Assembly (NCBI RefSeq): GCF_003544815.1
Contig: NZ_CP032100.1
Coordinates: 1,178,001 to 1,242,000 of the forward strand
DNA: 64,000 nt
Source: Arcobacter suis CECT 7833
Lineage (GTDB): Bacteria > Campylobacterota > Campylobacteria > Campylobacterales > Arcobacteraceae
Reading direction: 5' to 3'
The stretch's first letter is position 1. Each line of letters begins with the position of its first letter. Below, piece after piece: positions 1 to 64,000 of the stretch. The notes beneath the pieces are model-generated. The model was not told the DNA's origin, made no database searches, and saw nothing but the letters and a program-made list of their open reading frames with translations. The position numbers and the translations under genes are program-made.

Positions 1-1
1 A

Positions 2-823
2 TTACCAAGAGAATTAAGACCTGAAACTGGACTTTTAAAGTTTAGAGAAGAGATGGGTGTTTATGCAAATTTAAGACCTGCTATTGTTTATGATGAATTA
101 GTAAATGCATCAACTTTAAAACCTGAAGTAATTCAAGGCTGTGATATTATGGTTGTTCGAGAGTTAATTGGTGGAATTTATTTTGGTCAACCAAGAGCAA
201 ACGATGGATTTAAAGCTTATAACACAATGGTTTATACAAAACCAGAAATTATAAGAATAGGTAAACAAGCATTTGAACTTGCAATGAAAAGAGATAAAAG
301 AGTTTGTTCTGTTGATAAAGCAAATGTATTAGAAGTTTCTCAACTTTGGAGAGATACAATGAATGAATTATCAAAAGATTATCCAGAAGTTACACTTTCT
401 CATATGTATGTGGATAATGCAGCTATGCAACTTGTAAGAAATCCAAAACAGTTTGATGTTATTGTAACTGGAAATATTTTTGGAGATATTCTTTCTGATA
501 CAGCTTCTATGGTTGTGGGTTCAATTGGATTATTGCCATCAGCTTCAACAGGAGATAAAACAGCAATTTATGAGCCAATTCATGGATCAGCTCCTGATAT
601 TGCAGGAATGGGAATAGCAAATCCAATAGCAACAATCTTAAGTGCATCAATGATGTTAAGATACTCTTTAAATGAATCAAAAGCAGCTGATATGATAGAA
701 GAATCAATAAAAGCCGCATTAAAAGATGGATATAGAACAAAAGATTTAGCTTCATTTGATGCTAAGGAAGTTTTAAATACTACTGCTATGGGCGATTTAA
801 TCGTTAAATATATAAATAAATAA
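2..823 (+). CDS. leuB: 3-isopropylmalate dehydrogenase, 5'-truncated by the window edge
   Basis: This is the C-terminal three quarters of LeuB, which oxidises and decarboxylates 3-isopropylmalate to 2-oxoisocaproate with NAD in cytosolic leucine synthesis. The frame is already open at base 2, so the start and roughly 85-95 residues lie outside the window. Visible family motifs are [23 protein letters not shown] (substrate-binding region), the conserved [19 protein letters not shown] (metal-binding aspartates) and [12 protein letters not shown] near the NAD site. These match LeuB better than isocitrate dehydrogenase. A strong hairpin follows directly, so this is the end of its transcription unit. 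Identity is secure; only the 5' end is missing. Confidence 0.95.
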
Positions 824-824
824 T

Positions 825-855
825 AAAGGAAGCTTTGCTTCCTTTAGCTTTTTCT
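825..855 (+). terminator. Intrinsic terminator after leuB
   Basis: A 9-bp perfect stem (arm AAAGGAAGC at 825-833, loop TTT, second arm 837-845) is followed by a T-rich tract. It sits one base after the leuB stop codon. Confidence 0.85.
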
Positions 856-900
856 AAAATAATAATCATTTTAATCACAATTAATATTTTTCTATGTTAA

Positions 901-906
901 TATAAT
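901..906 (+). promoter_or_regulatory. Probable -10 element (TATAAT) for the DHH gene
   Basis: A perfect TATAAT in an AT-rich gap between the leuB terminator and the DHH gene. It would place the transcript start near base 913, so the ATG at 931 fits better than the TTG at 916. There is no convincing -35, which is usual for Campylobacterota housekeeping promoters. Confidence 0.5.
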
Positions 907-930
907 TTCAAAAATTTGGATACTAAAATT

Positions 931-1857
931 ATGAATAAAAAATATAGATTAATTACTAGAAGTGATATGGATGGTTTGGTATGTGGAACTTTACTTACAT
1001 ATTTAAATATTATTGATGAAATTATATTTGTTCATCCCAAAGATATGCAAGATGGAAAAATTGATGTTACTTCAAATGATATTACTACAAATCTACCTTA
1101 TGTTGAAGGAGTTTATTTAGCATTTGATCATCATTTTTCTGAAACATTAAGAAATGAAAAAAAAGACAACCATATTATAGATTCGGATGCTCCAAGTGCT
1201 GCGCAAGTTGTTTATGACTATTATGATGGTGATAATGTTTTTCCAGGATATTTTACTGGTATGATGAATGGAGCGAATAAAGCAGATAGTGCTGATTTTA
1301 TTGAAGATGATATTTTAAATCCACGAGCATGGGCATTACTTAGTTTTATTATGGATTCAAGAACAGGATTGGGAAGATTCAAAGATTTTAAAATTTCAAA
1401 TTATCAACTTATGATGGATTTGATTAAATATTGTGCAAAACATAATATTGACCAAATAATAGAACTTCCTGATGTAAAAGAAAGAATAGATTTATATTTT
1501 AAATATGAAAATGAATTTAAAGAACAATTAAATAAAGTTACAACTATAAAAAATAATTTGTTAATAATTGACTACAGATATGAAGAAATTATTTATCCTG
1601 GAAATAGATTTATGACTTATGCAATGAATTCCAAACAAAATATTTCAGTTCACATTATGTGGGCAAAAGATAAAGAAAAAGTAGCTTTTAGCGTAGGAAA
1701 ATCAATAATAAATAAAACTTCAAAAACAAATGTTGGTGAATTGATGCTTAAATATGGTGGTGGTGGTCATGAGGCTGCCGGTGGATGTCAAATTGATGTA
1801 AATGATTCTAGTAAAGTTTTAGAAGAGTTAATAAAACAAATCAATAAAGATGGTTAA
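931..1857 (+). CDS. DHH/DHHA1 family phosphoesterase (exopolyphosphatase/nanoRNase-like)
   Basis: About 308 residues. The N-terminal DHH domain shows the SDMDG metal-binding motif near residue 12 and the signature DHH in AFDHHFSE around residue 69. The C-terminal DHHA1 substrate-binding domain ends with a GGGGHEAAGG motif. Such proteins are Mn-dependent phosphoesterases acting on short RNA, pAp, cyclic dinucleotides or polyphosphate; the substrate cannot be told from sequence. It is a stand-alone gene with its own -10 at 901. An in-frame TTG at 916 is possible, but the ATG at 931 starts exactly at the conserved core (MNKKYRLITRSDMDG) and gives a sensible leader. It ends convergently against the HIT gene. 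Confidence 0.85.
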   Translation: MNKKYRLITRSDMDGLVCGTLLTYLNIIDEIIFVHPKDMQDGKIDVTSNDITTNLPYVEGVYLAFDHHFSETLRNEKKDNHIIDSDAPSAAQVVYDYYDGDNVFPGYFTGMMNGANKADSADFIEDDILNPRAWALLSFIMDSRTGLGRFKDFKISNYQLMMDLIKYCAKHNIDQIIELPDVKERIDLYFKYENEFKEQLNKVTTIKNNLLIIDYRYEEIIYPGNRFMTYAMNSKQNISVHIMWAKDKEKVAFSVGKSIINKTSKTNVGELMLKYGGGGHEAAGGCQIDVNDSSKVLEELIKQINKDG

Positions 1858-1860
1858 ATT

Positions 1861-1888
1861 AAAAAGAAGCTAATTATAACTTCTTTTT
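1861..1888. terminator. Bidirectional terminator between convergent genes
   Basis: Inverted repeat with arms AAAAAGAAG (1861-1869) and CTTCTTTTT (1880-1888). It works with a T-run on either strand and overlaps the stop codon of the minus-strand HIT gene. Confidence 0.75.
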
Positions 1889-2236
1889 TAAATTTTCATA
1901 AAACTCTTCAAAAGAGGGTAGGCTTAAATTTGCATCTCTTTGTTTTTTCCCCCACATGGGTTCAGGAAAATAAGAATCTTCTTCAAATCTCGCCATAATG
2001 TGAAAATGTACATGAGGAACATAATTTCCAAATGATGCGATATTTATTTTTTTTGGTTTAAAATAATCTAACATTTCTTTTTCAATAATGTCAAGATATT
2101 TAAATATTTCTTGTTTAGTTTGTGTATTACATTCTGAAAATTCTTTTATATTTTCTATAGTAAATATTTTAAGCCATGGTATTTCTGAGTTTTCTATTTC
2201 TATTTTAATTAATTCATTTTTGTAAATTAAAGACAA
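1874..2236 (-). CDS. HIT family protein (histidine-triad hydrolase)
   Basis: About 120 residues. The histidine triad is visible near residue 78 as PHVHFHIMAR, matching HxHxH of nucleotide hydrolases and transferases. A family-typical stretch WLKIFTIENIKEFSE sits near residue 22. Members hydrolyse nucleoside phosphoramidates or dinucleoside polyphosphates in the cytosol; the substrate here is unknown. The start is TTG: an AAGGA sits six bases before the TTG at 2236 but touches an alternative TTG at 2242, so the shorter form is preferred. It is transcribed away from the ribosomal operon and converges on the DHH gene. Confidence 0.8.
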   Translation of the reverse strand: MSLIYKNELIKIEIENSEIPWLKIFTIENIKEFSECNTQTKQEIFKYLDIIEKEMLDYFKPKKINIASFGNYVPHVHFHIMARFEEDSYFPEPMWGKKQRDANLSLPSFEEFYENLKKKL

Positions 2237-2336
2237 AATCAATCCTTTTTATATGCATAATTTTTGAATATTACAATAATTTCTGTTAAATGTTATATTA
2301 AAAAACATATTCAACTAGCTTTAAGCAAAAAATAAT

Positions 2337-2342
2337 TATAAT
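2337..2342 (+). promoter_or_regulatory. Probable -10 element of the alpha ribosomal operon
   Basis: Perfect TATAAT in the 252-base gap between the divergent HIT gene and rpmJ. No clear -35 is seen. It implies a leader of about 145 bases before rpmJ. Confidence 0.5.
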
Positions 2343-2409
2343 CCAACTCCATTTTTTCAACCATCGAGGAAGTTTTTGTAAAATATTTTCTATTTTATAA
2401 AGGGTTGGT

Positions 2410-2451
2410 AAAAGCTGAAAAATAAAATATATTTATTTTTTAAGGCTTTTT
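2410..2451 (+). promoter_or_regulatory. Leader hairpin upstream of rpmJ
   Basis: Nested inverted repeat. The outer arms are AAAAGC (2410-2415) and GCTTTT (2445-2450); the inner arms are AAAAATAAA (2418-2426) and TTTATTTTT (2432-2440). It is followed by TTCC rather than a long T-run, so it could be an attenuator, an autoregulatory leader or a weak terminator. It lies in the transcript if the -10 at 2337 is right. Confidence 0.4.
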
Positions 2452-2494
2452 CCTGTTGAAAGTGGAACAACACAAAAAAAGAGGAGACAGACTT

Positions 2495-2608
2495 ATGAAA
2501 GTAAGAGCTTCAGTAAAGAAAATGTGTGATAAATGTAAGGTTATCAAAAGAAGAGGTGTCGTAAGAGTAATCTGCGAAAACAAAAAACATAAACAGAGAC
2601 AAGGATAA
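2495..2608 (+). CDS. rpmJ: 50S ribosomal protein L36
   Basis: A 37-residue protein that starts [15 protein letters not shown] and ends KHKQRQG. The zinc-ribbon ligands CDKC and later C and H are present, so this is the zinc-binding form of L36. It is a small basic protein of the large subunit. A strong ribosome-binding site (GAGGAG at 2481-2486) precedes the ATG. It is the first gene of the alpha operon here; rpsM follows after five bases. Confidence 0.95.
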
Positions 2609-2613
2609 GGCAC

Positions 2614-2982
2614 ATGGCAAGAATCGCAGGTGTTGATTTACCAAATAAAAAGAGAATGGAATATGCGTTAACGTATATTTTCGGAATCGGATTACATAAC
2701 TCTAGATTAATTTTAGATGCTGTTGGAATTGATTACAACAAAAGAGCATATGAATTAACAGAAGACGAAGCGGCAATTATTAGAAAAGAAATCCAAGATA
2801 ACTATATGGTTGAGGGTGATTTAAGAAAAAAAGTTGCTATGGATATTAAAGCTTTAATGGATTTAGGTTCATATAGAGGGTTAAGACATAGAAAAGGTTT
2901 ACCTTGTAGAGGGCAAAAGACTAAAACTAATGCTAGAACAAGAAAAGGTAAAAAGAAAACTGTTGGTGCAGCAACTAAATAA
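2614..2982 (+). CDS. rpsM: 30S ribosomal protein S13
   Basis: 122 residues, usual length. It starts [14 protein letters not shown] and ends with the lysine/arginine-rich tail [14 protein letters not shown], with [16 protein letters not shown] in between. S13 sits in the head of the small subunit, contacts S19 and the P-site tRNA and bridges to the large subunit. Second gene of the rpmJ-rpsM-rpsK-rpsD-rpoA-rplQ operon, with ten bases to rpsK. Confidence 0.98.
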
Positions 2983-2992
2983 GGGATTGTAG

Positions 2993-3385
2993 ATGGCAAA
3001 AAGAAAAGTTACTAGAAAAAAAATTGTAAGAAAAAATATTGCTGACGGTATCGTACATATTGCTGCAAGTTTTAACAATACAATGGTTACAGTTACAGAT
3101 AATGCAGGAAACGCAATCGCATGGTCAAGTGCTGGAAACTTAGGATTTAAAGGTTCTAAAAAATCAACTCCATTTGCAGCACAAGCAGCTGTTGAAGATG
3201 CAATGGCGAAAGCAATGGAACACGGAATCAAAAACGTTGGGATTAAAATTCAAGGACCAGGTTCAGGTAGAGATACAGCTGTTAAAGCAGTTGGTTCTAT
3301 GGATGGAGTTAGAGTTACTTGGTTAAAAGATGTTACACCATTACCACATAATGGTTGTAGACCTCCTAAAAGAAGAAGAGTGTAA
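2993..3385 (+). CDS. rpsK: 30S ribosomal protein S11
   Basis: 130 residues. Core motifs are [31 protein letters not shown] and the highly conserved C-terminus [15 protein letters not shown]11 forms part of the platform of the small subunit near the E site. It lies ten bases from rpsD in the same operon. Confidence 0.98.
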
Positions 3386-3395
3386 GGAGTAAATA

Positions 3396-4022
3396 ATGGC
3401 AAGATATAGAGGACCAGTAGAAAAAATCGAAAGAAGACTTGATGCGGATCTTGGACTTAAAGGTGAGAGAAGATTATCAGGTAAAAGTGCTTTAGAAAAA
3501 AGACCATTTGCTCCAGGACAACACGGACAAAGAAGAGCTAAAATTTCTGAGTATGGTTTACAATTAAGAGAAAAACAAAAAGCTAAGTTTATGTATGGTG
3601 TTTCTGAAAAACAATTTAGAAAATACTTCCATGAAGCAGCTAGAAGAGAAGGTAATACAGGGGCTAACCTAATTACTTTAATTGAACAAAGATTAGATAA
3701 TGTTGTATTTAGAATGGGATTTGCTACAACAAGAGCAAATGCTAGACAATTTACGACTCATGGACATGTTTTAGTTGATGGAAAAAAAGTTGATATTCCT
3801 TCATTCTTAGTAAAAGCTGGACAAAAAATCGAAATCAAAGAAAAATCAAAAACTAATCCTCAAGTTGTAAGAGCATTAGAATTAACAAATCAAACTGGAA
3901 TGGTTGATTGGGTTAATGTTGATAAAGAAAAAGTATTTGGAATTTTCACAAGAATCCCAGCTAGAGAAGAAGTTGTTATTCCTGTTGAAGAGAGATTAAT
4001 CGTAGAGTTATATTCTAAATAA
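3396..4022 (+). CDS. rpsD: 30S ribosomal protein S4
   Basis: 208 residues. It begins [14 protein letters not shown] and contains the S4 RNA-binding domain ([19 protein letters not shown], then [15 protein letters not shown]). S4 nucleates assembly of the small-subunit body. In many bacteria S4 represses its own operon by binding the leader; the hairpin upstream of rpmJ is a possible but untested target. The gene lies within the alpha operon. Confidence 0.98.
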
Positions 4023-4039
4023 TAAGTAAAAGGTAGTTA

Positions 4040-5038
4040 ATGAAAAAATTTGCAGAAACACCGTTTTTACCAACTGAAGTTGAAATAGAGGCTATCAGTG
4101 ATAATGAAGCTAAAATATCAGCATATCCATTTGAAGATGGTTTTGCAATTACTTTAGCACACCCTTTAAGAAGACTTCTATTAAGTTCTTCAATTGGTTA
4201 CGCACCAATTGCAGTAAAAATAGAAGGTGCTTCACATGAGTTTGACTCTTTAAGAGGTATGTTAGAAGATATAGCTATTTTTGTTATAAATTTAAAGAAT
4301 ATTAAGTTTAAAATAAATGGTGATAAAGAACAAGTTGTAGTTGAGTATTCTTTCAACGGACCAAGAGAAATTAAAGGTGAAGACCTTATTAACTCTGATG
4401 TTGAGATTGTATCAAAAGACGCTCACTTAGCAACAATTAATAGTGATTGTAATTTAACATTTTCTGTAATTATTCAAAAAGGTATAGGTTATATGCCTTC
4501 AGAAGATATTAGAGATATTGTTGGAAATGATTATATTCCAATTGATGCGTTCTTTACACCTGTTAAAAAAGTGGTTTATGATATTGAAAAAATGTTAGTT
4601 GAAGATAATCCTAACTTTGAAAAAGCTGTATTTACTATACAAACAAATGGACAAATTTCTCCAATTACTGCTTTTAAAGAAGCTGTAACTGTTATGTATT
4701 CTCAAATGTCAGTGTTTAACAAGGTTTTCGATTTATCAGAAGTAACAGTGAGTGAAAGTGGTGAAGAGCCATTAGAACTTAAAGAATTAGTTATTAAAAT
4801 TGATGATTTGAATTTAAGTGCTAGAAGTTTCAACTCTTTAGATAGAGCTGGACTAAAATTCTTAGGTGAATTAGTACTTATGAGTGAAGTTGAAGTAAAA
4901 AATATTAAAAATCTTGGGAAAAAATCTTATGATGAAATCGCAGAGAAATTAGAATCTCTAGGTTACCCAGTTGAAAATACACTTCCAGAAAATGTTGCTT
5001 CTGCATTAAGAAGAAAATTAGAGCAACTAAAAGCATAA
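4040..5038 (+). CDS. rpoA: DNA-directed RNA polymerase subunit alpha
   Basis: 332 residues, normal size. The N-terminal assembly domain is recognised by FAITLAHPLRRLLLSSSIGYAP. The C-terminal domain that contacts UP elements and activators is recognised by LNLSARSFNSLDRAG and NIKNLGKKSYDEI. It dimerises to seed core polymerase assembly. It sits between rpsD and rplQ, as in most bacteria, and is co-transcribed with them. Confidence 0.98.
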   Translation: MKKFAETPFLPTEVEIEAISDNEAKISAYPFEDGFAITLAHPLRRLLLSSSIGYAPIAVKIEGASHEFDSLRGMLEDIAIFVINLKNIKFKINGDKEQVVVEYSFNGPREIKGEDLINSDVEIVSKDAHLATINSDCNLTFSVIIQKGIGYMPSEDIRDIVGNDYIPIDAFFTPVKKVVYDIEKMLVEDNPNFEKAVFTIQTNGQISPITAFKEAVTVMYSQMSVFNKVFDLSEVTVSESGEEPLELKELVIKIDDLNLSARSFNSLDRAGLKFLGELVLMSEVEVKNIKNLGKKSYDEIAEKLESLGYPVENTLPENVASALRRKLEQLKA

Positions 5039-5051
5039 TTAAGGGTTTAAT

Positions 5052-5402
5052 ATGAGACATAAGCATGGATATAGAAAGTTAAGTAGAACTTCTTCTCATA
5101 GAAAAGCATTGTTAAAAAATATGGCAATTGCTATTATCGAAAGAGAAAAAATCGAAACAACTGTACCTAAAGCAAAAGAATTAAAAAGATATATTGAAAA
5201 ATTAGTAACTGTTGCAAGAGACGCTGATTTAAATACACATAGATATGTATTTGCAGCTTTACAAAGCAAAGAAGCTACTAAAAAATTAATTAATGAAATT
5301 GCACCAAAATACCAAGGTAGAAATGGTGGATATACTTCAATAATTAAAACAAGAATTAGAAGAGGTGATGCTACACCTATGGCATTCATTTCTTTCGTAT
5401 AA
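5052..5402 (+). CDS. rplQ: 50S ribosomal protein L17
   Basis: 116 residues starting [20 protein letters not shown], the invariant L17 start, with [14 protein letters not shown] at the end. Last gene of the alpha operon; a 13-bp-stem terminator follows after 23 bases. Confidence 0.98.
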
Positions 5403-5425
5403 TCGAAATATATAGTCATTTTATT

Positions 5426-5459
5426 AAGGGATAGAAGTTTTACTTCTATCCCTTTTTTT
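5426..5459 (+). terminator. Strong intrinsic terminator of the alpha operon
   Basis: A 13-bp perfect stem (arm AAGGGATAGAAGT at 5426-5438, second arm 5442-5454) with a three-base loop, followed by a run of T. Confidence 0.95.
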
Positions 5460-5574
5460 ATTATAAATATGAAAAAATAACTTCCTTAAATCCTCTTTTT
5501 ATAACCTAAAATTAATCATTTATTAGATAAAATCCAGCGTAATACTACAACTGTAGAATCATTAGGAGAACCGA

Positions 5575-6936
5575 TTGATAACACTAAAAGAAGCACTAAC
5601 TTTAGCTAGTGATGATATAAAAAAATTAAGAGATGAGTTAAATTCAAAAATAAAAGAAAGTAATATAGGTGCTTATGTTGAGCAACTAACTTCAACAGAT
5701 ATTTCAACATCTGGAATAGGTATTCCAATAGCCATAAAAGATAATATTAATGTTAAAAATTGGGAAATTACTTGTTCTAGTAATATTTTAAAGGGTTATA
5801 TCTCACCATATAATGCAACTGTAATTAATAATTTAGAAAAAGCTGGTTTATCTCCATTTGGTAGAACAAACATGGATGAATTTGCAATGGGAAGTTCAAC
5901 TGAATCTTCTTGTTATGGAAAAACTTTAAATCCAGTTGATAATGAAAAAGTTCCAGGAGGAAGTAGTGGAGGTTCAGCTGCTGCTGTTGCTTCTGGAATC
6001 GCTATTGCTGCACTTGGAACTGATACAGGTGGAAGTATTAGACAACCTGCTGCTTATTGTGGTTGTGTTGGAATGAAACCGACTTATGGAAGAGTTTCAA
6101 GATATGGAATTACTGCTTATTCTTCATCATTAGATCAATGTGGACCAATAACACAAAATGTTGAAGATGCTGCTATTTTATATGACATTATAAGTGGACA
6201 TGATCCATTGGATTCAACTTCTGCAAATGTAGATTACGAAGCGGTTACTCCAAAACTTAACCCAAATAAAAAATTAACAATTGCTGTTATTGATAACTTT
6301 GTATCACAAGCAAGTCCAGCTATTCAAAAAGGTTTTGAAAAAGCAGTTAAGGCTTTAGAAGAGGCTGGTCACAAAATAATTCATAAAAATATGTTAGATA
6401 CACAAAAAATAGTTTCAACTTATTATATCGTTGCAACGGCAGAAGCATCTGCAAATCTTGCTAGATTTGATGGTGTAAGATTTGGGAATAGAAAAGATGA
6501 AGCTGGTCTTAAAGATATGTATGTTCAAACTAAATCACAAGGTTTTGGGCATGAAGTACAAAAAAGAATTATGTTAGGTTCTTTTGTATTAAGTTCAGGA
6601 TATTATGATGCATATTATATTAAAGCTCAAAAAGTTAGACATTTAATTAAAGATGAATATGCAGCAATTTTTGCTGAAGCTGACTTGATTTTATCTCCAG
6701 TGGCTCCAACAACTGCACCAAAATTTGGTTCATTTAAAACTTCATTAGAGATGTATTTAAGTGATATTTACACGATTTCTATAAATCTTGCTGGACTTCC
6801 TGCTCTTTCATTGCCTGTTGATAAAGATGAAGATGGAATGCCAGTTGGTCTTCAATTTATTGCAAAAGCGTATGATGAACAAACATTATTTGACGGTGCT
6901 TTATCTTTAGAAAAAGCTATTAACTATATTAAATAA
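5575..6936 (+). CDS. gatA: Aspartyl/glutamyl-tRNA amidotransferase subunit A
   Basis: 453 residues. GatA is the amidase subunit of GatCAB, which releases ammonia from glutamine to convert Glu-tRNA(Gln) and Asp-tRNA(Asn) to the amidated forms. The Ser-cis-Ser-Lys triad is visible: lysine in IAIKDNINVKN, serines in GGSSGGSAAAVASG and TDTGGSIRQPA. The start is a TTG supported by AGGAGA five bases upstream. gatB and gatC are not adjacent, which is common in this phylum. guaB follows after 20 bases and is probably co-transcribed. Confidence 0.95.
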   Translation: MITLKEALTLASDDIKKLRDELNSKIKESNIGAYVEQLTSTDISTSGIGIPIAIKDNINVKNWEITCSSNILKGYISPYNATVINNLEKAGLSPFGRTNMDEFAMGSSTESSCYGKTLNPVDNEKVPGGSSGGSAAAVASGIAIAALGTDTGGSIRQPAAYCGCVGMKPTYGRVSRYGITAYSSSLDQCGPITQNVEDAAILYDIISGHDPLDSTSANVDYEAVTPKLNPNKKLTIAVIDNFVSQASPAIQKGFEKAVKALEEAGHKIIHKNMLDTQKIVSTYYIVATAEASANLARFDGVRFGNRKDEAGLKDMYVQTKSQGFGHEVQKRIMLGSFVLSSGYYDAYYIKAQKVRHLIKDEYAAIFAEADLILSPVAPTTAPKFGSFKTSLEMYLSDIYTISINLAGLPALSLPVDKDEDGMPVGLQFIAKAYDEQTLFDGALSLEKAINYIK

Positions 6937-6953
6937 ATATTAACTAGGATTAA

Positions 6954-8402
<1,449 letters not shown>

Positions 8403-8428
8403 AAAAAGAGGTTATTAAACCTCTTTTT
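8403..8428. terminator. Terminator between guaB and the convergent Panacea gene
   Basis: 11-bp perfect stem, arms AAAAAGAGGTT (8403-8413) and AACCTCTTTTT (8418-8428). It is bidirectional by sequence. Confidence 0.85.
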
Positions 8429-8429
8429 G

Positions 8430-8924
8430 TTAAATAATTACTTCACCTTTTGCTGTTGCTCTTACTTCATCTATTTTAAAACAATCATTTGCAATATTTC
8501 TTGAACTTGTATCTTTGTATTCTGTAACAATCTTATTTATTGTTTTTAATTCATCTTTTGAGAATATTGATTCATCAAACTCTTCTTCCATTTTTATAAA
8601 ATTTAGTTCTATGAATTTTTCTTTTTCAACAACTTCAATATCTAAATAATCCAATAATTCTTGCATTAAAAAGATTCTTTCATCATCTTCTTCTAAATCT
8701 TCTTCATTTGCAACAATATCAAAAAGTTCACTAACAATCACAGGTTCAGGATGTCTTGAACCTTTTATATAAGTTTCATTAAATATCTTTTGAGCACAAA
8801 ATTTTTGATGATTAAAATCCATTAAAAAAAGCATTATTGCTACTTTTTTATCGTTTAAGTGTTTTACTTGTTTATGTAACATATATAAAATTACATTTGC
8901 TACTTTTGTCATATCTATATTCAA
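8430..8924 (-). CDS. Panacea (SocA/DUF4065)-like domain protein, no partner toxin seen
   Basis: 164 residues. The N-terminal half (KVANVILYMLHKQ, then IMLFLMDFNHQKF and TYIKGSRHPEPV) and the C-terminal half (FSKDELKTINKIVTEYKD) follow the Panacea fold found in SocA-type antitoxins and proteolytic adaptors. The usual aromatic and GP residues are partly lost, so it is a divergent member. TTG start with AAGGA at good spacing; an ATG four codons in lies too far from that site. It is last in a minus-strand row after the response regulator and sensor kinase, 43 bases below the kinase. No small toxin gene is next to it. Function unknown. Confidence 0.65.
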   Translation of the reverse strand: MNIDMTKVANVILYMLHKQVKHLNDKKVAIMLFLMDFNHQKFCAQKIFNETYIKGSRHPEPVIVSELFDIVANEEDLEEDDERIFLMQELLDYLDIEVVEKEKFIELNFIKMEEEFDESIFSKDELKTINKIVTEYKDTSSRNIANDCFKIDEVRATAKGEVII

Positions 8925-8967
8925 AGACTTTCCTTTATTTTAATGCTCGAAGTATACAATATCTATT

Positions 8968-11900
8968 TTAAATGAATTTAAAAATTGCACCTTCCTTGCC
9001 ATTTTTTATTATCATATTTTTACCATTTTTTGATGCAATCTCTTTTGACATTTTTATTCCTAGTCCTTTAAAATCATTTTTGTTTATTTGTTCTAGTATT
9101 TCATTTTCTATATTTCCACAATTATCTTCAAATACTATTTGAGAATTTTCTATGTTTATAAATAATTTTGGATTTTGGATTTCTCTTTTTGATACTATGT
9201 TAATAGTATTTATTATAAGATTTATCCAAACTTGCATCCATTCATTTCTAATACCTTCAATTTTTACACTAAAGTCTCCATGAAAGATTATTTCTAAATT
9301 ACTATATTTTATTTTTGTATCAATAATAGTTAATGCACTTTTTATAGAATCATATACTTCAAAATTAGATATATTTGAAGATGGTTTATAATAATCTAAA
9401 AAATTTTGCATAGTTTCTGACATAAAATCTAAACTTTTTTCTATTTGATCAGTGCTTTCATCTAAAAATTTATTTGAAATCTCTTTTTTTTGTAATATTC
9501 TAGCTCTTATATTTAGATTAATATATCCAATTTTTGTAAGTGAATCTCTCCATTGATGGGATATATTTCCTATTAGGTTTCCTAATTCTGCTTTTTTATT
9601 TTGTTTAAACATTAATTCTTGATGTAATAAATTTTTTTTAATTTCTTCAGCAATTCTTTTTCTTAGTTGGTAATTCCATAATAAAATTATGGCAATTATT
9701 AGTAAGATAAGTATTAAAATGTAGATAAATATCATTAGATTTTCATTATTATCTGGGATTTTTATTGAAACATGACGGTTTATTATTTGATCTATTTCTT
9801 CGTTTGTAATCTTTTTTATTGCTTTATTTAAAATATCTTTTAAAATAGGTTCTTCTTTTATTATTCCCATTCTGAGCATATTTTTGTATTTTATTGGTTG
9901 AGCTATTATTTTAAGATTAAATAAATTCTCTTTTTTTATACTATATGCTGCAATTATTAAAGATCGAACAGTCATATCAACTTTATTATTTTCTACCAAA
10001 GAAAAAGCTTCTTGTTCTGTTTGTACTTGTACAATAGTCAGATTAGGAAAATCTTTTTCAAAAAATTCATACATGGCCGTATTTGAAGGAATAGCAATAG
10101 TTTTATTTTCTAATGATGATAAATCTTTGATTTGTGGAAATTCATTTCTTGCTATAATCACATTAGGATCTTGAAAGATAGGCTTAGTAAAAGTAAGCCA
10201 AGATTCCCTCTGCGGAGTTTGATTTAAAAAACTTAATATATCACACTTCTTTGCTTTGGAAAATTCAATACTCTCTTCCCATGTTTTTGTTGGAATAATC
10301 TTTATTTCTATCCCTAATTTTGAAGTAATTAATTTTATAATATCTGCTGCAATTCCCACATGTTTACCATCTTTATCTAATATTTCAAATGGCTCCCAGT
10401 CTGGGTCTACACACATGGTTATTACTTTTTTTGTTGATAAATAATCCTCCTCTTCCACACTAAAAGGTATTGTACTTTTTGCTCCTATATTATTTGTATT
10501 TATCCATTTTCTTTTTAATTCAAACTCTTCTTCTACTGTTATCTCTTTTTTTGCTTTATCTAAAATCTCTTGTAATAATTTATTCTCTTTATTTGTTGCT
10601 AATCCCATTGATAAATTAAATCTTTGGTCTTTTATCTCAAATGCTGGTTTTAAATTTATTATAAAATTGTTTTCTATAAAATAATTCGCAACTGCAAAAC
10701 TATCTACAAACCCATCTACTTCTTTAAATGCTAACTTTTTAAGTCCTTCTAATGAATCTTTTACTAATAATAATCTTATCTCTGGATAATACTTTTTAAA
10801 AAGTTCTTCTTCATAAAAACCTTCTATTACAGCTATAGTTTTTCCTTTAAAATCATCTAAACTTTTTAAATTATTTACTTCTTTTCTTACAAATACACTA
10901 TCCACTGCTTTTAAATAAGGTGTTGTAAAATTTAAATACTTCTCCCTATCTTCTGTCTTTGCAATATTTAACATAACATCAAGTTTATTATCTTTCATCA
11001 GTTCTAAAAAATCATTCCAATTTGGTCCTGAGATATATTCAACATTTAATCCAACTTTTAAAGCTAATAGATTCATATAATCTATTGAATAACCTGTTGC
11101 TTTTCCATTTATATTATAATTAAAAGGTGGCCAGTTTAATTCATTATGTACTTTTATAATAGAGTTTTTAATATAGTTCTTTTCTTCATTTGTTAATATA
11201 GTTTGTATTTTATTGTTTATATCAAAATAGTAGTTGTTTAATATAGTAGTAATGTCATAATCTTTATCAACTAAATCTAAATTTGTATACATATCTGCAT
11301 TTAGTTTAATTAACTCAGGAGCAATTGCTCCTATTTTAAATACATTTGTTTTAAATATCTTTTCTGTTTGATTAGCTTCAAATAATAAAGACTCTTTTGT
11401 TTTTCTTTTTGAATACTTATTATAAATTAACTCAACTATCTCTTCTTTATTTTTAAAAGCATATTCCCAACCTTTATTTGTAGCTTCAACAAAGTTTTTA
11501 ACCTTTTGCATATCAGAATTTATTACATCTTCACTTGTAAAAAGCTCAACATCATAAGAATAAATTCCAAAATTAGCTGGATTTAAAATATTGTACTTTA
11601 CTCCTAATTTATCAAGCTCATAAGGTTGTGAAGTTATAAATACACTCATAGCATCAACTTCTCCATTTACAAACTTGTCAACCTTAAAATCATGGTTTAC
11701 TAAAGTATAATCATTTGAAGTAATTCCAGCATCTTTTAATATTACCCCTAAACTTGTATGTCCCATTTCCCAATCAACAGCCATAATCTTTTTATTCTTT
11801 AAATCAGCAGGAGTTTTAATATTTGGTTTAGTAACAAGGGCAAGAGCATTTTGCTTAAAATATGAAGCAATTAAAACAACAGGTTTTTTATTGAGTTTTT

Positions 11901-12177
11901 CTAAAATCAAAGCAGAAGAAGATATTCCAAAAGTAGCATTTCCACTTAAGACTTCTTGAGTAATGTTAACACCTTCTTGAAACTCTCTTATTTCAAGCTC
12001 AAGACCAACATCTTTGTAATAACCTTTTTCAATAGCAGCATAAAACCCAGCAAACTCAAACTGATGCTTCCACTCAAGCCGTAAAGTTACTTTTTTTAAT
12101 TCATCTGTTTGGTTTGCAAATAAAAAATTATTTATTATTAGGAATATTAAAATACTTCCCTTTATTATTCTTCTCAA
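8968..12177 (-). CDS. Sensor histidine kinase with NMT1-like plus two SBP_bac_3 periplasmic domains
   Basis: 1069 residues. In order: a signal peptide; an NMT1/THI5-like substrate-binding domain (about 25-320, starting LRLEWKHQFEFAGFYAA); two type-3 solute-binding domains (about 335-560 and 585-805, each with a WPPFNY or WEPFEI motif); one membrane helix (about 815-838); a dimerisation helix with the phospho-accepting His874 in GNISHQWRDS; and a compact ATPase domain (N-box WINLIINTIN, EDNCGN, GLGIK). The TTG start is followed at once by the signal peptide. It lies 16 bases after its response regulator and is presumably its partner. The three periplasmic domains suggest sensing of small amines, amino acids or pyrimidine-like ligands; this is inference. 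Confidence 0.85.
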   Translation of the reverse strand: MRRIIKGSILIFLIINNFLFANQTDELKKVTLRLEWKHQFEFAGFYAAIEKGYYKDVGLELEIREFQEGVNITQEVLSGNATFGISSSALILEKLNKKPVVLIASYFKQNALALVTKPNIKTPADLKNKKIMAVDWEMGHTSLGVILKDAGITSNDYTLVNHDFKVDKFVNGEVDAMSVFITSQPYELDKLGVKYNILNPANFGIYSYDVELFTSEDVINSDMQKVKNFVEATNKGWEYAFKNKEEIVELIYNKYSKRKTKESLLFEANQTEKIFKTNVFKIGAIAPELIKLNADMYTNLDLVDKDYDITTILNNYYFDINNKIQTILTNEEKNYIKNSIIKVHNELNWPPFNYNINGKATGYSIDYMNLLALKVGLNVEYISGPNWNDFLELMKDNKLDVMLNIAKTEDREKYLNFTTPYLKAVDSVFVRKEVNNLKSLDDFKGKTIAVIEGFYEEELFKKYYPEIRLLLVKDSLEGLKKLAFKEVDGFVDSFAVANYFIENNFIINLKPAFEIKDQRFNLSMGLATNKENKLLQEILDKAKKEITVEEEFELKRKWINTNNIGAKSTIPFSVEEEDYLSTKKVITMCVDPDWEPFEILDKDGKHVGIAADIIKLITSKLGIEIKIIPTKTWEESIEFSKAKKCDILSFLNQTPQRESWLTFTKPIFQDPNVIIARNEFPQIKDLSSLENKTIAIPSNTAMYEFFEKDFPNLTIVQVQTEQEAFSLVENNKVDMTVRSLIIAAYSIKKENLFNLKIIAQPIKYKNMLRMGIIKEEPILKDILNKAIKKITNEEIDQIINRHVSIKIPDNNENLMIFIYILILILLIIAIILLWNYQLRKRIAEEIKKNLLHQELMFKQNKKAELGNLIGNISHQWRDSLTKIGYINLNIRARILQKKEISNKFLDESTDQIEKSLDFMSETMQNFLDYYKPSSNISNFEVYDSIKSALTIIDTKIKYSNLEIIFHGDFSVKIEGIRNEWMQVWINLIINTINIVSKREIQNPKLFINIENSQIVFEDNCGNIENEILEQINKNDFKGLGIKMSKEIASKNGKNMIIKNGKEGAIFKFI

Positions 12178-12193
12178 TTTCTCTTCTTTTTAT

Positions 12194-12868
12194 TTAGATT
12201 ATCATTTTATAACCAATATCAGGAATAGTATATAAAAAATTCTTACCAAATCTTTTTCTTATTCTTAATATAAAGTTATTTAAGGCACTATCACTCATAG
12301 GTTCATATTCATAAACAAATTTTATAAACATATCTTTAGTAATTATTCTTTTTTTATTTTCACATAACATTTCAAAAAAAAGAATCTCTTTTTTATTTAG
12401 TTCATAAATTTCATTAGTTTTTATAATTCTTTTTAGCTCTTTATCATATTTGAAACCATCTTTTAATTCTACTATTGCTTGATTATTAAATTTTATTTTA
12501 TTTTCACATTTTTCAAAAGCTTCCATTAAAGCTTTAAAATTTATAGGTTTAAGTAAATAGGCACTTAAATTTAGTGACATAGCCTTAAATAATAAATCTT
12601 CATCTTTATAACCTGAAAGTATAAGTATTGGTATTTCATTGTTTGTTTTTCTAATTTCTTCTATAAAATCTAATCCAGATTCTTTTTTTAGATGAATATC
12701 TGAGATTATTAAATCAATGTTTTCATTTTCCAAAATCTTGAATGCTTCTTTTATATTTTTTGCTACAAAAGTTGTTTTTACAAACATATTAAATAAAGAT
12801 ATAGCATTTTCTATAAATTCATCGCTATCTTCTAAAAGTAAAAGATTTTTATCTCCTAAAAACTTCAT
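12194..12868 (-). CDS. OmpR/PhoB-type response regulator
   Basis: 224 residues. The receiver domain (1-115) has the acidic pocket LLEDSD and the phospho-acceptor Asp57 in LIISDIHL, with the conserved lysine in LLKPI. The C-terminal winged-helix DNA-binding domain ends with FLYTIPDIGYKMII. It is first in the minus-strand row with the giant sensor kinase. It is transcribed divergently from the TolC-adaptor-surface protein operon, with the shared 158-base gap carrying a phased direct repeat, so control of that operon is a reasonable inference. Confidence 0.9.
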   Translation of the reverse strand: MKFLGDKNLLLLEDSDEFIENAISLFNMFVKTTFVAKNIKEAFKILENENIDLIISDIHLKKESGLDFIEEIRKTNNEIPILILSGYKDEDLLFKAMSLNLSAYLLKPINFKALMEAFEKCENKIKFNNQAIVELKDGFKYDKELKRIIKTNEIYELNKKEILFFEMLCENKKRIITKDMFIKFVYEYEPMSDSALNNFILRIRKRFGKNFLYTIPDIGYKMII

Positions 12869-12910
12869 TTTTCACCTTGTTGTTATTTTACTTAAATTTT
12901 GAGAAATAAT

Positions 12911-12916
12911 ATTATA
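12911..12916 (-). promoter_or_regulatory. Probable -10 of the response regulator operon
   Basis: ATTATA on the plus strand reads TATAAT on the minus strand. It would start the transcript near 12904, giving a leader of about 36 bases. Confidence 0.5.
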
Positions 12917-12921
12917 TACAA

Positions 12922-12939
12922 ATCTCATTCGTATCTCAT
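12922..12939. promoter_or_regulatory. 11-bp-phased direct repeat, candidate response-regulator operator
   Basis: ATCTCAT occurs twice (12922-12928 and 12933-12939), exactly 11 bases apart. This is the head-to-tail geometry used by OmpR/PhoB-type regulators. It lies between two candidate -10 elements: 12911-12916 toward the regulator and 12955-12960 (TATAAG) toward the tolC-like gene. Confidence 0.5.
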
Positions 12940-12979
12940 AATTTAACTTAAGTTTATAAGAATTAAGATTTTATTGAGA

Positions 12980-12996
12980 ATAATAAATGTTATTAT
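12980..12996. promoter_or_regulatory. 17-bp palindrome upstream of the secretion operon
   Basis: Arms ATAATAA and TTATTAT flank ATG. It lies 30 bases before the tolC-like start codon. It resembles a loose Fur-type site but could be a chance feature in AT-rich DNA. Confidence 0.3.
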
Positions 12997-13026
12997 CTTT
13001 TAAACAAGAAAAAATAAGGGCTAAAT

Positions 13027-14841
13027 ATGTTGAAAAAAGTTTCTAGAAGTATAGTTATTTCTGTTGTTGCTTCTTTTGTAATAACAGGTTGTGCAGTAAC
13101 TCCTGAACCTATGTTAAAAGAAGATGTTAAAAAACAAGTTGAAAAAGATTTATCTGTTTTAAGTGAAGTGGTTCAACCCGTAACAAAAGCTATTTCATTA
13201 GATGAAGCAATACAAAGAGGACTTGACCATAATTTAACAAAAAAAGTAAAAGTACTTGAAAGTGCATTATCTCAACAACAATTAGATTTGGTATATTATG
13301 ATATGTTACCAAGTCTTACAACTGCTGCTGGATATTCTGAAAGAAATAATTATGCTGCAAGTGCAAGTACATCATTCATAAATGGAGAACCACAACCTTT
13401 AGGTTCAAATCCTTCATATTCAGTTTCTCAAGAAAAAGAAAGAGTTACAGGTGATATAACATTTGGATGGAATATTTTAGATTTTGGATTATCTTATGTT
13501 AGAGCTCAACAACAAGCTGATAAATTTTTAATTGCAAAAGAAAAAGAGAAAAAAGTAGAACATAATCTTACTCAAGAAATAAGAAGAGCATATTATCAAG
13601 CGGTTTCTTCACAAGATTTATTAAAAAGAATTCAACCTATGATGGCTGAAGTTACAAAAGCTTTAGATGATTCTAAACAAGTACAAAACCAAAGAGTTGG
13701 AAAAACTCCAATGGAATCATTATCTTATCAAAGAGAATTACTTGATATTTTAAGATCACTACATACTTTAGAGAGTAGTTTAATTTCTGCAAAAGTAGAA
13801 TTAGCAGAATTAATGGGATTAAAACCAGGAATAGAGTTTGAATTAGCAGATAAAGTTGAAAAAGATTATCAAATTCCAGAACTTAATATGAGTCTTGAAA
13901 CAATGGAAGTTTTAGCTTTAGAAAATAGACCAGAATTAGCTGAAAGTAGATACCAAGAAAGAATCTCTGAAAAAGAATTAACAGCTGCAAAATTAAAAAT
14001 GTTACCAGGAATTAATTTAAGCACTTCATTATCTTACGAAAATAGTGACTATTTATTAAATAATGATTGGTATTCTTATGGTGCTAATGTTTCTTGGAAT
14101 TTATTAAATGTTTTTAAAGCAAGTACAAATAATAAAGTTGCAAAAACACAAATTGAAGTTGCAAAAGAACAAAAATTAGCTTTATCAATGGCTGTATTAT
14201 CACAAGTACATTTATCTATAGTTAAATTTAATCAAGCTAAAAAAGAGTATTTATTATCTAAAGATTATTTGACTGTTGCCGATGATATTTATACTTTAAC
14301 ACAAGTTGAAAATGATTTAAATGTTAATGGAAGATTGATTTTAATTAAAGAAAAATTGAACAATATTTTAGCAACTCTTAGATATTCATCTTCATATGCT
14401 AATGTTCAAAATAGTTATGGAAGAATTTTTGCTTCATTAGGTATTGATGATAAAAATAGTTCTAAAGTATTAGTAAAAGAAGAAGTTCAAAAAGTAGAAC
14501 AAAACCAAAATTCTGCACCAGTTTTAGAAGTTAATGAAGCAGAAGAACAAAATGTAGTTCAAGATACTATAACCGAAACTTCTATTTTACCAGTTGTAAA
14601 AGCTGAACAAACTCCTAAAAAAACTCAAACAAAAATTGATGATAGTTTTTATAATAGGAATTTTTATGATTCAAAAATTAAAATACATACAGGTGAAACA
14701 CTTTTAATTAATGGAAATAAATATGTTGTAAAAAAATCTGATGACATATCAAAAATTGCAAAAGACAATAAAGTATCAGTAAAAGCTATAGTTATAGAAA
14801 ATTATTGGTTAGTTGAAAATAACAGAGTTAAGTTTAAATAA
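13027..14841 (+). CDS. TolC-family outer-membrane lipoprotein with LysM-like C-terminus
   Basis: 604 residues. A lipoprotein signal with lipobox VITGC (Cys22) leads into two outer-membrane-efflux-protein repeats (about 55-270 and 280-480) with the usual long helices, such as the AQQQADKFLIAKEKEKKVEHN region. This predicts a trimeric outer-membrane channel-tunnel. A low-complexity acidic linker (about 485-540) ends in a LysM-like module (KYVVKKSDDISKIAKDNKVS), which is unusual for TolC and could anchor it to peptidoglycan. It is first in a same-strand row with an adaptor gene 11 bases downstream and the giant surface protein next. It is therefore probably the exit duct for that protein. RBS AAGGG lies upstream. 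Confidence 0.85.
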   Translation: MLKKVSRSIVISVVASFVITGCAVTPEPMLKEDVKKQVEKDLSVLSEVVQPVTKAISLDEAIQRGLDHNLTKKVKVLESALSQQQLDLVYYDMLPSLTTAAGYSERNNYAASASTSFINGEPQPLGSNPSYSVSQEKERVTGDITFGWNILDFGLSYVRAQQQADKFLIAKEKEKKVEHNLTQEIRRAYYQAVSSQDLLKRIQPMMAEVTKALDDSKQVQNQRVGKTPMESLSYQRELLDILRSLHTLESSLISAKVELAELMGLKPGIEFELADKVEKDYQIPELNMSLETMEVLALENRPELAESRYQERISEKELTAAKLKMLPGINLSTSLSYENSDYLLNNDWYSYGANVSWNLLNVFKASTNNKVAKTQIEVAKEQKLALSMAVLSQVHLSIVKFNQAKKEYLLSKDYLTVADDIYTLTQVENDLNVNGRLILIKEKLNNILATLRYSSSYANVQNSYGRIFASLGIDDKNSSKVLVKEEVQKVEQNQNSAPVLEVNEAEEQNVVQDTITETSILPVVKAEQTPKKTQTKIDDSFYNRNFYDSKIKIHTGETLLINGNKYVVKKSDDISKIAKDNKVSVKAIVIENYWLVENNRVKFK

Positions 14842-14852
14842 AAGGTTATTTA

Positions 14853-15572
14853 ATGAAAAAATTTCTAAGTTTTGTTTTGATGGTTTCTTATTTATATGCA
14901 AATGATGATTTCTCAGCAAGAGCTGTAATTCTTTCACTTGATAGGACTGTTTTATCTAGTGAAATAGCTGGTGAAATAATCGAACTTTCAAAAAGTGAAG
15001 GTGATTCTTTTAAAAAAGGAGACACTTTAATAAAAATTGATTGTTCTGTTTATAAAGCTCAAAAAAGAAAAATTGAAGTTGAAAAAGAGATTTCAAAACT
15101 TCAACTTGAGAAAAATAAAAAATTAGATACTTATGGTTCAATTGGTACTTTTGAAATACAAATTTCTCAAGAAAACTACAATAAACAACAAGCTGAAAAT
15201 GATATTGCAGCGATAAATGTATCAAGATGTAGTATTCAAGCACCTTTTGATGGAAGAGTTGCTTCTAAAAAAGTATCAAAACACCAAAGTATTAAACCAC
15301 AAGATGAACTTTTAGAAATTGTAAGTATAGATAATCTTGAAGCTAGAGTTGTTGTACCATCTTCTTGGCTTGTTTGGCTAAAAAGAGGTATGGAATTTGA
15401 TTTAATGATTGATGAAACGAAAACAAAAATTAAAGCTCAAGTTGTACAGCTAGATTCAGTTGTTGATCCAACAAGTCAATCTTTATCTATTAGAGCAAAA
15501 TTAATAAAACCATTTGAAAATATAATTCCAGGTATGAGTGCAACCGCAATTTTCTACCAACAAAAAAACTAA
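14853..15572 (+). CDS. Periplasmic adaptor (HlyD/RND-type membrane fusion protein), short
   Basis: 239 residues. The signal peptide ends near YLYANDD. A split lipoyl half-motif (SSEIAGEIIELSKSEGDSFKKGDTLIKID and IQAPFDGRVASKKVSKHQ) brackets a short coiled-coil hairpin, and a beta-barrel domain follows (DNLEARVVVPSSWL, MSATAIFY at the end). It has no membrane helix beyond the signal. Such adaptors link an inner-membrane partner to a TolC duct. No RND pump or ABC ATPase is next to it, so its inner-membrane partners are probably the two HlyD-fused proteins at 22.8-26.2 kb. It starts 11 bases after the tolC-like gene. Confidence 0.85.
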   Translation: MKKFLSFVLMVSYLYANDDFSARAVILSLDRTVLSSEIAGEIIELSKSEGDSFKKGDTLIKIDCSVYKAQKRKIEVEKEISKLQLEKNKKLDTYGSIGTFEIQISQENYNKQQAENDIAAINVSRCSIQAPFDGRVASKKVSKHQSIKPQDELLEIVSIDNLEARVVVPSSWLVWLKRGMEFDLMIDETKTKIKAQVVQLDSVVDPTSQSLSIRAKLIKPFENIIPGMSATAIFYQQKN

Positions 15573-15588
15573 TATCAAGGACTAAGTC

Positions 15589-18500
15589 ATGAAAAAAGTA
15601 AATAAGAAAAAACCTATAATTAGTGCTTTAGAGCAAAGAATACTTTTTGATGGAGCTGCTGTTGCAACGGCTGTTGATGTACTTGATAATAGTAGTTTTA
15701 GCTCAAGTTCAAATGATGCCACAACTAACAATGATGTTACGAGTAATAATGCTGAAAATAGTGTTCATGGTGTACAAGCTACTCAAAGTTTTGAAAGAGA
15801 TAGAAGAGAAGTTGCCTTTGTAGATTCTTCTGTTGAAGATTTTCAAACTTTAGTTGATGGAATAAAAGATGGTGTTGAAATTTTTGTTTTTGATGGAAGT
15901 AAAGGTGGAGTTGATCAAATAGCTTCTATTTTAGAAAAAGAAACAAATATTGATGCTATACACATTTTATCACATGGAAGCACAGGTGAAATTACCCTTG
16001 GAACTGATAAATTAAATGGTGATACTTTAGATGATTATAATGAACAATTACAAATAATAAAAGATTCATTATCTGAAAATGGAGATATTTTACTTTATGG
16101 TTGTAATGTGGCAAAAGATGGAAGTGGACAAGAATTTATTGAAGCACTTGCAAATTTAACACAAGCAGATATTTCAGCATCTGATGATATTACAGGTGAT
16201 TCTGCTTTAGGTGGAGATTGGAATTTAGAAGTTAGTAATGGTAATATTGAGACTAATGTAATCAATGTTAATACTTTTTCAGGAGAATTAGGTACCCCTT
16301 CTATTACAAATTTAAATAATATGACTTATATTGAACAATCGTCAGCCACTGTAATTGATAGTAATATTTCAATTACTAATGGTGGAAGTTATGATGGAAA
16401 ATATATAGAATTTTCTATTTCTAGTGCAAAATCTACAGAATCTTTAACGTTAACTAATGCTGCTAATGTAAATGCTTCTGGAGCTATTTCTTTTGTTGGT
16501 TCTTCTGTATATTTGGGTAATGGTACTAGTAGAGATATTATCGGAAGTATTGATTCTACATATAATGGATTAAATGGTCAGAATTTAAGAATTAATTTTG
16601 TAAGTGCTTTTACTAATCCAAGTTTTGAAACAGGAAATATTACTGGTTGGACATCAATGAATCAAATGATAAATTTAGGTGTTACATCAATTGCTGGATT
16701 TGTTTCTCAAGATACTAGTACTTATTCAGATAATGCAAATTCTGGTGGAAATGATGATGATGTACCTTCTGCAACATATAATACGACAGTTTCTAATACT
16801 ACAACTAGTAGTGGTTCATATTCTTTACAATTAACTAGTAGCATGACAACATTGAATGGTTATGATGTTGTTCATGGACCAGCTGTGTATAGTGATGTAT
16901 TTGAAGCATCAGCAGGAGATGTTATTTATTTTGACTGGAGAGCTTATGCTGGTGGTGATGATTTTGATGCTTTTGGATATATAGTTAATACAACTACTGG
17001 TGCTCAAATAGAAGTATTAGATGCAACGGGAGGTTCAAATACTGATTGGACAACAAAAGCAACAACAATTTCAACAGCTGGAACTTATAGATTTGTTTTT
17101 GTTAATGGTACTTATGATGCCTCAGGAGGACAAGCTGCTGGAGGAACATTGTATATTGACAATGTAAGAGTATTTGGAAGTAAAGTTAATGATAGTGTAG
17201 TAAGTACTATTTCTAGTCAAATTGCATATTCAAATACGTCTGATAATCCTGATGCAACAAGAACATATACTATTACAGCAGTTGATTCAAATGGTTTATC
17301 ATCTTCAGCCTCAAGTACAATTAATATCACAGCCGTAAATGATCCTCTTACCGTAACAGTTAGTAATACTTCAAATGGATTTACAGAAACAACAAATATG
17401 AATCATCAATCTTTAAGTCAATCAGGTACTATAAGCTTTAACGATGTTGATAACAATGTTACTATATCTCATGCTTCAAATAGTATTACTTGGAGTGGAG
17501 GAACATTGGATACAACTCTTGCTAATACTTTAATTAATGGATTTACAACTTCAATAACAGATGGTACTCATTCAGGAAATGGAACTTGGGCTTATAATGT
17601 AGCAGATGTTGATTTGAATTTTTTATCAGAAGGTGAAACAATCACATTTAGTTATACAGTAACTGCAATTGCTGGAAGTGAAACAATAACTAGAACTATA
17701 AATTTTACAATAACAGGAACTAATGATGCTCCTGTATTTGGAACAATAGTTCCAACAAATCCTGTAATAGAAGCTCCAACTGTTGGAAATACAAGTCCTA
17801 GTGCAGGAATAGAAGTATTTAATAATGGTTCATTAAGATTTGGTAATGGTTCAATAGATTCAGTAAATGCAAGTACAGGTATGTTAGAACAACCTTTTTA
17901 TTACAAAGATGGAGCTTGGTACCAATTAACATTTAGTACATATCAATTAAATATGGCTATTGCTGCTGATTATAATAATGGAAGTGCTAAAACAGATGTG
18001 GATTGGAATCTTGAGGGTACAGTAAATCTGACACCAACTTTTACAAATACAAACGTTGATAATTCAGGTTTTAATACAGCCACAGGTACAGGAACAATTG
18101 TTTGGACAGGTGAAATAACAGTTGGAACAGCTCATTTAAAAGTTACAAATGTATATACATTAACTGCTGATTCACAATTTATTAAAGCAAATACATATAT
18201 AAAAAATATTGGAAGTACTTCTACTGAGAATCTTAGATTTTGGGTTGGAACAAGAGATGATTATGTAGCTGGAAGTGATAGTCCTGCAAAACAAAAAGGA
18301 AATATTGTAGATGGTGAATTTACAATGACTTCAAATGCAAATGAACAAGCAAAAGCTATAAAAGTTTACACAGGAGATGGTGCAAATGCAACTGCCGTAT
18401 TATTTTATTCTACAAATGAAAACGTAAATACAGTTATTGCACCAGGATATGGTTGGAGTACATCAAATCAATATGCGCCAGGAATAGATCCTTTAAATTC

Positions 18501-21500
18501 AGTATATAATCAATCTTATGATGATGGTGGATATGCAATGTTTACTAATCTAAATAATGTTGCAGCTGGTGATACTGTTATGTATGACTGGTATTATGCA
18601 GCTGGTAAAGTTAGTGAACTTTCTAATATCACATCAAGTTTAGAAAGTGCAACATCTGATAATCTTAAAGAAAGTGGTAATTCATTAGTATTGACAGATG
18701 ATTATACAATTACAGATTTAGATTTAACAGATGTTGTAAATGTAGCTGTAAGTTCTGTAGTAGTTACTCCACCAAATGGTTTAACAATTCCTGCTAATTA
18801 TACTAATGAAATAATAAAAGGAATGCTAAATATTAATTCAAATCCAGTTATAGATGGTGATAGTACAACGGGTACTGTTTCTTGGAATTTTAATTCAGGA
18901 GATGATTATAGTTTTAATTTCTTGGGTGCAGGACAAACCCTTACTTTAGTATATACTTTGACTGCAACTGATGGTGAAAATGCAACTGCTACAACAACAG
19001 TGACTATTTCTATAGATGGAAGAAATGATGCTCCTGTTATAACAGTAGATGCCGGGGATTCTGATTTAAAAAATATAAATGAAACGAATTCTACTCTCAC
19101 AACAAATGGTACATTAAGCATAACTGATGTTGATATTATTGATAATGCTTTTACAGTTACAAAAACAAATGTAGTAGCATCAGGAATGACAACGGGATTA
19201 GTATCAAATAATAATGCTTTATTAAACATGATTACTGTTAATACACAAGGTAAAGATATTAGTTGGTCATTTAATTCTGGAAATGAATATTTTAAATATT
19301 TACCAGCTGGTGAAACATTAACACTTACATATACTATAAAAGTAACAGATGCAAATAATGGAACATCTAACAAAACAATAACAATAGAAATTGTAGGAAT
19401 AAATGATCCTGTTACGCTTAATTCACCCGCAACAATCTATTACATGGATACAGATGGTGCAGATAATTTTGCCACAACTTCGGGAAGATTAACAGCAAGT
19501 GATATAGATAGTGGAACGAGTTTTATTTATGGAATAGATGGAGCAACTTCAAATGGTGATGGAACTTTTACAAAAGTAGGAACTTACGGAACTTTAGTAA
19601 TAAATAGTTTAACTGGTAATTATGTATATACTCCAAACTCAGCAGTTATAAATTCTTTATCTGTAAGTGCAGCTGAAACATTTGATATGACAGTTAGTGA
19701 TGGAAGTGGTTCAACAAATACAAAAACTTTAACTATTGATATTGAATCTGTAAATGATGCTCCACTTTTAGGAGGTGTTGCTTCAACTCCAACATTTACT
19801 GAAAATGGTTCGGCTATTCAAATTGATTCAACTATTACTGTTACAGATTTAGAAGGTACAAGTTATGATAGTGGTTATGTAACTTTCTCAATAACAGAAC
19901 ATAAAGAATCAGAAGATAAATTATCAATTTTAAATGTTGGTGGTATTAGTGTAAATGGTACTAATGTAACTTATGGTGGATTAATAATTGGAACAATAGA
20001 TTCAGTTTACAATGGGGAACACGGAAAAGATTTAAGAATAAATCTAAATTCAAATGCTTATTCACCACAAGTACAAGCTTTAGCAAGAGCAATAGCTTTT
20101 TCTAATCCAACAGATGATTTAAGTGGGTTATCAAGAGGGCTTGAAATAAAAGTAAATGATGGTGGAAATGGCGATAGAACGACTGCTAGATATAGTACAA
20201 AAGAAGTAAATGTAAATATTCAAACAATTAATGATTTACCAACAATAAATTTAGGAACAAATAACTTTATTGTAGAAAAATCTATTTCTACTAATCCAAA
20301 TGGAGAGTTATCTTTAGGTTCATTATTAAGTGTTGGTGATTTAGATGGGGATAGAATAACTGTAAAAATTGAAACAACTAATTATGGATTAATTACGATA
20401 AATGATTCAATTACTAATGGTGTTGATAGTTCTCAAATTAGTGGTAATGGTACTAGAGTTGTGACAATAACTGGAACAATAGATGAAATAAATAGAACTT
20501 TAGCTGCAGCAAATGGAATAACTTATGTTGCTGGGTTAGGGAAAGATTATATTACTCCAGGAGCTGATTATTTAAAAATAACTGCTACAGATGATTTATC
20601 AGGAGTAACAACTTCTCAAAAGTTAGTAATGGTATTACCTGCTGTTCCAAATATATATAGTGATAACATTGTAGGTGCAGAAGATGGCACAGTAATGATA
20701 AATATTAACGATTTAGTAACAGATATAAATGATAATGGGGGAACTTATGTTTTTGGAACGGGAACTCCTGATATAACTGATGCAAATGGAAATATAACAA
20801 CACATGGAACAATTATACCTTTTGATAGTAGTACAAATATTTATGATTCAAATTCAAAAGTTATTGGGTATCAATTAGAAAATGGTAAAATTATTTTAAA
20901 TGATGGTAAAAATAGAACAGATAATGCAGATTTTGCTAAATTTACATTTATTCCAAATGAAAATTGGTCAGGTTCTCAAACATTTTTCTATCAATTTACT
21001 TCAAATGATGGTGAAGTAAGTAATATAGCTCAAGTTGCTTTATTTGTAACAGCTGTAAATGATGCTCCTGTTGTTACAGTTACTAATAATATTACAATAA
21101 ATGAAGATAATTCAATAGTATTTGAAAATGCAAATGCAATAACTTTATCGGATATTGATGTGGTTGATCCAACACAAAAATTAGATTTAACATTACGTGT
21201 AGAGAATGGAAAATTAGAGTTATCTCAAATGACAGGATTAACTATTTTAGAAGGAGTAAATAACTCTTCTTCAATTAAAATCCAAGGTAATTTAACAGAT
21301 TTACAAAATGCAATTTCAGCTTTAAAATATACACCAAATCAAGATTATAACGGTTCAGATAGTTTAACTATAAAATTAAATGACAGGGCAAATGTTGGTT
21401 CAGGTAATGCTTTAGAAACAACACAAGTTGTAAATATTTCAATAACTGCTGTAAATGATGCTCCTGAGTTTTCAAACCAATATGATGAAGTAAGTGAAGG

Positions 21501-22758
21501 GGATCAAATTAGAGGTGTTTTACCTGCTAGTGATATAGATAGTAATTCTATTACATTTAGTATAAATGGAACAGCTCCTGTTGGTTTTGTATTAAATAGT
21601 GATGGTTCATATATTTTTGATTCTTCAAGTTATGATTATATAACTCAAGGAGAAATTGAAACAATTGTAATATCTGTTACAGTAACAGACACAGAAGGTT
21701 TAACAACAACTAAAGATTTCTCAATTGCAATCACTGGAACAAATGATGCTCCAACAGTTTCTTTAGTAAATATTGATGCAGAAACTTCATTTGGTAAAGA
21801 ATTCTCAAAAGAGATAAAATATTTATTTAGTGATAAAGATTTAAATGATACTTTTACATTTAAAGCAGATAATCTTCCTAACGGTTTAACAATTGATCCA
21901 ATTACAGGAATAATTTCAGGTAGAGCTTCTGAATCAGGGAAATTTATAATTACTATTATTGGAAGTGATTCAGGAAGTCCTTCTTTAAGTGTTTCAAGAA
22001 CATTTAATATGTTAGTTGTTGCTCCACCACAAGTTGAAACTAAACCAACAATTGATGCTTCACCTCTTCCAAAAGGTAATAATGATACTAATGGCTCACC
22101 TACAACTTTAAATAATTATGGTGGAAATGATAGTAATTTAGGAACATTAAATTATAGTGCTAGTGAAGGTTTTGTTGAAAGTGTAGGGCAAGGTTTTTTA
22201 AATACAGGTACAGTTGATGGAAACTCTTCAAATGATGGAGCAAATGATAATAAAAATACTAATCCAACAAATAGTGCTAATGATGGAAAAGGTGTAATTC
22301 AAGCTAATGTAGATTTAAATGTACTAACAAATGGGCAAATAGTTTTTAATGACACAAATAAAGACTCTTTTTCAATTGTAGGAATTACAATTGAAGATAT
22401 TAAAGTTGAAAACAATAATATTGAAATAAAAGTTGTTGATGTTAATCTTGCACAAAACTTTATTGTTACACAAATTGATGGAACTCCTTTACCTGCTGGA
22501 TTATTTTTTGATCCAAAAACAGGTAGTATTTCAGGAGATATACCTGAAGGTTTAGAAAAATTAAATATAAGTATTAAAGCTATTAGTTCAGATGGAACAA
22601 CTAGAGTTTTAAATTTAAAACTTGATTTAAAAGAGTTACAAAATAAAAATCAAGCTAGTTCAGAAACACAAGGTTTTATTGGATTAAAAGAACAAATAGC
22701 TTTTGAAAATCAAAAGTTAGATGGTTATGGAAGTTATGTTACGGGGTTATTTGCCTAA
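15589..22758 (+). CDS. Giant repetitive surface protein: LEPR-like start, DUF4347, NDxP-type repeats
   Basis: 2389 residues. No Sec signal peptide. The N-terminus carries ALEQRILFDGA (13-23), a variant of the LEPR-xLL motif of very large surface proteins. Residues about 75-230 form a DUF4347 domain with HILSHG (His129) and LLYGCNVA (Cys172). A jelly-roll-like region follows (about 345-530). Then come cadherin/VCBS-like units bounded by nine NDxP motifs, interrupted by an unassigned domain at about 725-1010. Two putative-Ig (He_PIG-like) modules (LPNGLTIDPITGIISG and LPAGLFFDPKTGSISG) lie near the C-terminus, which ends DGYGSYVTGLFA. No RTX nonapeptides are seen. It is probably an exported adhesin or biofilm matrix protein, carried by the flanking transport genes. 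Confidence 0.85.
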   Translation: MKKVNKKKPIISALEQRILFDGAAVATAVDVLDNSSFSSSSNDATTNNDVTSNNAENSVHGVQATQSFERDRREVAFVDSSVEDFQTLVDGIKDGVEIFVFDGSKGGVDQIASILEKETNIDAIHILSHGSTGEITLGTDKLNGDTLDDYNEQLQIIKDSLSENGDILLYGCNVAKDGSGQEFIEALANLTQADISASDDITGDSALGGDWNLEVSNGNIETNVINVNTFSGELGTPSITNLNNMTYIEQSSATVIDSNISITNGGSYDGKYIEFSISSAKSTESLTLTNAANVNASGAISFVGSSVYLGNGTSRDIIGSIDSTYNGLNGQNLRINFVSAFTNPSFETGNITGWTSMNQMINLGVTSIAGFVSQDTSTYSDNANSGGNDDDVPSATYNTTVSNTTTSSGSYSLQLTSSMTTLNGYDVVHGPAVYSDVFEASAGDVIYFDWRAYAGGDDFDAFGYIVNTTTGAQIEVLDATGGSNTDWTTKATTISTAGTYRFVFVNGTYDASGGQAAGGTLYIDNVRVFGSKVNDSVVSTISSQIAYSNTSDNPDATRTYTITAVDSNGLSSSASSTINITAVNDPLTVTVSNTSNGFTETTNMNHQSLSQSGTISFNDVDNNVTISHASNSITWSGGTLDTTLANTLINGFTTSITDGTHSGNGTWAYNVADVDLNFLSEGETITFSYTVTAIAGSETITRTINFTITGTNDAPVFGTIVPTNPVIEAPTVGNTSPSAGIEVFNNGSLRFGNGSIDSVNASTGMLEQPFYYKDGAWYQLTFSTYQLNMAIAADYNNGSAKTDVDWNLEGTVNLTPTFTNTNVDNSGFNTATGTGTIVWTGEITVGTAHLKVTNVYTLTADSQFIKANTYIKNIGSTSTENLRFWVGTRDDYVAGSDSPAKQKGNIVDGEFTMTSNANEQAKAIKVYTGDGANATAVLFYSTNENVNTVIAPGYGWSTSNQYAPGIDPLNSVYNQSYDDGGYAMFTNLNNVAAGDTVMYDWYYAAGKVSELSNITSSLESATSDNLKESGNSLVLTDDYTITDLDLTDVVNVAVSSVVVTPPNGLTIPANYTNEIIKGMLNINSNPVIDGDSTTGTVSWNFNSGDDYSFNFLGAGQTLTLVYTLTATDGENATATTTVTISIDGRNDAPVITVDAGDSDLKNINETNSTLTTNGTLSITDVDIIDNAFTVTKTNVVASGMTTGLVSNNNALLNMITVNTQGKDISWSFNSGNEYFKYLPAGETLTLTYTIKVTDANNGTSNKTITIEIVGINDPVTLNSPATIYYMDTDGADNFATTSGRLTASDIDSGTSFIYGIDGATSNGDGTFTKVGTYGTLVINSLTGNYVYTPNSAVINSLSVSAAETFDMTVSDGSGSTNTKTLTIDIESVNDAPLLGGVASTPTFTENGSAIQIDSTITVTDLEGTSYDSGYVTFSITEHKESEDKLSILNVGGISVNGTNVTYGGLIIGTIDSVYNGEHGKDLRINLNSNAYSPQVQALARAIAFSNPTDDLSGLSRGLEIKVNDGGNGDRTTARYSTKEVNVNIQTINDLPTINLGTNNFIVEKSISTNPNGELSLGSLLSVGDLDGDRITVKIETTNYGLITINDSITNGVDSSQISGNGTRVVTITGTIDEINRTLAAANGITYVAGLGKDYITPGADYLKITATDDLSGVTTSQKLVMVLPAVPNIYSDNIVGAEDGTVMININDLVTDINDNGGTYVFGTGTPDITDANGNITTHGTIIPFDSSTNIYDSNSKVIGYQLENGKIILNDGKNRTDNADFAKFTFIPNENWSGSQTFFYQFTSNDGEVSNIAQVALFVTAVNDAPVVTVTNNITINEDNSIVFENANAITLSDIDVVDPTQKLDLTLRVENGKLELSQMTGLTILEGVNNSSSIKIQGNLTDLQNAISALKYTPNQDYNGSDSLTIKLNDRANVGSGNALETTQVVNISITAVNDAPEFSNQYDEVSEGDQIRGVLPASDIDSNSITFSINGTAPVGFVLNSDGSYIFDSSSYDYITQGEIETIVISVTVTDTEGLTTTKDFSIAITGTNDAPTVSLVNIDAETSFGKEFSKEIKYLFSDKDLNDTFTFKADNLPNGLTIDPITGIISGRASESGKFIITIIGSDSGSPSLSVSRTFNMLVVAPPQVETKPTIDASPLPKGNNDTNGSPTTLNNYGGNDSNLGTLNYSASEGFVESVGQGFLNTGTVDGNSSNDGANDNKNTNPTNSANDGKGVIQANVDLNVLTNGQIVFNDTNKDSFSIVGITIEDIKVENNNIEIKVVDVNLAQNFIVTQIDGTPLPAGLFFDPKTGSISGDIPEGLEKLNISIKAISSDGTTRVLNLKLDLKELQNKNQASSETQGFIGLKEQIAFENQKLDGYGSYVTGLFA
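17332..21753 (+). repeat. Nine NDxP domain-boundary repeats inside the giant protein gene
   Basis: The Asn codon of the (V/T/I)NDxP boundary motif falls near 17338, 17722, 19024, 19402, 19753, 20230, 21058, 21454 and 21742. Most spacings are about 95-160 codons, as in VCBS/cadherin-like tandem units. Two longer intervals, after 17722 and after 20230, hold other domains or degenerate units. DNA identity between units is low, so recent duplication is not evident. Confidence 0.75.
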
Positions 22759-22777
22759 ATAAAGGAAACAGTTAATA

Positions 22778-24121
22778 TTGGAAAACATATCAAAACTTCT
22801 ACAGTTAGAACATAACTGTAGAAATTGTGAAAGTATAAAAGAGCTTTATTATCAAATAGTTAATGAAACAAGAACCCTTGTGAATTATTCACAAGGAGTT
22901 TTATTAACTATTGATTTTAGTGGAAAATATAAAGTTGTAGGAATATCTGATATTTCTGTTGTTGATTCTACTTCTCCTTATGTTCAATGGATAGAAAATG
23001 TAATAATAGATTTAAATAATAATGAAAAATCAAAAGATATTTTTGTAGTTGATACAAAAACTGATTTAAAACAAATAGATTTTAAATCGATGCATGAATT
23101 TTCACCTTCAAATATTTTATTTATTCCTTTAAAAAGTATAAAAGAAAATAGAGAAATAAACTATATTTTACTTTTATTCAAAGAAGAAGGATGGTTGGAA
23201 AAAGATATATTGATTTTAAAACATCTTTCATCATCTTTAGCATATTTTTTATTTGCAATGAGAAGTACAGGAATTTCTCAAATTTTTAAAAAAATCTCTT
23301 TAAAAAATAAGTATTTAAAAATATCAATATTTTTATTGATATTTTTAATGTTTTTACCAGTTCGACTCTCTGTTTTAGCACCATTAGAAGTTGAGGCTAA
23401 AAATCCTTATGTGGTAACTTCTCCTTTAAATGCTGTTATTGAAGAAGTAAAAGTTTTTCCAAATGATAAAATAGAAAAAGAACAATTACTTGTTAAGTTT
23501 GATGATGTGGATTTTAATAATAACTATTTAGTTGCAAAAAGAACTTTAGATGTTGCAAATGCACAACTTCATACAGTAAAACAAAGCAGTTTTTTTGATG
23601 CTACTCAAAAAAGTCAAATTTCACAATTAGAAAGTCAAGTAAAACTAAAAGAAGCAGAATTAAATTTTGCACAAGAGCAGTTGGGCAAAACAAAAATTTA
23701 TGCAAAAGAAGATGGAATAGCAATTATTAATAATCCAAATGATTGGAAAGGGAAACCTGTAACAACAGGAGAAAGAGTTTTTTTAATAGCAAAACCCCAA
23801 AGTATTGAATTAAAAATAATGTTACCTGTTAGTGAAGCTATTTTTTTAGAAGAAAATGCTTTGATTAAAGCTTTTTTTGATAATGACCCAACAAATTCTT
23901 GGAGTGGAAAAGTTAAATATATTTCATATAAACCTGAATTAACGGAACAAAATGTTTTATCTTATAAAATTACAGCAGATTTTGATGATATAAAAGAAAA
24001 TGGTTATATTCCTTCTATTGGATTACGAGGAACTGCAAAAATTTATTCAAAAAAAGTTACGCTGTTTTTTTATCTATTTAGAAAACCAATAACTGCCGTT
24101 AGACAATGGATAGGTTGGTAA
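22778..24121 (+). CDS. GAF-like domain, membrane helix and HlyD adaptor fusion
   Basis: 447 residues. Residues 1-165 look like a cytosolic GAF-type sensor fold. One membrane helix follows (about 181-201, ISIFLLIFLMFLP), then a periplasmic HlyD part with a lipoyl half-motif (SPLNAVIEEVKVFPNDKIEKEQLLVKFD), a coiled-coil hairpin and a barrel (LKIMLPVSEAIFL). TTG start with AAAGGA upstream. It begins 19 bases after the giant gene and overlaps the M50 gene by one base (TAATG), so the products are probably made together. It could be an inner-membrane adaptor that responds to a cytosolic ligand. This domain pair is unusual; function inferred from context. Confidence 0.75.
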   Translation: MENISKLLQLEHNCRNCESIKELYYQIVNETRTLVNYSQGVLLTIDFSGKYKVVGISDISVVDSTSPYVQWIENVIIDLNNNEKSKDIFVVDTKTDLKQIDFKSMHEFSPSNILFIPLKSIKENREINYILLLFKEEGWLEKDILILKHLSSSLAYFLFAMRSTGISQIFKKISLKNKYLKISIFLLIFLMFLPVRLSVLAPLEVEAKNPYVVTSPLNAVIEEVKVFPNDKIEKEQLLVKFDDVDFNNNYLVAKRTLDVANAQLHTVKQSSFFDATQKSQISQLESQVKLKEAELNFAQEQLGKTKIYAKEDGIAIINNPNDWKGKPVTTGERVFLIAKPQSIELKIMLPVSEAIFLEENALIKAFFDNDPTNSWSGKVKYISYKPELTEQNVLSYKITADFDDIKENGYIPSIGLRGTAKIYSKKVTLFFYLFRKPITAVRQWIGW

Positions 24122-26235
24122 TGCCTGAACAAGAGATTTTATTACCAAAAATTAGGGATGATTTAAAACTAATAGAGACTTCTGTAAGTGAAGATGGTTC
24201 TAAAAGATGGCTTTTATTTGATCCTATTCAAAATAAATATTTTAATATTGGAATTGATACTTTTGAATTAATTTCAAATTGGCAAAGTGATATTGAAATA
24301 GATGAATTTCTTAGAATATTAGAAGATAAAAATTATGATATTGAAAAAGAATCTTTACAAACTTTTGTTGATTTTTTAATAAATAATAATTTGATTTTAT
24401 GTGAAAAACCCAAAGACACACAAAGAATGGTAAATATTCTTAGAAAGTCAAAACAAAATATATTTAAATGGTTAATTCATAATTATTTATTTATAAGAAT
24501 TCCTCTATTAAAACCTGATAAATGGCTAGAAGATAATAAAAATAAAATCAATTTTTTATATTCAAAACTTTGGCAAAATATAGTTTTGGTTTTAGGATTT
24601 ATTGGAATTGTTTTTGTATTAAGAGATTGGGAAAATTTTATTTCAACTTTTATGTATCTTTTTTCTAAAGAGGGATTTTTTTACTATTTTTTATCTTTAG
24701 TTTTTGTAAAAAGTATGCATGAATTAGGTCATGCTTTTACAGCAAAAAGATTAGGCTGTAAAGTGCCTACCATGGGAGTTGCATTTTTAGTTTTATTTCC
24801 TGTTTTATACACAGATACAACAAATGCTTGGAAATTAAAATCAAAATATCAAAGATTACAAATAGTCCTTGGTGGAATAAAAGTTGAGTTATATTTAGCT
24901 TTAATAGCTACTTTTTTATGGTCATTTGCTCCTATTGGAATATTTAAAAGTATATTATTTATTATTGCAACCACAAGTTGGATTAGTTCTTTACTTATAA
25001 ATATTAGTCCATTTTTACGGTTTGATGGATATTATATTTTATCAGATATTACAGATAGCAAAAACTTACAACCTCGTTCATTTGCAATGGCTAAATGGTT
25101 CATTAGAAAAAATATTTTAGGTTTAGAAGAAGAAAAACCAGAAATATTAGTAAAAGAAAAAGAGAATTTTTTTATTATTTATGCCATATTAACTTGGATT
25201 TATAGATTATTTTTATTTTTAGGAATAGCTTTATTAGTATATTATTTTGCTTTTAAAGTTTTAGGAATAATTTTATTTTTAGTTGAAATAGTTTGGTTTA
25301 TTTTATTGCCAGTATATAATGAATTAAAAATATGGTGGAGCAAAAAAGATATGGTTAAATTTAATACAAAAAATAAAATCTCTTTATTTTTAGTTGTTTT
25401 TTTACTATTTTTAATATTTATTCCTTGGAATAGCAGTATTAAAATGCCCGCAATAATAGAATCAAAGAATTATTTTGAGTACTATTCAGCCGAAGATGGT
25501 TATATTGAAGAAATATATTTTTCAAATGGTCAAAATGTAAAAAAAGACCAACTTTTATTAAAAATAAAATCTCCAGAAATAGAGTATAAAATAGCTCAAA
25601 TTCAAGAAGAAATAGAGTCATTAAACTTTGAGATAAATAAACAAGCAGGTTTCAAAGAAAACCTAGACAAAAGATTTATTTTAGAAGAGAATTTATTGAA
25701 AAAAATAAATGAATTAGAAGGTTTAGAAAAAATTAATAAAAAATTTGAAGTAAAAGCGGATTTTGATGGAAAAATATATTTTTATGATGTATTCAAAATA
25801 AATCAATGGATTAGCAAAAAAGCCCCAATTTTTGTTTTATATGATAATTTAAATTATAGAATAGTTGGTTTTTGTAATGAAAATGATTTTAAACTTTTAA
25901 AAGAAAATTCAAATAGCAAATTTATTTTCACTTCAGGAGATTTAAAAGATATTCATCAAAAAGTTACGAATATTTCAAAATTTTCAATTCCATATTTAGA
26001 ATTTCCTGAGTTATCTTCTGATTTTGGTGGAGAAATTGCAACTAGAAAAGATTTAGATAAAAGATTAAAAACAGAACAAGCTTATTATAAAATCACTGTT
26101 GATTTAGAAGAAAATAATTTGGATTTAAAAAATAGAAAAACAGGTGTTTTAGTAACTCAAGGAGAATCAATGAGTTTGATTTCAAGAATTGCTAAAAAAA
26201 CAATTTCTGTTTTAATAAGAGAGAGTGAATTCTAA
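24121..26235 (+). CDS. Site-2-type M50 metalloprotease fused to a HlyD domain
   Basis: 704 residues from the overlapping ATG at 24121; an ATG five codons upstream lacks a ribosome-binding site. Residues about 20-95 resemble a PqqD-like winged helix (RWLLFDPIQNKYFNIG then IDEFLRIL). Multiple membrane helices carry the zinc site HELGH (200-204) and the distal NISPFLRFDGYY (Asp302). A helix near 425-440 leads into a periplasmic lipoyl/HlyD half (YSAEDGYIEEIYFSNGQNV). No PDZ domain, unlike RseP. Related M50-HlyD proteins occur in peptide-export clusters. Here it may recognise, cleave or gate export of the giant protein. Catalytic residues look intact; role inferred. Confidence 0.8.
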   Translation: MPEQEILLPKIRDDLKLIETSVSEDGSKRWLLFDPIQNKYFNIGIDTFELISNWQSDIEIDEFLRILEDKNYDIEKESLQTFVDFLINNNLILCEKPKDTQRMVNILRKSKQNIFKWLIHNYLFIRIPLLKPDKWLEDNKNKINFLYSKLWQNIVLVLGFIGIVFVLRDWENFISTFMYLFSKEGFFYYFLSLVFVKSMHELGHAFTAKRLGCKVPTMGVAFLVLFPVLYTDTTNAWKLKSKYQRLQIVLGGIKVELYLALIATFLWSFAPIGIFKSILFIIATTSWISSLLINISPFLRFDGYYILSDITDSKNLQPRSFAMAKWFIRKNILGLEEEKPEILVKEKENFFIIYAILTWIYRLFLFLGIALLVYYFAFKVLGIILFLVEIVWFILLPVYNELKIWWSKKDMVKFNTKNKISLFLVVFLLFLIFIPWNSSIKMPAIIESKNYFEYYSAEDGYIEEIYFSNGQNVKKDQLLLKIKSPEIEYKIAQIQEEIESLNFEINKQAGFKENLDKRFILEENLLKKINELEGLEKINKKFEVKADFDGKIYFYDVFKINQWISKKAPIFVLYDNLNYRIVGFCNENDFKLLKENSNSKFIFTSGDLKDIHQKVTNISKFSIPYLEFPELSSDFGGEIATRKDLDKRLKTEQAYYKITVDLEENNLDLKNRKTGVLVTQGESMSLISRIAKKTISVLIRESEF

Positions 26236-26243
26236 ATTCACTC
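26223..26243. terminator. Hairpin shared by two convergent gene ends
   Basis: 9-bp perfect stem, arms GAGTGAATT (26223-26231) and AATTCACTC (26235-26243). It spans the last codons of the M50 gene and of the J-domain gene, which end two bases apart. No strong T-run follows. Confidence 0.5.
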
Positions 26244-26708
26244 AACTGTTTTCATCAAAACATCTCTATAATGATTTAATTCTTTCATTTTTACATCATC
26301 ACCGTTGTTTATATCAGGATGATATTTTCTTGCTAATTCTTTATATCTTTTTTTTATTTCTTCTTTTGTCGGAGTTTGTGAAAATCCAAAAAAATCTTTT
26401 GCTTTTTGAATTTCATCAACCCTTGGAGCGTTTGCAAAACCTCGAAAATCAGATTGATTAAAGTTTCTAAAATCATTAAAATTGAAATTTTGTCCATTTT
26501 GAAATTCTGAACTATCAAACCTAAATCTAAAACTATTAGCTCTCATTTTCTTTTTAAAGTTATAAATCAAAAATGTGATTATTACGAGAAAAACTCCTAT
26601 AATCATCAAAAAAGTTCCGAAATTTGTAAATATAAGATATAAAATAAAAAATAAAATTGATAATCTTATTAATCTATTGAAAATATATACAATTGTATTA
26701 TTTGGCAT
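26238..26708 (-). CDS. Membrane-anchored J-domain protein
   Basis: 156 residues. Two N-terminal membrane helices (about 10-55) are followed by a basic, phenylalanine/asparagine-rich linker and a C-terminal J domain (about 95-150) with the essential HPD in ARKYHPDINNG. J domains stimulate DnaK ATPase, so this would recruit DnaK to the inner membrane. It lies convergent to the secretion operon. A second small J protein lies 0.8 kb away. The client is unknown. Confidence 0.85.
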   Translation of the reverse strand: MPNNTIVYIFNRLIRLSILFFILYLIFTNFGTFLMIIGVFLVIITFLIYNFKKKMRANSFRFRFDSSEFQNGQNFNFNDFRNFNQSDFRGFANAPRVDEIQKAKDFFGFSQTPTKEEIKKRYKELARKYHPDINNGDDVKMKELNHYRDVLMKTVE

Positions 26709-26791
26709 AAAAAAATATCCTTTTAAAATAGTTGCGTATTATATACTTAGTTTTACTATAAATAAGTTAATCAAGAAAAAATTAACTTTAA

Positions 26792-27415
26792 CTAAAAATA
26801 AGTGTTTTCAGTCATATTTTTTATTTGATTTAACATAACTTCATAATCATCATATTTTATATTTATAGGATATAACTCTTTTTTGTATTTTAAAATCAAT
26901 GAAGGAAAAGTTTTTACATATAAAGAGCGTCTAAAATTTAGCTCATTTTGTAAATCTTCTTCTATTTTTTGTGATTTTAAATCCTCTTCAAATTTCTTTT
27001 CATCCATTCCAATTTGTTTAGCTAAACTTATGAGTGTTATTGCATCACTTGGATTCATTGCTTTTTGATAATATGCTTCTTGAATAGCTTCTATCATTTC
27101 ATTTTCTTTGTTTTCATATCGAGCTAAAATAGTTGCTTCACAAGCAAGATAAGTTGAACGTCTTGGAGCACATTTTTTCCAAAAATCATGGTTAAATTTT
27201 GTTCCTGTAACTTCTTCTATTTCATACCAAATACTTTCTATTTTTTCTTGCATCTCTTTTGGCATAATTTCGTCACTATATGGGGCTAAACCACCAACTA
27301 CATTAACTATTTTTATATTAGAATCAAGATGTTTTCTAAGCTTTTCTAGTGTTGGTTTAAAGGCATAACACCATGAACACATTGGATCATGGACATAATA
27401 TAAAGTATAAATCAT
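26792..27415 (-). CDS. DsbA family protein (FrnE/HCCA-like thioredoxin fold)
   Basis: 207 residues. The N-terminal active-site motif is CSWC in DPMCSWCYAFKP, with an inserted helical domain and the cis-Pro region near TFPSLILKY. There is no signal peptide, so it is probably cytosolic, like FrnE-type DsbA relatives and 2-hydroxychromene isomerase-like proteins. Its redox substrate is unknown. It is divergent from the small J-domain gene at 27508. Confidence 0.85.
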   Translation of the reverse strand: MIYTLYYVHDPMCSWCYAFKPTLEKLRKHLDSNIKIVNVVGGLAPYSDEIMPKEMQEKIESIWYEIEEVTGTKFNHDFWKKCAPRRSTYLACEATILARYENKENEMIEAIQEAYYQKAMNPSDAITLISLAKQIGMDEKKFEEDLKSQKIEEDLQNELNFRRSLYVKTFPSLILKYKKELYPINIKYDDYEVMLNQIKNMTENTYF

Positions 27416-27507
27416 CTTTTTCCTTTTTTATTGGTATTGTATTTAAATAATATTAATTTGGTTTAAAACTTTTTGTGTACAATACAAAACTGTTTAAAAG
27501 GATTTTT

Positions 27508-27774
27508 ATGGAATATGAAGAGTTTGAAAAAGCTGTTGATATGTTTGGAATATTAACAAGAGTTTCAAAAAAAGATTTAAAAAAGAAATATTTAAAACTA
27601 TCAAAAATTTATCATCCTGATATGCAAACGGGAAGTGAAGAGAAGTTTTTGGAGTTAAAGAAGTCTTATGATTTACTTTGTGCTTATATGGATTCATATT
27701 ATTATTCATTTGACAAAGATGAATTTAAACACCAATTTCCAGCTTTTACAAACTATAAAAATTGGATGAAATAA
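27508..27774 (+). CDS. Minimal J-domain protein
   Basis: 88 residues. Almost the whole protein is a J domain with HPD in KIYHPDMQTG, followed by a short aromatic tail. The ATG at 27508 has AAAGGA at good spacing; an in-frame GTG at 27475 would run through the ribosome-binding site and is rejected. It probably acts as a cytosolic DnaK co-chaperone. The PsiE gene starts 12 bases downstream. Confidence 0.8.
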   Translation: MEYEEFEKAVDMFGILTRVSKKDLKKKYLKLSKIYHPDMQTGSEEKFLELKKSYDLLCAYMDSYYYSFDKDEFKHQFPAFTNYKNWMK

Positions 27775-27786
27775 AAAGGAGAACTC

Positions 27787-28206
27787 ATGCGAACAAAAAT
27801 AATAAGTTTTTTTTCAGATAAATTATATATAGAATTATCAATAGCAGGAGTATTATTTTTAATAGCACTTGTTCTGGATATGCTTATGGATTTTATTATT
27901 TATATGCTTTATTTTATTATTTTTTTAGAAATAGTAAGAGCTGTTGTAAATTACATAAGAGAACAGCGGGTAACTTTAAGTTTATTAGTTGATGCTTTTA
28001 TTATTTTGGCATTAAGAGAGTTTATAGTAAATGTTGTAAAAGTAAACAAAGAAGAGTTAACAAGTTTAGAAGCTATATATTCAAATGGTATAAATTATAA
28101 TCTTTTGATTTTATCAGGAGTTATTTTATTTTTATTGGTTATTAGATATTTATCTGTTATATCTTCTCAAAGATATTTATTTAAAGATGAAGAGAAAGTT
28201 GATTAA
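27787..28206 (+). CDS. PsiE-family membrane protein
   Basis: 139 residues with four predicted membrane helices. The pattern of a central charged loop (YIREQRVTLSLLVDAFIILALREFIVNVV) fits the phosphate-starvation-inducible PsiE family, whose molecular role is not known. It lies 12 bases after the small J-domain gene and 9 bases before nagZ, in one operon-like row. Confidence 0.75.
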   Translation: MRTKIISFFSDKLYIELSIAGVLFLIALVLDMLMDFIIYMLYFIIFLEIVRAVVNYIREQRVTLSLLVDAFIILALREFIVNVVKVNKEELTSLEAIYSNGINYNLLILSGVILFLLVIRYLSVISSQRYLFKDEEKVD

Positions 28207-28215
28207 AGGATAATT

Positions 28216-29316
28216 ATGCAGAAAAAAGTTTTTATTTTAATAGCGTTAGTTTTTTCATTTAATTTTAATCTTTTTGCAAATGGGTCTTACTCAAAGCAAG
28301 AGATAGAAAAAATGATTTCTAAAATGGTTATTTTAGGATTTAGTGGAGAAAATATAAATCCAAATGATGAAATATATAAAAATATAAAATCAGGACTGGG
28401 TGGAGTTATTTTATTTGATAAAGATCCAAATGATAAAAATAAAAGAAAAAATGTAAGAAACAAAGAACAGTTAAAAAAATTAACATCTCAATTACAAGCC
28501 ATTTCAAAAGAAAAACTTTTGATTTCTATTGATCAAGAGGGTGGAATAGTTCAAAGATTAAAAAAAGAAGATGGGTTTGTCGATACTTTAAAAGCTAGTG
28601 AAGTATCTCTTAATGGTGAATCTTTTGCTAAACAAACATATGGATTATTAGCTAAAGATTTAAAAGAATCAGGAATAAATACAGATTTTGCACCAGTTGT
28701 TGATTTGGCGATTAATAAAGAAAATAAAGTAATTGTAACTCGTGGTCGTTCTTTTGGTGAATCATCAAAAGAGGTTATAAAATACTCTTCAATTTTTGTA
28801 GATGAATTAAAAAAACAAAATGTGATTTCTGTTTTAAAACATTTCCCAGGACATGGTTCTTCTTTGGGTGATTCTCATTTAGGTTTTGTTGATATTACAA
28901 ATACTTGGAATGAAAAAGAGTTAGAACCTTATAAATATTTTATTAAAAATAATAAAGTTGATATGATAATGTCAGCTCATGTTTATAATAAAAATTTAGA
29001 CGCAATAAATCCAGCAACTTTATCTTATAACATAAATACAAAGTTATTAAGAAATAAATTAGGATTTCAAGGGGTTTTAGTAAGTGATGACTTACAAATG
29101 TATGCTATTTCAAAACACTATAATTTAAAACAAACTTTAACACTTGCAATAAATTCAGGTGTAAATATGCTTTTATTTGCAAATCAATTATCAAAACCAA
29201 TAACTTTAAAAGAGATAGTTGATACGGTTTATGATCAGGTTTTAAATAAAGAGATTTCTTTGGAGCAAATAATTAAATCTAATGAAAGAATAAATAAAAT
29301 GATGGTTAAATATTAA
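28216..29316 (+). CDS. nagZ: Beta-N-acetylhexosaminidase, glycoside hydrolase family 3
   Basis: 366 residues. The signal-like N-terminus (LIALVFSFNFNLFANGS) suggests export, unlike cytosolic E. coli NagZ. GH3 motifs are KHFPGHGSSLGDSHLG, holding the Asp-His acid/base loop, and VSDDLQMYAI, holding the nucleophile aspartate. It cleaves GlcNAc from muropeptides or other N-acetylhexosaminides in wall recycling. A terminator follows. Confidence 0.88.
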   Translation: MQKKVFILIALVFSFNFNLFANGSYSKQEIEKMISKMVILGFSGENINPNDEIYKNIKSGLGGVILFDKDPNDKNKRKNVRNKEQLKKLTSQLQAISKEKLLISIDQEGGIVQRLKKEDGFVDTLKASEVSLNGESFAKQTYGLLAKDLKESGINTDFAPVVDLAINKENKVIVTRGRSFGESSKEVIKYSSIFVDELKKQNVISVLKHFPGHGSSLGDSHLGFVDITNTWNEKELEPYKYFIKNNKVDMIMSAHVYNKNLDAINPATLSYNINTKLLRNKLGFQGVLVSDDLQMYAISKHYNLKQTLTLAINSGVNMLLFANQLSKPITLKEIVDTVYDQVLNKEISLEQIIKSNERINKMMVKY

Positions 29317-29322
29317 GTTTAT

Positions 29323-29356
29323 AAAAAAGAGAGATTTTATTAAAGCTCTCTTTTTT
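29323..29356. terminator. Bidirectional terminator between nagZ and the ABC exporter gene
   Basis: 11-bp stem, arms AAAAAAGAGAG (29323-29333) and CTCTCTTTTTT (29346-29356), with poly-T in both directions. Confidence 0.85.
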
Positions 29357-29368
29357 AGTATTGAAAAA

Positions 29369-31144
29369 TTAAATTAGCTGTTTTTTTACAAACTCCAAAT
29401 AGTGTCCTTCTTTTTCTTCCAATTCTTTGTGATTTCCACTTTGTACAAGTTTTCCATCATCTATTACATAAATCATATCAGCGTTTTTTACTGTACTTAA
29501 TCTATGAGCTATTGTAATTACGGTTTTTTCTTTTAAAAATTCTTCTAATTCACTAAAAAGTTTTACTTCTGTATGAACATCTAAAGCAGAAGTTGATTCA
29601 TCAAATATCACAACAGCAGGATTTGCAATAATCATTCGGGCTATTGATAATCTTTGTCTTTGCCCTCCACTTAATCTAATTCCATGTTTTCCAACAAGTG
29701 TTTCAAGACCATTTGGCATATTTTCTACTGTTTCGTAAAGTTGTGCTATTTTTAAAGCCTTAAAAATTTCAATATCACTTATATTTTCATTTCCCATTGT
29801 GATATTAAATTTTAGAGTATTATTAAACAAAATAGGCATTTGTAAAACTAAAAAGATATTTTCCCTTAAATTTTGTCTATTTAAATCATCAAGACTAATA
29901 TTATTAAAAAAAATATCTCCAGAATTTTTAGAATAAAATCCTGAAATTATATTTGCAATTGTAGTTTTCCCACTTCCACTTGCCCCGATAATCGCCACTT
30001 TTTCACCTGATTTTATATCAAAAGAGATATTTTTTAAGATTTCTTTATCTTCATTATAAGAAAAACATAAATCTTTTATTGAAATATCTACTTTTTTAGA
30101 GTTTGAATCAAGAATTAATGTTCCATTTTTTTCTATTCTTAAATCTAAGATTTTATTTATTCTATTCATTGCAGTTTTCGCACTAGCATAGGCATATTGA
30201 ATAGTTAAAATATCTTGAACAGGAGTCATAATAAACCAAATATATCCAAACATAGCAAACATTAAACCAATAGATAAATCACTGTAAGCCACAAGCAAAA
30301 GTCCAACAGCTCTAAAAACTTCAAAGGCAATTAGAAAAATTGTAAATGAAAATCTTTCATAAGCAACACTTTTATAGTTAAATTCATTTGAGGTTTTTTG
30401 AATGTTTTGGGCTTTTGAAATTGAATCTTGAAAGAAAAACTTTTCTTTATTACTAGCTTTTATTTGCCCAAATAAGTCTAAAGTTTCATTTATATTATTT
30501 TGAAATTCTTCAATTGCTTTATTTTCTTCTTTTTTCAAAAGTCCAGTTTTATTGGCTATTTTTTTTGAAATTATCATAATAATTGGTTGAATAAATAAAA
30601 TCATAAGCCCTAAAATTGGATCAATCGTAATAATTACAATAGCAACTGCAACTAAAGTTAAAATAGAAGCTATAAATTTACTAGCAATTGAAACTATAAA
30701 ATTATCTAAAGTATTAACATCAGTTACTAAATTTGCTCCAATAGAACCAGAACCTAAACTCTCATATTCATTCATGTTTACAAGTTCAAGATGATTTAGT
30801 AGTTTTTCTCTTATTTTAAAAGTTACATATTTTGATATTTTTGTGAATATTTTTGTGATTAATACACTAAAAAGAAAATAAATCACACGAAGAAATAAAA
30901 CAATAAAAGTTACAATTGCAATGTAATAAAAAGCAGTTGTACTTCCAAAAAGTTCATTTATGTTATTTACAAAAAAATCAGGTTTATTTAGTAGTACTTC
31001 ATCAACTAAAAGTGGTAAAAGCAAAGGAATAGGAACACTTATTAGTATAGCTATAATTGTAAGTATTTGCCCAATAATAAGAGATTTTTTATTATCAAGA
31101 AGTAGTTTAAATATATATTTTAAAGATATTTTATTATTCATCAT
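29369..31144 (-). CDS. ABC exporter, fused permease and ATPase (MsbA/LmrA type)
   Basis: 591 residues. Six membrane helices (about 15-310) are followed by an ATPase domain with Walker A GASGSGKTT, signature LSGGQRQRLS, Walker B VVIFDEST and the H-loop IAHR. It works as a homodimer, or as a heterodimer with a partner that is not seen here. There is no C39 peptidase domain. It overlaps the upstream regulator gene by four bases (ATGA), so the two are translationally coupled. The substrate may be a lipid, peptide or drug. It is on the opposite strand from the TolC/HlyD cassette and 3 kb away, with no direct link. Confidence 0.9.
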   Translation of the reverse strand: MMNNKISLKYIFKLLLDNKKSLIIGQILTIIAILISVPIPLLLPLLVDEVLLNKPDFFVNNINELFGSTTAFYYIAIVTFIVLFLRVIYFLFSVLITKIFTKISKYVTFKIREKLLNHLELVNMNEYESLGSGSIGANLVTDVNTLDNFIVSIASKFIASILTLVAVAIVIITIDPILGLMILFIQPIIMIISKKIANKTGLLKKEENKAIEEFQNNINETLDLFGQIKASNKEKFFFQDSISKAQNIQKTSNEFNYKSVAYERFSFTIFLIAFEVFRAVGLLLVAYSDLSIGLMFAMFGYIWFIMTPVQDILTIQYAYASAKTAMNRINKILDLRIEKNGTLILDSNSKKVDISIKDLCFSYNEDKEILKNISFDIKSGEKVAIIGASGSGKTTIANIISGFYSKNSGDIFFNNISLDDLNRQNLRENIFLVLQMPILFNNTLKFNITMGNENISDIEIFKALKIAQLYETVENMPNGLETLVGKHGIRLSGGQRQRLSIARMIIANPAVVIFDESTSALDVHTEVKLFSELEEFLKEKTVITIAHRLSTVKNADMIYVIDDGKLVQSGNHKELEEKEGHYLEFVKKQLI

Positions 31145-31794
31145 TGGGCTTGAATATCTATTCTATATCCAATACCAGATACATTTTTAATAAGTTCTTT
31201 ATAGGCTTTTTTTCTTAATTCTTTAACTAAAGATCTTAATGAATCTTGTGTCATTAGTCCATTCCAAATATTCTGATTTATTTCTTCATAACTTAAAGAA
31301 CAATTATGATTTTTTACTAAAAAATCTAAAAATAAAATCTCTTTTTTTGTTAATAAAACAATAGTATTATTTTTAAATAAAGATTTATTGTAGTTATCAT
31401 AAATAAAATTATTGCTTAAATTTATTATATTAGATTTATTTGAATCAAGATTTTTTACACAATCTTTTAAGGCATCTATAAACATATTTATACAATCTAA
31501 ATTTTGTACAAATTTTACATATTTGAGTTCTAAACCTTCCAATAAGTGCGTATGATTTAATTCATCTAAAATAGCAATAATTTGTATTTGATTATTTAAA
31601 ACTCTAATTTTTTTTAAAAGCTCAAAATTGTATTTAGTAATTACAAAATGAATTTCCTTTGTATTTATTAGTTCTATTAATTCATCGTGATGTTCATATT
31701 CTAATAAATTATCTGTAAATGAAGAGATGTAATTATTGAATTCATCATTAAGATTTTTTTTGTAACAAATATTTAAAGATTTTAACTCTTTCAT
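31141..31794 (-). CDS. Winged-helix regulator with a degenerate receiver domain
   Basis: 217 residues. The C-terminal half is an OmpR-type winged helix (LLTKKEILFLDFLVKN to VSGIGYRIDIQ). The N-terminal half has the size of a receiver domain, but the acidic pocket is lost and the phospho-acceptor position is Lys54 (FVITKYNF). It is probably a phosphorylation-independent regulator. No kinase is adjacent. Four-base overlap with the ABC exporter suggests it controls that gene, possibly through the long inverted repeat just upstream. Confidence 0.75.
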   Translation of the reverse strand: MKELKSLNICYKKNLNDEFNNYISSFTDNLLEYEHHDELIELINTKEIHFVITKYNFELLKKIRVLNNQIQIIAILDELNHTHLLEGLELKYVKFVQNLDCINMFIDALKDCVKNLDSNKSNIINLSNNFIYDNYNKSLFKNNTIVLLTKKEILFLDFLVKNHNCSLSYEEINQNIWNGLMTQDSLRSLVKELRKKAYKELIKNVSGIGYRIDIQAQ

Positions 31795-31819
31795 ATAAAT
31801 TCCTAGAAACTAAATTTAT

Positions 31820-31852
31820 TATTTGATAATAACATTTTTTAATTATCAAATA
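31820..31852. promoter_or_regulatory. Inverted repeat in the divergent region between two regulator operons
   Basis: Perfect 11-bp arms, TATTTGATAAT (31820-31830) and ATTATCAAATA (31842-31852), with an 11-base spacer. They lie 26-58 bases upstream of the pseudo-receiver regulator, a location that suits an operator rather than a terminator. Confidence 0.45.
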
Positions 31853-31967
31853 CACTTTTTTCATTAGATTTTAATAAAAAATTATTTATTGAAGCTTAAA
31901 ACCGTTCTATCTACAATTATTATACATTTAATATGCTACAATCAAAATAAAAATTAGAGTTTAAAAA

Positions 31968-32198
31968 ATGAAAAAAATCGCCTTTATATTTCTTTTATTG
32001 TTCACTTTTATTTTTGCAAAACAGGAAGATTATTCAGAAATGAGTACCCAAGAACTAATAGCAATTATTGGTTATGTAAAAGAGGAAAATAAAGCCCAAT
32101 TTATTAAAGAGTTGAATTCACGAATTCCAACTATGACACAAGATGAAAAAGCTCAATTTGAACAAAATATAGAAGAGTTGAAACAAAATGAAAAGTAA
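31968..32198 (+). CDS. Small secreted DUF1104-like protein
   Basis: 76 residues. A clear signal peptide (IAFIFLLLFTFIFAK) precedes a short helical region, DYSEMSTQELIAIIGYV, that resembles the DUF1104 family of Campylobacterota. It would be periplasmic and of unknown function. It overlaps the response regulator gene by 11 bases, so it belongs to that operon and may act as an accessory sensor or a target of the two-component system. Confidence 0.7.
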   Translation: MKKIAFIFLLLFTFIFAKQEDYSEMSTQELIAIIGYVKEENKAQFIKELNSRIPTMTQDEKAQFEQNIEELKQNEK

Positions 32199-32856
32199 AA
32201 TATTATTATTGGAAGATGACTTAAATTTAAGTGACACAGTTTGTGATTATCTTGAAGAAAAAGGCTTTGAAGTAATTTGTGTTTATGATGGTGAAGAAGC
32301 TCTTTCTTCAATTTATGAAAATTGTTTCGATTTATTATTACTTGATGTAAATGTACCAAATAAAAACGGTTTTGAAGTTTTAAAAGAAGTAAGAAAAGAA
32401 AATAAAAATACACCTGCTATTTTTATTACTTCATTAAACTCTATGGATTCATTGGAACAGGGATATTCTAGTGGTTGTGATGATTATATTAGAAAACCAT
32501 TTGAATTAAAAGAACTTTTAATTCGTATTCAAACGATATTAAAAAGAGAGTTTTCTAATAAAAGTGAAAGTATAAGTATAACAGATACTATAACTTTTAA
32601 TTCAATATCTGGTGAGCTAAAAAGTGGAGATGAATTAATAAAACTTAATTTAAAAGAATTAAAACTCTTAAAATTCTTTTTACAACATCCAAATGAACTT
32701 TTGATTCATGATAGAATTTATGATTATGTTTGGGATTATGATGAAGAGTATAGTGATAACTCTTTAAGAACTTATATAAAAAATCTTAGAAAGATATTAG
32801 GGAAAGATAAAATTGTCAGTCTTAAAAAACTCGGGTATAGATTTAACCAAAAGTGA
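32188..32856 (+). CDS. OmpR-type response regulator
   Basis: 222 residues. The receiver has LLEDDL and phospho-acceptor Asp53 (LLLDVNVP), with FITS and RKPFE in the output face. The winged helix ends VSLKKLGYRFNQK. It is translated with the preceding small secreted protein and overlaps the kinase gene by 44 bases. The direct repeat upstream of 34410 is a likely binding site. Confidence 0.92.
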   Translation: MKSKILLLEDDLNLSDTVCDYLEEKGFEVICVYDGEEALSSIYENCFDLLLLDVNVPNKNGFEVLKEVRKENKNTPAIFITSLNSMDSLEQGYSSGCDDYIRKPFELKELLIRIQTILKREFSNKSESISITDTITFNSISGELKSGDELIKLNLKELKLLKFFLQHPNELLIHDRIYDYVWDYDEEYSDNSLRTYIKNLRKILGKDKIVSLKKLGYRFNQK

Positions 32857-34000
32857 AACTAGAACACTTTTAGGTTTTAGTTTTTTATACTCTTTTCTTG
32901 TTTTAGTAATTTTAGGTGTCGTTTCATTTTTATATTATCAATTCCAAAAAGATTTGATGCTTCAAGAAAAAAGACAATTATTACAAAATTATTCAAATGA
33001 TTTAGTTGTTAGACTAAAAGATTTACATGTTAATATAGATAAAAATAATATTTATCCTAGAGATGAAAGATTTAATTCTGCTATTTTTGATAGTGATAAA
33101 AAAAAGATTTTTTCTACATTAGAATCAGATGATGTAAGTTTAGATGATATTATTTATTTAAGTGATAATCAAATACATTTTATAAAAGAGCCAGAATCTT
33201 ACTATTTAGGAAGCAAATATATAATAGTTGAAGTTGCAGATGATGGAATTTGGTTTGAAGAAATTAGATATAAAATTGGAATATATTTTTTATTAGCATT
33301 TATATTTATGATGATTTTGGGTTATTTTATATTAAAACAAGTTTTAAAACCAATGCGAGATGCTTTACATTTACTGGATAGATTTATTAAAGACACAACT
33401 CATGAATTAAATACGCCAGTTACAGCAATTATTACAAATATAGAAATGATTGACAAAACCAGTTTAGATGATAAATTATTAAAAAAAATAAATAGAATAG
33501 AAATTGGTGCAAAAACAATTTCAAATATTTATGAAGATTTAACCTTTGTTACACTTAATAATCAAATTATTTCAAATAACGAAGAGATAAATCTTTCGAA
33601 TGTATTAAAACAAAGAATAGAATATTTTAATAGTATCGCAACAATGAAAAAAATAAATTTTGATTTAAATATTGAAGATGATGTTTTTATTGTTTGTGAC
33701 ATAAAAAAAATAACTAAATTAATTGATAATATTTTGTCAAATGCAATAAAATATAATAAAATTGCAGGATTTATAAAAGTAAATTTAGATGATAATATTT
33801 TAAGTATTGAAGATAGTGGAAAAGGAATTGAAAAAGAAAATCTAAAAAATCTTTTTGAAAGATATTCAAGATTTGATAAAAGTGTAGGTGGATTTGGTAT
33901 TGGTTTAAATATAGTATCTTTAATTGCAAAAGAGTATGGTTTAAAAATTGATATAAAGTCTCAAATGAATATGGGAACAATGGTGGAAATAACATGGTAA
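32813..34000 (+). CDS. Sensor histidine kinase
   Basis: 395 residues. Two membrane helices (about 20-42 and 160-180) frame a periplasmic sensor loop of about 115 residues. The H-box is THELNTPVTAI, the N-box is DNILSNAIKYN, and the ATP lid region is EDSGKGI to GFGIGLNIV. The TTG start is backed by AGGGA nine bases upstream, and no later start keeps the first helix. It overlaps the regulator by 44 bases and the cytochrome-like gene by seven, so this is a four-gene operon. Confidence 0.9.
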   Translation: MSVLKNSGIDLTKSETRTLLGFSFLYSFLVLVILGVVSFLYYQFQKDLMLQEKRQLLQNYSNDLVVRLKDLHVNIDKNNIYPRDERFNSAIFDSDKKKIFSTLESDDVSLDDIIYLSDNQIHFIKEPESYYLGSKYIIVEVADDGIWFEEIRYKIGIYFLLAFIFMMILGYFILKQVLKPMRDALHLLDRFIKDTTHELNTPVTAIITNIEMIDKTSLDDKLLKKINRIEIGAKTISNIYEDLTFVTLNNQIISNNEEINLSNVLKQRIEYFNSIATMKKINFDLNIEDDVFIVCDIKKITKLIDNILSNAIKYNKIAGFIKVNLDDNILSIEDSGKGIEKENLKNLFERYSRFDKSVGGFGIGLNIVSLIAKEYGLKIDIKSQMNMGTMVEITW

Positions 34001-34338
34001 AAGTTTTTTTAGTTTTATTTTTAATAATTTCATCTTTAAATGCTGCAAAAGATGAAGATGGTATTTATGAAACAAATTGTGTAAAATGTCATTCAAAATT
34101 ACCTGTTACAATTGATAAATATTTTTATAGATATTTATTAAAATATAGTAGTGAACGAGCTGTAAAAGAAGCAATGTTTGACTATATGAAAAATCCATCT
34201 GTAGAAAAAACTATTATGGCAGAGTCCTTTATCACAAGGTTTGGTATAAAAAAGAAAACAAATTTGAGTGATGATAAACTCATGGAAGCATTAGATACTT
34301 ATTGGGATGAATATAAGATTTCTAACAAATTAAAATAA
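33994..34338 (+). CDS. Small monohaem c-type cytochrome-like protein
   Basis: 114 residues. A signal peptide (VFLVLFLIISSLNA) precedes a single CVKCH haem-binding motif near residue 33. The rest is helical and has no clear axial methionine motif. It is predicted to be periplasmic. Its overlap with the kinase gene suggests a role in sensing redox state or as a cofactor of the signalling pathway; this is inference. Confidence 0.75.
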   Translation: MVKVFLVLFLIISSLNAAKDEDGIYETNCVKCHSKLPVTIDKYFYRYLLKYSSERAVKEAMFDYMKNPSVEKTIMAESFITRFGIKKKTNLSDDKLMEALDTYWDEYKISNKLK

Positions 34339-34347
34339 CTTAAATAT

Positions 34348-34380
34348 ATTCACAATACATTCACAATCAGGATTTATACT
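34348..34380 (+). promoter_or_regulatory. Candidate response-regulator-activated promoter
   Basis: ATTCACAAT occurs twice (34348-34356 and 34359-34367) with an 11-base period, and is followed at 34375 by a TATACT -10. The repeats occupy the -35 region, as at promoters activated by OmpR/PhoB-type regulators. Confidence 0.6.
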
Positions 34381-34409
34381 TTCATCATAAATATAACAGG
34401 AGTTATAAA

Positions 34410-34838
34410 ATGAAAAAAATATTAGCAATACTTTTTATCTCAAGTTCTTTAGTTTTTGCAGATAATAATTCAATAGGTCTTGATACACTTGTTGGAGCTA
34501 CAATTGGTGTTGCGATTGGTAATCAAATTGGAAAAGGTAATGGAAAAGATGTTGCAAGAGTTGCTGGTGGGTTAATTGGTGCAGGTATTGCAAATAATTC
34601 TAGAACACCATCTTATTCTAATACATATTATGATAATAACTCTTATAGAAATAACTATTATGATAACAACTACGAAAGATCAACAACTTATGTAAGAACT
34701 GATAGATATTACGATGATTACTATTATGATAGAAGACCACAGGTTACTATTGTATATCAAAATTACGATAGATTTCCACCACCTCCAAGATACTATTATG
34801 AAAGACATCACGGACATCATGGTGGATATAGAAGATAA
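34410..34838 (+). CDS. Glycine-zipper envelope protein with Tyr/Asp/Arg-rich tail
   Basis: 142 residues. A signal peptide (LAILFISSSLVFA) leads to a glycine-zipper hairpin (LVGATIGVAIGNQIGKG and VAGGLIGAGIANN). A tail very rich in Tyr, Asp, Asn and Arg ends in His/Gly repeats (RHHGHHGGYRR) that could bind metal. It is predicted to be periplasmic or membrane-associated. It has its own promoter with a phased direct repeat, probably controlled by the two-component system just upstream. RBS CAGGAG. Confidence 0.8.
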   Translation: MKKILAILFISSSLVFADNNSIGLDTLVGATIGVAIGNQIGKGNGKDVARVAGGLIGAGIANNSRTPSYSNTYYDNNSYRNNYYDNNYERSTTYVRTDRYYDDYYYDRRPQVTIVYQNYDRFPPPPRYYYERHHGHHGGYRR

Positions 34839-34842
34839 AGAA

Positions 34843-34874
34843 TATAGGCTCAATTATTTGAGCCTATAAAATTT
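34843..34874. terminator. Terminator between the glycine-zipper gene and the flagellin paralog
   Basis: 11-bp stem, arms TATAGGCTCAA (34843-34853) and TTGAGCCTATA (34858-34868), then AAATTTTT. Confidence 0.8.
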
Positions 34875-34878
34875 TTAG

Positions 34879-35706
34879 TTAAGAAAGAAGTCTCAATACA
34901 TTTTGTTGATTTACATTATTCGACTGAACTTGTCCATAAGCTCCAATTTGAGCTAAAATATTTTGTTTAGAAAAATTTGATGACTCTTTTGCATAATCAG
35001 TATCAAACAATGAAGCTGCATTTAAAGTACTTGTTTGTTGAGTGAGTAGGTTTCTACTTGAACTTTCAAGTTGATTTTGAACTGTCCCAAATTCGCTTTT
35101 TACATCATTTAGTCCATTTATTGCTTTATCTACACTTTCTAAAAAACTTCTTGCATCACTTGAACTAAAAGTTGCTGAATCTTGATTTGCTAAAGCTGTT
35201 AATCCTAAACCTTTTGTATTTGATTGAACACTTGAAGTTTCAATTATGTCTTCGCCTACTAATCCAGATTGATATTGTTGTTCATCTGATGCTGAATTAT
35301 CAGTAGAACTTTTTTGAAGTAGAGTTTGACCATTGTAGTTTGTACTACTTGCAATTTTATCAAATTGATCAAGTTGAGATTTTATTTCTTTTAAAATAGA
35401 TTCTCTTCCTTCTTTACTTGTTGTATCAGTTGAAGCTTGTAAAAGTTTTTCTTTTACATTATCTAAAATTTTAGATTGTTCATTTGTCGCACTTGACGCA
35501 ATTTGTGTTGCTGCTATTGCTGAATTTGTATTTTCAATAGCTTGAGAATAACCATTTGATTGACTTAATAAACTAGTCGCAATAGATAAACTAGAAGCAT
35601 TATCACTCGATTGGTTTAATTCAATTCCTGTTGCAATTCTAGCTAATGATTGATTTGCACTTGAATAAACATTTTGGTTTATTGTAGAGTTTGAATTTAT
35701 TTGCAT
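34879..35706 (-). CDS. Short flagellin-like protein
   Basis: 275 residues. The N-terminal (QSLARIATGIELNQSSDNASSLSIATSL) and C-terminal (QNILAQIGAYGQVQSNNVNQQNVLRLL) D0/D1 helices are flagellin-like. The variable D2/D3 part is nearly absent and is replaced by a Ser/Gln-rich linker. The N-terminal helix is also shorter than usual before the conserved SLARI. RBS AAAGGAG. No sigma-28 or sigma-54 promoter motif was recognised upstream. No other flagellar gene is near. It could be a minor filament or a diverged paralog. Confidence 0.8.
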   Translation of the reverse strand: MQINSNSTINQNVYSSANQSLARIATGIELNQSSDNASSLSIATSLLSQSNGYSQAIENTNSAIAATQIASSATNEQSKILDNVKEKLLQASTDTTSKEGRESILKEIKSQLDQFDKIASSTNYNGQTLLQKSSTDNSASDEQQYQSGLVGEDIIETSSVQSNTKGLGLTALANQDSATFSSSDARSFLESVDKAINGLNDVKSEFGTVQNQLESSSRNLLTQQTSTLNAASLFDTDYAKESSNFSKQNILAQIGAYGQVQSNNVNQQNVLRLLS

Positions 35707-35836
35707 AATTTACTCCTTTTATCATTTAATAAATTTTATTCCTTTAAAGATTAAATTATTATTAAGTTTTGATATAATAAGAACAAAGTTAGAAAAATTA
35801 TTTTTATTAAAATAATTAAAAAAAGAGAAAAAAATA

Positions 35837-36352
35837 GTGATAATAATAGATTTTGAAACGAATACAAGTAATATTGGCGATGTAATAGAAGTGGCAGCTG
35901 TGCGAATTGATAAAAATTTTAATATTTTAGATAAATTTCATAGATATTATTTATCTAGGTATCCAGTAAATTATTTTTCTTTTGCAGTTCATAGATTAAC
36001 ACCTGAGTTGATACTTGATTATAGAAAAGATAAATCTTATTGTTCATATTTCACAGAAGATGAAGATTTTTTAGAGTTTTGTTCAAGTAGTGAAACTTTA
36101 ATTGCCCATAATATTACTTTTGAATTAAGACATATTGATAATAAAGTAAAATTCAAAAAACATATTTGTACAATGGCTGGAAATAAAGAAATTGTAAAAG
36201 CTTATGGAAAAAGTGGAAGATTAAAAAATCCAAAACTCGATGAAACTTGTTTATATTATGGAATAGAGTTTGATGGGGATAAATACCATAGTGCAACTTA
36301 TGATGTAACAAAAACCTATGAAATTCTAAAAAGAATGAACATAAAGTTATAA
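35837..36352 (+). CDS. DEDDh 3'-5' exonuclease (DnaQ-like)
   Basis: 171 residues from a GTG. The exonuclease motifs are IIDFETN (Asp/Glu pair), AHNITFELRHI (motif II, with Glu where Asp is usual) and YHSATYDVTKTYEIL (the HxxxxD of the DEDDh type). It degrades single-stranded nucleic acid ends; it could serve in repair or proofreading. Stand-alone gene. Confidence 0.8.
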   Translation: MIIIDFETNTSNIGDVIEVAAVRIDKNFNILDKFHRYYLSRYPVNYFSFAVHRLTPELILDYRKDKSYCSYFTEDEDFLEFCSSSETLIAHNITFELRHIDNKVKFKKHICTMAGNKEIVKAYGKSGRLKNPKLDETCLYYGIEFDGDKYHSATYDVTKTYEILKRMNIKL

Positions 36353-36417
36353 ACAGAAGATATTTACCTACAAGAAGACCTTTTTTTAGTATAAAATAAA
36401 ACAAAAAAGGATTTATA

Positions 36418-37374
36418 ATGAAACTAGGAGTATCAGCTTGTCTAATAGGCACTCAATGTAGATATGATGGTATTGGAGCAAATGATAAGTTTGTTATTGA
36501 TGTTTTACAAAAATATTTCCAAACAGTTCCTTATTGTCCTGAAACTATAATTTGGGGAAGTCCAAGAGAGGCAATTCGACAAACTTTAAGTGAAGCTGGT
36601 GAACTTAAAATTGTAACTTCTACAAAAAATCCAAAAGATGTAACTTTTGAGCTTGAAAATATCTCAAAAGAGTGTGCAAATAAAATCCAAAATGATGATT
36701 TATGTGGTTTTATTTTAAAATCATCGTCTCCCACTTGTGGGCTTGAAAGGGTAAAAGTATATAAACCTTTTAACGCGCCAAGTGTAAAAAATGGTGTTGG
36801 AGTTTTTGCAAAACAGATAAAAGAAAAATATCCTTATTTGCCAGTTGAAGAAGAGGGAAGATTAATTGACCCATGGCTTAGGGAAAACTTTTTGATGCAA
36901 ATTTTTGCATATCAAGATTTACATAATTTTATAAAATCAAATCCTAGTTTTAATGACCTAGTGATTTTTCACACTTCTTACAAATATCTGATTTATTCAA
37001 AAGCTCAAAAATCATATACAACACTTGGCAGAATCGTTGCAAACAAAGAGAAAAAACAGTTAGATGAAATTTTACTTGAATATAAAGAAGAGTTTTTAAA
37101 AGCAATAAGCCTAAAAGGAAATGTAAATAAAACTTACAATGTTTTACTTCATATGTTTGGATATTTTAAAAAACTAATCACAAAAGAGGAAAAAGAAGAT
37201 ATTTTACAAGCACTTCAAGAGTTTAAAGACAAAATTATTCCTTTAATTGCCGTTATGAAAATCATAAATTTATATGTAAAAAGATTTGATGTTCAGTATT
37301 TAAAAGTGCAAAAGTTTTTAAATCCATATCCAAAAGAGTTATCTTTAAGAAGCGACATTAAGGCCTACAAATAA
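36418..37374 (+). CDS. DUF523-DUF1722 (YbgA-type) protein
   Basis: 318 residues. The N-terminal DUF523 (about 1-150) has the cysteine motifs SACLIGTQCRYDG and SSPTCGLERVKVY, probably forming a metal or iron-sulfur site. The C-terminal DUF1722 domain (about 190-305) has FHTSYKYLIYSKAQKSY. This fusion is often found next to photolyase genes, as here (one-base overlap with phrB), and DUF523 relatives have been linked to thiouracil desulfuration. Its exact activity here is unknown. Confidence 0.85.
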   Translation: MKLGVSACLIGTQCRYDGIGANDKFVIDVLQKYFQTVPYCPETIIWGSPREAIRQTLSEAGELKIVTSTKNPKDVTFELENISKECANKIQNDDLCGFILKSSSPTCGLERVKVYKPFNAPSVKNGVGVFAKQIKEKYPYLPVEEEGRLIDPWLRENFLMQIFAYQDLHNFIKSNPSFNDLVIFHTSYKYLIYSKAQKSYTTLGRIVANKEKKQLDEILLEYKEEFLKAISLKGNVNKTYNVLLHMFGYFKKLITKEEKEDILQALQEFKDKIIPLIAVMKIINLYVKRFDVQYLKVQKFLNPYPKELSLRSDIKAYK

Positions 37375-38726
37375 TGAAACAAATTTTGTGGTTTAGACGA
37401 GATTTAAGAATTGCAGATAGTGCCATTCTTAGTTTTGCAAAAGATGAAGTATTGCCTATTTTTATCTTTGATAAAAATATTTTAGACAAACTTGAAAGAG
37501 ATGATAAAAGAGTAACATTTATTTATAACTCTGTTTTAAAACTAAAACAAGATTTGAAAGAAATAGGGCTACATTTAGCCATATTTTATTCAACTCCAAA
37601 AGAGGTTTTTGAAAGTCTAAAAAATCAAGGTTTTGATAGTATTTTATGTTCAGTTGATTTTGATAATTATGCTAAAAAAAGAGATGAAGAAATAGCTAAA
37701 ATCATCCCAATGCAAACCTTTACGGATTCATTTATAACTCATCCAAATGATTGCCTAAAAGCTGATAAAACACCTTATAAAGTTTTTACTCCATATTATA
37801 AAAACTTAAGTGTTATTTGGAATTCATATAGACTTGAAGAGTTTGAAACAAATAAAAATCTAAAATTAATCTCTTATGATTTTGATTTTATTCCAACACT
37901 TGAAAACATGGGTTTTATAAAACAAACTTTGCCACAGTTTTTACAAAAAAGCACAGATGAATTACTAGAAGATTTTGAACAAAAAATAGATAATTATAAA
38001 ATTGATAGGGATTTTTTTGATAAAAATGCAACTTCAAATTTAGCTATTCATTTACGATTTGGACTAATTTCTCCACGACAAGTTTTTAATAAAATAAAAG
38101 AGTTAAAAGCCCGAACTGAAAATAAGGAGTTTTTTATAAGAGAGCTTTTTTGGAGAGAGTTTTACAACTATATTTTATTTCATTTTCCAAAAAGTGAAAC
38201 ATCAAATCTAAATGAAATAAAAGTAAACTGGAATGAAGATGAAACAGTTTTTCAAAAATGGTGTGAAGGAAACACAGGTGTTCCAATAATCGATGCAGCC
38301 ATGAGATATTTTAATTTAACTGGAACAATGCACAATCGATTAAGAATGATAGTTTCTTCATATCTAACAAAAAATTTATTAGTTGATTGGAAAAAAGGGG
38401 AACGATATTTTGCTTCTAAACTTCTTGATTATGAAGCAAGTTCAAATGTAGGTTCTTGGCAATGGGCAGCAAGTACAGGAGCTGATTCTGTGCCATATTT
38501 TAGAATATTTAATCCATATTTACAATCGGCAAAATTTGACAAAGATGCTGTTTTTATAAAATCAGTAATTCCTGAACTAAAAGATGTAAATACAAAACTC
38601 ATTCATAGTGAAAATGGTGTTCAATCAAATCTATTTTTAGACTATCCAAAACAAATAGTTTCAATAGAGTTTTCAAGAAAAAGAGCAATCGAAGAGTTCA
38701 AAAGAGCAAACAATGAAAAATGTTGA
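37374..38726 (+). CDS. phrB: Deoxyribodipyrimidine photolyase
   Basis: 450 residues. The N-terminal antenna-binding Rossmann domain begins ILWFRRDLRIADS. The C-terminal FAD domain shows FFIRELFWREFYNYIL, GVPIIDAAMRYFNLTGTMHNRLRMIVSSYL and SNVGSWQWAASTGADSVPYFRIFNP. It repairs UV cyclobutane dimers using blue light. Coupled to YbgA upstream (one-base overlap) and to the FAD oxidoreductase downstream (14-base overlap). Confidence 0.95.
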   Translation: MKQILWFRRDLRIADSAILSFAKDEVLPIFIFDKNILDKLERDDKRVTFIYNSVLKLKQDLKEIGLHLAIFYSTPKEVFESLKNQGFDSILCSVDFDNYAKKRDEEIAKIIPMQTFTDSFITHPNDCLKADKTPYKVFTPYYKNLSVIWNSYRLEEFETNKNLKLISYDFDFIPTLENMGFIKQTLPQFLQKSTDELLEDFEQKIDNYKIDRDFFDKNATSNLAIHLRFGLISPRQVFNKIKELKARTENKEFFIRELFWREFYNYILFHFPKSETSNLNEIKVNWNEDETVFQKWCEGNTGVPIIDAAMRYFNLTGTMHNRLRMIVSSYLTKNLLVDWKKGERYFASKLLDYEASSNVGSWQWAASTGADSVPYFRIFNPYLQSAKFDKDAVFIKSVIPELKDVNTKLIHSENGVQSNLFLDYPKQIVSIEFSRKRAIEEFKRANNEKC

Positions 38727-40131
38727 TATAGTTGTTATTGGAAGTGGAATAGGGGGAAGTCTGATTTCTGCTTTAAATAAAAACAAAGATTTAATCCTTT
38801 TTGAAAAGGATAAAAACTTAGGAGGTTGTGCTTCAACTTTTAAAAGAAATGCCGCTTATTTCAACGCAGGAGCCACAACTTTTGTAGGTTATGAAAATAA
38901 TCATCCAATTAAAAATATCTTTGACGAAGTAGGGATTATTCCAAATATTATTCAAAGTAAAATAGCAATTAGAACTATTCAGAATAGAAAAATCGTAGAT
39001 AGAATACAAAATTTTGAAGAGTTTTTAACCCAATTAAACAGCGTTTATTATCACAAAAACAATAGAATTTTTTGGAAAACAATCAAAGAAATAGATGAAA
39101 AATTTTGGAATTTAAAAAAAGTATATTTTGCAAAATATGGTTTTCAAGAATATTTTAAAACAGCTTTGTTTGTAGCTGAACTTTTAAAAGAGTTTGGTTT
39201 TATGCTTTTTAAAACAGCAGATGGATATATAAATGAAATTTTGCCAAATATTTCAAAAGAGTACAAAGCTTTTATAAATGCGCAACTTTTAATAACTCTT
39301 CAAACAGACTCAAAAGATTTGTCACTTTTAGCCATGAGTTTGGGGTTATCATATCCATTTCATAAGGTTTTTTATCCAATTGGTGGAATGGGACAAATAA
39401 TAGAAGATTTATTAAAAGATGTAAATGTTCAAAATAAAGAACAAATAATTTCAATAAAAAAAGAGCAAAACAAATATAGATTAATCTCCACAAAAGATGA
39501 ATATTTGGCTTCACAAGTGATATTAAATTCGGCAATTTTTGAAAGTTCAAAACTATTTTTAGATGAAAATATAAAAAAATATTACGATAAATTTTCATTT
39601 TCAGACCAAAGTGCTTTTGTGGTTTATTTGAAGTTAGATTCAAAAGAGAAACTTTTACATCACTATCAAATTATTTTAAAAAAAAATATTCCAAATTGTA
39701 TTTCAAACTCATTTTTTGTTTCAATTTCAGATATAAATGATGAGAAATTATCAAAAGATGGATATTCAATCACAATTTCAACCCATTCAAAAGCCATATT
39801 TTGGGAAGGTTTAACAAAAGATGAATATGAAGCTAAAAAAGAGTTCACACAAAATTTTATAATAAAAGAGTTTTTGAATAATTTTGATAATATAAAACAA
39901 GAAAACATAAAAACACTATTTTCAGCCACTTCAAAAACTTTTTATAGATATATAAATCGAAGTAATTGTGGCGGAAAACCAATAACAGCAAAAACAATTT
40001 TTCAACTTCCAAGTTGCAACACGCCATTTGATGGTTTGTACAATGTAGGTGATACGGTTTTTGCAGGGCAAGGCTGGCCAGGAGTTGCTATTGGAGTTGG
40101 GGTTTTAAATAAGGAATTAAACAAAATATAA
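38713..40131 (+). CDS. Phytoene desaturase/CrtISO-like FAD oxidoreductase
   Basis: 472 residues. The N-terminal FAD-binding dinucleotide motif is VVIGSGIGGSLISALNKNKD with LGGCASTF just after. The C-terminal flavin-binding signature is GLYNVGDTVFAGQGWPGVAIGV. This pattern matches carotenoid desaturases, isomerases and retinol saturase relatives. No carotenoid synthase is in the window, so the substrate is unclear. The 14-base overlap with phrB suggests a shared light-related operon. Confidence 0.75.
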   Translation: MKNVDIVVIGSGIGGSLISALNKNKDLILFEKDKNLGGCASTFKRNAAYFNAGATTFVGYENNHPIKNIFDEVGIIPNIIQSKIAIRTIQNRKIVDRIQNFEEFLTQLNSVYYHKNNRIFWKTIKEIDEKFWNLKKVYFAKYGFQEYFKTALFVAELLKEFGFMLFKTADGYINEILPNISKEYKAFINAQLLITLQTDSKDLSLLAMSLGLSYPFHKVFYPIGGMGQIIEDLLKDVNVQNKEQIISIKKEQNKYRLISTKDEYLASQVILNSAIFESSKLFLDENIKKYYDKFSFSDQSAFVVYLKLDSKEKLLHHYQIILKKNIPNCISNSFFVSISDINDEKLSKDGYSITISTHSKAIFWEGLTKDEYEAKKEFTQNFIIKEFLNNFDNIKQENIKTLFSATSKTFYRYINRSNCGGKPITAKTIFQLPSCNTPFDGLYNVGDTVFAGQGWPGVAIGVGVLNKELNKI

Positions 40132-40193
40132 TAGATTTATATTAATTAGCTAGAATAATATAAATAATAAAAGTTAGAAGGAAAAATAAGTTA

Positions 40194-41132
40194 ATGCTTT
40201 TATTTAAATATGTAAGCAATCTTGATTATATACTAAAAGATGGATATATTAGAGCTACTCAATTAAGTACATTAAATGACCCCTTTGAAGCAAACTATGA
40301 TGAAAATGGTTTAAAACAATTAGTAAGAGAACTTGATGATTTTTATGATTTTGATGTAGTAGATTATATTGAAAAAGAAAAACATAAAATTGGTGTTATA
40401 AGTTTTAGTGAATCAAAAGATAATCTTTTGATGTGGAGTCATTATGCAAATGAGCATAAAGGTGGTTTAATCGCATTTTATTTTTATGAAAGTTCAATAA
40501 TTAGTGATTTAGTTTTACTTGATGGTACTTGGGGTAAATCTGTTTTTGATGGCAACTGTATACCAGTAAAATATAGAAAACAACCTATTTATAAAATTGA
40601 TAAATTTGATAGGGATTATTCAAATATTTATGCATTGGGTATAGATAGGCTTTTATATGAAATTTTTCAACAAAAAAGTGACGAATGGATTTATGAAAAA
40701 GAACATAGAATTATTTTAAAACTTGAACAAGCAGATAGGATTGTAATTGATAAAGAAGATATAAAAAAGTATGAATATAAAAAAGAAATCTTATTTAAAA
40801 AATTAATAGAAAATAATATACCTATTGAGAATGATTTTATAGAGTTTACAAAGGATAAGCTTTATATTTATTTGGACAGAATAGAAGATAAAAGTTATAG
40901 GAGTATTTTTGCAAGTTTTTTTGCATCATTGGCAAAAGGTAATCCTAATATAGTTTTTCTATTTAAAATTTCAACTTCACGTATTTTTTCAATTGCTTAT
41001 GGACATAGAAATGAAAATATTAAAGAGTACAAAATAGAAGATAAATATATGTATTTTGAGATGTTAAAAACTAATATTGATAAATTTAATTATACTTTAG
41101 GATTTGAAAAAATAAAAGATGTAAGGAAGTAA
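40194..41132 (+). CDS. DUF2971 family protein
   Basis: 312 residues. The DUF2971 signature is present: LLFKYVSNLDYILKDGYIRATQLSTLNDPFE at the start, FSESKDNLLMWSHYANEHKG in the middle, and DEWIYEKEHRIILK later. The family has no firm function and is often found in accessory or defence-like DNA. Here it abuts the LytS-type kinase gene directly (stop codon next to start codon), so it is in the same transcript as that two-component system. It may be a passenger or an output of the system. Confidence 0.8.
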   Translation: MLLFKYVSNLDYILKDGYIRATQLSTLNDPFEANYDENGLKQLVRELDDFYDFDVVDYIEKEKHKIGVISFSESKDNLLMWSHYANEHKGGLIAFYFYESSIISDLVLLDGTWGKSVFDGNCIPVKYRKQPIYKIDKFDRDYSNIYALGIDRLLYEIFQQKSDEWIYEKEHRIILKLEQADRIVIDKEDIKKYEYKKEILFKKLIENNIPIENDFIEFTKDKLYIYLDRIEDKSYRSIFASFFASLAKGNPNIVFLFKISTSRIFSIAYGHRNENIKEYKIEDKYMYFEMLKTNIDKFNYTLGFEKIKDVRK

Positions 41133-42128
41133 ATGCAAACAGTTGAACTAAAAATCGCACCAAAAGATTGGCTTTACATCATCATAATTGGGTCATTTTT
41201 TGGGTTTTTTATATCTTTATGTTTTTATTTTATAAGTTATGATTTACAAAATATTTCAACGATTGTTTTTAGTACAAGTACTGCTGTTTTTATCTCTTTA
41301 TTTGCATTTTTTTTGATTACAGTTTCAAATAAGTTTATTCTTCCAAAGGTAGAAAAAAAGTTTTGGTATTTGATTAGTTTTATATTCTCTTTTTTATCTG
41401 GATTTTTGGGTTTTAGCTTTTCTTTTATTCTTTTTTCTTTTGGTGATTTTAAAATTTTGCATATTATTTCGCCATTTTGGATTTACATTTCTATTACAAT
41501 TGGATTTTTGACTTTTTTGGTTGGTTTGATTTTGCATCAATTTATCTCTATGAAATACAAAAATGAAGAGATAAAAACGCAAATTTTAGAGACAAAACTA
41601 AAAGCTTTAGAAAATGAGCTAAATCCTCACTTTTTATTTAATGCTTTAAATTCTGTTTCTGAGTTGATTTATGTTGACCAAAAAAAAGCTGAAAATGCAG
41701 TGATTGAAATATCAAAATTTTTGCGAAATGCTATAAATAAAGAGAGTCTAATTTCCCTTGAAACAGAACTTTCTATGGTAAAAACTTATGTGAATATTGA
41801 AAATGTAAGATTCGATGAAAAAATAGTTTTAAATATAAAAGATTTTAGTGAATTTAAAAACATCAGAATACCAAAGTTTTCAATTCAACTTTTAGTAGAA
41901 AATGCCATAAAACATGGATATTTGGGAAAAACTTTGAATATTGATATAACTTTCTCAAAAGACAGAATAAGAGTACAAAATGATGGTAAAATAGCTAATA
42001 TAGTGAAATTTGGAACGGGTTTATCAAATCTTCAAAAAAGATTGGAACTTCAAAAAGTGGGCAATTTATCGTTTGAAAAGTTAGATGATAAGATGTTATT
42101 TGTAATAGAATTAAAGGATAAAAATTGA
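41133..42128 (+). CDS. LytS/YehU-type sensor histidine kinase
   Basis: 331 residues. Four N-terminal membrane helices (about 15-135) have almost no extracytoplasmic loops. A short coiled coil follows, then the His_kinase domain with the phospho-accepting histidine in NELNPHFLFNALNSVSE and an ATP-binding domain with LLVENAIKHGYLG and GTGLSNLQKRLEL. It probably senses a membrane-embedded signal. The regulator gene overlaps by four bases. Confidence 0.9.
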   Translation: MQTVELKIAPKDWLYIIIIGSFFGFFISLCFYFISYDLQNISTIVFSTSTAVFISLFAFFLITVSNKFILPKVEKKFWYLISFIFSFLSGFLGFSFSFILFSFGDFKILHIISPFWIYISITIGFLTFLVGLILHQFISMKYKNEEIKTQILETKLKALENELNPHFLFNALNSVSELIYVDQKKAENAVIEISKFLRNAINKESLISLETELSMVKTYVNIENVRFDEKIVLNIKDFSEFKNIRIPKFSIQLLVENAIKHGYLGKTLNIDITFSKDRIRVQNDGKIANIVKFGTGLSNLQKRLELQKVGNLSFEKLDDKMLFVIELKDKN

Positions 42129-42835
42129 AAATAATGATTGTTGATGATGAGAGTTTAGCTTTAAGCAGATTAAAAAGGTTGTTAAATGAAAATGGAATAG
42201 AAGATATAACAGCTTTTGATAATCCAATTGATGCACTAAAAGAGATAACAAAAACAAAATTTGATGCGGTTTTTTTGGATATTTCTATGCCAAATATTAC
42301 AGGACTTGAATTAGCTGATTCTATTATTCAACTTGAGCCAAAAACTTTTATTATTTTCCAAACAGCTTATTCAGAGTTTGCTCTTGAAGCTTATAAAAGT
42401 GGTGGAATGGGATATTTAGTAAAACCAATTGAGTCAAATGATATAAAAAATATTTTAGAAAAAATCAGAAATTTTAAAAGTTCATCGCATGAACAATCAA
42501 AAAAAATCTTAGGAAAAAGAGGCGATAAACTTTATTTAATAGATATAAGTGATATTTATTACATCAAAGCAGATTTAGATGAAGTAATTGTCCGAATCAA
42601 AGATGCAGATGCTTATGTAAGAAGAAAAATAGGGGATTTAGAGACACTTTTAAGTGGCAAAAATTTCTTTAGAGTTCATAGATCTTACATCGTAAATGTT
42701 GATAAAATCAAATCAATGAAAAGTGTAGAACAATCAAAACTTCAAATCTCTTTTGAGGGAATTGATGAAATTGTAACTAGCTCAAAAGAGGGTGCAAAAG
42801 ATTTCAGAGAGTATATTGAAAGAAGAAGTTTATAA
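42125..42835 (+). CDS. LytTR-type response regulator
   Basis: 236 residues. The receiver has IVDDES and phospho-acceptor Asp52 (AVFLDISMP), then LVKPIES. The LytTR DNA-binding domain (about 140-235) has FFRVHRSYIVNVDKIKSM. The TTG start overlaps the kinase stop (TTGA); AAAGGAT at good spacing supports it over the ATG three codons later. Targets are unknown; candidates are the adjacent photolyase/haem genes. Confidence 0.9.
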   Translation: MKIMIVDDESLALSRLKRLLNENGIEDITAFDNPIDALKEITKTKFDAVFLDISMPNITGLELADSIIQLEPKTFIIFQTAYSEFALEAYKSGGMGYLVKPIESNDIKNILEKIRNFKSSSHEQSKKILGKRGDKLYLIDISDIYYIKADLDEVIVRIKDADAYVRRKIGDLETLLSGKNFFRVHRSYIVNVDKIKSMKSVEQSKLQISFEGIDEIVTSSKEGAKDFREYIERRSL

Positions 42836-42882
42836 ACTGACAAAAATCACCTATTAAAACTATCTTTATTTTTGTAAATTAT

Positions 42883-42907
42883 CCTTGTATAAAATATTTA
42901 TACAAGG
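42883..42907. promoter_or_regulatory. 25-bp perfect palindrome overlapping the SRPBCC gene ribosome-binding site
   Basis: Two 11-bp arms (left arm CCTTGTATAAA at 42883-42893, right arm 42897-42907) surround ATA. The right arm runs into the AAGGAG ribosome-binding site of the gene starting at 42915, and the left arm contains a TATAAA that could be a -10. It could be an operator for a dimeric repressor or an RNA hairpin that masks translation. Confidence 0.6.
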
Positions 42908-42914
42908 AGACAAA

Positions 42915-43367
42915 ATGCAAACATTTATTAAAAGCTCATATATAAACTGTGATATAAAATCTCTTTTTGATTTTCATTTAGACACAAATAATCTAACATT
43001 TATTACTCCTCCTGATACTCGTGTTGAATTATTAACAAAAGATTTTAAACCACAAATTGGACAAATACTTAAAATCAAAAGTACTAAATATTTTATACCA
43101 ATGAATTGGGAAGTTAAAATAGAAAAAATTGATGAGCCAAATTTACTGGTAGACTTAGCCTTAAAATCGCCTTTTGCTTTTTGGGAACATAAACATATAT
43201 TTATAAAACATGGAAATATGAGTGAATTAAAAGATGTAATTACTTTTAAAATGCCCTTTGGATTTTTGGGAAAATTACTTGAAGGATTTGTAAAAAAAGA
43301 TTTACAAAAGATGTTTGATTTTAGACACAAAATCACAAAAGAAATTTTAGAAAAGGGTAAAAATTGA
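42915..43367 (+). CDS. SRPBCC family protein (ligand-binding cyclase-like fold)
   Basis: About 150 residues from the ATG at 42915, which has AAGGAG eight bases upstream; an in-frame TTG at 42885 lies inside the palindrome and has no ribosome-binding site. The sequence FIKSSYINCDIKSLFDFHLDT and the C-terminal FGFLGKLLEGFVKKDLQKMFDFR fit SRPBCC/START-like proteins, which bind hydrophobic ligands. It overlaps hemH by four bases, so a role with porphyrin or lipid ligands is possible. Related proteins often sit beside photolyase genes. Confidence 0.75.
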   Translation: MQTFIKSSYINCDIKSLFDFHLDTNNLTFITPPDTRVELLTKDFKPQIGQILKIKSTKYFIPMNWEVKIEKIDEPNLLVDLALKSPFAFWEHKHIFIKHGNMSELKDVITFKMPFGFLGKLLEGFVKKDLQKMFDFRHKITKEILEKGKN

Positions 43368-44293
43368 AAAGAGCAGTTGTTTTGATGAACATGGGTGGAC
43401 CAAATAATATAAATGAAGTAAAAGTATTTCTTAGAAATATGTTTAATGATAAATATATTATAGGTGCTCCTCAGCCAATACGAGCAATGATTGGACAAAT
43501 AATAATTTTTAAAAGATTAAAAGAATCACAAAAAAACTATGAAAAACTTGGTGGAATGTCTCCAATTGTTGGACACACTAAAAGATTAGTGAGAAGATTA
43601 AATAAAGAACTTGATGCTGATGTTTTTTATGAAATGCGATACACTCCACCCTTTGCAAGTGATATTATGCCAAAACTAAAAAACTACGATGAAATATACG
43701 CAATTCCAATGTATCCACACTATTCAAGTACAACTACAAAATCATCAATTGAAGAGTTCGTAAAAGTTGCAAAAAAATATAATCTTGATAAAAAAATCAA
43801 AACAATAGATAGTTATTATGACAATAAATTTTATAATAAAGCAATAGTTGAAAGAATAAAAGAGGCTTTAAAAGGCGAAGATTCACAAGATTTTGAGCTT
43901 ATTTTTTCAGCCCATGGTTTAACTAAAAAAATCATAGATAAAGGTGATTTATACCAAAAACATATTTTAGCAAATGTTGAATGTGCAAAAAAAGAGCTTG
44001 AATCTCAAAATATTTCTTTTAAAAAAATCCACGTTGCCTATCAATCAAGACTAGGACCAATGGAGTGGTTGCGACCTTATATGGAAGATAAGTTAAAAGA
44101 GATAAAATCAAAGGTAATAATTTATCCAATATCATTTACAGTTGATAACTCAGAGACAGAATATGAATTAGATATGGAATATGCAGAAGTTGCTCATAAG
44201 TTAGGAATAAAAGATTATAGAGTAGCAAAGACTCCAAATCATCATAGATATTTTATGGAAACAATAAAAGAGATTTACGAGAGCCTAAAGTAA
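43364..44293 (+). CDS. hemH: Ferrochelatase
   Basis: 309 residues. It inserts ferrous iron into protoporphyrin IX, or into coproporphyrin III in other lineages, to make haem. Motifs are LMNMGGPNN at the start, YPHYSSTTT, the catalytic histidine in LIFSAHGL, AYQSRLGPMEWLRPYM and SFTVDNSETEYELD with the conserved glutamate. The TTG start overlaps the SRPBCC stop (TTGA) and has AAGGG upstream, so translation is coupled. Confidence 0.93.
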   Translation: MKRAVVLMNMGGPNNINEVKVFLRNMFNDKYIIGAPQPIRAMIGQIIIFKRLKESQKNYEKLGGMSPIVGHTKRLVRRLNKELDADVFYEMRYTPPFASDIMPKLKNYDEIYAIPMYPHYSSTTTKSSIEEFVKVAKKYNLDKKIKTIDSYYDNKFYNKAIVERIKEALKGEDSQDFELIFSAHGLTKKIIDKGDLYQKHILANVECAKKELESQNISFKKIHVAYQSRLGPMEWLRPYMEDKLKEIKSKVIIYPISFTVDNSETEYELDMEYAEVAHKLGIKDYRVAKTPNHHRYFMETIKEIYESLK

Positions 44294-44296
44294 AAA

Positions 44297-44325
44297 AAGA
44301 GAAGTTTTAACTTCTCTTATTTTTT
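44297..44325. terminator. Bidirectional terminator between hemH and the DEAD-box gene
   Basis: Inverted repeat with arms AAGAGAAGTT (44297-44306) and AACTTCTCTT (44309-44318), then a T-run toward hemH's downstream side and poly-A/T on the other strand. The effective loop is TTTTAA. Confidence 0.8.
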
Positions 44326-45609
44326 CCCAAAACTTCTATTATCATCTCTTTTAGTGATTTTTTTCTTTTTGGCAGGTTTTTTTTCAGGGGCATTTGTTTT
44401 TGCAAAACCTGTTTTTTTAGCTACTTTTCCAGCTTCAGCTTTTTTTACACTTAGTTTTTTTGGTCTTGCTTTAAATAGTCTTGGTTTTTTTTCTGTTGCT
44501 TCAAAACCTTCAACTTCTGTTCTTGGAATATTGATAATTAACTCTTTTTCAATATCAATCATCATTTTATAATCTTTAACACTTAAAAGCGTTAAAGCAA
44601 TTCCAGGATTTCCAGCTCGTCCAGTTCTTCCGATTCTATGTGTATAATCAGTTACAGTTTCAGGTAGAGCATAATTTACAACTATAGGCAAAAGTTCTAT
44701 ATCAATTCCACGTGCTGCAATATCAGTTGCTACTAAAACTCTAATTTCTCCTGATTTGAATTTTCTCATAACTTTTGCACGAGCTGTTTGTCTAACATCT
44801 CCATGAATACAACCAGCTGGTAATCCATCAAGTTCTAAATGTTCAACTAAAGTATCAGCTTCAATTTTCATATTTACAAAAACCAAAACTTGAGAATAGT
44901 TTTTTGAACCAATGATATATGATAATGCTGCTGCTTTATTTGCTTCATCAACTAAAACAATTTGTTGGTCAATGATTTTTACAGCTGATCTTTGTTGAGC
45001 AACTTCAATTACAACTGGATCTGTTAAAAATTCTTTTGCAAGTTTTTTAACATTTTGATTCATAGTTGCAGAGAACATCATGATTTGTCTTTTTGGTCCA
45101 ACACTTGGAAGAATTTTTTCAATATCTTCTAAAAATCCCATATCAAGCATCGTATCAACTTCGTCAATTACAACTGTTGTAACACTTGATAAATCAACAG
45201 TTCCATTTTTTAAGTGTTCCATCAATCTTCCTGATGTTGCCACTAAAATATCAAGACCTTTTACTATTTTTTTCTCTTGGTCTTTTGTTGAAACTCCACC
45301 AACCATTGCTATTGATTCTACTTCCATATATTTTGAAAAATCATCAACTGCTTTTGATATTTGAGTTGCTAATTCTCTTGTTGGAACTAAAATTAAAGCT
45401 CTAAGAATTGGTTTGTTTGGCTGTTTATTTGCTAATAGTTCTGTTAATATTGGTAATAAAAAAGCAGCAGTTTTACCTGTCCCACTTTGGGCAGCTGCTA
45501 GAATATCTCTTTTTTTTAAAGCAATTGGAATAGCTTTTTTTTGTATTTCCGTTGCTTCTTTGTAATCTAAATCTTTTAAAGCATTTATGATTTTTTCATC
45601 TAAGTTCAT
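44317..45609 (-). CDS. DEAD-box RNA helicase (RhlE-like)
   Basis: 430 residues. The Q motif and AAQSGTGKT (Walker A), PTRELA, the motif II variant DEVD, SAT, and HRIGRTGRAG are all present. The C-terminal tail is rich in lysine with AKK/KPAKK repeats, typical of RhlE/CsdA-type helicases that bind RNA during ribosome assembly or cold adaptation. Motif II reads DEVD rather than DEAD; this is conservative. Single gene. Confidence 0.92.
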   Translation of the reverse strand: MNLDEKIINALKDLDYKEATEIQKKAIPIALKKRDILAAAQSGTGKTAAFLLPILTELLANKQPNKPILRALILVPTRELATQISKAVDDFSKYMEVESIAMVGGVSTKDQEKKIVKGLDILVATSGRLMEHLKNGTVDLSSVTTVVIDEVDTMLDMGFLEDIEKILPSVGPKRQIMMFSATMNQNVKKLAKEFLTDPVVIEVAQQRSAVKIIDQQIVLVDEANKAAALSYIIGSKNYSQVLVFVNMKIEADTLVEHLELDGLPAGCIHGDVRQTARAKVMRKFKSGEIRVLVATDIAARGIDIELLPIVVNYALPETVTDYTHRIGRTGRAGNPGIALTLLSVKDYKMMIDIEKELIINIPRTEVEGFEATEKKPRLFKARPKKLSVKKAEAGKVAKKTGFAKTNAPEKKPAKKKKITKRDDNRSFGKK

Positions 45610-45789
45610 TGATGTAAAAGTTTTAATAATGTTTCCTTCTAATCTTATTTTTTATTGATTATATCCTAAAGTATATTAGAATGTTGTTTTATTTTCTTTT
45701 TAAGTCATAAAATAGGGCTTTTTCAATCTATTTTTAGCTTTTTTTGGTTAATATAAAAACCTTATTAAATAAATATTTGGATAGATAAA

Positions 45790-46824
45790 ATGACTGTTAA
45801 AATAACTTTACCCCATGATAACTCTTATGAAATTTTTATAGATGAATTGAACGAACTATATTTTGATAGAAAAGTTGTGATTATTACAAATCCAACAGTA
45901 AGTGGATTTCATTTGGAGTATTTAAAAACAAAATTAAAGGCACGTGAGCTCAGTGTTTGTACAATTCCAGATGGTGAAGAGTACAAACATATGCAAACAA
46001 TTGAAGATATGTTAGCTCATTGTTTTACACATAGACTTGATAGAAAATCTTTGCTTATCGCTTTTGGTGGTGGTGTTATTGGAGATATGACTGGATTTGC
46101 AGCTTCTATTTATCAGCGAGGTATTGATTTTGTTCAAATTCCTACAACTTTGCTTTCTCAAGTTGATGCAAGTGTTGGTGGGAAAACTGGGATTAATAAT
46201 AAATTTGGAAAAAATCTTGTTGGTGCATTTCACCAACCAATTGCTGTTTATATTGACCCAAATTTTCTAAAAACTTTACCAAAAAGAGAGTTTGGAGCAG
46301 GAGTTGCTGAGATTGTAAAAATGGCAGTAACTTTTAACAAAGACTTTTTTGAGTGGTTAGAAGAAAATGATTTGAATGATGATAAAAATATCAGAATTGC
46401 AATTGCTAAATCTGTTCAAACAAAAGCGGATGTAGTTTCTTTAGATGAAAAAGAGTTAGGAATAAGAGCAGCACTTAATTATGGTCACACTTTTGGTCAT
46501 GTTATTGAAAATGAAACAAACTATGATACATTTTTACATGGTGAAGCTGTGGGAATTGGGATGTGTATGGCTAATGCATTGGCAGTTAAAATTGGACTTA
46601 TGAGCAAAGATGAAGAATTAAGAGTGAAAAATCTATTAGAAAAATATAAAATTCCAACAACTTATAAAATCAAAGATGTGGAAGATTTTTATGAACACTT
46701 TTTCTTAGATAAAAAGTCTTTGGATAATAAAATTAAATTTATTCTTCCAGTTGGTCTTGGTGATTGTAAAATCACTAATGAAGTTACAAAAAATGATGTT
46801 ATTGAAATATTAAAAGGTTTTTAA
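45790..46824 (+). CDS. aroB: 3-dehydroquinate synthase
   Basis: 344 residues. It cyclises DAHP to 3-dehydroquinate, second step of the shikimate pathway, using NAD and a divalent metal. Motifs are AFGGGVIGDMTGFAAS, IPTTLLSQVDASVGGKTGIN (NAD and substrate site) and the metal-binding NYGHTFGHVIE and FLHGEAVGIGM. First gene of a same-strand row with the mechanosensitive channel, mtaB and the FtsH-like ATPase. Confidence 0.96.
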   Translation: MTVKITLPHDNSYEIFIDELNELYFDRKVVIITNPTVSGFHLEYLKTKLKARELSVCTIPDGEEYKHMQTIEDMLAHCFTHRLDRKSLLIAFGGGVIGDMTGFAASIYQRGIDFVQIPTTLLSQVDASVGGKTGINNKFGKNLVGAFHQPIAVYIDPNFLKTLPKREFGAGVAEIVKMAVTFNKDFFEWLEENDLNDDKNIRIAIAKSVQTKADVVSLDEKELGIRAALNYGHTFGHVIENETNYDTFLHGEAVGIGMCMANALAVKIGLMSKDEELRVKNLLEKYKIPTTYKIKDVEDFYEHFFLDKKSLDNKIKFILPVGLGDCKITNEVTKNDVIEILKGF

Positions 46825-46825
46825 A

Positions 46826-48574
46826 TTGATTAAAAAATTAGCAATTTTACTATTTATTAGTTGTTTCTTATGGGCTGCTGAAAATGATGATATAACAACG
46901 CTTGATAAAAAAGACAAAGCTGAAGTTAAAAAAATAGAGCAAAAAATCATAAATGAAAAATATGAAGAAGCTCAAAAAGAGTTAGAGATTAAAAAAAATC
47001 AAGAACTTGAAGATTTAAAAAGTAAAGAACAAGATTTAGAAAATATAGCTCAGGTTAATACTTTACTTGAAACTATTTCAAAAATTGAAACTGAATTAAA
47101 AGATAATATTTTATTAAAAAGATATTCTAATTATCTTTCATATAGTAAAATTTCCACAGAACTTGCTATTTTACGTGATACTTTAAAAAGAAAAACAAAT
47201 ATTACAGATGAGCAAGCTTATCAATTACACAATAAAATAAGAGTAAAAGAAAATGAATTAGAGTTAATAGATGAGTATAAAGGTTCTCCTATTGGTGGAC
47301 TTATTAATCCACCTGAAATTGAAAAATATGAAAATATTACAAATCCTTTTGGAATTATTAATGCTTTATCTCAAATAAAAAAGTTAGAAAACAATAAAAA
47401 GATATTCAAAACTTTAGAATCGGATATTGATTATTTGACAATAAAACTAGATGAAGAGTTACTTTTATATTTAGAATTGTTTAATTTAGACCAAAAACCT
47501 GAATACAAAGAAAAAATTACTTTTTTAGACAAACAGAAAAAAGATTTTGTTATGGTTTTAGAAATTGTATCTACAACAGAAGAAGTTTATACTAGAAAAA
47601 TAGAACAAGTTATTTTAGAAATCAAAAATCAAATATCTCAACAAGTTCAAAAAATGGTTGTTATTTTTATAATAATCATGATTTTATCAGTAATCGCATT
47701 TTTAGTAAAACTAGCTTTGAAAAGATATTTTTCTCAAAATGAAAATTATTATATGATAAATAAAATCATTAATTTTACTTTAGTATTTTTAATCGTAATG
47801 CTTATTTTATTTTCATATATAGATAATGTTTCATATCTTGTAACAATCCTCGGATTCGCATCAGCTGGTATTGCTATTGCCCTAAAAGATTGGTTTATGT
47901 CTATTTTTGGTTGGATGGTTATTGTTACATCTGGATCTATTCAAGTTGGAGATAGAATAAAAGTAAATAAAGGTAATGTTGAAACTGTTGGAGATGTTTT
48001 GGATATTTCTTTATTTAAAATTACAATTAGAGAAGATATTACTTTGACTTCTTATATGGTAAATAGAAGAAGTGGAAGAATATTTTTTATTCCAAATAAC
48101 TATATTTTTTCTGAGCTTATTTCAAACTATACACACTCAGGTTTAAGAACAGTTTGGGATGGAATTGATATTACAATTACTTTTGATTCAAACCATAAAA
48201 AAGCTCAAAAAATAGCTAGAGATATTTTGAAACATTATTCAAAAGGTTATACTGATATTACAAGAAAACAGTTATCAAAAATGAGAAATAAATATCAGTT
48301 AAGAGCAACTGGTGTGGAACCAAGAGTTTTCACTTTTGTTGAACCTCAAGGTATTGTAATATCTTCTTGGTATTTAACAAACTCTTATGCTGCATTGGTT
48401 TTAAGAAGTACAATAAGTCCTGAAATATTAGATGCATTTATGAAAGAAGATGATATTCATATCGCTTATCCTACTCAACAAATTAATATTAATAGAACAG
48501 ATAATGCTTATGGACCTGCTATGAAAAGAAAAAATGTTCCAAAAGATTTGGAAGATGAAATTATACAAAGATAA
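46826..48574 (+). CDS. MscS-family mechanosensitive channel with long periplasmic coiled-coil domain
   Basis: 582 residues. A signal peptide (AILLFISCFLWAA) and about 240 residues of charged helical/coiled-coil sequence precede three or more membrane helices (about 277-365). The pore helix is recognised by GFASAGIAIALKDWF, followed by the MscS beta domain (GDRIKVNKGNVETVGDVLDI). It probably relieves hypo-osmotic pressure. TTG start with AAAAGG eight bases upstream. One base separates it from aroB. Confidence 0.85.
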   Translation: MIKKLAILLFISCFLWAAENDDITTLDKKDKAEVKKIEQKIINEKYEEAQKELEIKKNQELEDLKSKEQDLENIAQVNTLLETISKIETELKDNILLKRYSNYLSYSKISTELAILRDTLKRKTNITDEQAYQLHNKIRVKENELELIDEYKGSPIGGLINPPEIEKYENITNPFGIINALSQIKKLENNKKIFKTLESDIDYLTIKLDEELLLYLELFNLDQKPEYKEKITFLDKQKKDFVMVLEIVSTTEEVYTRKIEQVILEIKNQISQQVQKMVVIFIIIMILSVIAFLVKLALKRYFSQNENYYMINKIINFTLVFLIVMLILFSYIDNVSYLVTILGFASAGIAIALKDWFMSIFGWMVIVTSGSIQVGDRIKVNKGNVETVGDVLDISLFKITIREDITLTSYMVNRRSGRIFFIPNNYIFSELISNYTHSGLRTVWDGIDITITFDSNHKKAQKIARDILKHYSKGYTDITRKQLSKMRNKYQLRATGVEPRVFTFVEPQGIVISSWYLTNSYAALVLRSTISPEILDAFMKEDDIHIAYPTQQININRTDNAYGPAMKRKNVPKDLEDEIIQR

Positions 48575-48592
48575 ATTAGGAAATATATATTA

Positions 48593-49861
48593 ATGAATTT
48601 TTCACAAAACAAACCAAAAGTATATTTTAAAACTTTTGGTTGTAGAACAAATGTTTTTGATACTCAAGTTATGATGAGTAATTTAAAAGATTTTGAAGTA
48701 ACACAAGAAGAAACAGAAGCGGATGTTGTAATTATCAACTCATGTACAGTAACAAATAGTGCAGATAGCACAGCTCGTGGCTATATAAGTGGTTTAAAAA
48801 AACTTCCAAAAGATCCAAGGGTAATATTTACTGGTTGTGGAGTTTGGACAAAAGGTGAAGCTCTTTTTAAAGAAGATAAAGTTGATTCACTTTTTGGACA
48901 CTCTGAAAAAGAGAAAATAAATGAGCTTTTATTAAATGAGAGTAGATTTTTTCAAGCTGGTGATTTAACTCATATTGATGAAACAATAGTTGAAGAGTTT
49001 ATTGGAAAAAGTAGGGCATTTATTAAAATCCAAGAGGGTTGTGATTTTAGATGTTCATATTGTATTATTCCTTATGTAAGAGGTGATGCTAGAAGTTATT
49101 CTGAAGATAAAATTCTAGAGCAAGTTACAACTTTGGCTTCAAATGGTTTTGGAGAGTTTATTTTAACTGGAACAAATGTTGGCTCTTACGGTAAAAAACG
49201 GCATACAAGTCTGGCAAAACTTCTAAAAAAAATGTCTTTAATCAAAGGTGTAAGAAGAATAAGAATGGGAAGTATTGAACCTATTCAAATTGATGATGAG
49301 TTTAAAGAGCTAATAAATGAGCCATTTATGGCAAAACATCTTCATATTGCACTTCAACATACTTCAAAAGAGATGTTACAAATAATGAATAGAAGAAATA
49401 AGGTTTTATCTGATTTAGAACTTTTTGAATTTTTAAGTTCAAATGGATACGCTTTAGGAACAGATTTTATTGTTGGACATCCTGGTGAAACAGAAGAATT
49501 ATGGCGTGAAGCGATGCAAAATTTACATAGATTTCCTCTTACTCACGTTCATGCATTTACTTATTCAAAAAGAGATGGAACACCAAGTGCTACAATGAAA
49601 CCTCAAATTAAAGGTGATATTGCTAAAGTTAGATACAATGAACTTATTAAAATAATTGATGAGAAAAATTATAATTTTAGAAAAAATAATACTCAAAAAT
49701 TAGAAATTTTAATTGAACAAGAAAAAAATGGTAAATATATAGGATTTGATCAGTTTTTTAATCAAATAGAGATTGATTCACCTGTAGATTTAGTTGGAGA
49801 TTGGGTTTTTATAGATGATTATGAAGTAAGGCTGGAAAAAAATGTCGCAAGATTCAAATAA
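48593..49861 (+). CDS. mtaB: tRNA t6A37 methylthiotransferase
   Basis: 422 residues. The N-terminal MTTase domain has TFGCRTNVFDTQ with iron-sulfur cysteines; the radical-SAM domain has CDFRCSYCIIPYVRG (CxxxCxxC); a C-terminal TRAM-like part follows. It adds a methylthio group to t6A at position 37 of tRNAs for ANN codons. GCRTN and the first-domain pattern indicate MtaB rather than MiaB. It overlaps the FtsH-like ATPase gene by 20 bases. Confidence 0.9.
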   Translation: MNFSQNKPKVYFKTFGCRTNVFDTQVMMSNLKDFEVTQEETEADVVIINSCTVTNSADSTARGYISGLKKLPKDPRVIFTGCGVWTKGEALFKEDKVDSLFGHSEKEKINELLLNESRFFQAGDLTHIDETIVEEFIGKSRAFIKIQEGCDFRCSYCIIPYVRGDARSYSEDKILEQVTTLASNGFGEFILTGTNVGSYGKKRHTSLAKLLKKMSLIKGVRRIRMGSIEPIQIDDEFKELINEPFMAKHLHIALQHTSKEMLQIMNRRNKVLSDLELFEFLSSNGYALGTDFIVGHPGETEELWREAMQNLHRFPLTHVHAFTYSKRDGTPSATMKPQIKGDIAKVRYNELIKIIDEKNYNFRKNNTQKLEILIEQEKNGKYIGFDQFFNQIEIDSPVDLVGDWVFIDDYEVRLEKNVARFK

Positions 49862-51308
49862 AAAAAATTTAGATAAAAATTTTAAATTAATGGCAATATC
49901 AGCACTTGTATTGCTAATATTATTTATTTATACTATTTATAAAAGTAGTTCTCATATACAAGGAAGTTCTTATTATATAGGAATTATTTTTTTGTTTATT
50001 TTACTCTTTTTAGCTTTATTATTGAGGGTTAAACAAGATAAAGTTAGAGCTTTTTTTAATAAAAATAAAAAACAAACAGCTTTTGATGATGAGATTATAA
50101 AAAGTAGAGCAAAAATCTCAAATGAAGATTTAAATTCAAATATTCAAGCTGTAACTTCAAATGTTACATTTAAAGATGTAGCTGGAATAAATGAGATAAA
50201 AGAAGAACTAGAAGAAGTTGTTGATTTTTTAAATAATCCAAAAAAATATCTTGAATATGGAGTTAAACTTCCAAAAGGTGTTTTACTTGTAGGTCCTCCA
50301 GGAGTTGGAAAAACACTTATTGCAAGAGCAGTTGCAGGTGAAGCTGATGTTCCATTTTTTTATCAAAGTGGCGCTAGTTTTGTACAAATTTATGTTGGAA
50401 TGGGTGCAAAAAAAGTGCGAGAACTTTTTGCAAAAGCAAAACAAAGTGCACCAGCAATTATTTTTATAGATGAAATTGACGCTGTTGGAAAAGCTAGAAG
50501 TGGAAAATCAAATGATGAAAGAGAATCAACTTTAAACGAACTTCTTACTCAAATGGATGGATTTGATGGAGATAGTGGAGTTATAGTAATTGCAGCAACA
50601 AATAAAATAGAAGTTTTAGACGATGCACTTTTAAGAGCTGGAAGATTTGATAGACGAGTTCATGTGGGACTTCCAAATATAAATGATAGAAAAAAGATTT
50701 TAGAGTTATATTTAACAGGTAAAAATCATGAAATAAATATAAATAAATTAGTAAATGAAACAGCTGGATTTAGTTCAGCAGCACTTGCAACACTAATAAA
50801 TGAAGCTTTATTAAATATGATTAAAAATAATAAAAGAATATTAAATAGTTCAGATATTCAAGTGGCAAAAAACAAACTTGAATTTGGTAAAAAACAAATT
50901 AAGATTTTAGATGATAAACAAAAGGAAATTTTAGCTATTTATCAAGCTTCAAAGGCTTTTATTTCAAAAACAAAAGTAGCTTTATTTGATGAAAGTGTTG
51001 AAAAATTAAATTCAACTTATCCTTCTTTTCAAGAATTATGTGAAAATATAAGAAGAGATTTAGCTGGATTTATTGGTGTTGAAGTTATAAAAAAAGAGAA
51101 ATACGCAATAAATCATGAAGATTTAGAAAAAGCTTTTAAAACAGCTAATGATGTTGTAAATAAATATAAAATGCTAAATTCTGTAGATGAACTACTTTTA
51201 GATATAAAAAATGATTTAAGAAGTGAATTATCACAAAACGTAGAAGAGATAAATAGATTAAAAGAAATTATGCTTAAAAATGAGGTAATTACTTTTGATG
51301 ACATCTAA
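49842..51308 (+). CDS. FtsH-like membrane AAA ATPase lacking the protease zinc site
   Basis: 488 residues. Two membrane helices (about 15-32 and 45-61) are followed by an FtsH-type AAA domain with Walker A GPPGVGKT (151-158), pore motif FVQIYVGMGA, Walker B IIFIDEIDAVG and arginine fingers RAGRFDRR. The C-terminal region aligns with the M41 protease domain, but where FtsH has HEAGH it reads YQASK (AIYQASKAF), so zinc binding and proteolysis should be lost. Similar degenerate FtsH paralogs sit next to mtaB in related bacteria. It may act as an unfoldase or partner of real FtsH. Confidence 0.85.
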   Translation: MSQDSNKKNLDKNFKLMAISALVLLILFIYTIYKSSSHIQGSSYYIGIIFLFILLFLALLLRVKQDKVRAFFNKNKKQTAFDDEIIKSRAKISNEDLNSNIQAVTSNVTFKDVAGINEIKEELEEVVDFLNNPKKYLEYGVKLPKGVLLVGPPGVGKTLIARAVAGEADVPFFYQSGASFVQIYVGMGAKKVRELFAKAKQSAPAIIFIDEIDAVGKARSGKSNDERESTLNELLTQMDGFDGDSGVIVIAATNKIEVLDDALLRAGRFDRRVHVGLPNINDRKKILELYLTGKNHEININKLVNETAGFSSAALATLINEALLNMIKNNKRILNSSDIQVAKNKLEFGKKQIKILDDKQKEILAIYQASKAFISKTKVALFDESVEKLNSTYPSFQELCENIRRDLAGFIGVEVIKKEKYAINHEDLEKAFKTANDVVNKYKMLNSVDELLLDIKNDLRSELSQNVEEINRLKEIMLKNEVITFDDI

Positions 51309-51813
51309 AAACTATTTTTCTGGTTTTTGTTTTTTTCAAGAATCAGAACTATTTGAAAAGTATTTAATAAAAAATGATTTTACTTTTTGTGGTTTTTCTT
51401 ATGGTGCTATAAAAGCCTTTGAAGAGGCTTTGAATTCAACAAAAAGAGTTGATAAACTTCAACTCTTTTCTCCTGCTTTTTTCCAAAATTATGATGATAA
51501 ATTTAAAAGAACTCAACTTATGTATTTCAAAAAAGATGCAAATGCTTATTGTCAATCTTTTTTGGAAAATGTTATTTTTCCTACAAATTTTGATACTTCA
51601 AAGTATTTTAAATTAGGAACAATAAAAGAGTTAGAAGAACTTCTTTATTATGAGTGGAAAGAAGAAAAACTTCAAAAACTTTTGGATGAAGGGACAATTA
51701 TAGAAGTTTATTTAGGTGGAGTTGATAAGATTATTGATGCTTCAAAAGCCAAAGAATTTTTTAAGAACTTTGCAACAGTATATTATATAAAAGAAAAAGG
51801 GCACTTATTATGA
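51298..51813 (+). CDS. bioV: Pimeloyl-ACP methyl ester esterase, BioV type
   Basis: About 171 residues. An alpha/beta-hydrolase-like short protein with nucleophile serine in CGFSYGAIKAFEEAL and a likely catalytic histidine in KEKGHLL at the very C-terminus. This matches the small BioV esterases of Helicobacter and relatives, which release pimeloyl-ACP in place of BioH. The ATG at 51298 overlaps the ATPase stop; mogA overlaps its end by four bases. Biotin genes are otherwise absent from the window. Confidence 0.75.
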   Translation: MTSKNYFSGFCFFQESELFEKYLIKNDFTFCGFSYGAIKAFEEALNSTKRVDKLQLFSPAFFQNYDDKFKRTQLMYFKKDANAYCQSFLENVIFPTNFDTSKYFKLGTIKELEELLYYEWKEEKLQKLLDEGTIIEVYLGGVDKIIDASKAKEFFKNFATVYYIKEKGHLL

Positions 51814-52346
51814 ATGAAAAAATAGCAAAAATTGGAATTGTTACAGCTTCAGATAGAGCAAGTCGTGGAGAATATGAAGATTTATCAGGACAAGCGATTA
51901 TTGATACAATAAATAGTTATTTAAATTCACCTTGGGAACCTATTTATAGATGTATTGAAGATGATCAAAAAACTATAGAAGACACTTTAAAAGATTTAGT
52001 TGATGATGAAAACTGTTGTTTAGTAGTTACTACTGGTGGAACAGGACCAGCACTTAGAGATGTAACTCCTGAAGCTACCGAAGCTGTATGTGATAGAATG
52101 ATGCCAGGTTTTGGAGAATTAATGCGTTCAGTTTCATTAAAATTTGTACCAACTGCAATTTTATCACGTCAAACAGCAGGTCTAAGAGGAAGTTCTTTAA
52201 TAGTAAATCTTCCAGGTAAACCAAAATCAATAAAAGAGTGTTTAGATGCTGTATTTCCAGCAATTCCTTATTGTATTGATTTAATGGAAGGACCATTTTT
52301 AGTTTGTAATGAAGAAGTTATAAAAGCTTTTAGACCTAAAAAATAA
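51810..52346 (+). CDS. mogA: Molybdopterin adenylyltransferase
   Basis: 178 residues. MogA adenylates molybdopterin before molybdate insertion. Motifs are IVTASDRASRGEYEDLSG at the N-terminus, VVTTGGTGPALRDVTPEAT (the nucleotide/molybdopterin loop) and LRGSSLIVNLPGKPKSIKECLDAV. ATGA overlap with bioV suggests translational coupling. No other Mo-cofactor gene is in the window. Confidence 0.93.
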   Translation: MNEKIAKIGIVTASDRASRGEYEDLSGQAIIDTINSYLNSPWEPIYRCIEDDQKTIEDTLKDLVDDENCCLVVTTGGTGPALRDVTPEATEAVCDRMMPGFGELMRSVSLKFVPTAILSRQTAGLRGSSLIVNLPGKPKSIKECLDAVFPAIPYCIDLMEGPFLVCNEEVIKAFRPKK

Positions 52347-52465
52347 AATTCAATAAAAAAATAATTCTGATAAAAGATATATTTTTAGTCTTTATTTTCT
52401 ATTGATTATTCTTAATATTAATTATGATAACATTTCTCAAAATCAATAAGAGGATTATTTATTTG

Positions 52466-52945
52466 ATGTTAGAGTGTTATCATGAATTAATATATTATGT
52501 CCAGCGAATGGTTGGAGATAAAGAAAAAGCTAAAGATATAATTCAAGAAGCTTATAGTAGGATGTTTGAGGTTTCTAAAACTACTCCTATTGATAATAAA
52601 AGAGCCTATTTATATAAATTAGCAAGAAATATCGTGATTGACCAATCTCGAAAAGAAAAAAATGCAGTTCAGATTGAATATGAGGAAGAAGAACATAGCA
52701 TTCCACAAGAACAACAACCCGATGAACAAATTTCTAAAGCAAATCAGCAAGAACTTCTACTAAAAATTTTATATAGCTTACCTGAAAAAAATCAACAAGC
52801 TTTCATATTACATGTATTTGAGGGTTATTCACGGAAAGAAATAGCATTAAAAATGGGAATTAGTACAGCTGCTGTTGAAAAACATATTATTCGCGCAAGT
52901 GAAAAAATAAAAGAGAAGCTAAATAGTATTGAGGGATATAATTAA
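52466..52945 (+). CDS. ECF sigma factor, FecI type
   Basis: About 160 residues. Region 2 is ELIYYVQRMVGDKEKAKDIIQEAYSRM, and region 4 is GYSRKEIALKMGISTAAVEKHIIRASEKIKEKL. It directs core polymerase to iron-uptake promoters in response to a TonB receptor and FecR. AGGA lies 11 bases before the ATG at 52466 and 8 before a TTG at 52463; an ATG at 52424 lacks a ribosome-binding site. The core starts MLECYHELIYY, as in FecI proteins. It overlaps fecR by one base. Confidence 0.85.
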   Translation: MLECYHELIYYVQRMVGDKEKAKDIIQEAYSRMFEVSKTTPIDNKRAYLYKLARNIVIDQSRKEKNAVQIEYEEEEHSIPQEQQPDEQISKANQQELLLKILYSLPEKNQQAFILHVFEGYSRKEIALKMGISTAAVEKHIIRASEKIKEKLNSIEGYN

Positions 52946-53889
52946 TGAAAAATATAGATGAACAAGCAATATCTTGGCTTATCAAAGAAAAAGAGGGCTT
53001 AAATACCATTGAAGAAAAAGAGTTAAAAGATTGGTTAGAAAAAGATAATTCTAATCAAGAAGCATATAACTCAAATAAACAAATTAGAGAATCATTTTTG
53101 ATTTTTTCAGATAGTTTAAAAGAGCAATTGGTTCAAGGGGCAAATCAAGGGGCAAAAAAAACAAGATTTAAAGAATATGGTAAAAAAATTGCAATTGCAG
53201 CTATGTTTTTACTCTGTGTTGGTTTTGGTTCATATAACTATTATGAATTAACAACACCAATTTATTCTAAAAGTTTTATTTCAACAAACCAAGTCCAAAA
53301 TACTCTTATTCTTCCTGATAATTCAAAAATAGTAATGGATGTGCATTCAAATATGAATATTAATTTTTATAAAAATAGTAGAGATGTAGATTTTATTGAG
53401 GGAAGAGCTGTTTTTTATGTGACAAAAGATAAAGAAAAACCTTTTATCATAAAAACAAAAAGTGCAAAAATTGAAGTAGTAGGAACAGCTTTTGAAGTCT
53501 CAAATATAAAAGAAAAATTAAGTGTAAAAGTAAAAGAGGGAATTGTAAAAGTATCACAAAATAAAAAAATCATTCTTTTAAAACAAGGTGAACAAATATT
53601 TTCAAATAATAGTGAAATCATAAATTTGGGAAAAACAGAAACAGAAACAATAGCTAGTTGGGAAAAGGGATTTTTAACTTTTAATAAAACTTCTTTAAAA
53701 GAGAGTTTAGATGAATTTTCAAGATATAAGGATATAAATGTTCAATATCAAAATGAAGAAGTGCTAAATACAGCAATTACAGGGAAATTTTCAATCAATG
53801 ACTTTGATAAGTTTTTAGTAGCACTTCCAAAGATTTATTCTATAAAAGTTGAAAAGAATCAAAGTAATTTGAAATTTTTTAAAGAATGA
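52945..53889 (+). CDS. FecR-type anti-sigma/sigma regulator
   Basis: 314 residues. The N-terminal cytosolic part has SWLIKEKEGLNTIEEKELKDWL, one membrane helix lies at about 75-95 (IAIAAMFLLCVGFGSYNYY), and the periplasmic FecR domain begins near LPDNSKIVMDVHSN and includes FIIKTKSAKIEVVGTAFEV. It relays the signal from the STN domain of the TonB receptor to the sigma factor. A 12-bp hairpin follows its stop. Confidence 0.88.
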   Translation: MKNIDEQAISWLIKEKEGLNTIEEKELKDWLEKDNSNQEAYNSNKQIRESFLIFSDSLKEQLVQGANQGAKKTRFKEYGKKIAIAAMFLLCVGFGSYNYYELTTPIYSKSFISTNQVQNTLILPDNSKIVMDVHSNMNINFYKNSRDVDFIEGRAVFYVTKDKEKPFIIKTKSAKIEVVGTAFEVSNIKEKLSVKVKEGIVKVSQNKKIILLKQGEQIFSNNSEIINLGKTETETIASWEKGFLTFNKTSLKESLDEFSRYKDINVQYQNEEVLNTAITGKFSINDFDKFLVALPKIYSIKVEKNQSNLKFFKE

Positions 53890-53911
53890 AGTTAAAGCAT
53901 TTAACTTCATT
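53885..53911 (+). terminator. Hairpin after fecR
   Basis: 12-bp perfect stem, arms AATGAAGTTAAA (53885-53896) and TTTAACTTCATT (53900-53911). No strong T-run follows, so it may be an RNA-stability hairpin or weak terminator. Confidence 0.55.
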
Positions 53912-53986
53912 CAAAATCTTAAAATCTAAAAATTTCTTCAAAAAAAGTGTCTGATTTTTAAAAGTCAAACGTCTTATTGTTGGAAA

Positions 53987-54007
53987 GAATGATTTTGATA
54001 ATCGTTC
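53987..54007 (+). promoter_or_regulatory. Candidate Fur box overlapping a -10 before the TonB receptor
   Basis: Near-palindrome with arms GAATGAT and ATCGTTC around TTTGATA, and a GATAAT at 53997-54002. It matches about 10 of 14 positions of the 7-1-7 Fur model. It lies 22 bases upstream of the receptor start codon. Confidence 0.45.
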
Positions 54008-54028
54008 TTAAATATATAAGGATAAAAA

Positions 54029-56383
54029 ATGACTAAATTTAAATCATCACTTATTGCTCCTGCTTTGGCTTTATTATTAAGTACAAGTTTAAATGCAGAG
54101 CAATTTACAGTTTCAAATCTATCTTTAAAAGAGGCGATTGAAGTAATCTCTCAAAAATCAAATATGCCATATATGGTTGATGGCAAACTACTTGAGGGCA
54201 AAAAAGCACCAAATATAAAAAATATTGAGGGTGTTCAAAATGCTCTAAATGAAATCTTAAAAGGTACAAATCTAAAAGCTATAGTTGAAGATGGAACTAT
54301 TTTAATAAAAGAAGTAAAAACAATTTCTGGGAAAGGTACAGTTTTAGAAGAAATTTCTGTAACTGATGGAGTATATAAAAGTGGAAGTGCTCAAGATGGA
54401 TATTTAGTAGAAAATATAACTGGAATTGGACTTTGGGGAGAAAGAAGTTTACAAGACACTCCTTATTCAATGAGTGTAATCTCTAATGATTTAATAGAAA
54501 ATTCACTTGCTAAAGATATGAATCAAATTTTTAAAATGAATCCAACTACTCAAGAAGTGAAAGGAAATTCTACGAATACAGGAGATATTGAATCTACATA
54601 TATTCGAGGTTTTAATGTAAGAAATCCAATAGTAAATGGTATTCCATATTCGAATGGTATTTCGAGTGCACCGATGATGCAAGATATAGAAAGAGTTGAA
54701 ATTATCAATGGTGCAACTGGATTTTTATATGGAGGAGGAAGAGTTGGAGGTGCAGTAAATTATATTACTAAAAAGCCTACAGTGAAAGATTTAAGAACGG
54801 TTACAATTGGTAGTTATGGTAATGAATCATATTTTTCTCATATAGATTTAGGTGGACAATTTGATAATAATCATGAATTTGGATATAGAACAAATATACT
54901 TTATCAAAATGGAGAATTGGCAGATACTTCAAAAAAAGAGCAAAAAAATATTAGTTTAGTTTTTGATTGGAAGCCAACAGATGATTTTTATACAGATATA
55001 AAATATTCTTATAAGGATAGTTTAGGGAAAGGAGTAAATTCTTATTTTGCTTCATGGATGCCTGATTTTAATAGAACCAGTATAAAAAAGAACAAAAGTT
55101 ATAGTCCAGATTGGGTAGAAAATGAAATACAATCAAATAAGATTGAAAATAATATTAATTGGAATTTAAATGATATTTTTACTATCAGAACAAATACTTT
55201 TTATGAAAAAGTAAAACATAGATCAGGTGATTCAACTATTTTTTTGGATAATAGTGGAATCGTAAGTTATTCAGACTTTTCAAATGGTGCTTGGCAAGAG
55301 ACCGAGAATTATGGTGCAAATATCTATTTAGATGCTGGTTTTGATACAAAAAATATAAGTCATATTTTAACGACAGGATATTCTTTAAATTATAGTAAAA
55401 ATTTTACCCATTCAGATAATTGGGCTTTTTATTATCCAAGTAATAATATGAGTTTGGATGAATTTAAAAATTTGGTTAAACCTGATAATTCTCTTTGGAG
55501 TAATAATTTAGGTACACAAGCACTAAAATCAAGGTCAAAAATAGAATATAATAATATTCTAATTGGTGATGATATAACTTTTAATGATCAATGGAGTGCT
55601 TTAGTTGGTGTAAATTATGCTAGTGTAATAGATACAAATTATAGAGTAAATACAAAATATGATAAATCTGAATTAACGCCAACTTTATCTATTATTTATA
55701 AACCTATTGAAGATTTAACAACTTATACAACTTATATAGAAAGTTTAGAAGCAGGAACTATAGTTGGAAATACATATGAAAATGAAGGTGAAATATTAGC
55801 TCCATACAAAAGTAAACAATATGAAATTGGTACAAAATATACAGTTAATGAAAGTATTTTATTGACGAGTGCATTATTTAGAATTGAAAAAGCAAACAGT
55901 TATGAAAATAATTCAACACTAAAACCCAAATTGACGCAAGATGGTGAAGCTATACATCAAGGATTTGAACTTACAATGACTGGAAAAGTAACTGATGATT
56001 TAACACTATTTGGTGGAGGAACTTTGATGGATTTAAGTGTAGAAAAAGCAAGTGATAAAAGTTTAGAAGGTAAAAAGCCAACAAATGCAGCAACAAAAAT
56101 GGCAAAACTTTATGCAGAATATGATATTCCACAAATTAGTGGCTTAACACTAACAGGTGGAGCATACTATACAGGTAGAAAATATGCAGATGAAGCAAAT
56201 ACTGATATTTTGCCAAGTTATACATTATATGATACAGGTTTAAGATATAAAACAAAAATTGATGAATATCCTACAACATTTAATTTAAATCTACAAAATT
56301 TAACAGATGAAGTTTATTGGGCTAGTAATTTCGAATTAGGTAATCCAAGAACTCTTGCTCTTTCTATGAAAATGGAGTTTTAA
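54029..56383 (+). CDS. TonB-dependent siderophore receptor with STN signalling domain
   Basis: 784 residues. A signal peptide (LALLLSTSLNA) is followed by an STN domain (about 28-95), which contacts FecR, and a plug domain (LQDTPYSMSVISNDLIEN, TYIRGFN, GATGFLYGGGRVGGAVNYITKKP). A 22-strand barrel ends with NLTDEVYWASNFELGNPRTLALSMKMEF, closing on phenylalanine as outer-membrane proteins do. It takes up a ferric siderophore; FpvA/FoxA-like rather than haem type. It completes the sigma/FecR/receptor trio. Confidence 0.92.
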   Translation: MTKFKSSLIAPALALLLSTSLNAEQFTVSNLSLKEAIEVISQKSNMPYMVDGKLLEGKKAPNIKNIEGVQNALNEILKGTNLKAIVEDGTILIKEVKTISGKGTVLEEISVTDGVYKSGSAQDGYLVENITGIGLWGERSLQDTPYSMSVISNDLIENSLAKDMNQIFKMNPTTQEVKGNSTNTGDIESTYIRGFNVRNPIVNGIPYSNGISSAPMMQDIERVEIINGATGFLYGGGRVGGAVNYITKKPTVKDLRTVTIGSYGNESYFSHIDLGGQFDNNHEFGYRTNILYQNGELADTSKKEQKNISLVFDWKPTDDFYTDIKYSYKDSLGKGVNSYFASWMPDFNRTSIKKNKSYSPDWVENEIQSNKIENNINWNLNDIFTIRTNTFYEKVKHRSGDSTIFLDNSGIVSYSDFSNGAWQETENYGANIYLDAGFDTKNISHILTTGYSLNYSKNFTHSDNWAFYYPSNNMSLDEFKNLVKPDNSLWSNNLGTQALKSRSKIEYNNILIGDDITFNDQWSALVGVNYASVIDTNYRVNTKYDKSELTPTLSIIYKPIEDLTTYTTYIESLEAGTIVGNTYENEGEILAPYKSKQYEIGTKYTVNESILLTSALFRIEKANSYENNSTLKPKLTQDGEAIHQGFELTMTGKVTDDLTLFGGGTLMDLSVEKASDKSLEGKKPTNAATKMAKLYAEYDIPQISGLTLTGGAYYTGRKYADEANTDILPSYTLYDTGLRYKTKIDEYPTTFNLNLQNLTDEVYWASNFELGNPRTLALSMKMEF

Positions 56384-56391
56384 AATATTAT

Positions 56392-56415
56392 AAAGAGAGT
56401 TTAAAAACTCTTTTT
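56392..56415 (+). terminator. Intrinsic terminator after the TonB receptor
   Basis: 11-bp stem with one G-T pair, arms AAAGAGAGTTT (56392-56402) and AAACTCTTTTT (56405-56415), ending in T. Confidence 0.75.
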
Positions 56416-56573
56416 ATAAACTTAACCTAACAGATTCTATAGTCTTATTATCTTGTGTTTCGTTTCCTTGTCACATAAAATAGTAATTATGATTAGTCTC
56501 TTATTCTATAGCGTCTGTGGTTTTAAATATATTAGAACATTAAAAATATATATAAAATAAACTTCATAAAAAT

Positions 56574-56595
56574 ATTATAGCCTTTTAGCTATAAT
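56574..56595 (+). promoter_or_regulatory. Palindrome containing a TATAAT just before mutS2
   Basis: 8-bp arms ATTATAGC and GCTATAAT with a six-base centre. The right arm contains a perfect TATAAT at 56590-56595, only seven bases before the mutS2 ATG, and no ribosome-binding site lies between them. The transcript would be leaderless or nearly so if this is the -10. Confidence 0.45.
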
Positions 56596-56602
56596 CCAAG
56601 CC

Positions 56603-58804
56603 ATGCAAAATATACTAAAAAAACTAGACTTAATTGATTATATCGAGAGTTTCTCGAAACTTATGGCTCGTGAGAAATCTATAATTTTAGAAGGTGATAT
56701 AAACCTTCATTACAAACTTATAAATGAGTTGTCAAAATTTGACATAAAAGCACCAAACAAAATTGAAAACCTTGATACACCTTTGATGCATATTCAAAAA
56801 CAAGGTATTTTAAGAATTGATGATATTTTTGAATTTATTAAAATGATAAATTATTTTAGATACCTAAAAAGATTCTCTTTTGATGGAAAACTTGCCGAAT
56901 GGCTTGATAAGATTGTTATTCCAAGTGATATTATAAAAATCTCAGACTATTTTGATGATAAAGCAAACCTAAAAGATGGAATAAATGAAGATTTTGACAA
57001 CATAAAATATGCAATTTCAAAAAACAAAGAAGCAATTAAACAAAGCCTTTACAAGATAATTAATTCTACAAAAGTAAGAACTTATTTAGTTGATTCTCAA
57101 GTTCATTATATAAATGGCGAAGAGTCTTTATTGGTTCGAGGTGGATTTAATCACGTATTAAACGGTTCTGTAATTGACCGTTCTAATTCTGGATTTTTTT
57201 ATGTAGTTCCTCATAGTATTTCTGAGCTTAAACAAAAACAAAGTGATTTAAAAAATAAACAAGAAGAGATTTTATTTAAAATCTGTAAAGAAATTTCATC
57301 TTTATTTGAAAAAAATCTTCTATTTTTAAAGTTTTTAAACAAAGAATTTGACAGATTTGACCACTATCAAGCAAGACTATTTTTTGCCAAAATAGGGGAT
57401 AAAAACTTTATTCTTCCTTCAAAAAATGATGTTAATAAACTTGTGGATTTTTGCCATCCAGCCTTACACAATGCAAAACCAATATCAATTGATTTTACAA
57501 AATCAGTCGTAATGATTACAGGAGTAAATGCAGGGGGGAAAACAATGATGTTAAAATCTATTTTATCAGCTGTTTTTCTTTCTAAATATTTACTTCCATA
57601 TAAAGCCCACCATGATACGGTTGTTAGTAATTTCAAATCAATAAATGCTGTTTTAGATGACCCCCAAAGTGTAAAAAATGATATTTCTACATTTGCAGGT
57701 CGTATGGTTGAGTTTTCAAAACTTTTTGGAAGTAAAAACGCAATTGTTGGAGTTGATGAGATAGAACTTGGAACTGATTCAGATGAAGCTGCTAGTTTAT
57801 TTAAAGTAATAATCGAAGATTTAATCCAAAGGGATATAAAAGTAATTATCACAACTCACCATAAAAGATTAGCAGCACTTATGGCTGCAAATGAGAATGT
57901 TGAATTAATTGCAGCCCTTTATGATGAAGAAAACCAAAGACCAACTTATGAGTTCTTACAAGGAACAATAGGGCGTTCTTATGCCTTTGAAACAGCAACA
58001 AGATATGGAATTCCTCTAAGTGTTGTAAAAAGAGCTAGAGAGGTTTATGGTGATGATAAAGATAAGTTAAATGAGTTAATTGAAAGAAGTAGTTCTTTAG
58101 AGAGAGAATATAAACAAAAAATTGCAAAACTTGATGAAGAAATAGCAGATATGAAAAGAATCTCTGGAAATCTAAAAGACCAAAAAGAAAAACTTGATGA
58201 ACATATTTATTCTGAGAAATCAAAACTTCACAAAGAGTATAGTGAAGCAAGAGATGAAGCAAAAAAAGCTATAAAAGCAAAACTTGTGCAAGAATCACAT
58301 CAACATCTAAATATTGCTCATAAAATGGCTGTCGAAATCAAAACTGAAAAAGTTCAAGAACCAGTTGAGTTAAAAGAGGGTGATAGAGTAAAATATAGAA
58401 ATACAAAAGGAACAATTGTTTCAATTAAAGGTGCAAAAGCCTTTATTGAAAATGACATGGGAATGAAAGTTCAAGTTATGTTAGCTGATTTAAGTAGAAG
58501 TGGAAATCCACCTCCTAAAATCCCAACAAAAAAAGCAACAATAACTATTGAAAAACCAGAAACTGGAAATATAAAATTAGATTTACATGGACAAAGAGCC
58601 GATGAAGCTCTTGAAAACCTTGATAAATTTTTATCAGATGCTTTACTTGCAGGTTTTGAGGAAGTTTTAGTTTACCATGGAATTGGAACTGGAAAACTTG
58701 CCTTTGCAGTAAAAGAGTACTTAAAAAAACATCCAAAAGTTAGAGGTTTTGAAGATGCACATCCAAGTAGTGGTGGCTTTGGAGCTAAAGTTATAAAACT
58801 TTAG
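56603..58804 (+). CDS. mutS2: MutS2-type ATPase/endonuclease
   Basis: 733 residues. A MutS core ATPase (Walker A GVNAGGKTMMLKS, then DEIELGTDSDEAA and TTHHKRLAALMA) precedes a coiled-coil stretch (about 490-570) and a C-terminal Smr domain (LDLHGQRADEALE, VYHGIGTGKL). MutS2 suppresses recombination or, with its Smr nuclease, acts on collided ribosomes or branched DNA. It lacks the MutS mismatch-recognition N-terminus. No Shine-Dalgarno is seen. Confidence 0.93.
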   Translation: MQNILKKLDLIDYIESFSKLMAREKSIILEGDINLHYKLINELSKFDIKAPNKIENLDTPLMHIQKQGILRIDDIFEFIKMINYFRYLKRFSFDGKLAEWLDKIVIPSDIIKISDYFDDKANLKDGINEDFDNIKYAISKNKEAIKQSLYKIINSTKVRTYLVDSQVHYINGEESLLVRGGFNHVLNGSVIDRSNSGFFYVVPHSISELKQKQSDLKNKQEEILFKICKEISSLFEKNLLFLKFLNKEFDRFDHYQARLFFAKIGDKNFILPSKNDVNKLVDFCHPALHNAKPISIDFTKSVVMITGVNAGGKTMMLKSILSAVFLSKYLLPYKAHHDTVVSNFKSINAVLDDPQSVKNDISTFAGRMVEFSKLFGSKNAIVGVDEIELGTDSDEAASLFKVIIEDLIQRDIKVIITTHHKRLAALMAANENVELIAALYDEENQRPTYEFLQGTIGRSYAFETATRYGIPLSVVKRAREVYGDDKDKLNELIERSSSLEREYKQKIAKLDEEIADMKRISGNLKDQKEKLDEHIYSEKSKLHKEYSEARDEAKKAIKAKLVQESHQHLNIAHKMAVEIKTEKVQEPVELKEGDRVKYRNTKGTIVSIKGAKAFIENDMGMKVQVMLADLSRSGNPPPKIPTKKATITIEKPETGNIKLDLHGQRADEALENLDKFLSDALLAGFEEVLVYHGIGTGKLAFAVKEYLKKHPKVRGFEDAHPSSGGFGAKVIKL

Positions 58805-58817
58805 CTTTTAGTATTTT

Positions 58818-59363
58818 TTAATACATAGAAATAAATGAATTTATAACACAATCCATTCTTTCGTCTAAATCACTTATATTCGTATCCATGTAATCAGTTT
58901 GTATTTTATAAATTAATTTATTATTGTATTTAAACTCAAACATTAAATAACCAGCATAATTTTTTGCTTCTTTGTTTTTTTTATCCATATCTTGTTTATC
59001 ATTTTCATAAATATAATAATTTATTGAAACTTTTTTATCATTTTTATTTAAATTTATATTGTGTATATATTTTTTGATAATATTTTTCAGTTTATCTTCA
59101 CTTTGCTCTTTTGTTAAAATATTTATTAAATTACTTTTCATATATTTTGAATATTCAATTGAAGAATTTATTTCATAATTATCTAATTTAAAAGTTTCTA
59201 TAGCTTCTTTTATAGGCTCATCTGTAAATATTCTTTCAAAAGTAGTTGTTGTTTCTTGACAATCTAATCTTTTACTTTTAACACTTTTTGTAGCTTGTTT
59301 ATAAGTTTCATAATAAATTACACATAAAAAAACTATCAATATAGTTGGTAAAATTTTATTCAA
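58818..59363 (-). CDS. Hypothetical membrane-anchored protein
   Basis: 181 residues, not recognised. One N-terminal helix (about 4-18, ILPTILIVFLCVIYY) could be a signal anchor, followed by a hydrophilic domain rich in Lys, Asn and Asp with a cysteine at about 34 and another near the C-terminus that could form a disulfide. TTG start with AAGGA seven bases upstream. It lies 89 bases below the DUF748 gene on the same strand and could share its transcript. Confidence 0.6.
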   Translation of the reverse strand: MNKILPTILIVFLCVIYYETYKQATKSVKSKRLDCQETTTTFERIFTDEPIKEAIETFKLDNYEINSSIEYSKYMKSNLINILTKEQSEDKLKNIIKKYIHNINLNKNDKKVSINYYIYENDKQDMDKKNKEAKNYAGYLMFEFKYNNKLIYKIQTDYMDTNISDLDERMDCVINSFISMY

Positions 59364-59452
59364 TTTTTTTCCTTAACTTACGATTTTTAGGATATTATCA
59401 GTTATAGAATAATAAGTCAATATTATTCTATATTTATAACTATAAATAATAA

Positions 59453-62400
59453 TTATTTAGGTTTTGTTACATTGAGATTTATTGAAGAATTATTATTTCC
59501 TATCTTATTTGTTATTAGAATAACTTGTTTAGGATTAATTCCTTTTTCTTTAATAAGATAGTTGTTTATATTTATTATTCTATTTTGTGCAATTTTTTCT
59601 AAATTAGGTATTTTTATTTTTTCTTTTAAAATCAAAGCTTCAATTTCTTCTTTTTTAAGATTTCTATCATCATCTTTTCTTGCTAAATAGTTTTGTTTTT
59701 GTTGAGCATAACCATCTTTAGTTTCATCATATGAAGGTGATAATTCAATAGCAATTTCACTTCTTGCTTTTAAGATTTGTACTATTTTATCTAAAGTCTC
59801 TTTTTGAATAGGTCCAACTTCATCTTCAAGTGGGTCAAATCTTACACTTTTTATTTCATCTTCACTAAAGTTAAACATTGATCCAAGAAGTGAAAATGGT
59901 GCTGTTACTGCTTTTGTCATTAGATTTACAAAAGCTTTCCAAATAATTGAACCAATTGCAAATTGTGGATCATCAACATTTCCTGAAACAGGAAGATTAA
60001 TATCTATAATACCATTTGAATCCCTTAACAAAGCAATTGCAATATCTAAAGGTAAAGATACAGCATCAGGGCTTTCAATTTTTTCTCCAAGTTCTAATTT
60101 TGAAATAACTATATTATTTTTAGCTTCAAGATTTGATTTTTCTATATTATATTTTAAATCTAAATCCAATTTCCCACTTTTTATCTCTCTTCCTACAAAT
60201 TTACCAGAATATGGAGTAAAGTTTTGTATAGCGATATTGCTAAAAATCATATTAATATCTGTTAATAATTTTATATTATTTGGATGAACAACACCTGTAA
60301 TCTTAGCAACTCCATATTCATCTACAACACCTTTTACCTCAAGATTAGTAGTGCTTGATTTTTTATTTTTAAATTCTGAAATTTTCCCATTTAATTTTGT
60401 AACTGTTGTTTTAAAAGGAATTGGTAAATTTTTATCTTCAAAACTAAAAATCCCATTTTTAATATTAACAGGACCAATATCTAGTTTAGTTTTTGAAGAT
60501 TTATTGTCTTCTTTTTTAACAGTTTCAACTTCTTTTGAATCAAGTTTTATGTTATCTTCATTTTCTATTTGATTCTCTTTTTTAGCCAAAATTATAGAAA
60601 CATCAGGTTTATTTAGATTTGTTTTATCTATTTTAAATCCATTTTTACCATTTGAAAGTTTTTTTATTTCTAAATCAAGATTTTTAGCCACAATTTTTGT
60701 TTTATCACTTGTATTTAAAAAATCAAGTTTTGGTTCAAATAGTTTTATAGAGTTTATTGATAAATCATCTTTTTTATTTACAATATTATTAATATGAAGT
60801 TGAATATCTTTTGCACTTAGTTCTATATTATTTGTTTTATCTTTCATATTAATAGATGGTTTTATAAGTTTTATATCTTTAATAGAAATATCTTCTTTAT
60901 CAAGTAAAAAAGAGTTTACATTAAGATTTATATTTGAGCTTTCTAATTTTATTTTTGATTTTATATCATCAAAATTTAGATTTGGAGTTTTCAAAGTTAT
61001 ATCTTCAATAGAAGTTTTTGTATCAACTATTTTTAAATTTTTAACTAAAACATCAATTTTTTTTGTATTTAGATTAAAATTTGATTTTTTATCATTGAAG
61101 TTCAGATTATCTTTTGAAATATCTATTTTATTTATATCTAAAATATTGTTTTTCAAGCTCAATTTATCAAGATTTATATTGGTGTTTTTTGATGAAATAA
61201 ATAAGTCATTTTTATTATCATTAAAGTTGAAATTTGGATTATTTACTACCAAAGTATCTAAATCAATATCAGAATTTACAATTTTTAAGTTGTTAAAATT
61301 TATATTAAAATTTTTACTTTGAGTTGAGTTATTATTTATTTTGTCAGTAAAAATAAAATCATTATTATTCAATCTTACATTTGATAAATTAACATTCCAA
61401 GGTTTTGATTCTATCTCTTCTTTTGTTGTTAAATTTTCTGTTTTAGGCTCTTCTTTTGTATTTGTTTGCTTAATTAATTTTGCAAAATTAATTCCTTCTT
61501 TATTTAAAATCATATTTGCTTTTAAATTGTTAAAATCAATATTATCAAAATTTATATCTTGATTTTGTAAATCAAAAGCAAAAGTTTTTATATCAAGTTT
61601 TTCAAGGTTTAATAATGCAGTTTTATTTTGAGTTAAATTTAGATTGTTTATTTCAAATTTATTAGTATTTAATTTTAAATCAAAATTAGTTGTAGTGTCA
61701 AGATTATAGTTCAATTCTAAATTCAAGTTGGCTTTTTCATCTAAATCAAAATTTAACAAATCCTTTTTATATGTAAGTAACTCTTTTATTCTTAAATCTT
61801 CAACTAAAACTTTTCCGTAAGCTTTAAGTGGCTGTAACTTAAATGCTCCACCAATTGAAATATTTGTGTATTCATTTAATTTAAGTTTTAAATCATTTGA
61901 AGATAAACTATTTTTATAAGTTCCTAAATCATATAAAGTATAATTTATATTTTTTAAATCTAAAGAATAAGGAATCTCTCCCTCTTTTGAATATTGTATA
62001 TTTGCATTATCTAATGTAATTTTTGAAACTAAAAACTCAATATTTGAAGAACTCTTTTCTTCTTCTTGAGTTTCTTCATTTAATGAAGGGTTTAGAAGAT
62101 TTGATAGATTTAGATTTCCATCTTTATCTTGAATTACATTTACAAAAGCATCTTTTAGTGTAATATCTTTAAATCTAATATTTTGTTGTTTAATAGATCT
62201 TAAAAGTGAAAAATCAACTGAAAATTCTTTAAATGAAATAGTTGTTAGGTCATTTGAATCAAATATCTTAAAATCATGAATTATTATTTTTAAAGTTAGT
62301 GGGTTAAATTCTATTTTACCGATATCTGTCTTTTGTGTGAGATTTTCATCTAAGTTTTTTATCAATTGGTCTTTTAAAACAATCGGTACAACTTTAAATC

Positions 62401-62464
62401 CAAAAGCAATATAAACAATGATTAAAAAACAAAGCACATAAAATAGTTTTCCAAGTTTAGTCAT
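59453..62464 (-). CDS. DUF748/AsmA-like large envelope protein
   Basis: 1003 residues. One N-terminal helix (about 5-28, FYVLCFLIIVYIAFGFKVVP) is followed by a very long, Asn/Lys/Ile-rich beta-repeat region with many LxLxNxxLDINKI-type strands. The C-terminal DUF748 region has DIGPVNIKNGIFSFEDKNLP, LPVSGNVDDPQFAIGSIIWKAFVNLMTKAVTAPFSLLGS and a final OmpA-like stretch. AsmA-type proteins bridge inner and outer membranes and move lipids or aid assembly. Function here is inferred from the family. Confidence 0.82.
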   Translation of the reverse strand: MTKLGKLFYVLCFLIIVYIAFGFKVVPIVLKDQLIKNLDENLTQKTDIGKIEFNPLTLKIIIHDFKIFDSNDLTTISFKEFSVDFSLLRSIKQQNIRFKDITLKDAFVNVIQDKDGNLNLSNLLNPSLNEETQEEEKSSSNIEFLVSKITLDNANIQYSKEGEIPYSLDLKNINYTLYDLGTYKNSLSSNDLKLKLNEYTNISIGGAFKLQPLKAYGKVLVEDLRIKELLTYKKDLLNFDLDEKANLNLELNYNLDTTTNFDLKLNTNKFEINNLNLTQNKTALLNLEKLDIKTFAFDLQNQDINFDNIDFNNLKANMILNKEGINFAKLIKQTNTKEEPKTENLTTKEEIESKPWNVNLSNVRLNNNDFIFTDKINNNSTQSKNFNINFNNLKIVNSDIDLDTLVVNNPNFNFNDNKNDLFISSKNTNINLDKLSLKNNILDINKIDISKDNLNFNDKKSNFNLNTKKIDVLVKNLKIVDTKTSIEDITLKTPNLNFDDIKSKIKLESSNINLNVNSFLLDKEDISIKDIKLIKPSINMKDKTNNIELSAKDIQLHINNIVNKKDDLSINSIKLFEPKLDFLNTSDKTKIVAKNLDLEIKKLSNGKNGFKIDKTNLNKPDVSIILAKKENQIENEDNIKLDSKEVETVKKEDNKSSKTKLDIGPVNIKNGIFSFEDKNLPIPFKTTVTKLNGKISEFKNKKSSTTNLEVKGVVDEYGVAKITGVVHPNNIKLLTDINMIFSNIAIQNFTPYSGKFVGREIKSGKLDLDLKYNIEKSNLEAKNNIVISKLELGEKIESPDAVSLPLDIAIALLRDSNGIIDINLPVSGNVDDPQFAIGSIIWKAFVNLMTKAVTAPFSLLGSMFNFSEDEIKSVRFDPLEDEVGPIQKETLDKIVQILKARSEIAIELSPSYDETKDGYAQQKQNYLARKDDDRNLKKEEIEALILKEKIKIPNLEKIAQNRIININNYLIKEKGINPKQVILITNKIGNNNSSINLNVTKPK

Positions 62465-62578
62465 TCAAAATCCCCAATATAATTAAATAATAAAAAAAAA
62501 TTCTTTTTAGTAGAATCAATTATATAACAAAATAAAGTTAAGTTAGCTAAAATTCCCCATAATTAAAAGGATATATAA

Positions 62579-63679
62579 ATGACTATTATAGAATTATTTC
62601 AAAAATTATTAAGATTCAAATCAATAACTCCAAACGATGATGGAGCATTTGATTTTATAGAAGAGTATTTAGGAAATACGTGGACTTGTATAAAAGTTGA
62701 TATGGAAAATACAAAAAATAGATTTTACTACAAAAAATTCAACGAAAACCCACAACATCTTTGTTTTGCAGGTCATATAGATGTAGTTCCAACTGGTGAA
62801 GGATGGGCAGTTGAACCATTTGCTGCTGATGTGATTGATGGAGTAATAACAGCACGAGGTGCACAAGATATGAAAAGTGGTGATGCTGCTTTTTTATATG
62901 CTTGTAAAAATGCCAAAAATTTTGATGGTACTTTATCAATTCTTCTTACATCAGACGAAGAAGGTGAGGGAACTTACGGAACTATCAAAATGCTTGAACA
63001 CTTAAAAGAGATAGATATGATTCCAAACTACGCAGTTGTGGCAGAACCAACTTGTGAAGAGGTATTTGGTGATGCCATAAAAGTAGGGCGAAGAGGAAGC
63101 ATAAATGGATATTTAACAATCCAAGGAAAACAAGGGCACGCAGCATATCCAGAAAAAGGAATAAATCCAGTTCATCAAATTGCACCTCTTTTAGAAAAAA
63201 TAGCAGGTTACGACCTAGACAATGGAGATGAATATTTCGCTCCAAGTAAACTTGTAATCACAGATATAAGAGCTGGAATGCAAGTAACAAATGTAACACC
63301 AAATAAACTTGATTTGATGTTTAATGTAAGAAATTCAACAAACACAAAAAAAGAAGATGTAGAAGCCTACATAGAAAAAATCTTCGGACATCTAAACTAT
63401 ACTTTACGAACAACTCAAGGCTCGTATCCATTTGTAACAAACAAAGAATCAAAGGTTGTTAAAGCCATGGAAACTTCAATTAAAGAAGTTTTAGGAGTAA
63501 CAACAAAACACAGCACAGCAGGTGGAACAAGTGACGCTAGATATTTTGGAGCATTTGGAATAGAAGCTATCGAGTTTGGAGTTATAAATGATACTATTCA
63601 TAGTATTGGAGAGAGAACAACTGTAAAAGAGGTTGAGGGATTAGGAAAAGTGTTTGAGGATTTGATAGAGAAGTTTTAG
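62579..63679 (+). CDS. dapE: Succinyl-diaminopimelate desuccinylase
   Basis: 366 residues. It makes LL-diaminopimelate for lysine and peptidoglycan. Zinc-site motifs are CFAGHIDVVPTGEGW, ARGAQDMKSGDAA, LTSDEEGEGTYGT (catalytic Glu) and AEPTCEE, with the C-terminal HSTAGGTSDARYF. M20-family dimerisation domain lies in the middle. RBS AAAAGGA. Single gene. Confidence 0.95.
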   Translation: MTIIELFQKLLRFKSITPNDDGAFDFIEEYLGNTWTCIKVDMENTKNRFYYKKFNENPQHLCFAGHIDVVPTGEGWAVEPFAADVIDGVITARGAQDMKSGDAAFLYACKNAKNFDGTLSILLTSDEEGEGTYGTIKMLEHLKEIDMIPNYAVVAEPTCEEVFGDAIKVGRRGSINGYLTIQGKQGHAAYPEKGINPVHQIAPLLEKIAGYDLDNGDEYFAPSKLVITDIRAGMQVTNVTPNKLDLMFNVRNSTNTKKEDVEAYIEKIFGHLNYTLRTTQGSYPFVTNKESKVVKAMETSIKEVLGVTTKHSTAGGTSDARYFGAFGIEAIEFGVINDTIHSIGERTTVKEVEGLGKVFEDLIEKF

Positions 63680-63704
63680 AAATAAACTTTTTAAAAAAAT
63701 TATT

Positions 63705-63740
63705 AAAATAATATCGAATTAATTTTTTTGATATTATTTT
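63705..63740. terminator. Long inverted repeat after dapE
   Basis: 11-bp perfect arms AAAATAATATC (63705-63715) and GATATTATTTT (63730-63740) with a T-rich loop, between dapE and the convergent small gene. Weak stem because it is all A-T rich. Confidence 0.5.
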
Positions 63741-63779
63741 ATCAGCTAAAGATAAAATTTAAACAATAACACTTTATAA

Positions 63780-63995
63780 TCACACTAAACATTCTGGATA
63801 ATTCTCTTTTATATATTCAATAGGTATTTTAGTTAATTTATCTTGAATATATTTTATATTAATGTGAACACTATTCTCATCATTTATCTTTTTTATACTG
63901 GTATATGTTTTATTATAAAATATTTCATATTTTTCATTGTTGTAACAAACATAATCTCCTATTTTTAATAATTGACCATTTTTATCTTTGAACAT
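63780..63995 (-). CDS. Small hypothetical protein
   Basis: 71 residues. Not recognised. Hydrophilic, with no signal or membrane segment. The start NGQLLKIGDYVCYNNEKYEI looks like a small SH3-like beta barrel. Five bases at the window end give no upstream context. Codon use is AT-rich like the neighbours. It could be real, but evidence is limited to an intact, compositionally normal frame. Confidence 0.45.
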   Translation of the reverse strand: MFKDKNGQLLKIGDYVCYNNEKYEIFYNKTYTSIKKINDENSVHINIKYIQDKLTKIPIEYIKENYPECLV

Positions 63996-64000
63996 TATAA

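Follow-up and report, generated by a model that had tools for sequence, protein, structure and literature searches.

We analyzed a window of 64,000 nucleotides from the genome of Arcobacter suis CECT 7833, in which five consecutive genes encode the proteins of a putative export cassette (Table 1). These are an outer membrane channel, a periplasmic adaptor, a giant repeat-rich protein, a second HlyD protein, and a fusion protein that joins an RRE/PqqD-like domain, an M50 membrane core and a HlyD-like adaptor part (RRE-M50-HlyD). The second HlyD protein carries an extra N-terminal domain; the GAF profile matches this domain in a relative (35.7 bits), not in the window copy. No ABC ATPase or transporter was found among the five cassette proteins (13027-26235), and the nearest ABC-type gene, recognized by reading (LSGGQ), lies at 29369-31144 on the opposite strand. 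A sensor kinase/response regulator pair adjoins the cassette.

Table 1. Features of the export cassette, in window positions.
Feature	Position	Strand	Evidence or remarks
TolC/NodT-type outer membrane channel	13027..14841	+	OEP E 2.6e-38
Periplasmic adaptor (RND_mfp type)	14853..15572	+	TIGR01730 111.8 bits, cut-off 94.9
Giant protein, 2389 aa, DUF4347 then VCBS/cadherin/Ig-like repeats	15589..22758	+	DUF4347 E 3e-55; VCBS E 1.2e-32
Basic start and LEPR-type leader, MKKVNKKKPIISA-LEQRILFDGAA	15589..15660	+	NF012209, motif table
Second HlyD protein with extra N-terminal domain	22778..24121	+	HlyD_D23 31.9 bits
RRE-M50-HlyD fusion protein	24121..26235	+	ORF; 704 aa from ATG 24121, 709 aa from ATG 24106
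RRE/PqqD-like domain, residues ~8-95	24142..24405	+	AlphaFold2 model, Foldseek/VIA, hhalign, PF05402 in relatives
M50 membrane core, residues ~140-431	24538..25413	+	Full-length AlphaFold2 model
HExxH zinc motif (HELGH)	24718..24732	+	Alignment of relatives
Asp 302 of second M50 motif (RFDGYY)	25024..25026	+	Alignment of relatives
HlyD-like adaptor part, residues ~432-704	25414..26232	+	HlyD profile match and full-length AlphaFold2 model

The fusion protein has two possible in-frame starts, of which the downstream one overlaps the stop of the preceding gene as TAATG. In profile searches it matched PF02163 (E 1.4e-8) and HlyD_3 (E 2.9e-5). In its full-length AlphaFold2 model (pLDDT 79.1, pTM 0.56), the M50 core has about seven long helices, hydrophobic and, in our reading, membrane helices; the HlyD-like part is probably periplasmic. 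Both the HExxH and the Asp of the second motif, by which site-2 proteases are recognized, are kept in 39 of 39 aligned rows (three pairs of which are the same genome twice), and the catalytic motif of the core is intact as judged from the alignment.

The first-pass annotation had assigned residues ~20-95 of this protein to the PqqD/RRE fold, quoting three strings of the domain, all of which are present in the + strand frame from ATG 24121. The assignment was borne out by matches of relatives to PF05402 (PqqD), by profile alignment, by the AlphaFold2 model and by its matches in the PDB. The comparison against PqqD/RRE profiles suggested there recovered the PqqD relation via the relatives, above shuffled controls. 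The window sequence by itself does not match PF05402, nor does any other Pfam family match the domain; a search of the whole genome with the PqqD model gave no match, and phmmer of the domain against the PDB returned only weak, apparently unrelated matches. Seven of the 21 rows of the family alignment match PF05402 at E<=10 (best 8.3e-7), the window being among the other 14. Above the PF05402 cut-off of 23.4 bits are the two copies on a Pseudosulfitobacter plasmid (30.5 and 27.1 bits), both confirmed as RRE-M50 by tblastn, and the RRE-M50 proteins of Methylosinus (28.7 bits) and Alisedimentitalea (23.8 bits), with a relative from the window's own order (genome G272) falling below it at 20.8 bits. 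The profile also gave no match at E<=0.1 to an MpaP homologue (L151), although the RRE of MpaP is published.

The relatives fall into two clades, A and B, whose domain profiles align with each other in hhalign at 96.6% (E 4.9e-10). The clade A profile aligned to three PqqD-family proteins at 73% with a score of 32.7, while 100 column shuffles reached 20.0 at best. Against all PDB chains, the top matches of the clade B profile were PqqD (3g2b, E 0.0016), TfuB1 (6jx3, E 0.0073) and PqqC/D (5sxy, E 0.063); a mixed profile placed PqqD 3g2b second (E 0.15), after a ribosomal protein, and the clade A profile did not find PqqD, its sole row being a TPR protein (E 0.24). AlphaFold2 modelled the window domain (pLDDT 82.7, pTM 0.69; E16-19 E30-34 E39-43 H45-52 H60-69 H76-88 H97-111) with the βββααα order of PqqD/RRE, which the full-length model also shows, and this winged-helix fold is shared with PqqD and with the lasso-peptide RREs TfuB1 and TbiB1. 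PqqD and the lasso-peptide RREs, two of them with bound leaders, were the best PDB matches of the model: with VIA-align, rows 1-4 were TfuB1, PqqD and TbiB1 (two entries) at Z 7.8-8.3, and with Foldseek the TbiB1 and TfuB1 chains ranked within 3-9, no match having E < 0.001. Since unrelated models can also attain a VIA Z of about 8, what makes the structural match persuasive is which proteins fill the top rows rather than their Z values; further down came two DNA-binding winged-helix domains (Z 5.6 and 4.6) and, at only Z 4.3, the crystal structure of PqqD itself, 3g2b. Unlike PqqD, TfuB1 and TbiB1, which are small separate domains for short precursors, the window RRE is fused to a membrane protease-adaptor.

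The nearest described architecture is that of MpaP/DapP from daptide biosynthesis, an RRE-fused intramembrane site-2 protease whose precursors have ELExMEAP as their leader motif (PMC10036551). MpaP is mentioned at one place in that paper, where we saw no experiment on it. The daptide_HExxH profile NF041824 matches the window protein at E 1.8e-37 (129.4 bits, below the equivalog cut-off of 300) and all seven relatives scanned at 137.7-159.1 bits. Its best stretch begins within the RRE in the window protein and in six of the seven relatives; in the seventh (L045) it begins only at residue 95. Pairwise BLAST of the window protein against one MpaP covered the protease core only. By profile, over RRE and protease, and by multiple alignment, the sequences mark the two as homologous: both have an N-terminal RRE on a site-2 protease with HExxH, and both go with a short N-terminal leader motif that has an LE core, LExR in the giant proteins. 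The window protein differs from MpaP in its fusion to a HlyD adaptor and in a mostly giant substrate. None of the daptide genes (mpaA, B, C, D, M) was noticed among the window ORFs read (~5.5-34 kb), the cluster layout of L151 serving as comparison. EpeP/YydH (NF058609), an epipeptide M50 protease to which a review (PMC10885120) ascribes probable cleavage and export of its substrate, gave a weak match in four of the seven relatives, over the M50 region only.

The giant protein begins with MKKVNKKKPIISALEQRILFDGAAVATA, the basic stretch and LEPR-type leader that had been described earlier in the position of a signal peptide. It scored 17.9 bits against NF012209 (LEPR-XLL, cut-off 17) in the genome search and 11.4 bits in a whole-protein hmmscan. 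The protein shares its type of leader with LEPR-XLL proteins and its first domain with DUF4347 giants; to our knowledge, no export partner has been named for either. Across the family the leader motif is located 10-70 residues in, counted from the frame's first Met. The maximum 15-residue Kyte-Doolittle mean is 1.77 for the window leader and ranges over 0.50-2.13 in clade A and 0.58-1.45 in clade B.

Leader and RRE-M50 protease co-occur closely, if not perfectly. Among 397 Campylobacterota genomes, the one phylum to which the genome searches were confined, the protease is present in 10, and a leader above cut-off in eight, all within those 10. The remaining two have a leader motif by reading (LEQRVLFDGAA in G297, LEPRIMFDAV in G272). 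One further genome (G317) has a protease fragment ended by a contig edge and no leader match. Plasmid surroundings were studied in 19 of 81 matched records, picked for variety, and in three more taken from a second set of 75 (Methylosinus, Streptomyces, Calothrix). The 19 records with the protease include 14 with a leader above cut-off and 17 when reading is counted (adding LESRQLFDGAA, LEARYMFDAAA and LEARLMFDAAA); Phyllobacterium and Magnetospirillum have no leader on the record that bears the protease. The Caballeronia leader is borne by a frame of only 400 residues. Phage records held no relative, and PHROGs gave weak matches to the HlyD region only. Because the pattern behind our motif table accepts only D/S at position 8 and A/G at position 9, the leaders of Alisedimentitalea (LEPRLLLAAD, A at 8) and Methylosinus (LEPRVLLNAD, N at 8) were found only by reading; the table lacks the rows of the former and of Indioceanicola copy 2 (LEPRIMFDAAM), both of which were read separately.

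The two protease clades go with two leader classes, [FY]D[GA] in clade A and [LM]xAD in clade B, a difference that arose once on the tree and so counts as one observation. One genome (G319) has both clades and both classes, each matched; in G319 and G362, two giants with a clade B leader were found per single clade B protease. The trees omit four near-duplicate rows (L005, L007, L008, L068) and, in clade B, the proteases from G362, G385 and Methylosinus. Long-branch warnings accompanied the RRE tree, which placed G272, a clade A member, beside clade B.

The cassette resembles type I secretion (HlyB/HlyD/TolC) in its HlyD adaptors, TolC channel and giant repeat-rich substrate, and departs from it in having no ABC ATPase, an N-terminal leader, and an M50 protein in the inner-membrane slot. 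In eight of the 10 clade B cassettes examined, a dedicated short SecA adjoins the RRE-M50-HlyD gene. Searches of five clade-A-only genomes, the window's included, found no SecA except the housekeeping one, so that a role of SecA in clade A is a guess. The exported, Ig-like RSP encoded by IncHI plasmid R27 was considered as a studied relative and set aside: its paper reports that RSP depends on the type IV secretion ATPase of the plasmid, and neither HlyD nor TolC turned up when that paper was searched for these terms. A second paper on such proteins had no match to the terms searched either.

We consider it probable that the RRE of the fusion protein binds the leader of the giant protein, the M50 core trims or gates it, and the chain is exported via HlyD and TolC with a SecA-type motor. 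The dedicated SecA of most clade B cassettes could also mean that the leader is a Sec-like signal for SecA/SecYEG, with the M50 protein mainly a dedicated signal peptidase or periplasmic dock and the RRE involved only indirectly; the basic stretch before the leader and the moderate hydrophobicity of some clade A leaders would fit this. We regard it as unlikely, given that clade B leaders are less hydrophobic, that the motif lies some way into the protein, and that the SecA wing/scaffold and SEC-C matches of the housekeeping SecA are missing from the six cassette SecAs scanned; it also leaves the RRE without a purpose.

Covariation across cassettes, proposed in the first-pass annotation as a check on leader capture by the RRE, gave a divided answer: leader classes do match protease clades, but the distance correlation, for which one leader was used per record where several were present, does not single out the RRE. 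Leader distances correlate best with the protease core (r 0.86, against 0.71 for the RRE), and the partial correlation of RRE and leader given the core is -0.13 over all 24 pairs, -0.23 in clade A and +0.47 in clade B (7 pairs, p 0.05). Together with the class-specific box right after LExR, which resembles a cleavage box, these values would suit a membrane core that reads the leader as its substrate, with the RRE a structural or regulatory relic from a RiPP-type ancestor. Being longer, the core alignment carries less noise, which favors the core in such a correlation, and the RRE is kept in RRE-M50 proteins across Campylobacterota and Alpha-, Beta- and Gammaproteobacteria; we find this reading quite improbable. 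That the nearest characterized relatives mature RiPPs, and that a two-component pair adjoins the cassette, could instead point to a signalling protease acting by regulated intramembrane proteolysis, or to maturation of an unseen small peptide rather than the giant protein. Against this stand the HlyD fusion, the adjacent TolC and giant genes, and the co-occurrence of leader and protease, and no RiPP enzyme genes were noticed among the window ORFs read or in 13 annotated plasmid neighbourhoods (six others had no annotation), making either role very unlikely.

In the export model that we favor, the cytosolic RRE would bind the LExR core of the N-terminal leader, and the M50 core would probably trim or gate the leader around the class-specific box. 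Gene content suggests that the chain may exit through an M50-HlyD/HlyD/adaptor/TolC assembly, pushed by a SecA-type motor. More tentatively, and with somewhat less confidence than even, the cassettes could represent an undescribed secretion system for giant proteins, in which RRE-S2P-HlyD captures the LExR leader, chains as long as about 16,000 residues are driven by a SecA-type motor along a HlyD/TolC conduit that the protease gates, and two leader dialects separate two systems in one cell. The fusion of an RRE to a site-2 protease is already known from MpaP; what is new, going by the one open-access library searched, is its fusion to HlyD in an export cassette that includes TolC and serves mostly giant proteins, as is the short SecA beside it in most clade B cassettes.

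Since giant proteins carry a matching leader tag and their cassettes an RRE of the type with which makers of antibiotic peptides grab a leader, bacteria may rely on a single tag-and-grab trick for tiny and for enormous products. If the export model is true, RiPP leader recognition would extend beyond small peptides to some of the largest bacterial proteins, and the LEPR-XLL motif, annotated but unexplained, would gain a candidate reader. Such a pairing of a ~20-residue peptide with a ~100-residue domain would also bear on how giant adhesin-like proteins that lack a clear signal peptide exit the cell.

The genome of Arcobacter suis CECT 7833 is a single contig of 2.64 Mb, in which five genes on the forward strand (window positions 13027-26235) form a run ending with the M50-HlyD protease gene. 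Named relatives of this protease are from Aliarcobacter and Sulfurospirillum, with 69-79% identity. A Pfam scan identified an ABC ATPase in none of the five cassette proteins. Divergent from the cassette, a gene pair encodes a 1069-residue sensor protein (8968-12177), which combines several solute-binding-like regions with a kinase part, and a response regulator (12194-12868); this pair may control the cassette. In one related locus, the second HlyD protein includes a GAF-like domain (PF01590, 35.7 bits; L119:4458-6326); the match falls under the cut-off in another (14.3 bits; L078:5513-7393), and the window copy has no Pfam GAF match. The domain is perhaps a sensor regulating export.

Cassette genes in the window and accessory genes in clade B loci
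Feature	Location	Strand	Basis or placement
TolC-type channel	window 13027-14841	+	ORF and Pfam
Adaptor	window 14853-15572	+	ORF and profile match
Giant protein, 2389 residues, DUF4347 and VCBS/Ig-like repeats	window 15589-22758	+	ORF and profiles
Second HlyD protein	window 22778-24121	+	ORF and profiles
M50-HlyD protein with RRE-like domain	window 24121-26235	+	ORF and profiles
Short SecA	L078:9557-11512		adjoins clade B protease
Short SecA	L119:8488-10413		adjoins clade B protease
Short SecA	L059:19859-21817		adjoins clade B protease
Short SecA	L047:17099-19081		adjoins clade B protease
Short SecA	L063:19892-21853		adjoins clade B protease
Short SecA	L150:14141-16138		adjoins clade B protease
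DUF3467 gene	L063:14499-14804		between giant and adaptor
DUF3467 gene	L047:12708-13049		between giant and adaptor
DUF3467 gene	L060:15663-15959		between giant and adaptor
DUF3467 gene	L062:14529-14831		between giant and adaptor
DUF3467 gene	L150:9744-10064		between giant and adaptor

The first-pass annotation had read the N-terminal domain of the M50-HlyD protein as PqqD-like, the fold of RiPP recognition elements (RRE). The residues it quoted are present where it placed them, and the fold is confirmed by profiles of relatives, hhalign and matches of the AlphaFold2 model. As a single sequence, the window domain had no significant profile match. Its relatives form two clades, A and B, and the window belongs to A. 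Four clade B domains exceeded the curated cut-off of the Pfam PqqD family (PF05402, 23.4 bits), with 30.5 and 27.1 bits, both within RRE-M50 genes of one plasmid, and 23.8 and 28.7 bits; four others scored 16.9-21.3 bits. In clade A, G272, a genome from the window's own order, scored 20.8 bits and Tistrella 15.0 bits, and three other members of the same Pfam scan (L052, L050 and L056) had no PqqD match. With hhalign, clade A aligned to clade B (96.6%, E 4.9e-10), clade B to three PqqD-family proteins (89.7%, E 1.8e-6), and clade A directly to these three with 73% and a score of 32.7; the top scores from 100 column shuffles per pair were 20.2 (A-B), 20.2 (B-PqqD) and 20.0 (A-PqqD). Against PDB chains, the top three matches of the clade B profile were PqqD, the lasso RRE TfuB1 and PqqC/D, none of which was recovered with the clade A profile.

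As modelled by AlphaFold2 (pLDDT 82.7, pTM 0.69), the window domain has the three strands and three helices of an RRE, in that order, and a fourth helix. In VIA-align its closest PDB chains were leader-bound TfuB1 and PqqD (Z 8.3 each), then leader-bound TbiB1 (8.2 and 7.8). ThcOx, GdmN, TigE, NovN, a heterocyclase, sactipeptide enzymes, TruD, MadB and MccB came next; lower rows included two DNA-binding winged-helix domains (Z 5.6 and 4.6) and 3g2b, a crystal structure of PqqD (Z 4.3, 55 residues). Most top rows presumably carry RRE domains, and we take GdmN and NovN to be the PF02543 carbamoyltransferases among them. RRE fusions to such carbamoyltransferases are stated in PMC12710340. A Z near 8 would be unpersuasive by itself; the weight of this modelled comparison comes from which proteins fill the top rows.

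The protease also matched NF041824, the profile of the daptide protease family, with 129.4 bits in the window and 137.7-159.1 bits in all seven relatives scored, the best stretch beginning within the RRE in the window and six of the seven. Since the score is far under the cut-off of 300 and no daptide genes were seen, the protein is a relative of this family and not a member. A homologue of the RRE-fused daptide site-2 protease (S2P) MpaP, from a Streptomyces daptide-type cluster (L151) whose precursors have repeated ELE motifs, can be aligned across the RRE; pairwise BLAST with the window protein covers the protease core only. This homologue had no match to PF05402 either, thus the window's miss there is not telling. 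According to the review PMC10885120, the M50 protease EpeP probably both cleaves and exports, but some production persisted after its deletion; PMC12670281 covers other daptide enzymes. In a cyanobacterial S2P (Calothrix, L152:11170-12588), the N-terminus resembles PqqD on reading, and no substrate was recognised in the vicinity; the sole Pfam matches there were to the M50 part and, weakly, to DUF3267, with none to PqqD.

HExxH and the Asp of the second motif are intact in all 39 aligned rows (three genomes counted twice). The full-length model (pLDDT 79.1, pTM 0.56) contains the RRE, then helices, then the HlyD part. Its seven long helices (149-168, 183-210, 242-269, 274-294, 345-376, 379-407 and 416-431) may be membrane helices, a tally that excludes shorter or charged ones, e.g. 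170-179, 302-311 and 316-331. This odd count would place the RRE in the cytosol and the HlyD part in the periplasm.

The basic start and LEPR-type motif proposed for the giant protein recur across giants encoded with the protease, which open with a largely basic segment followed by LExR, its L replaced by F in one clade B row and by I in another. The box that follows was [FY]D[GA] in 26/26 compiled clade A rows and a 27th read separately, and [LM]xAD in 11/11 clade B rows. Many of the clade A rows are closely related to the window, and D or S at position 8 was already required by the search pattern. Two further clade B leaders have LAAD (Alisedimentitalea) and LNAD (Methylosinus). Hydropathy maxima over 15 residues (clade A 0.50-2.13, with 1.77 for the window; clade B 0.58-1.45) lie under those of a typical signal-peptide core. 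Most leader proteins are giants, ranging from 1,472 residues (G319) to a 16,201-residue open frame (G319:C1:1169611), which opens with a clade B leader; shorter lengths reflect frames ended by the contig or stretch, possibly excepting Azospirillum (1,266) and Caballeronia (400).

Protease and leader (profile NF012209) were each searched in 397 Campylobacterota genomes, the protease with two candidates scored per genome; the genomes listed by both searches agree and the remainder are presumed identical. Ten genomes had the protease and eight had leaders over the cut-off, all within those ten; in the other two (G297 and G272) the motif is present on reading. Among 60 nearer relatives, 13 had a full-length protease and ten of these, and no others, had over-cut-off leaders; G304 and G297 each had a giant frame whose leader scored under the cut-off, and the G305 contig stops on the 5' side of the protease, at the giant's expected place. 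Ten more matched the protein in part only, mostly its HlyD part; one of these partial proteins, truncated at a contig end (G317), came with no leader match. Of 19 protease-bearing plasmid records, 14 had an over-cut-off leader (9/14 and 5/5), and 17 by reading; none was found on the records from Phyllobacterium and Magnetospirillum, and the three Indioceanicola leaders are distant from the protease on its record, the closest ~45 kb off. In G319, the clade A protease adjoins LEPRVLFDGAA, and two giants with LExRTLLSADP, one being the 16,201-residue frame, lie upstream of the clade B protease. The Phyllobacterium HlyD and RRE-M50 genes (L050:8812-17118), with neither annotated TolC or adaptor nor a leader match, adjoin a protein annotated HrpK-domain; a different substrate or a decayed cassette is possible. 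Among 5426 complete E. coli genomes, 24 matched one almost identical (≥99%) clade A protease gene, 22 of them across most of the gene, and 21 of 25 placements were on plasmids; its Citrobacter copy (L046:2321-22085) comes with the cassette and a leader, LESRQLFDGAA.

A SecA of ~640-665 residues adjoins the protease in eight of ten clade B cassettes examined: the six in the table, and L061 and L062 on a tblastn basis. The six, scanned with Pfam, had SecA_DEAD, P-loop and preprotein-binding (PP_bind) domains and no match to SecA_SW (wing/scaffold) or SEC-C, both of which match the housekeeping SecA of the window's genome. Short SecAs are annotated as translocase, preprotein translocase subunit SecA, DEAD/DEAH box helicase or prepilin peptidase. 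None was found in the stretch searched in Thalassospira (L060) or in G385 (L122), whose whole genome has one SecA. SecA copies number two in G319 and G362, and one each in the window's genome, G311, G297, G209 and G272, which have clade A only. This suggests a SecA-type motor for export in clade B cassettes, with no bearing on the clade A motor. Several clade B cassettes have a small DUF3467 gene, and those of Campylobacterota have small ORFs upstream of TolC (L078:28-456, L119:53-433) with no convincing Pfam match; such small proteins might act as chaperones.

Covariation across cassettes had been suggested as a check on the RRE as leader reader. In trees of 35 rows (7 of clade B), clade B was one branch for both the core (100/100) and the RRE (99/91, with long-branch warnings), thus the leader-class switch was a single event. 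Over 24 leader-protease pairs, leader distance correlated with RRE (r 0.71), core (0.86) and HlyD (0.69) distances; given the core, the leader-RRE partial correlation was -0.13 overall, -0.23 in clade A and +0.47 in clade B (7 pairs, p 0.05). Leader and protease therefore travel and change together, and the RRE is not singled out. The RRE domain is the likely reader of the leader; we favour a split in which LExR would serve the RRE and the following box the protease core. The accessible part of PMC12710340 maps 13 RRE recognition motifs, among them YxxP, Lx4F, HIxxI and FxLD, with LExR not found among those given there. The open-access literature searched yielded no paper joining RRE-S2P, leader giants and an export cassette. 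The RRE-S2P kind is already known; new here is its placement in an export cassette.
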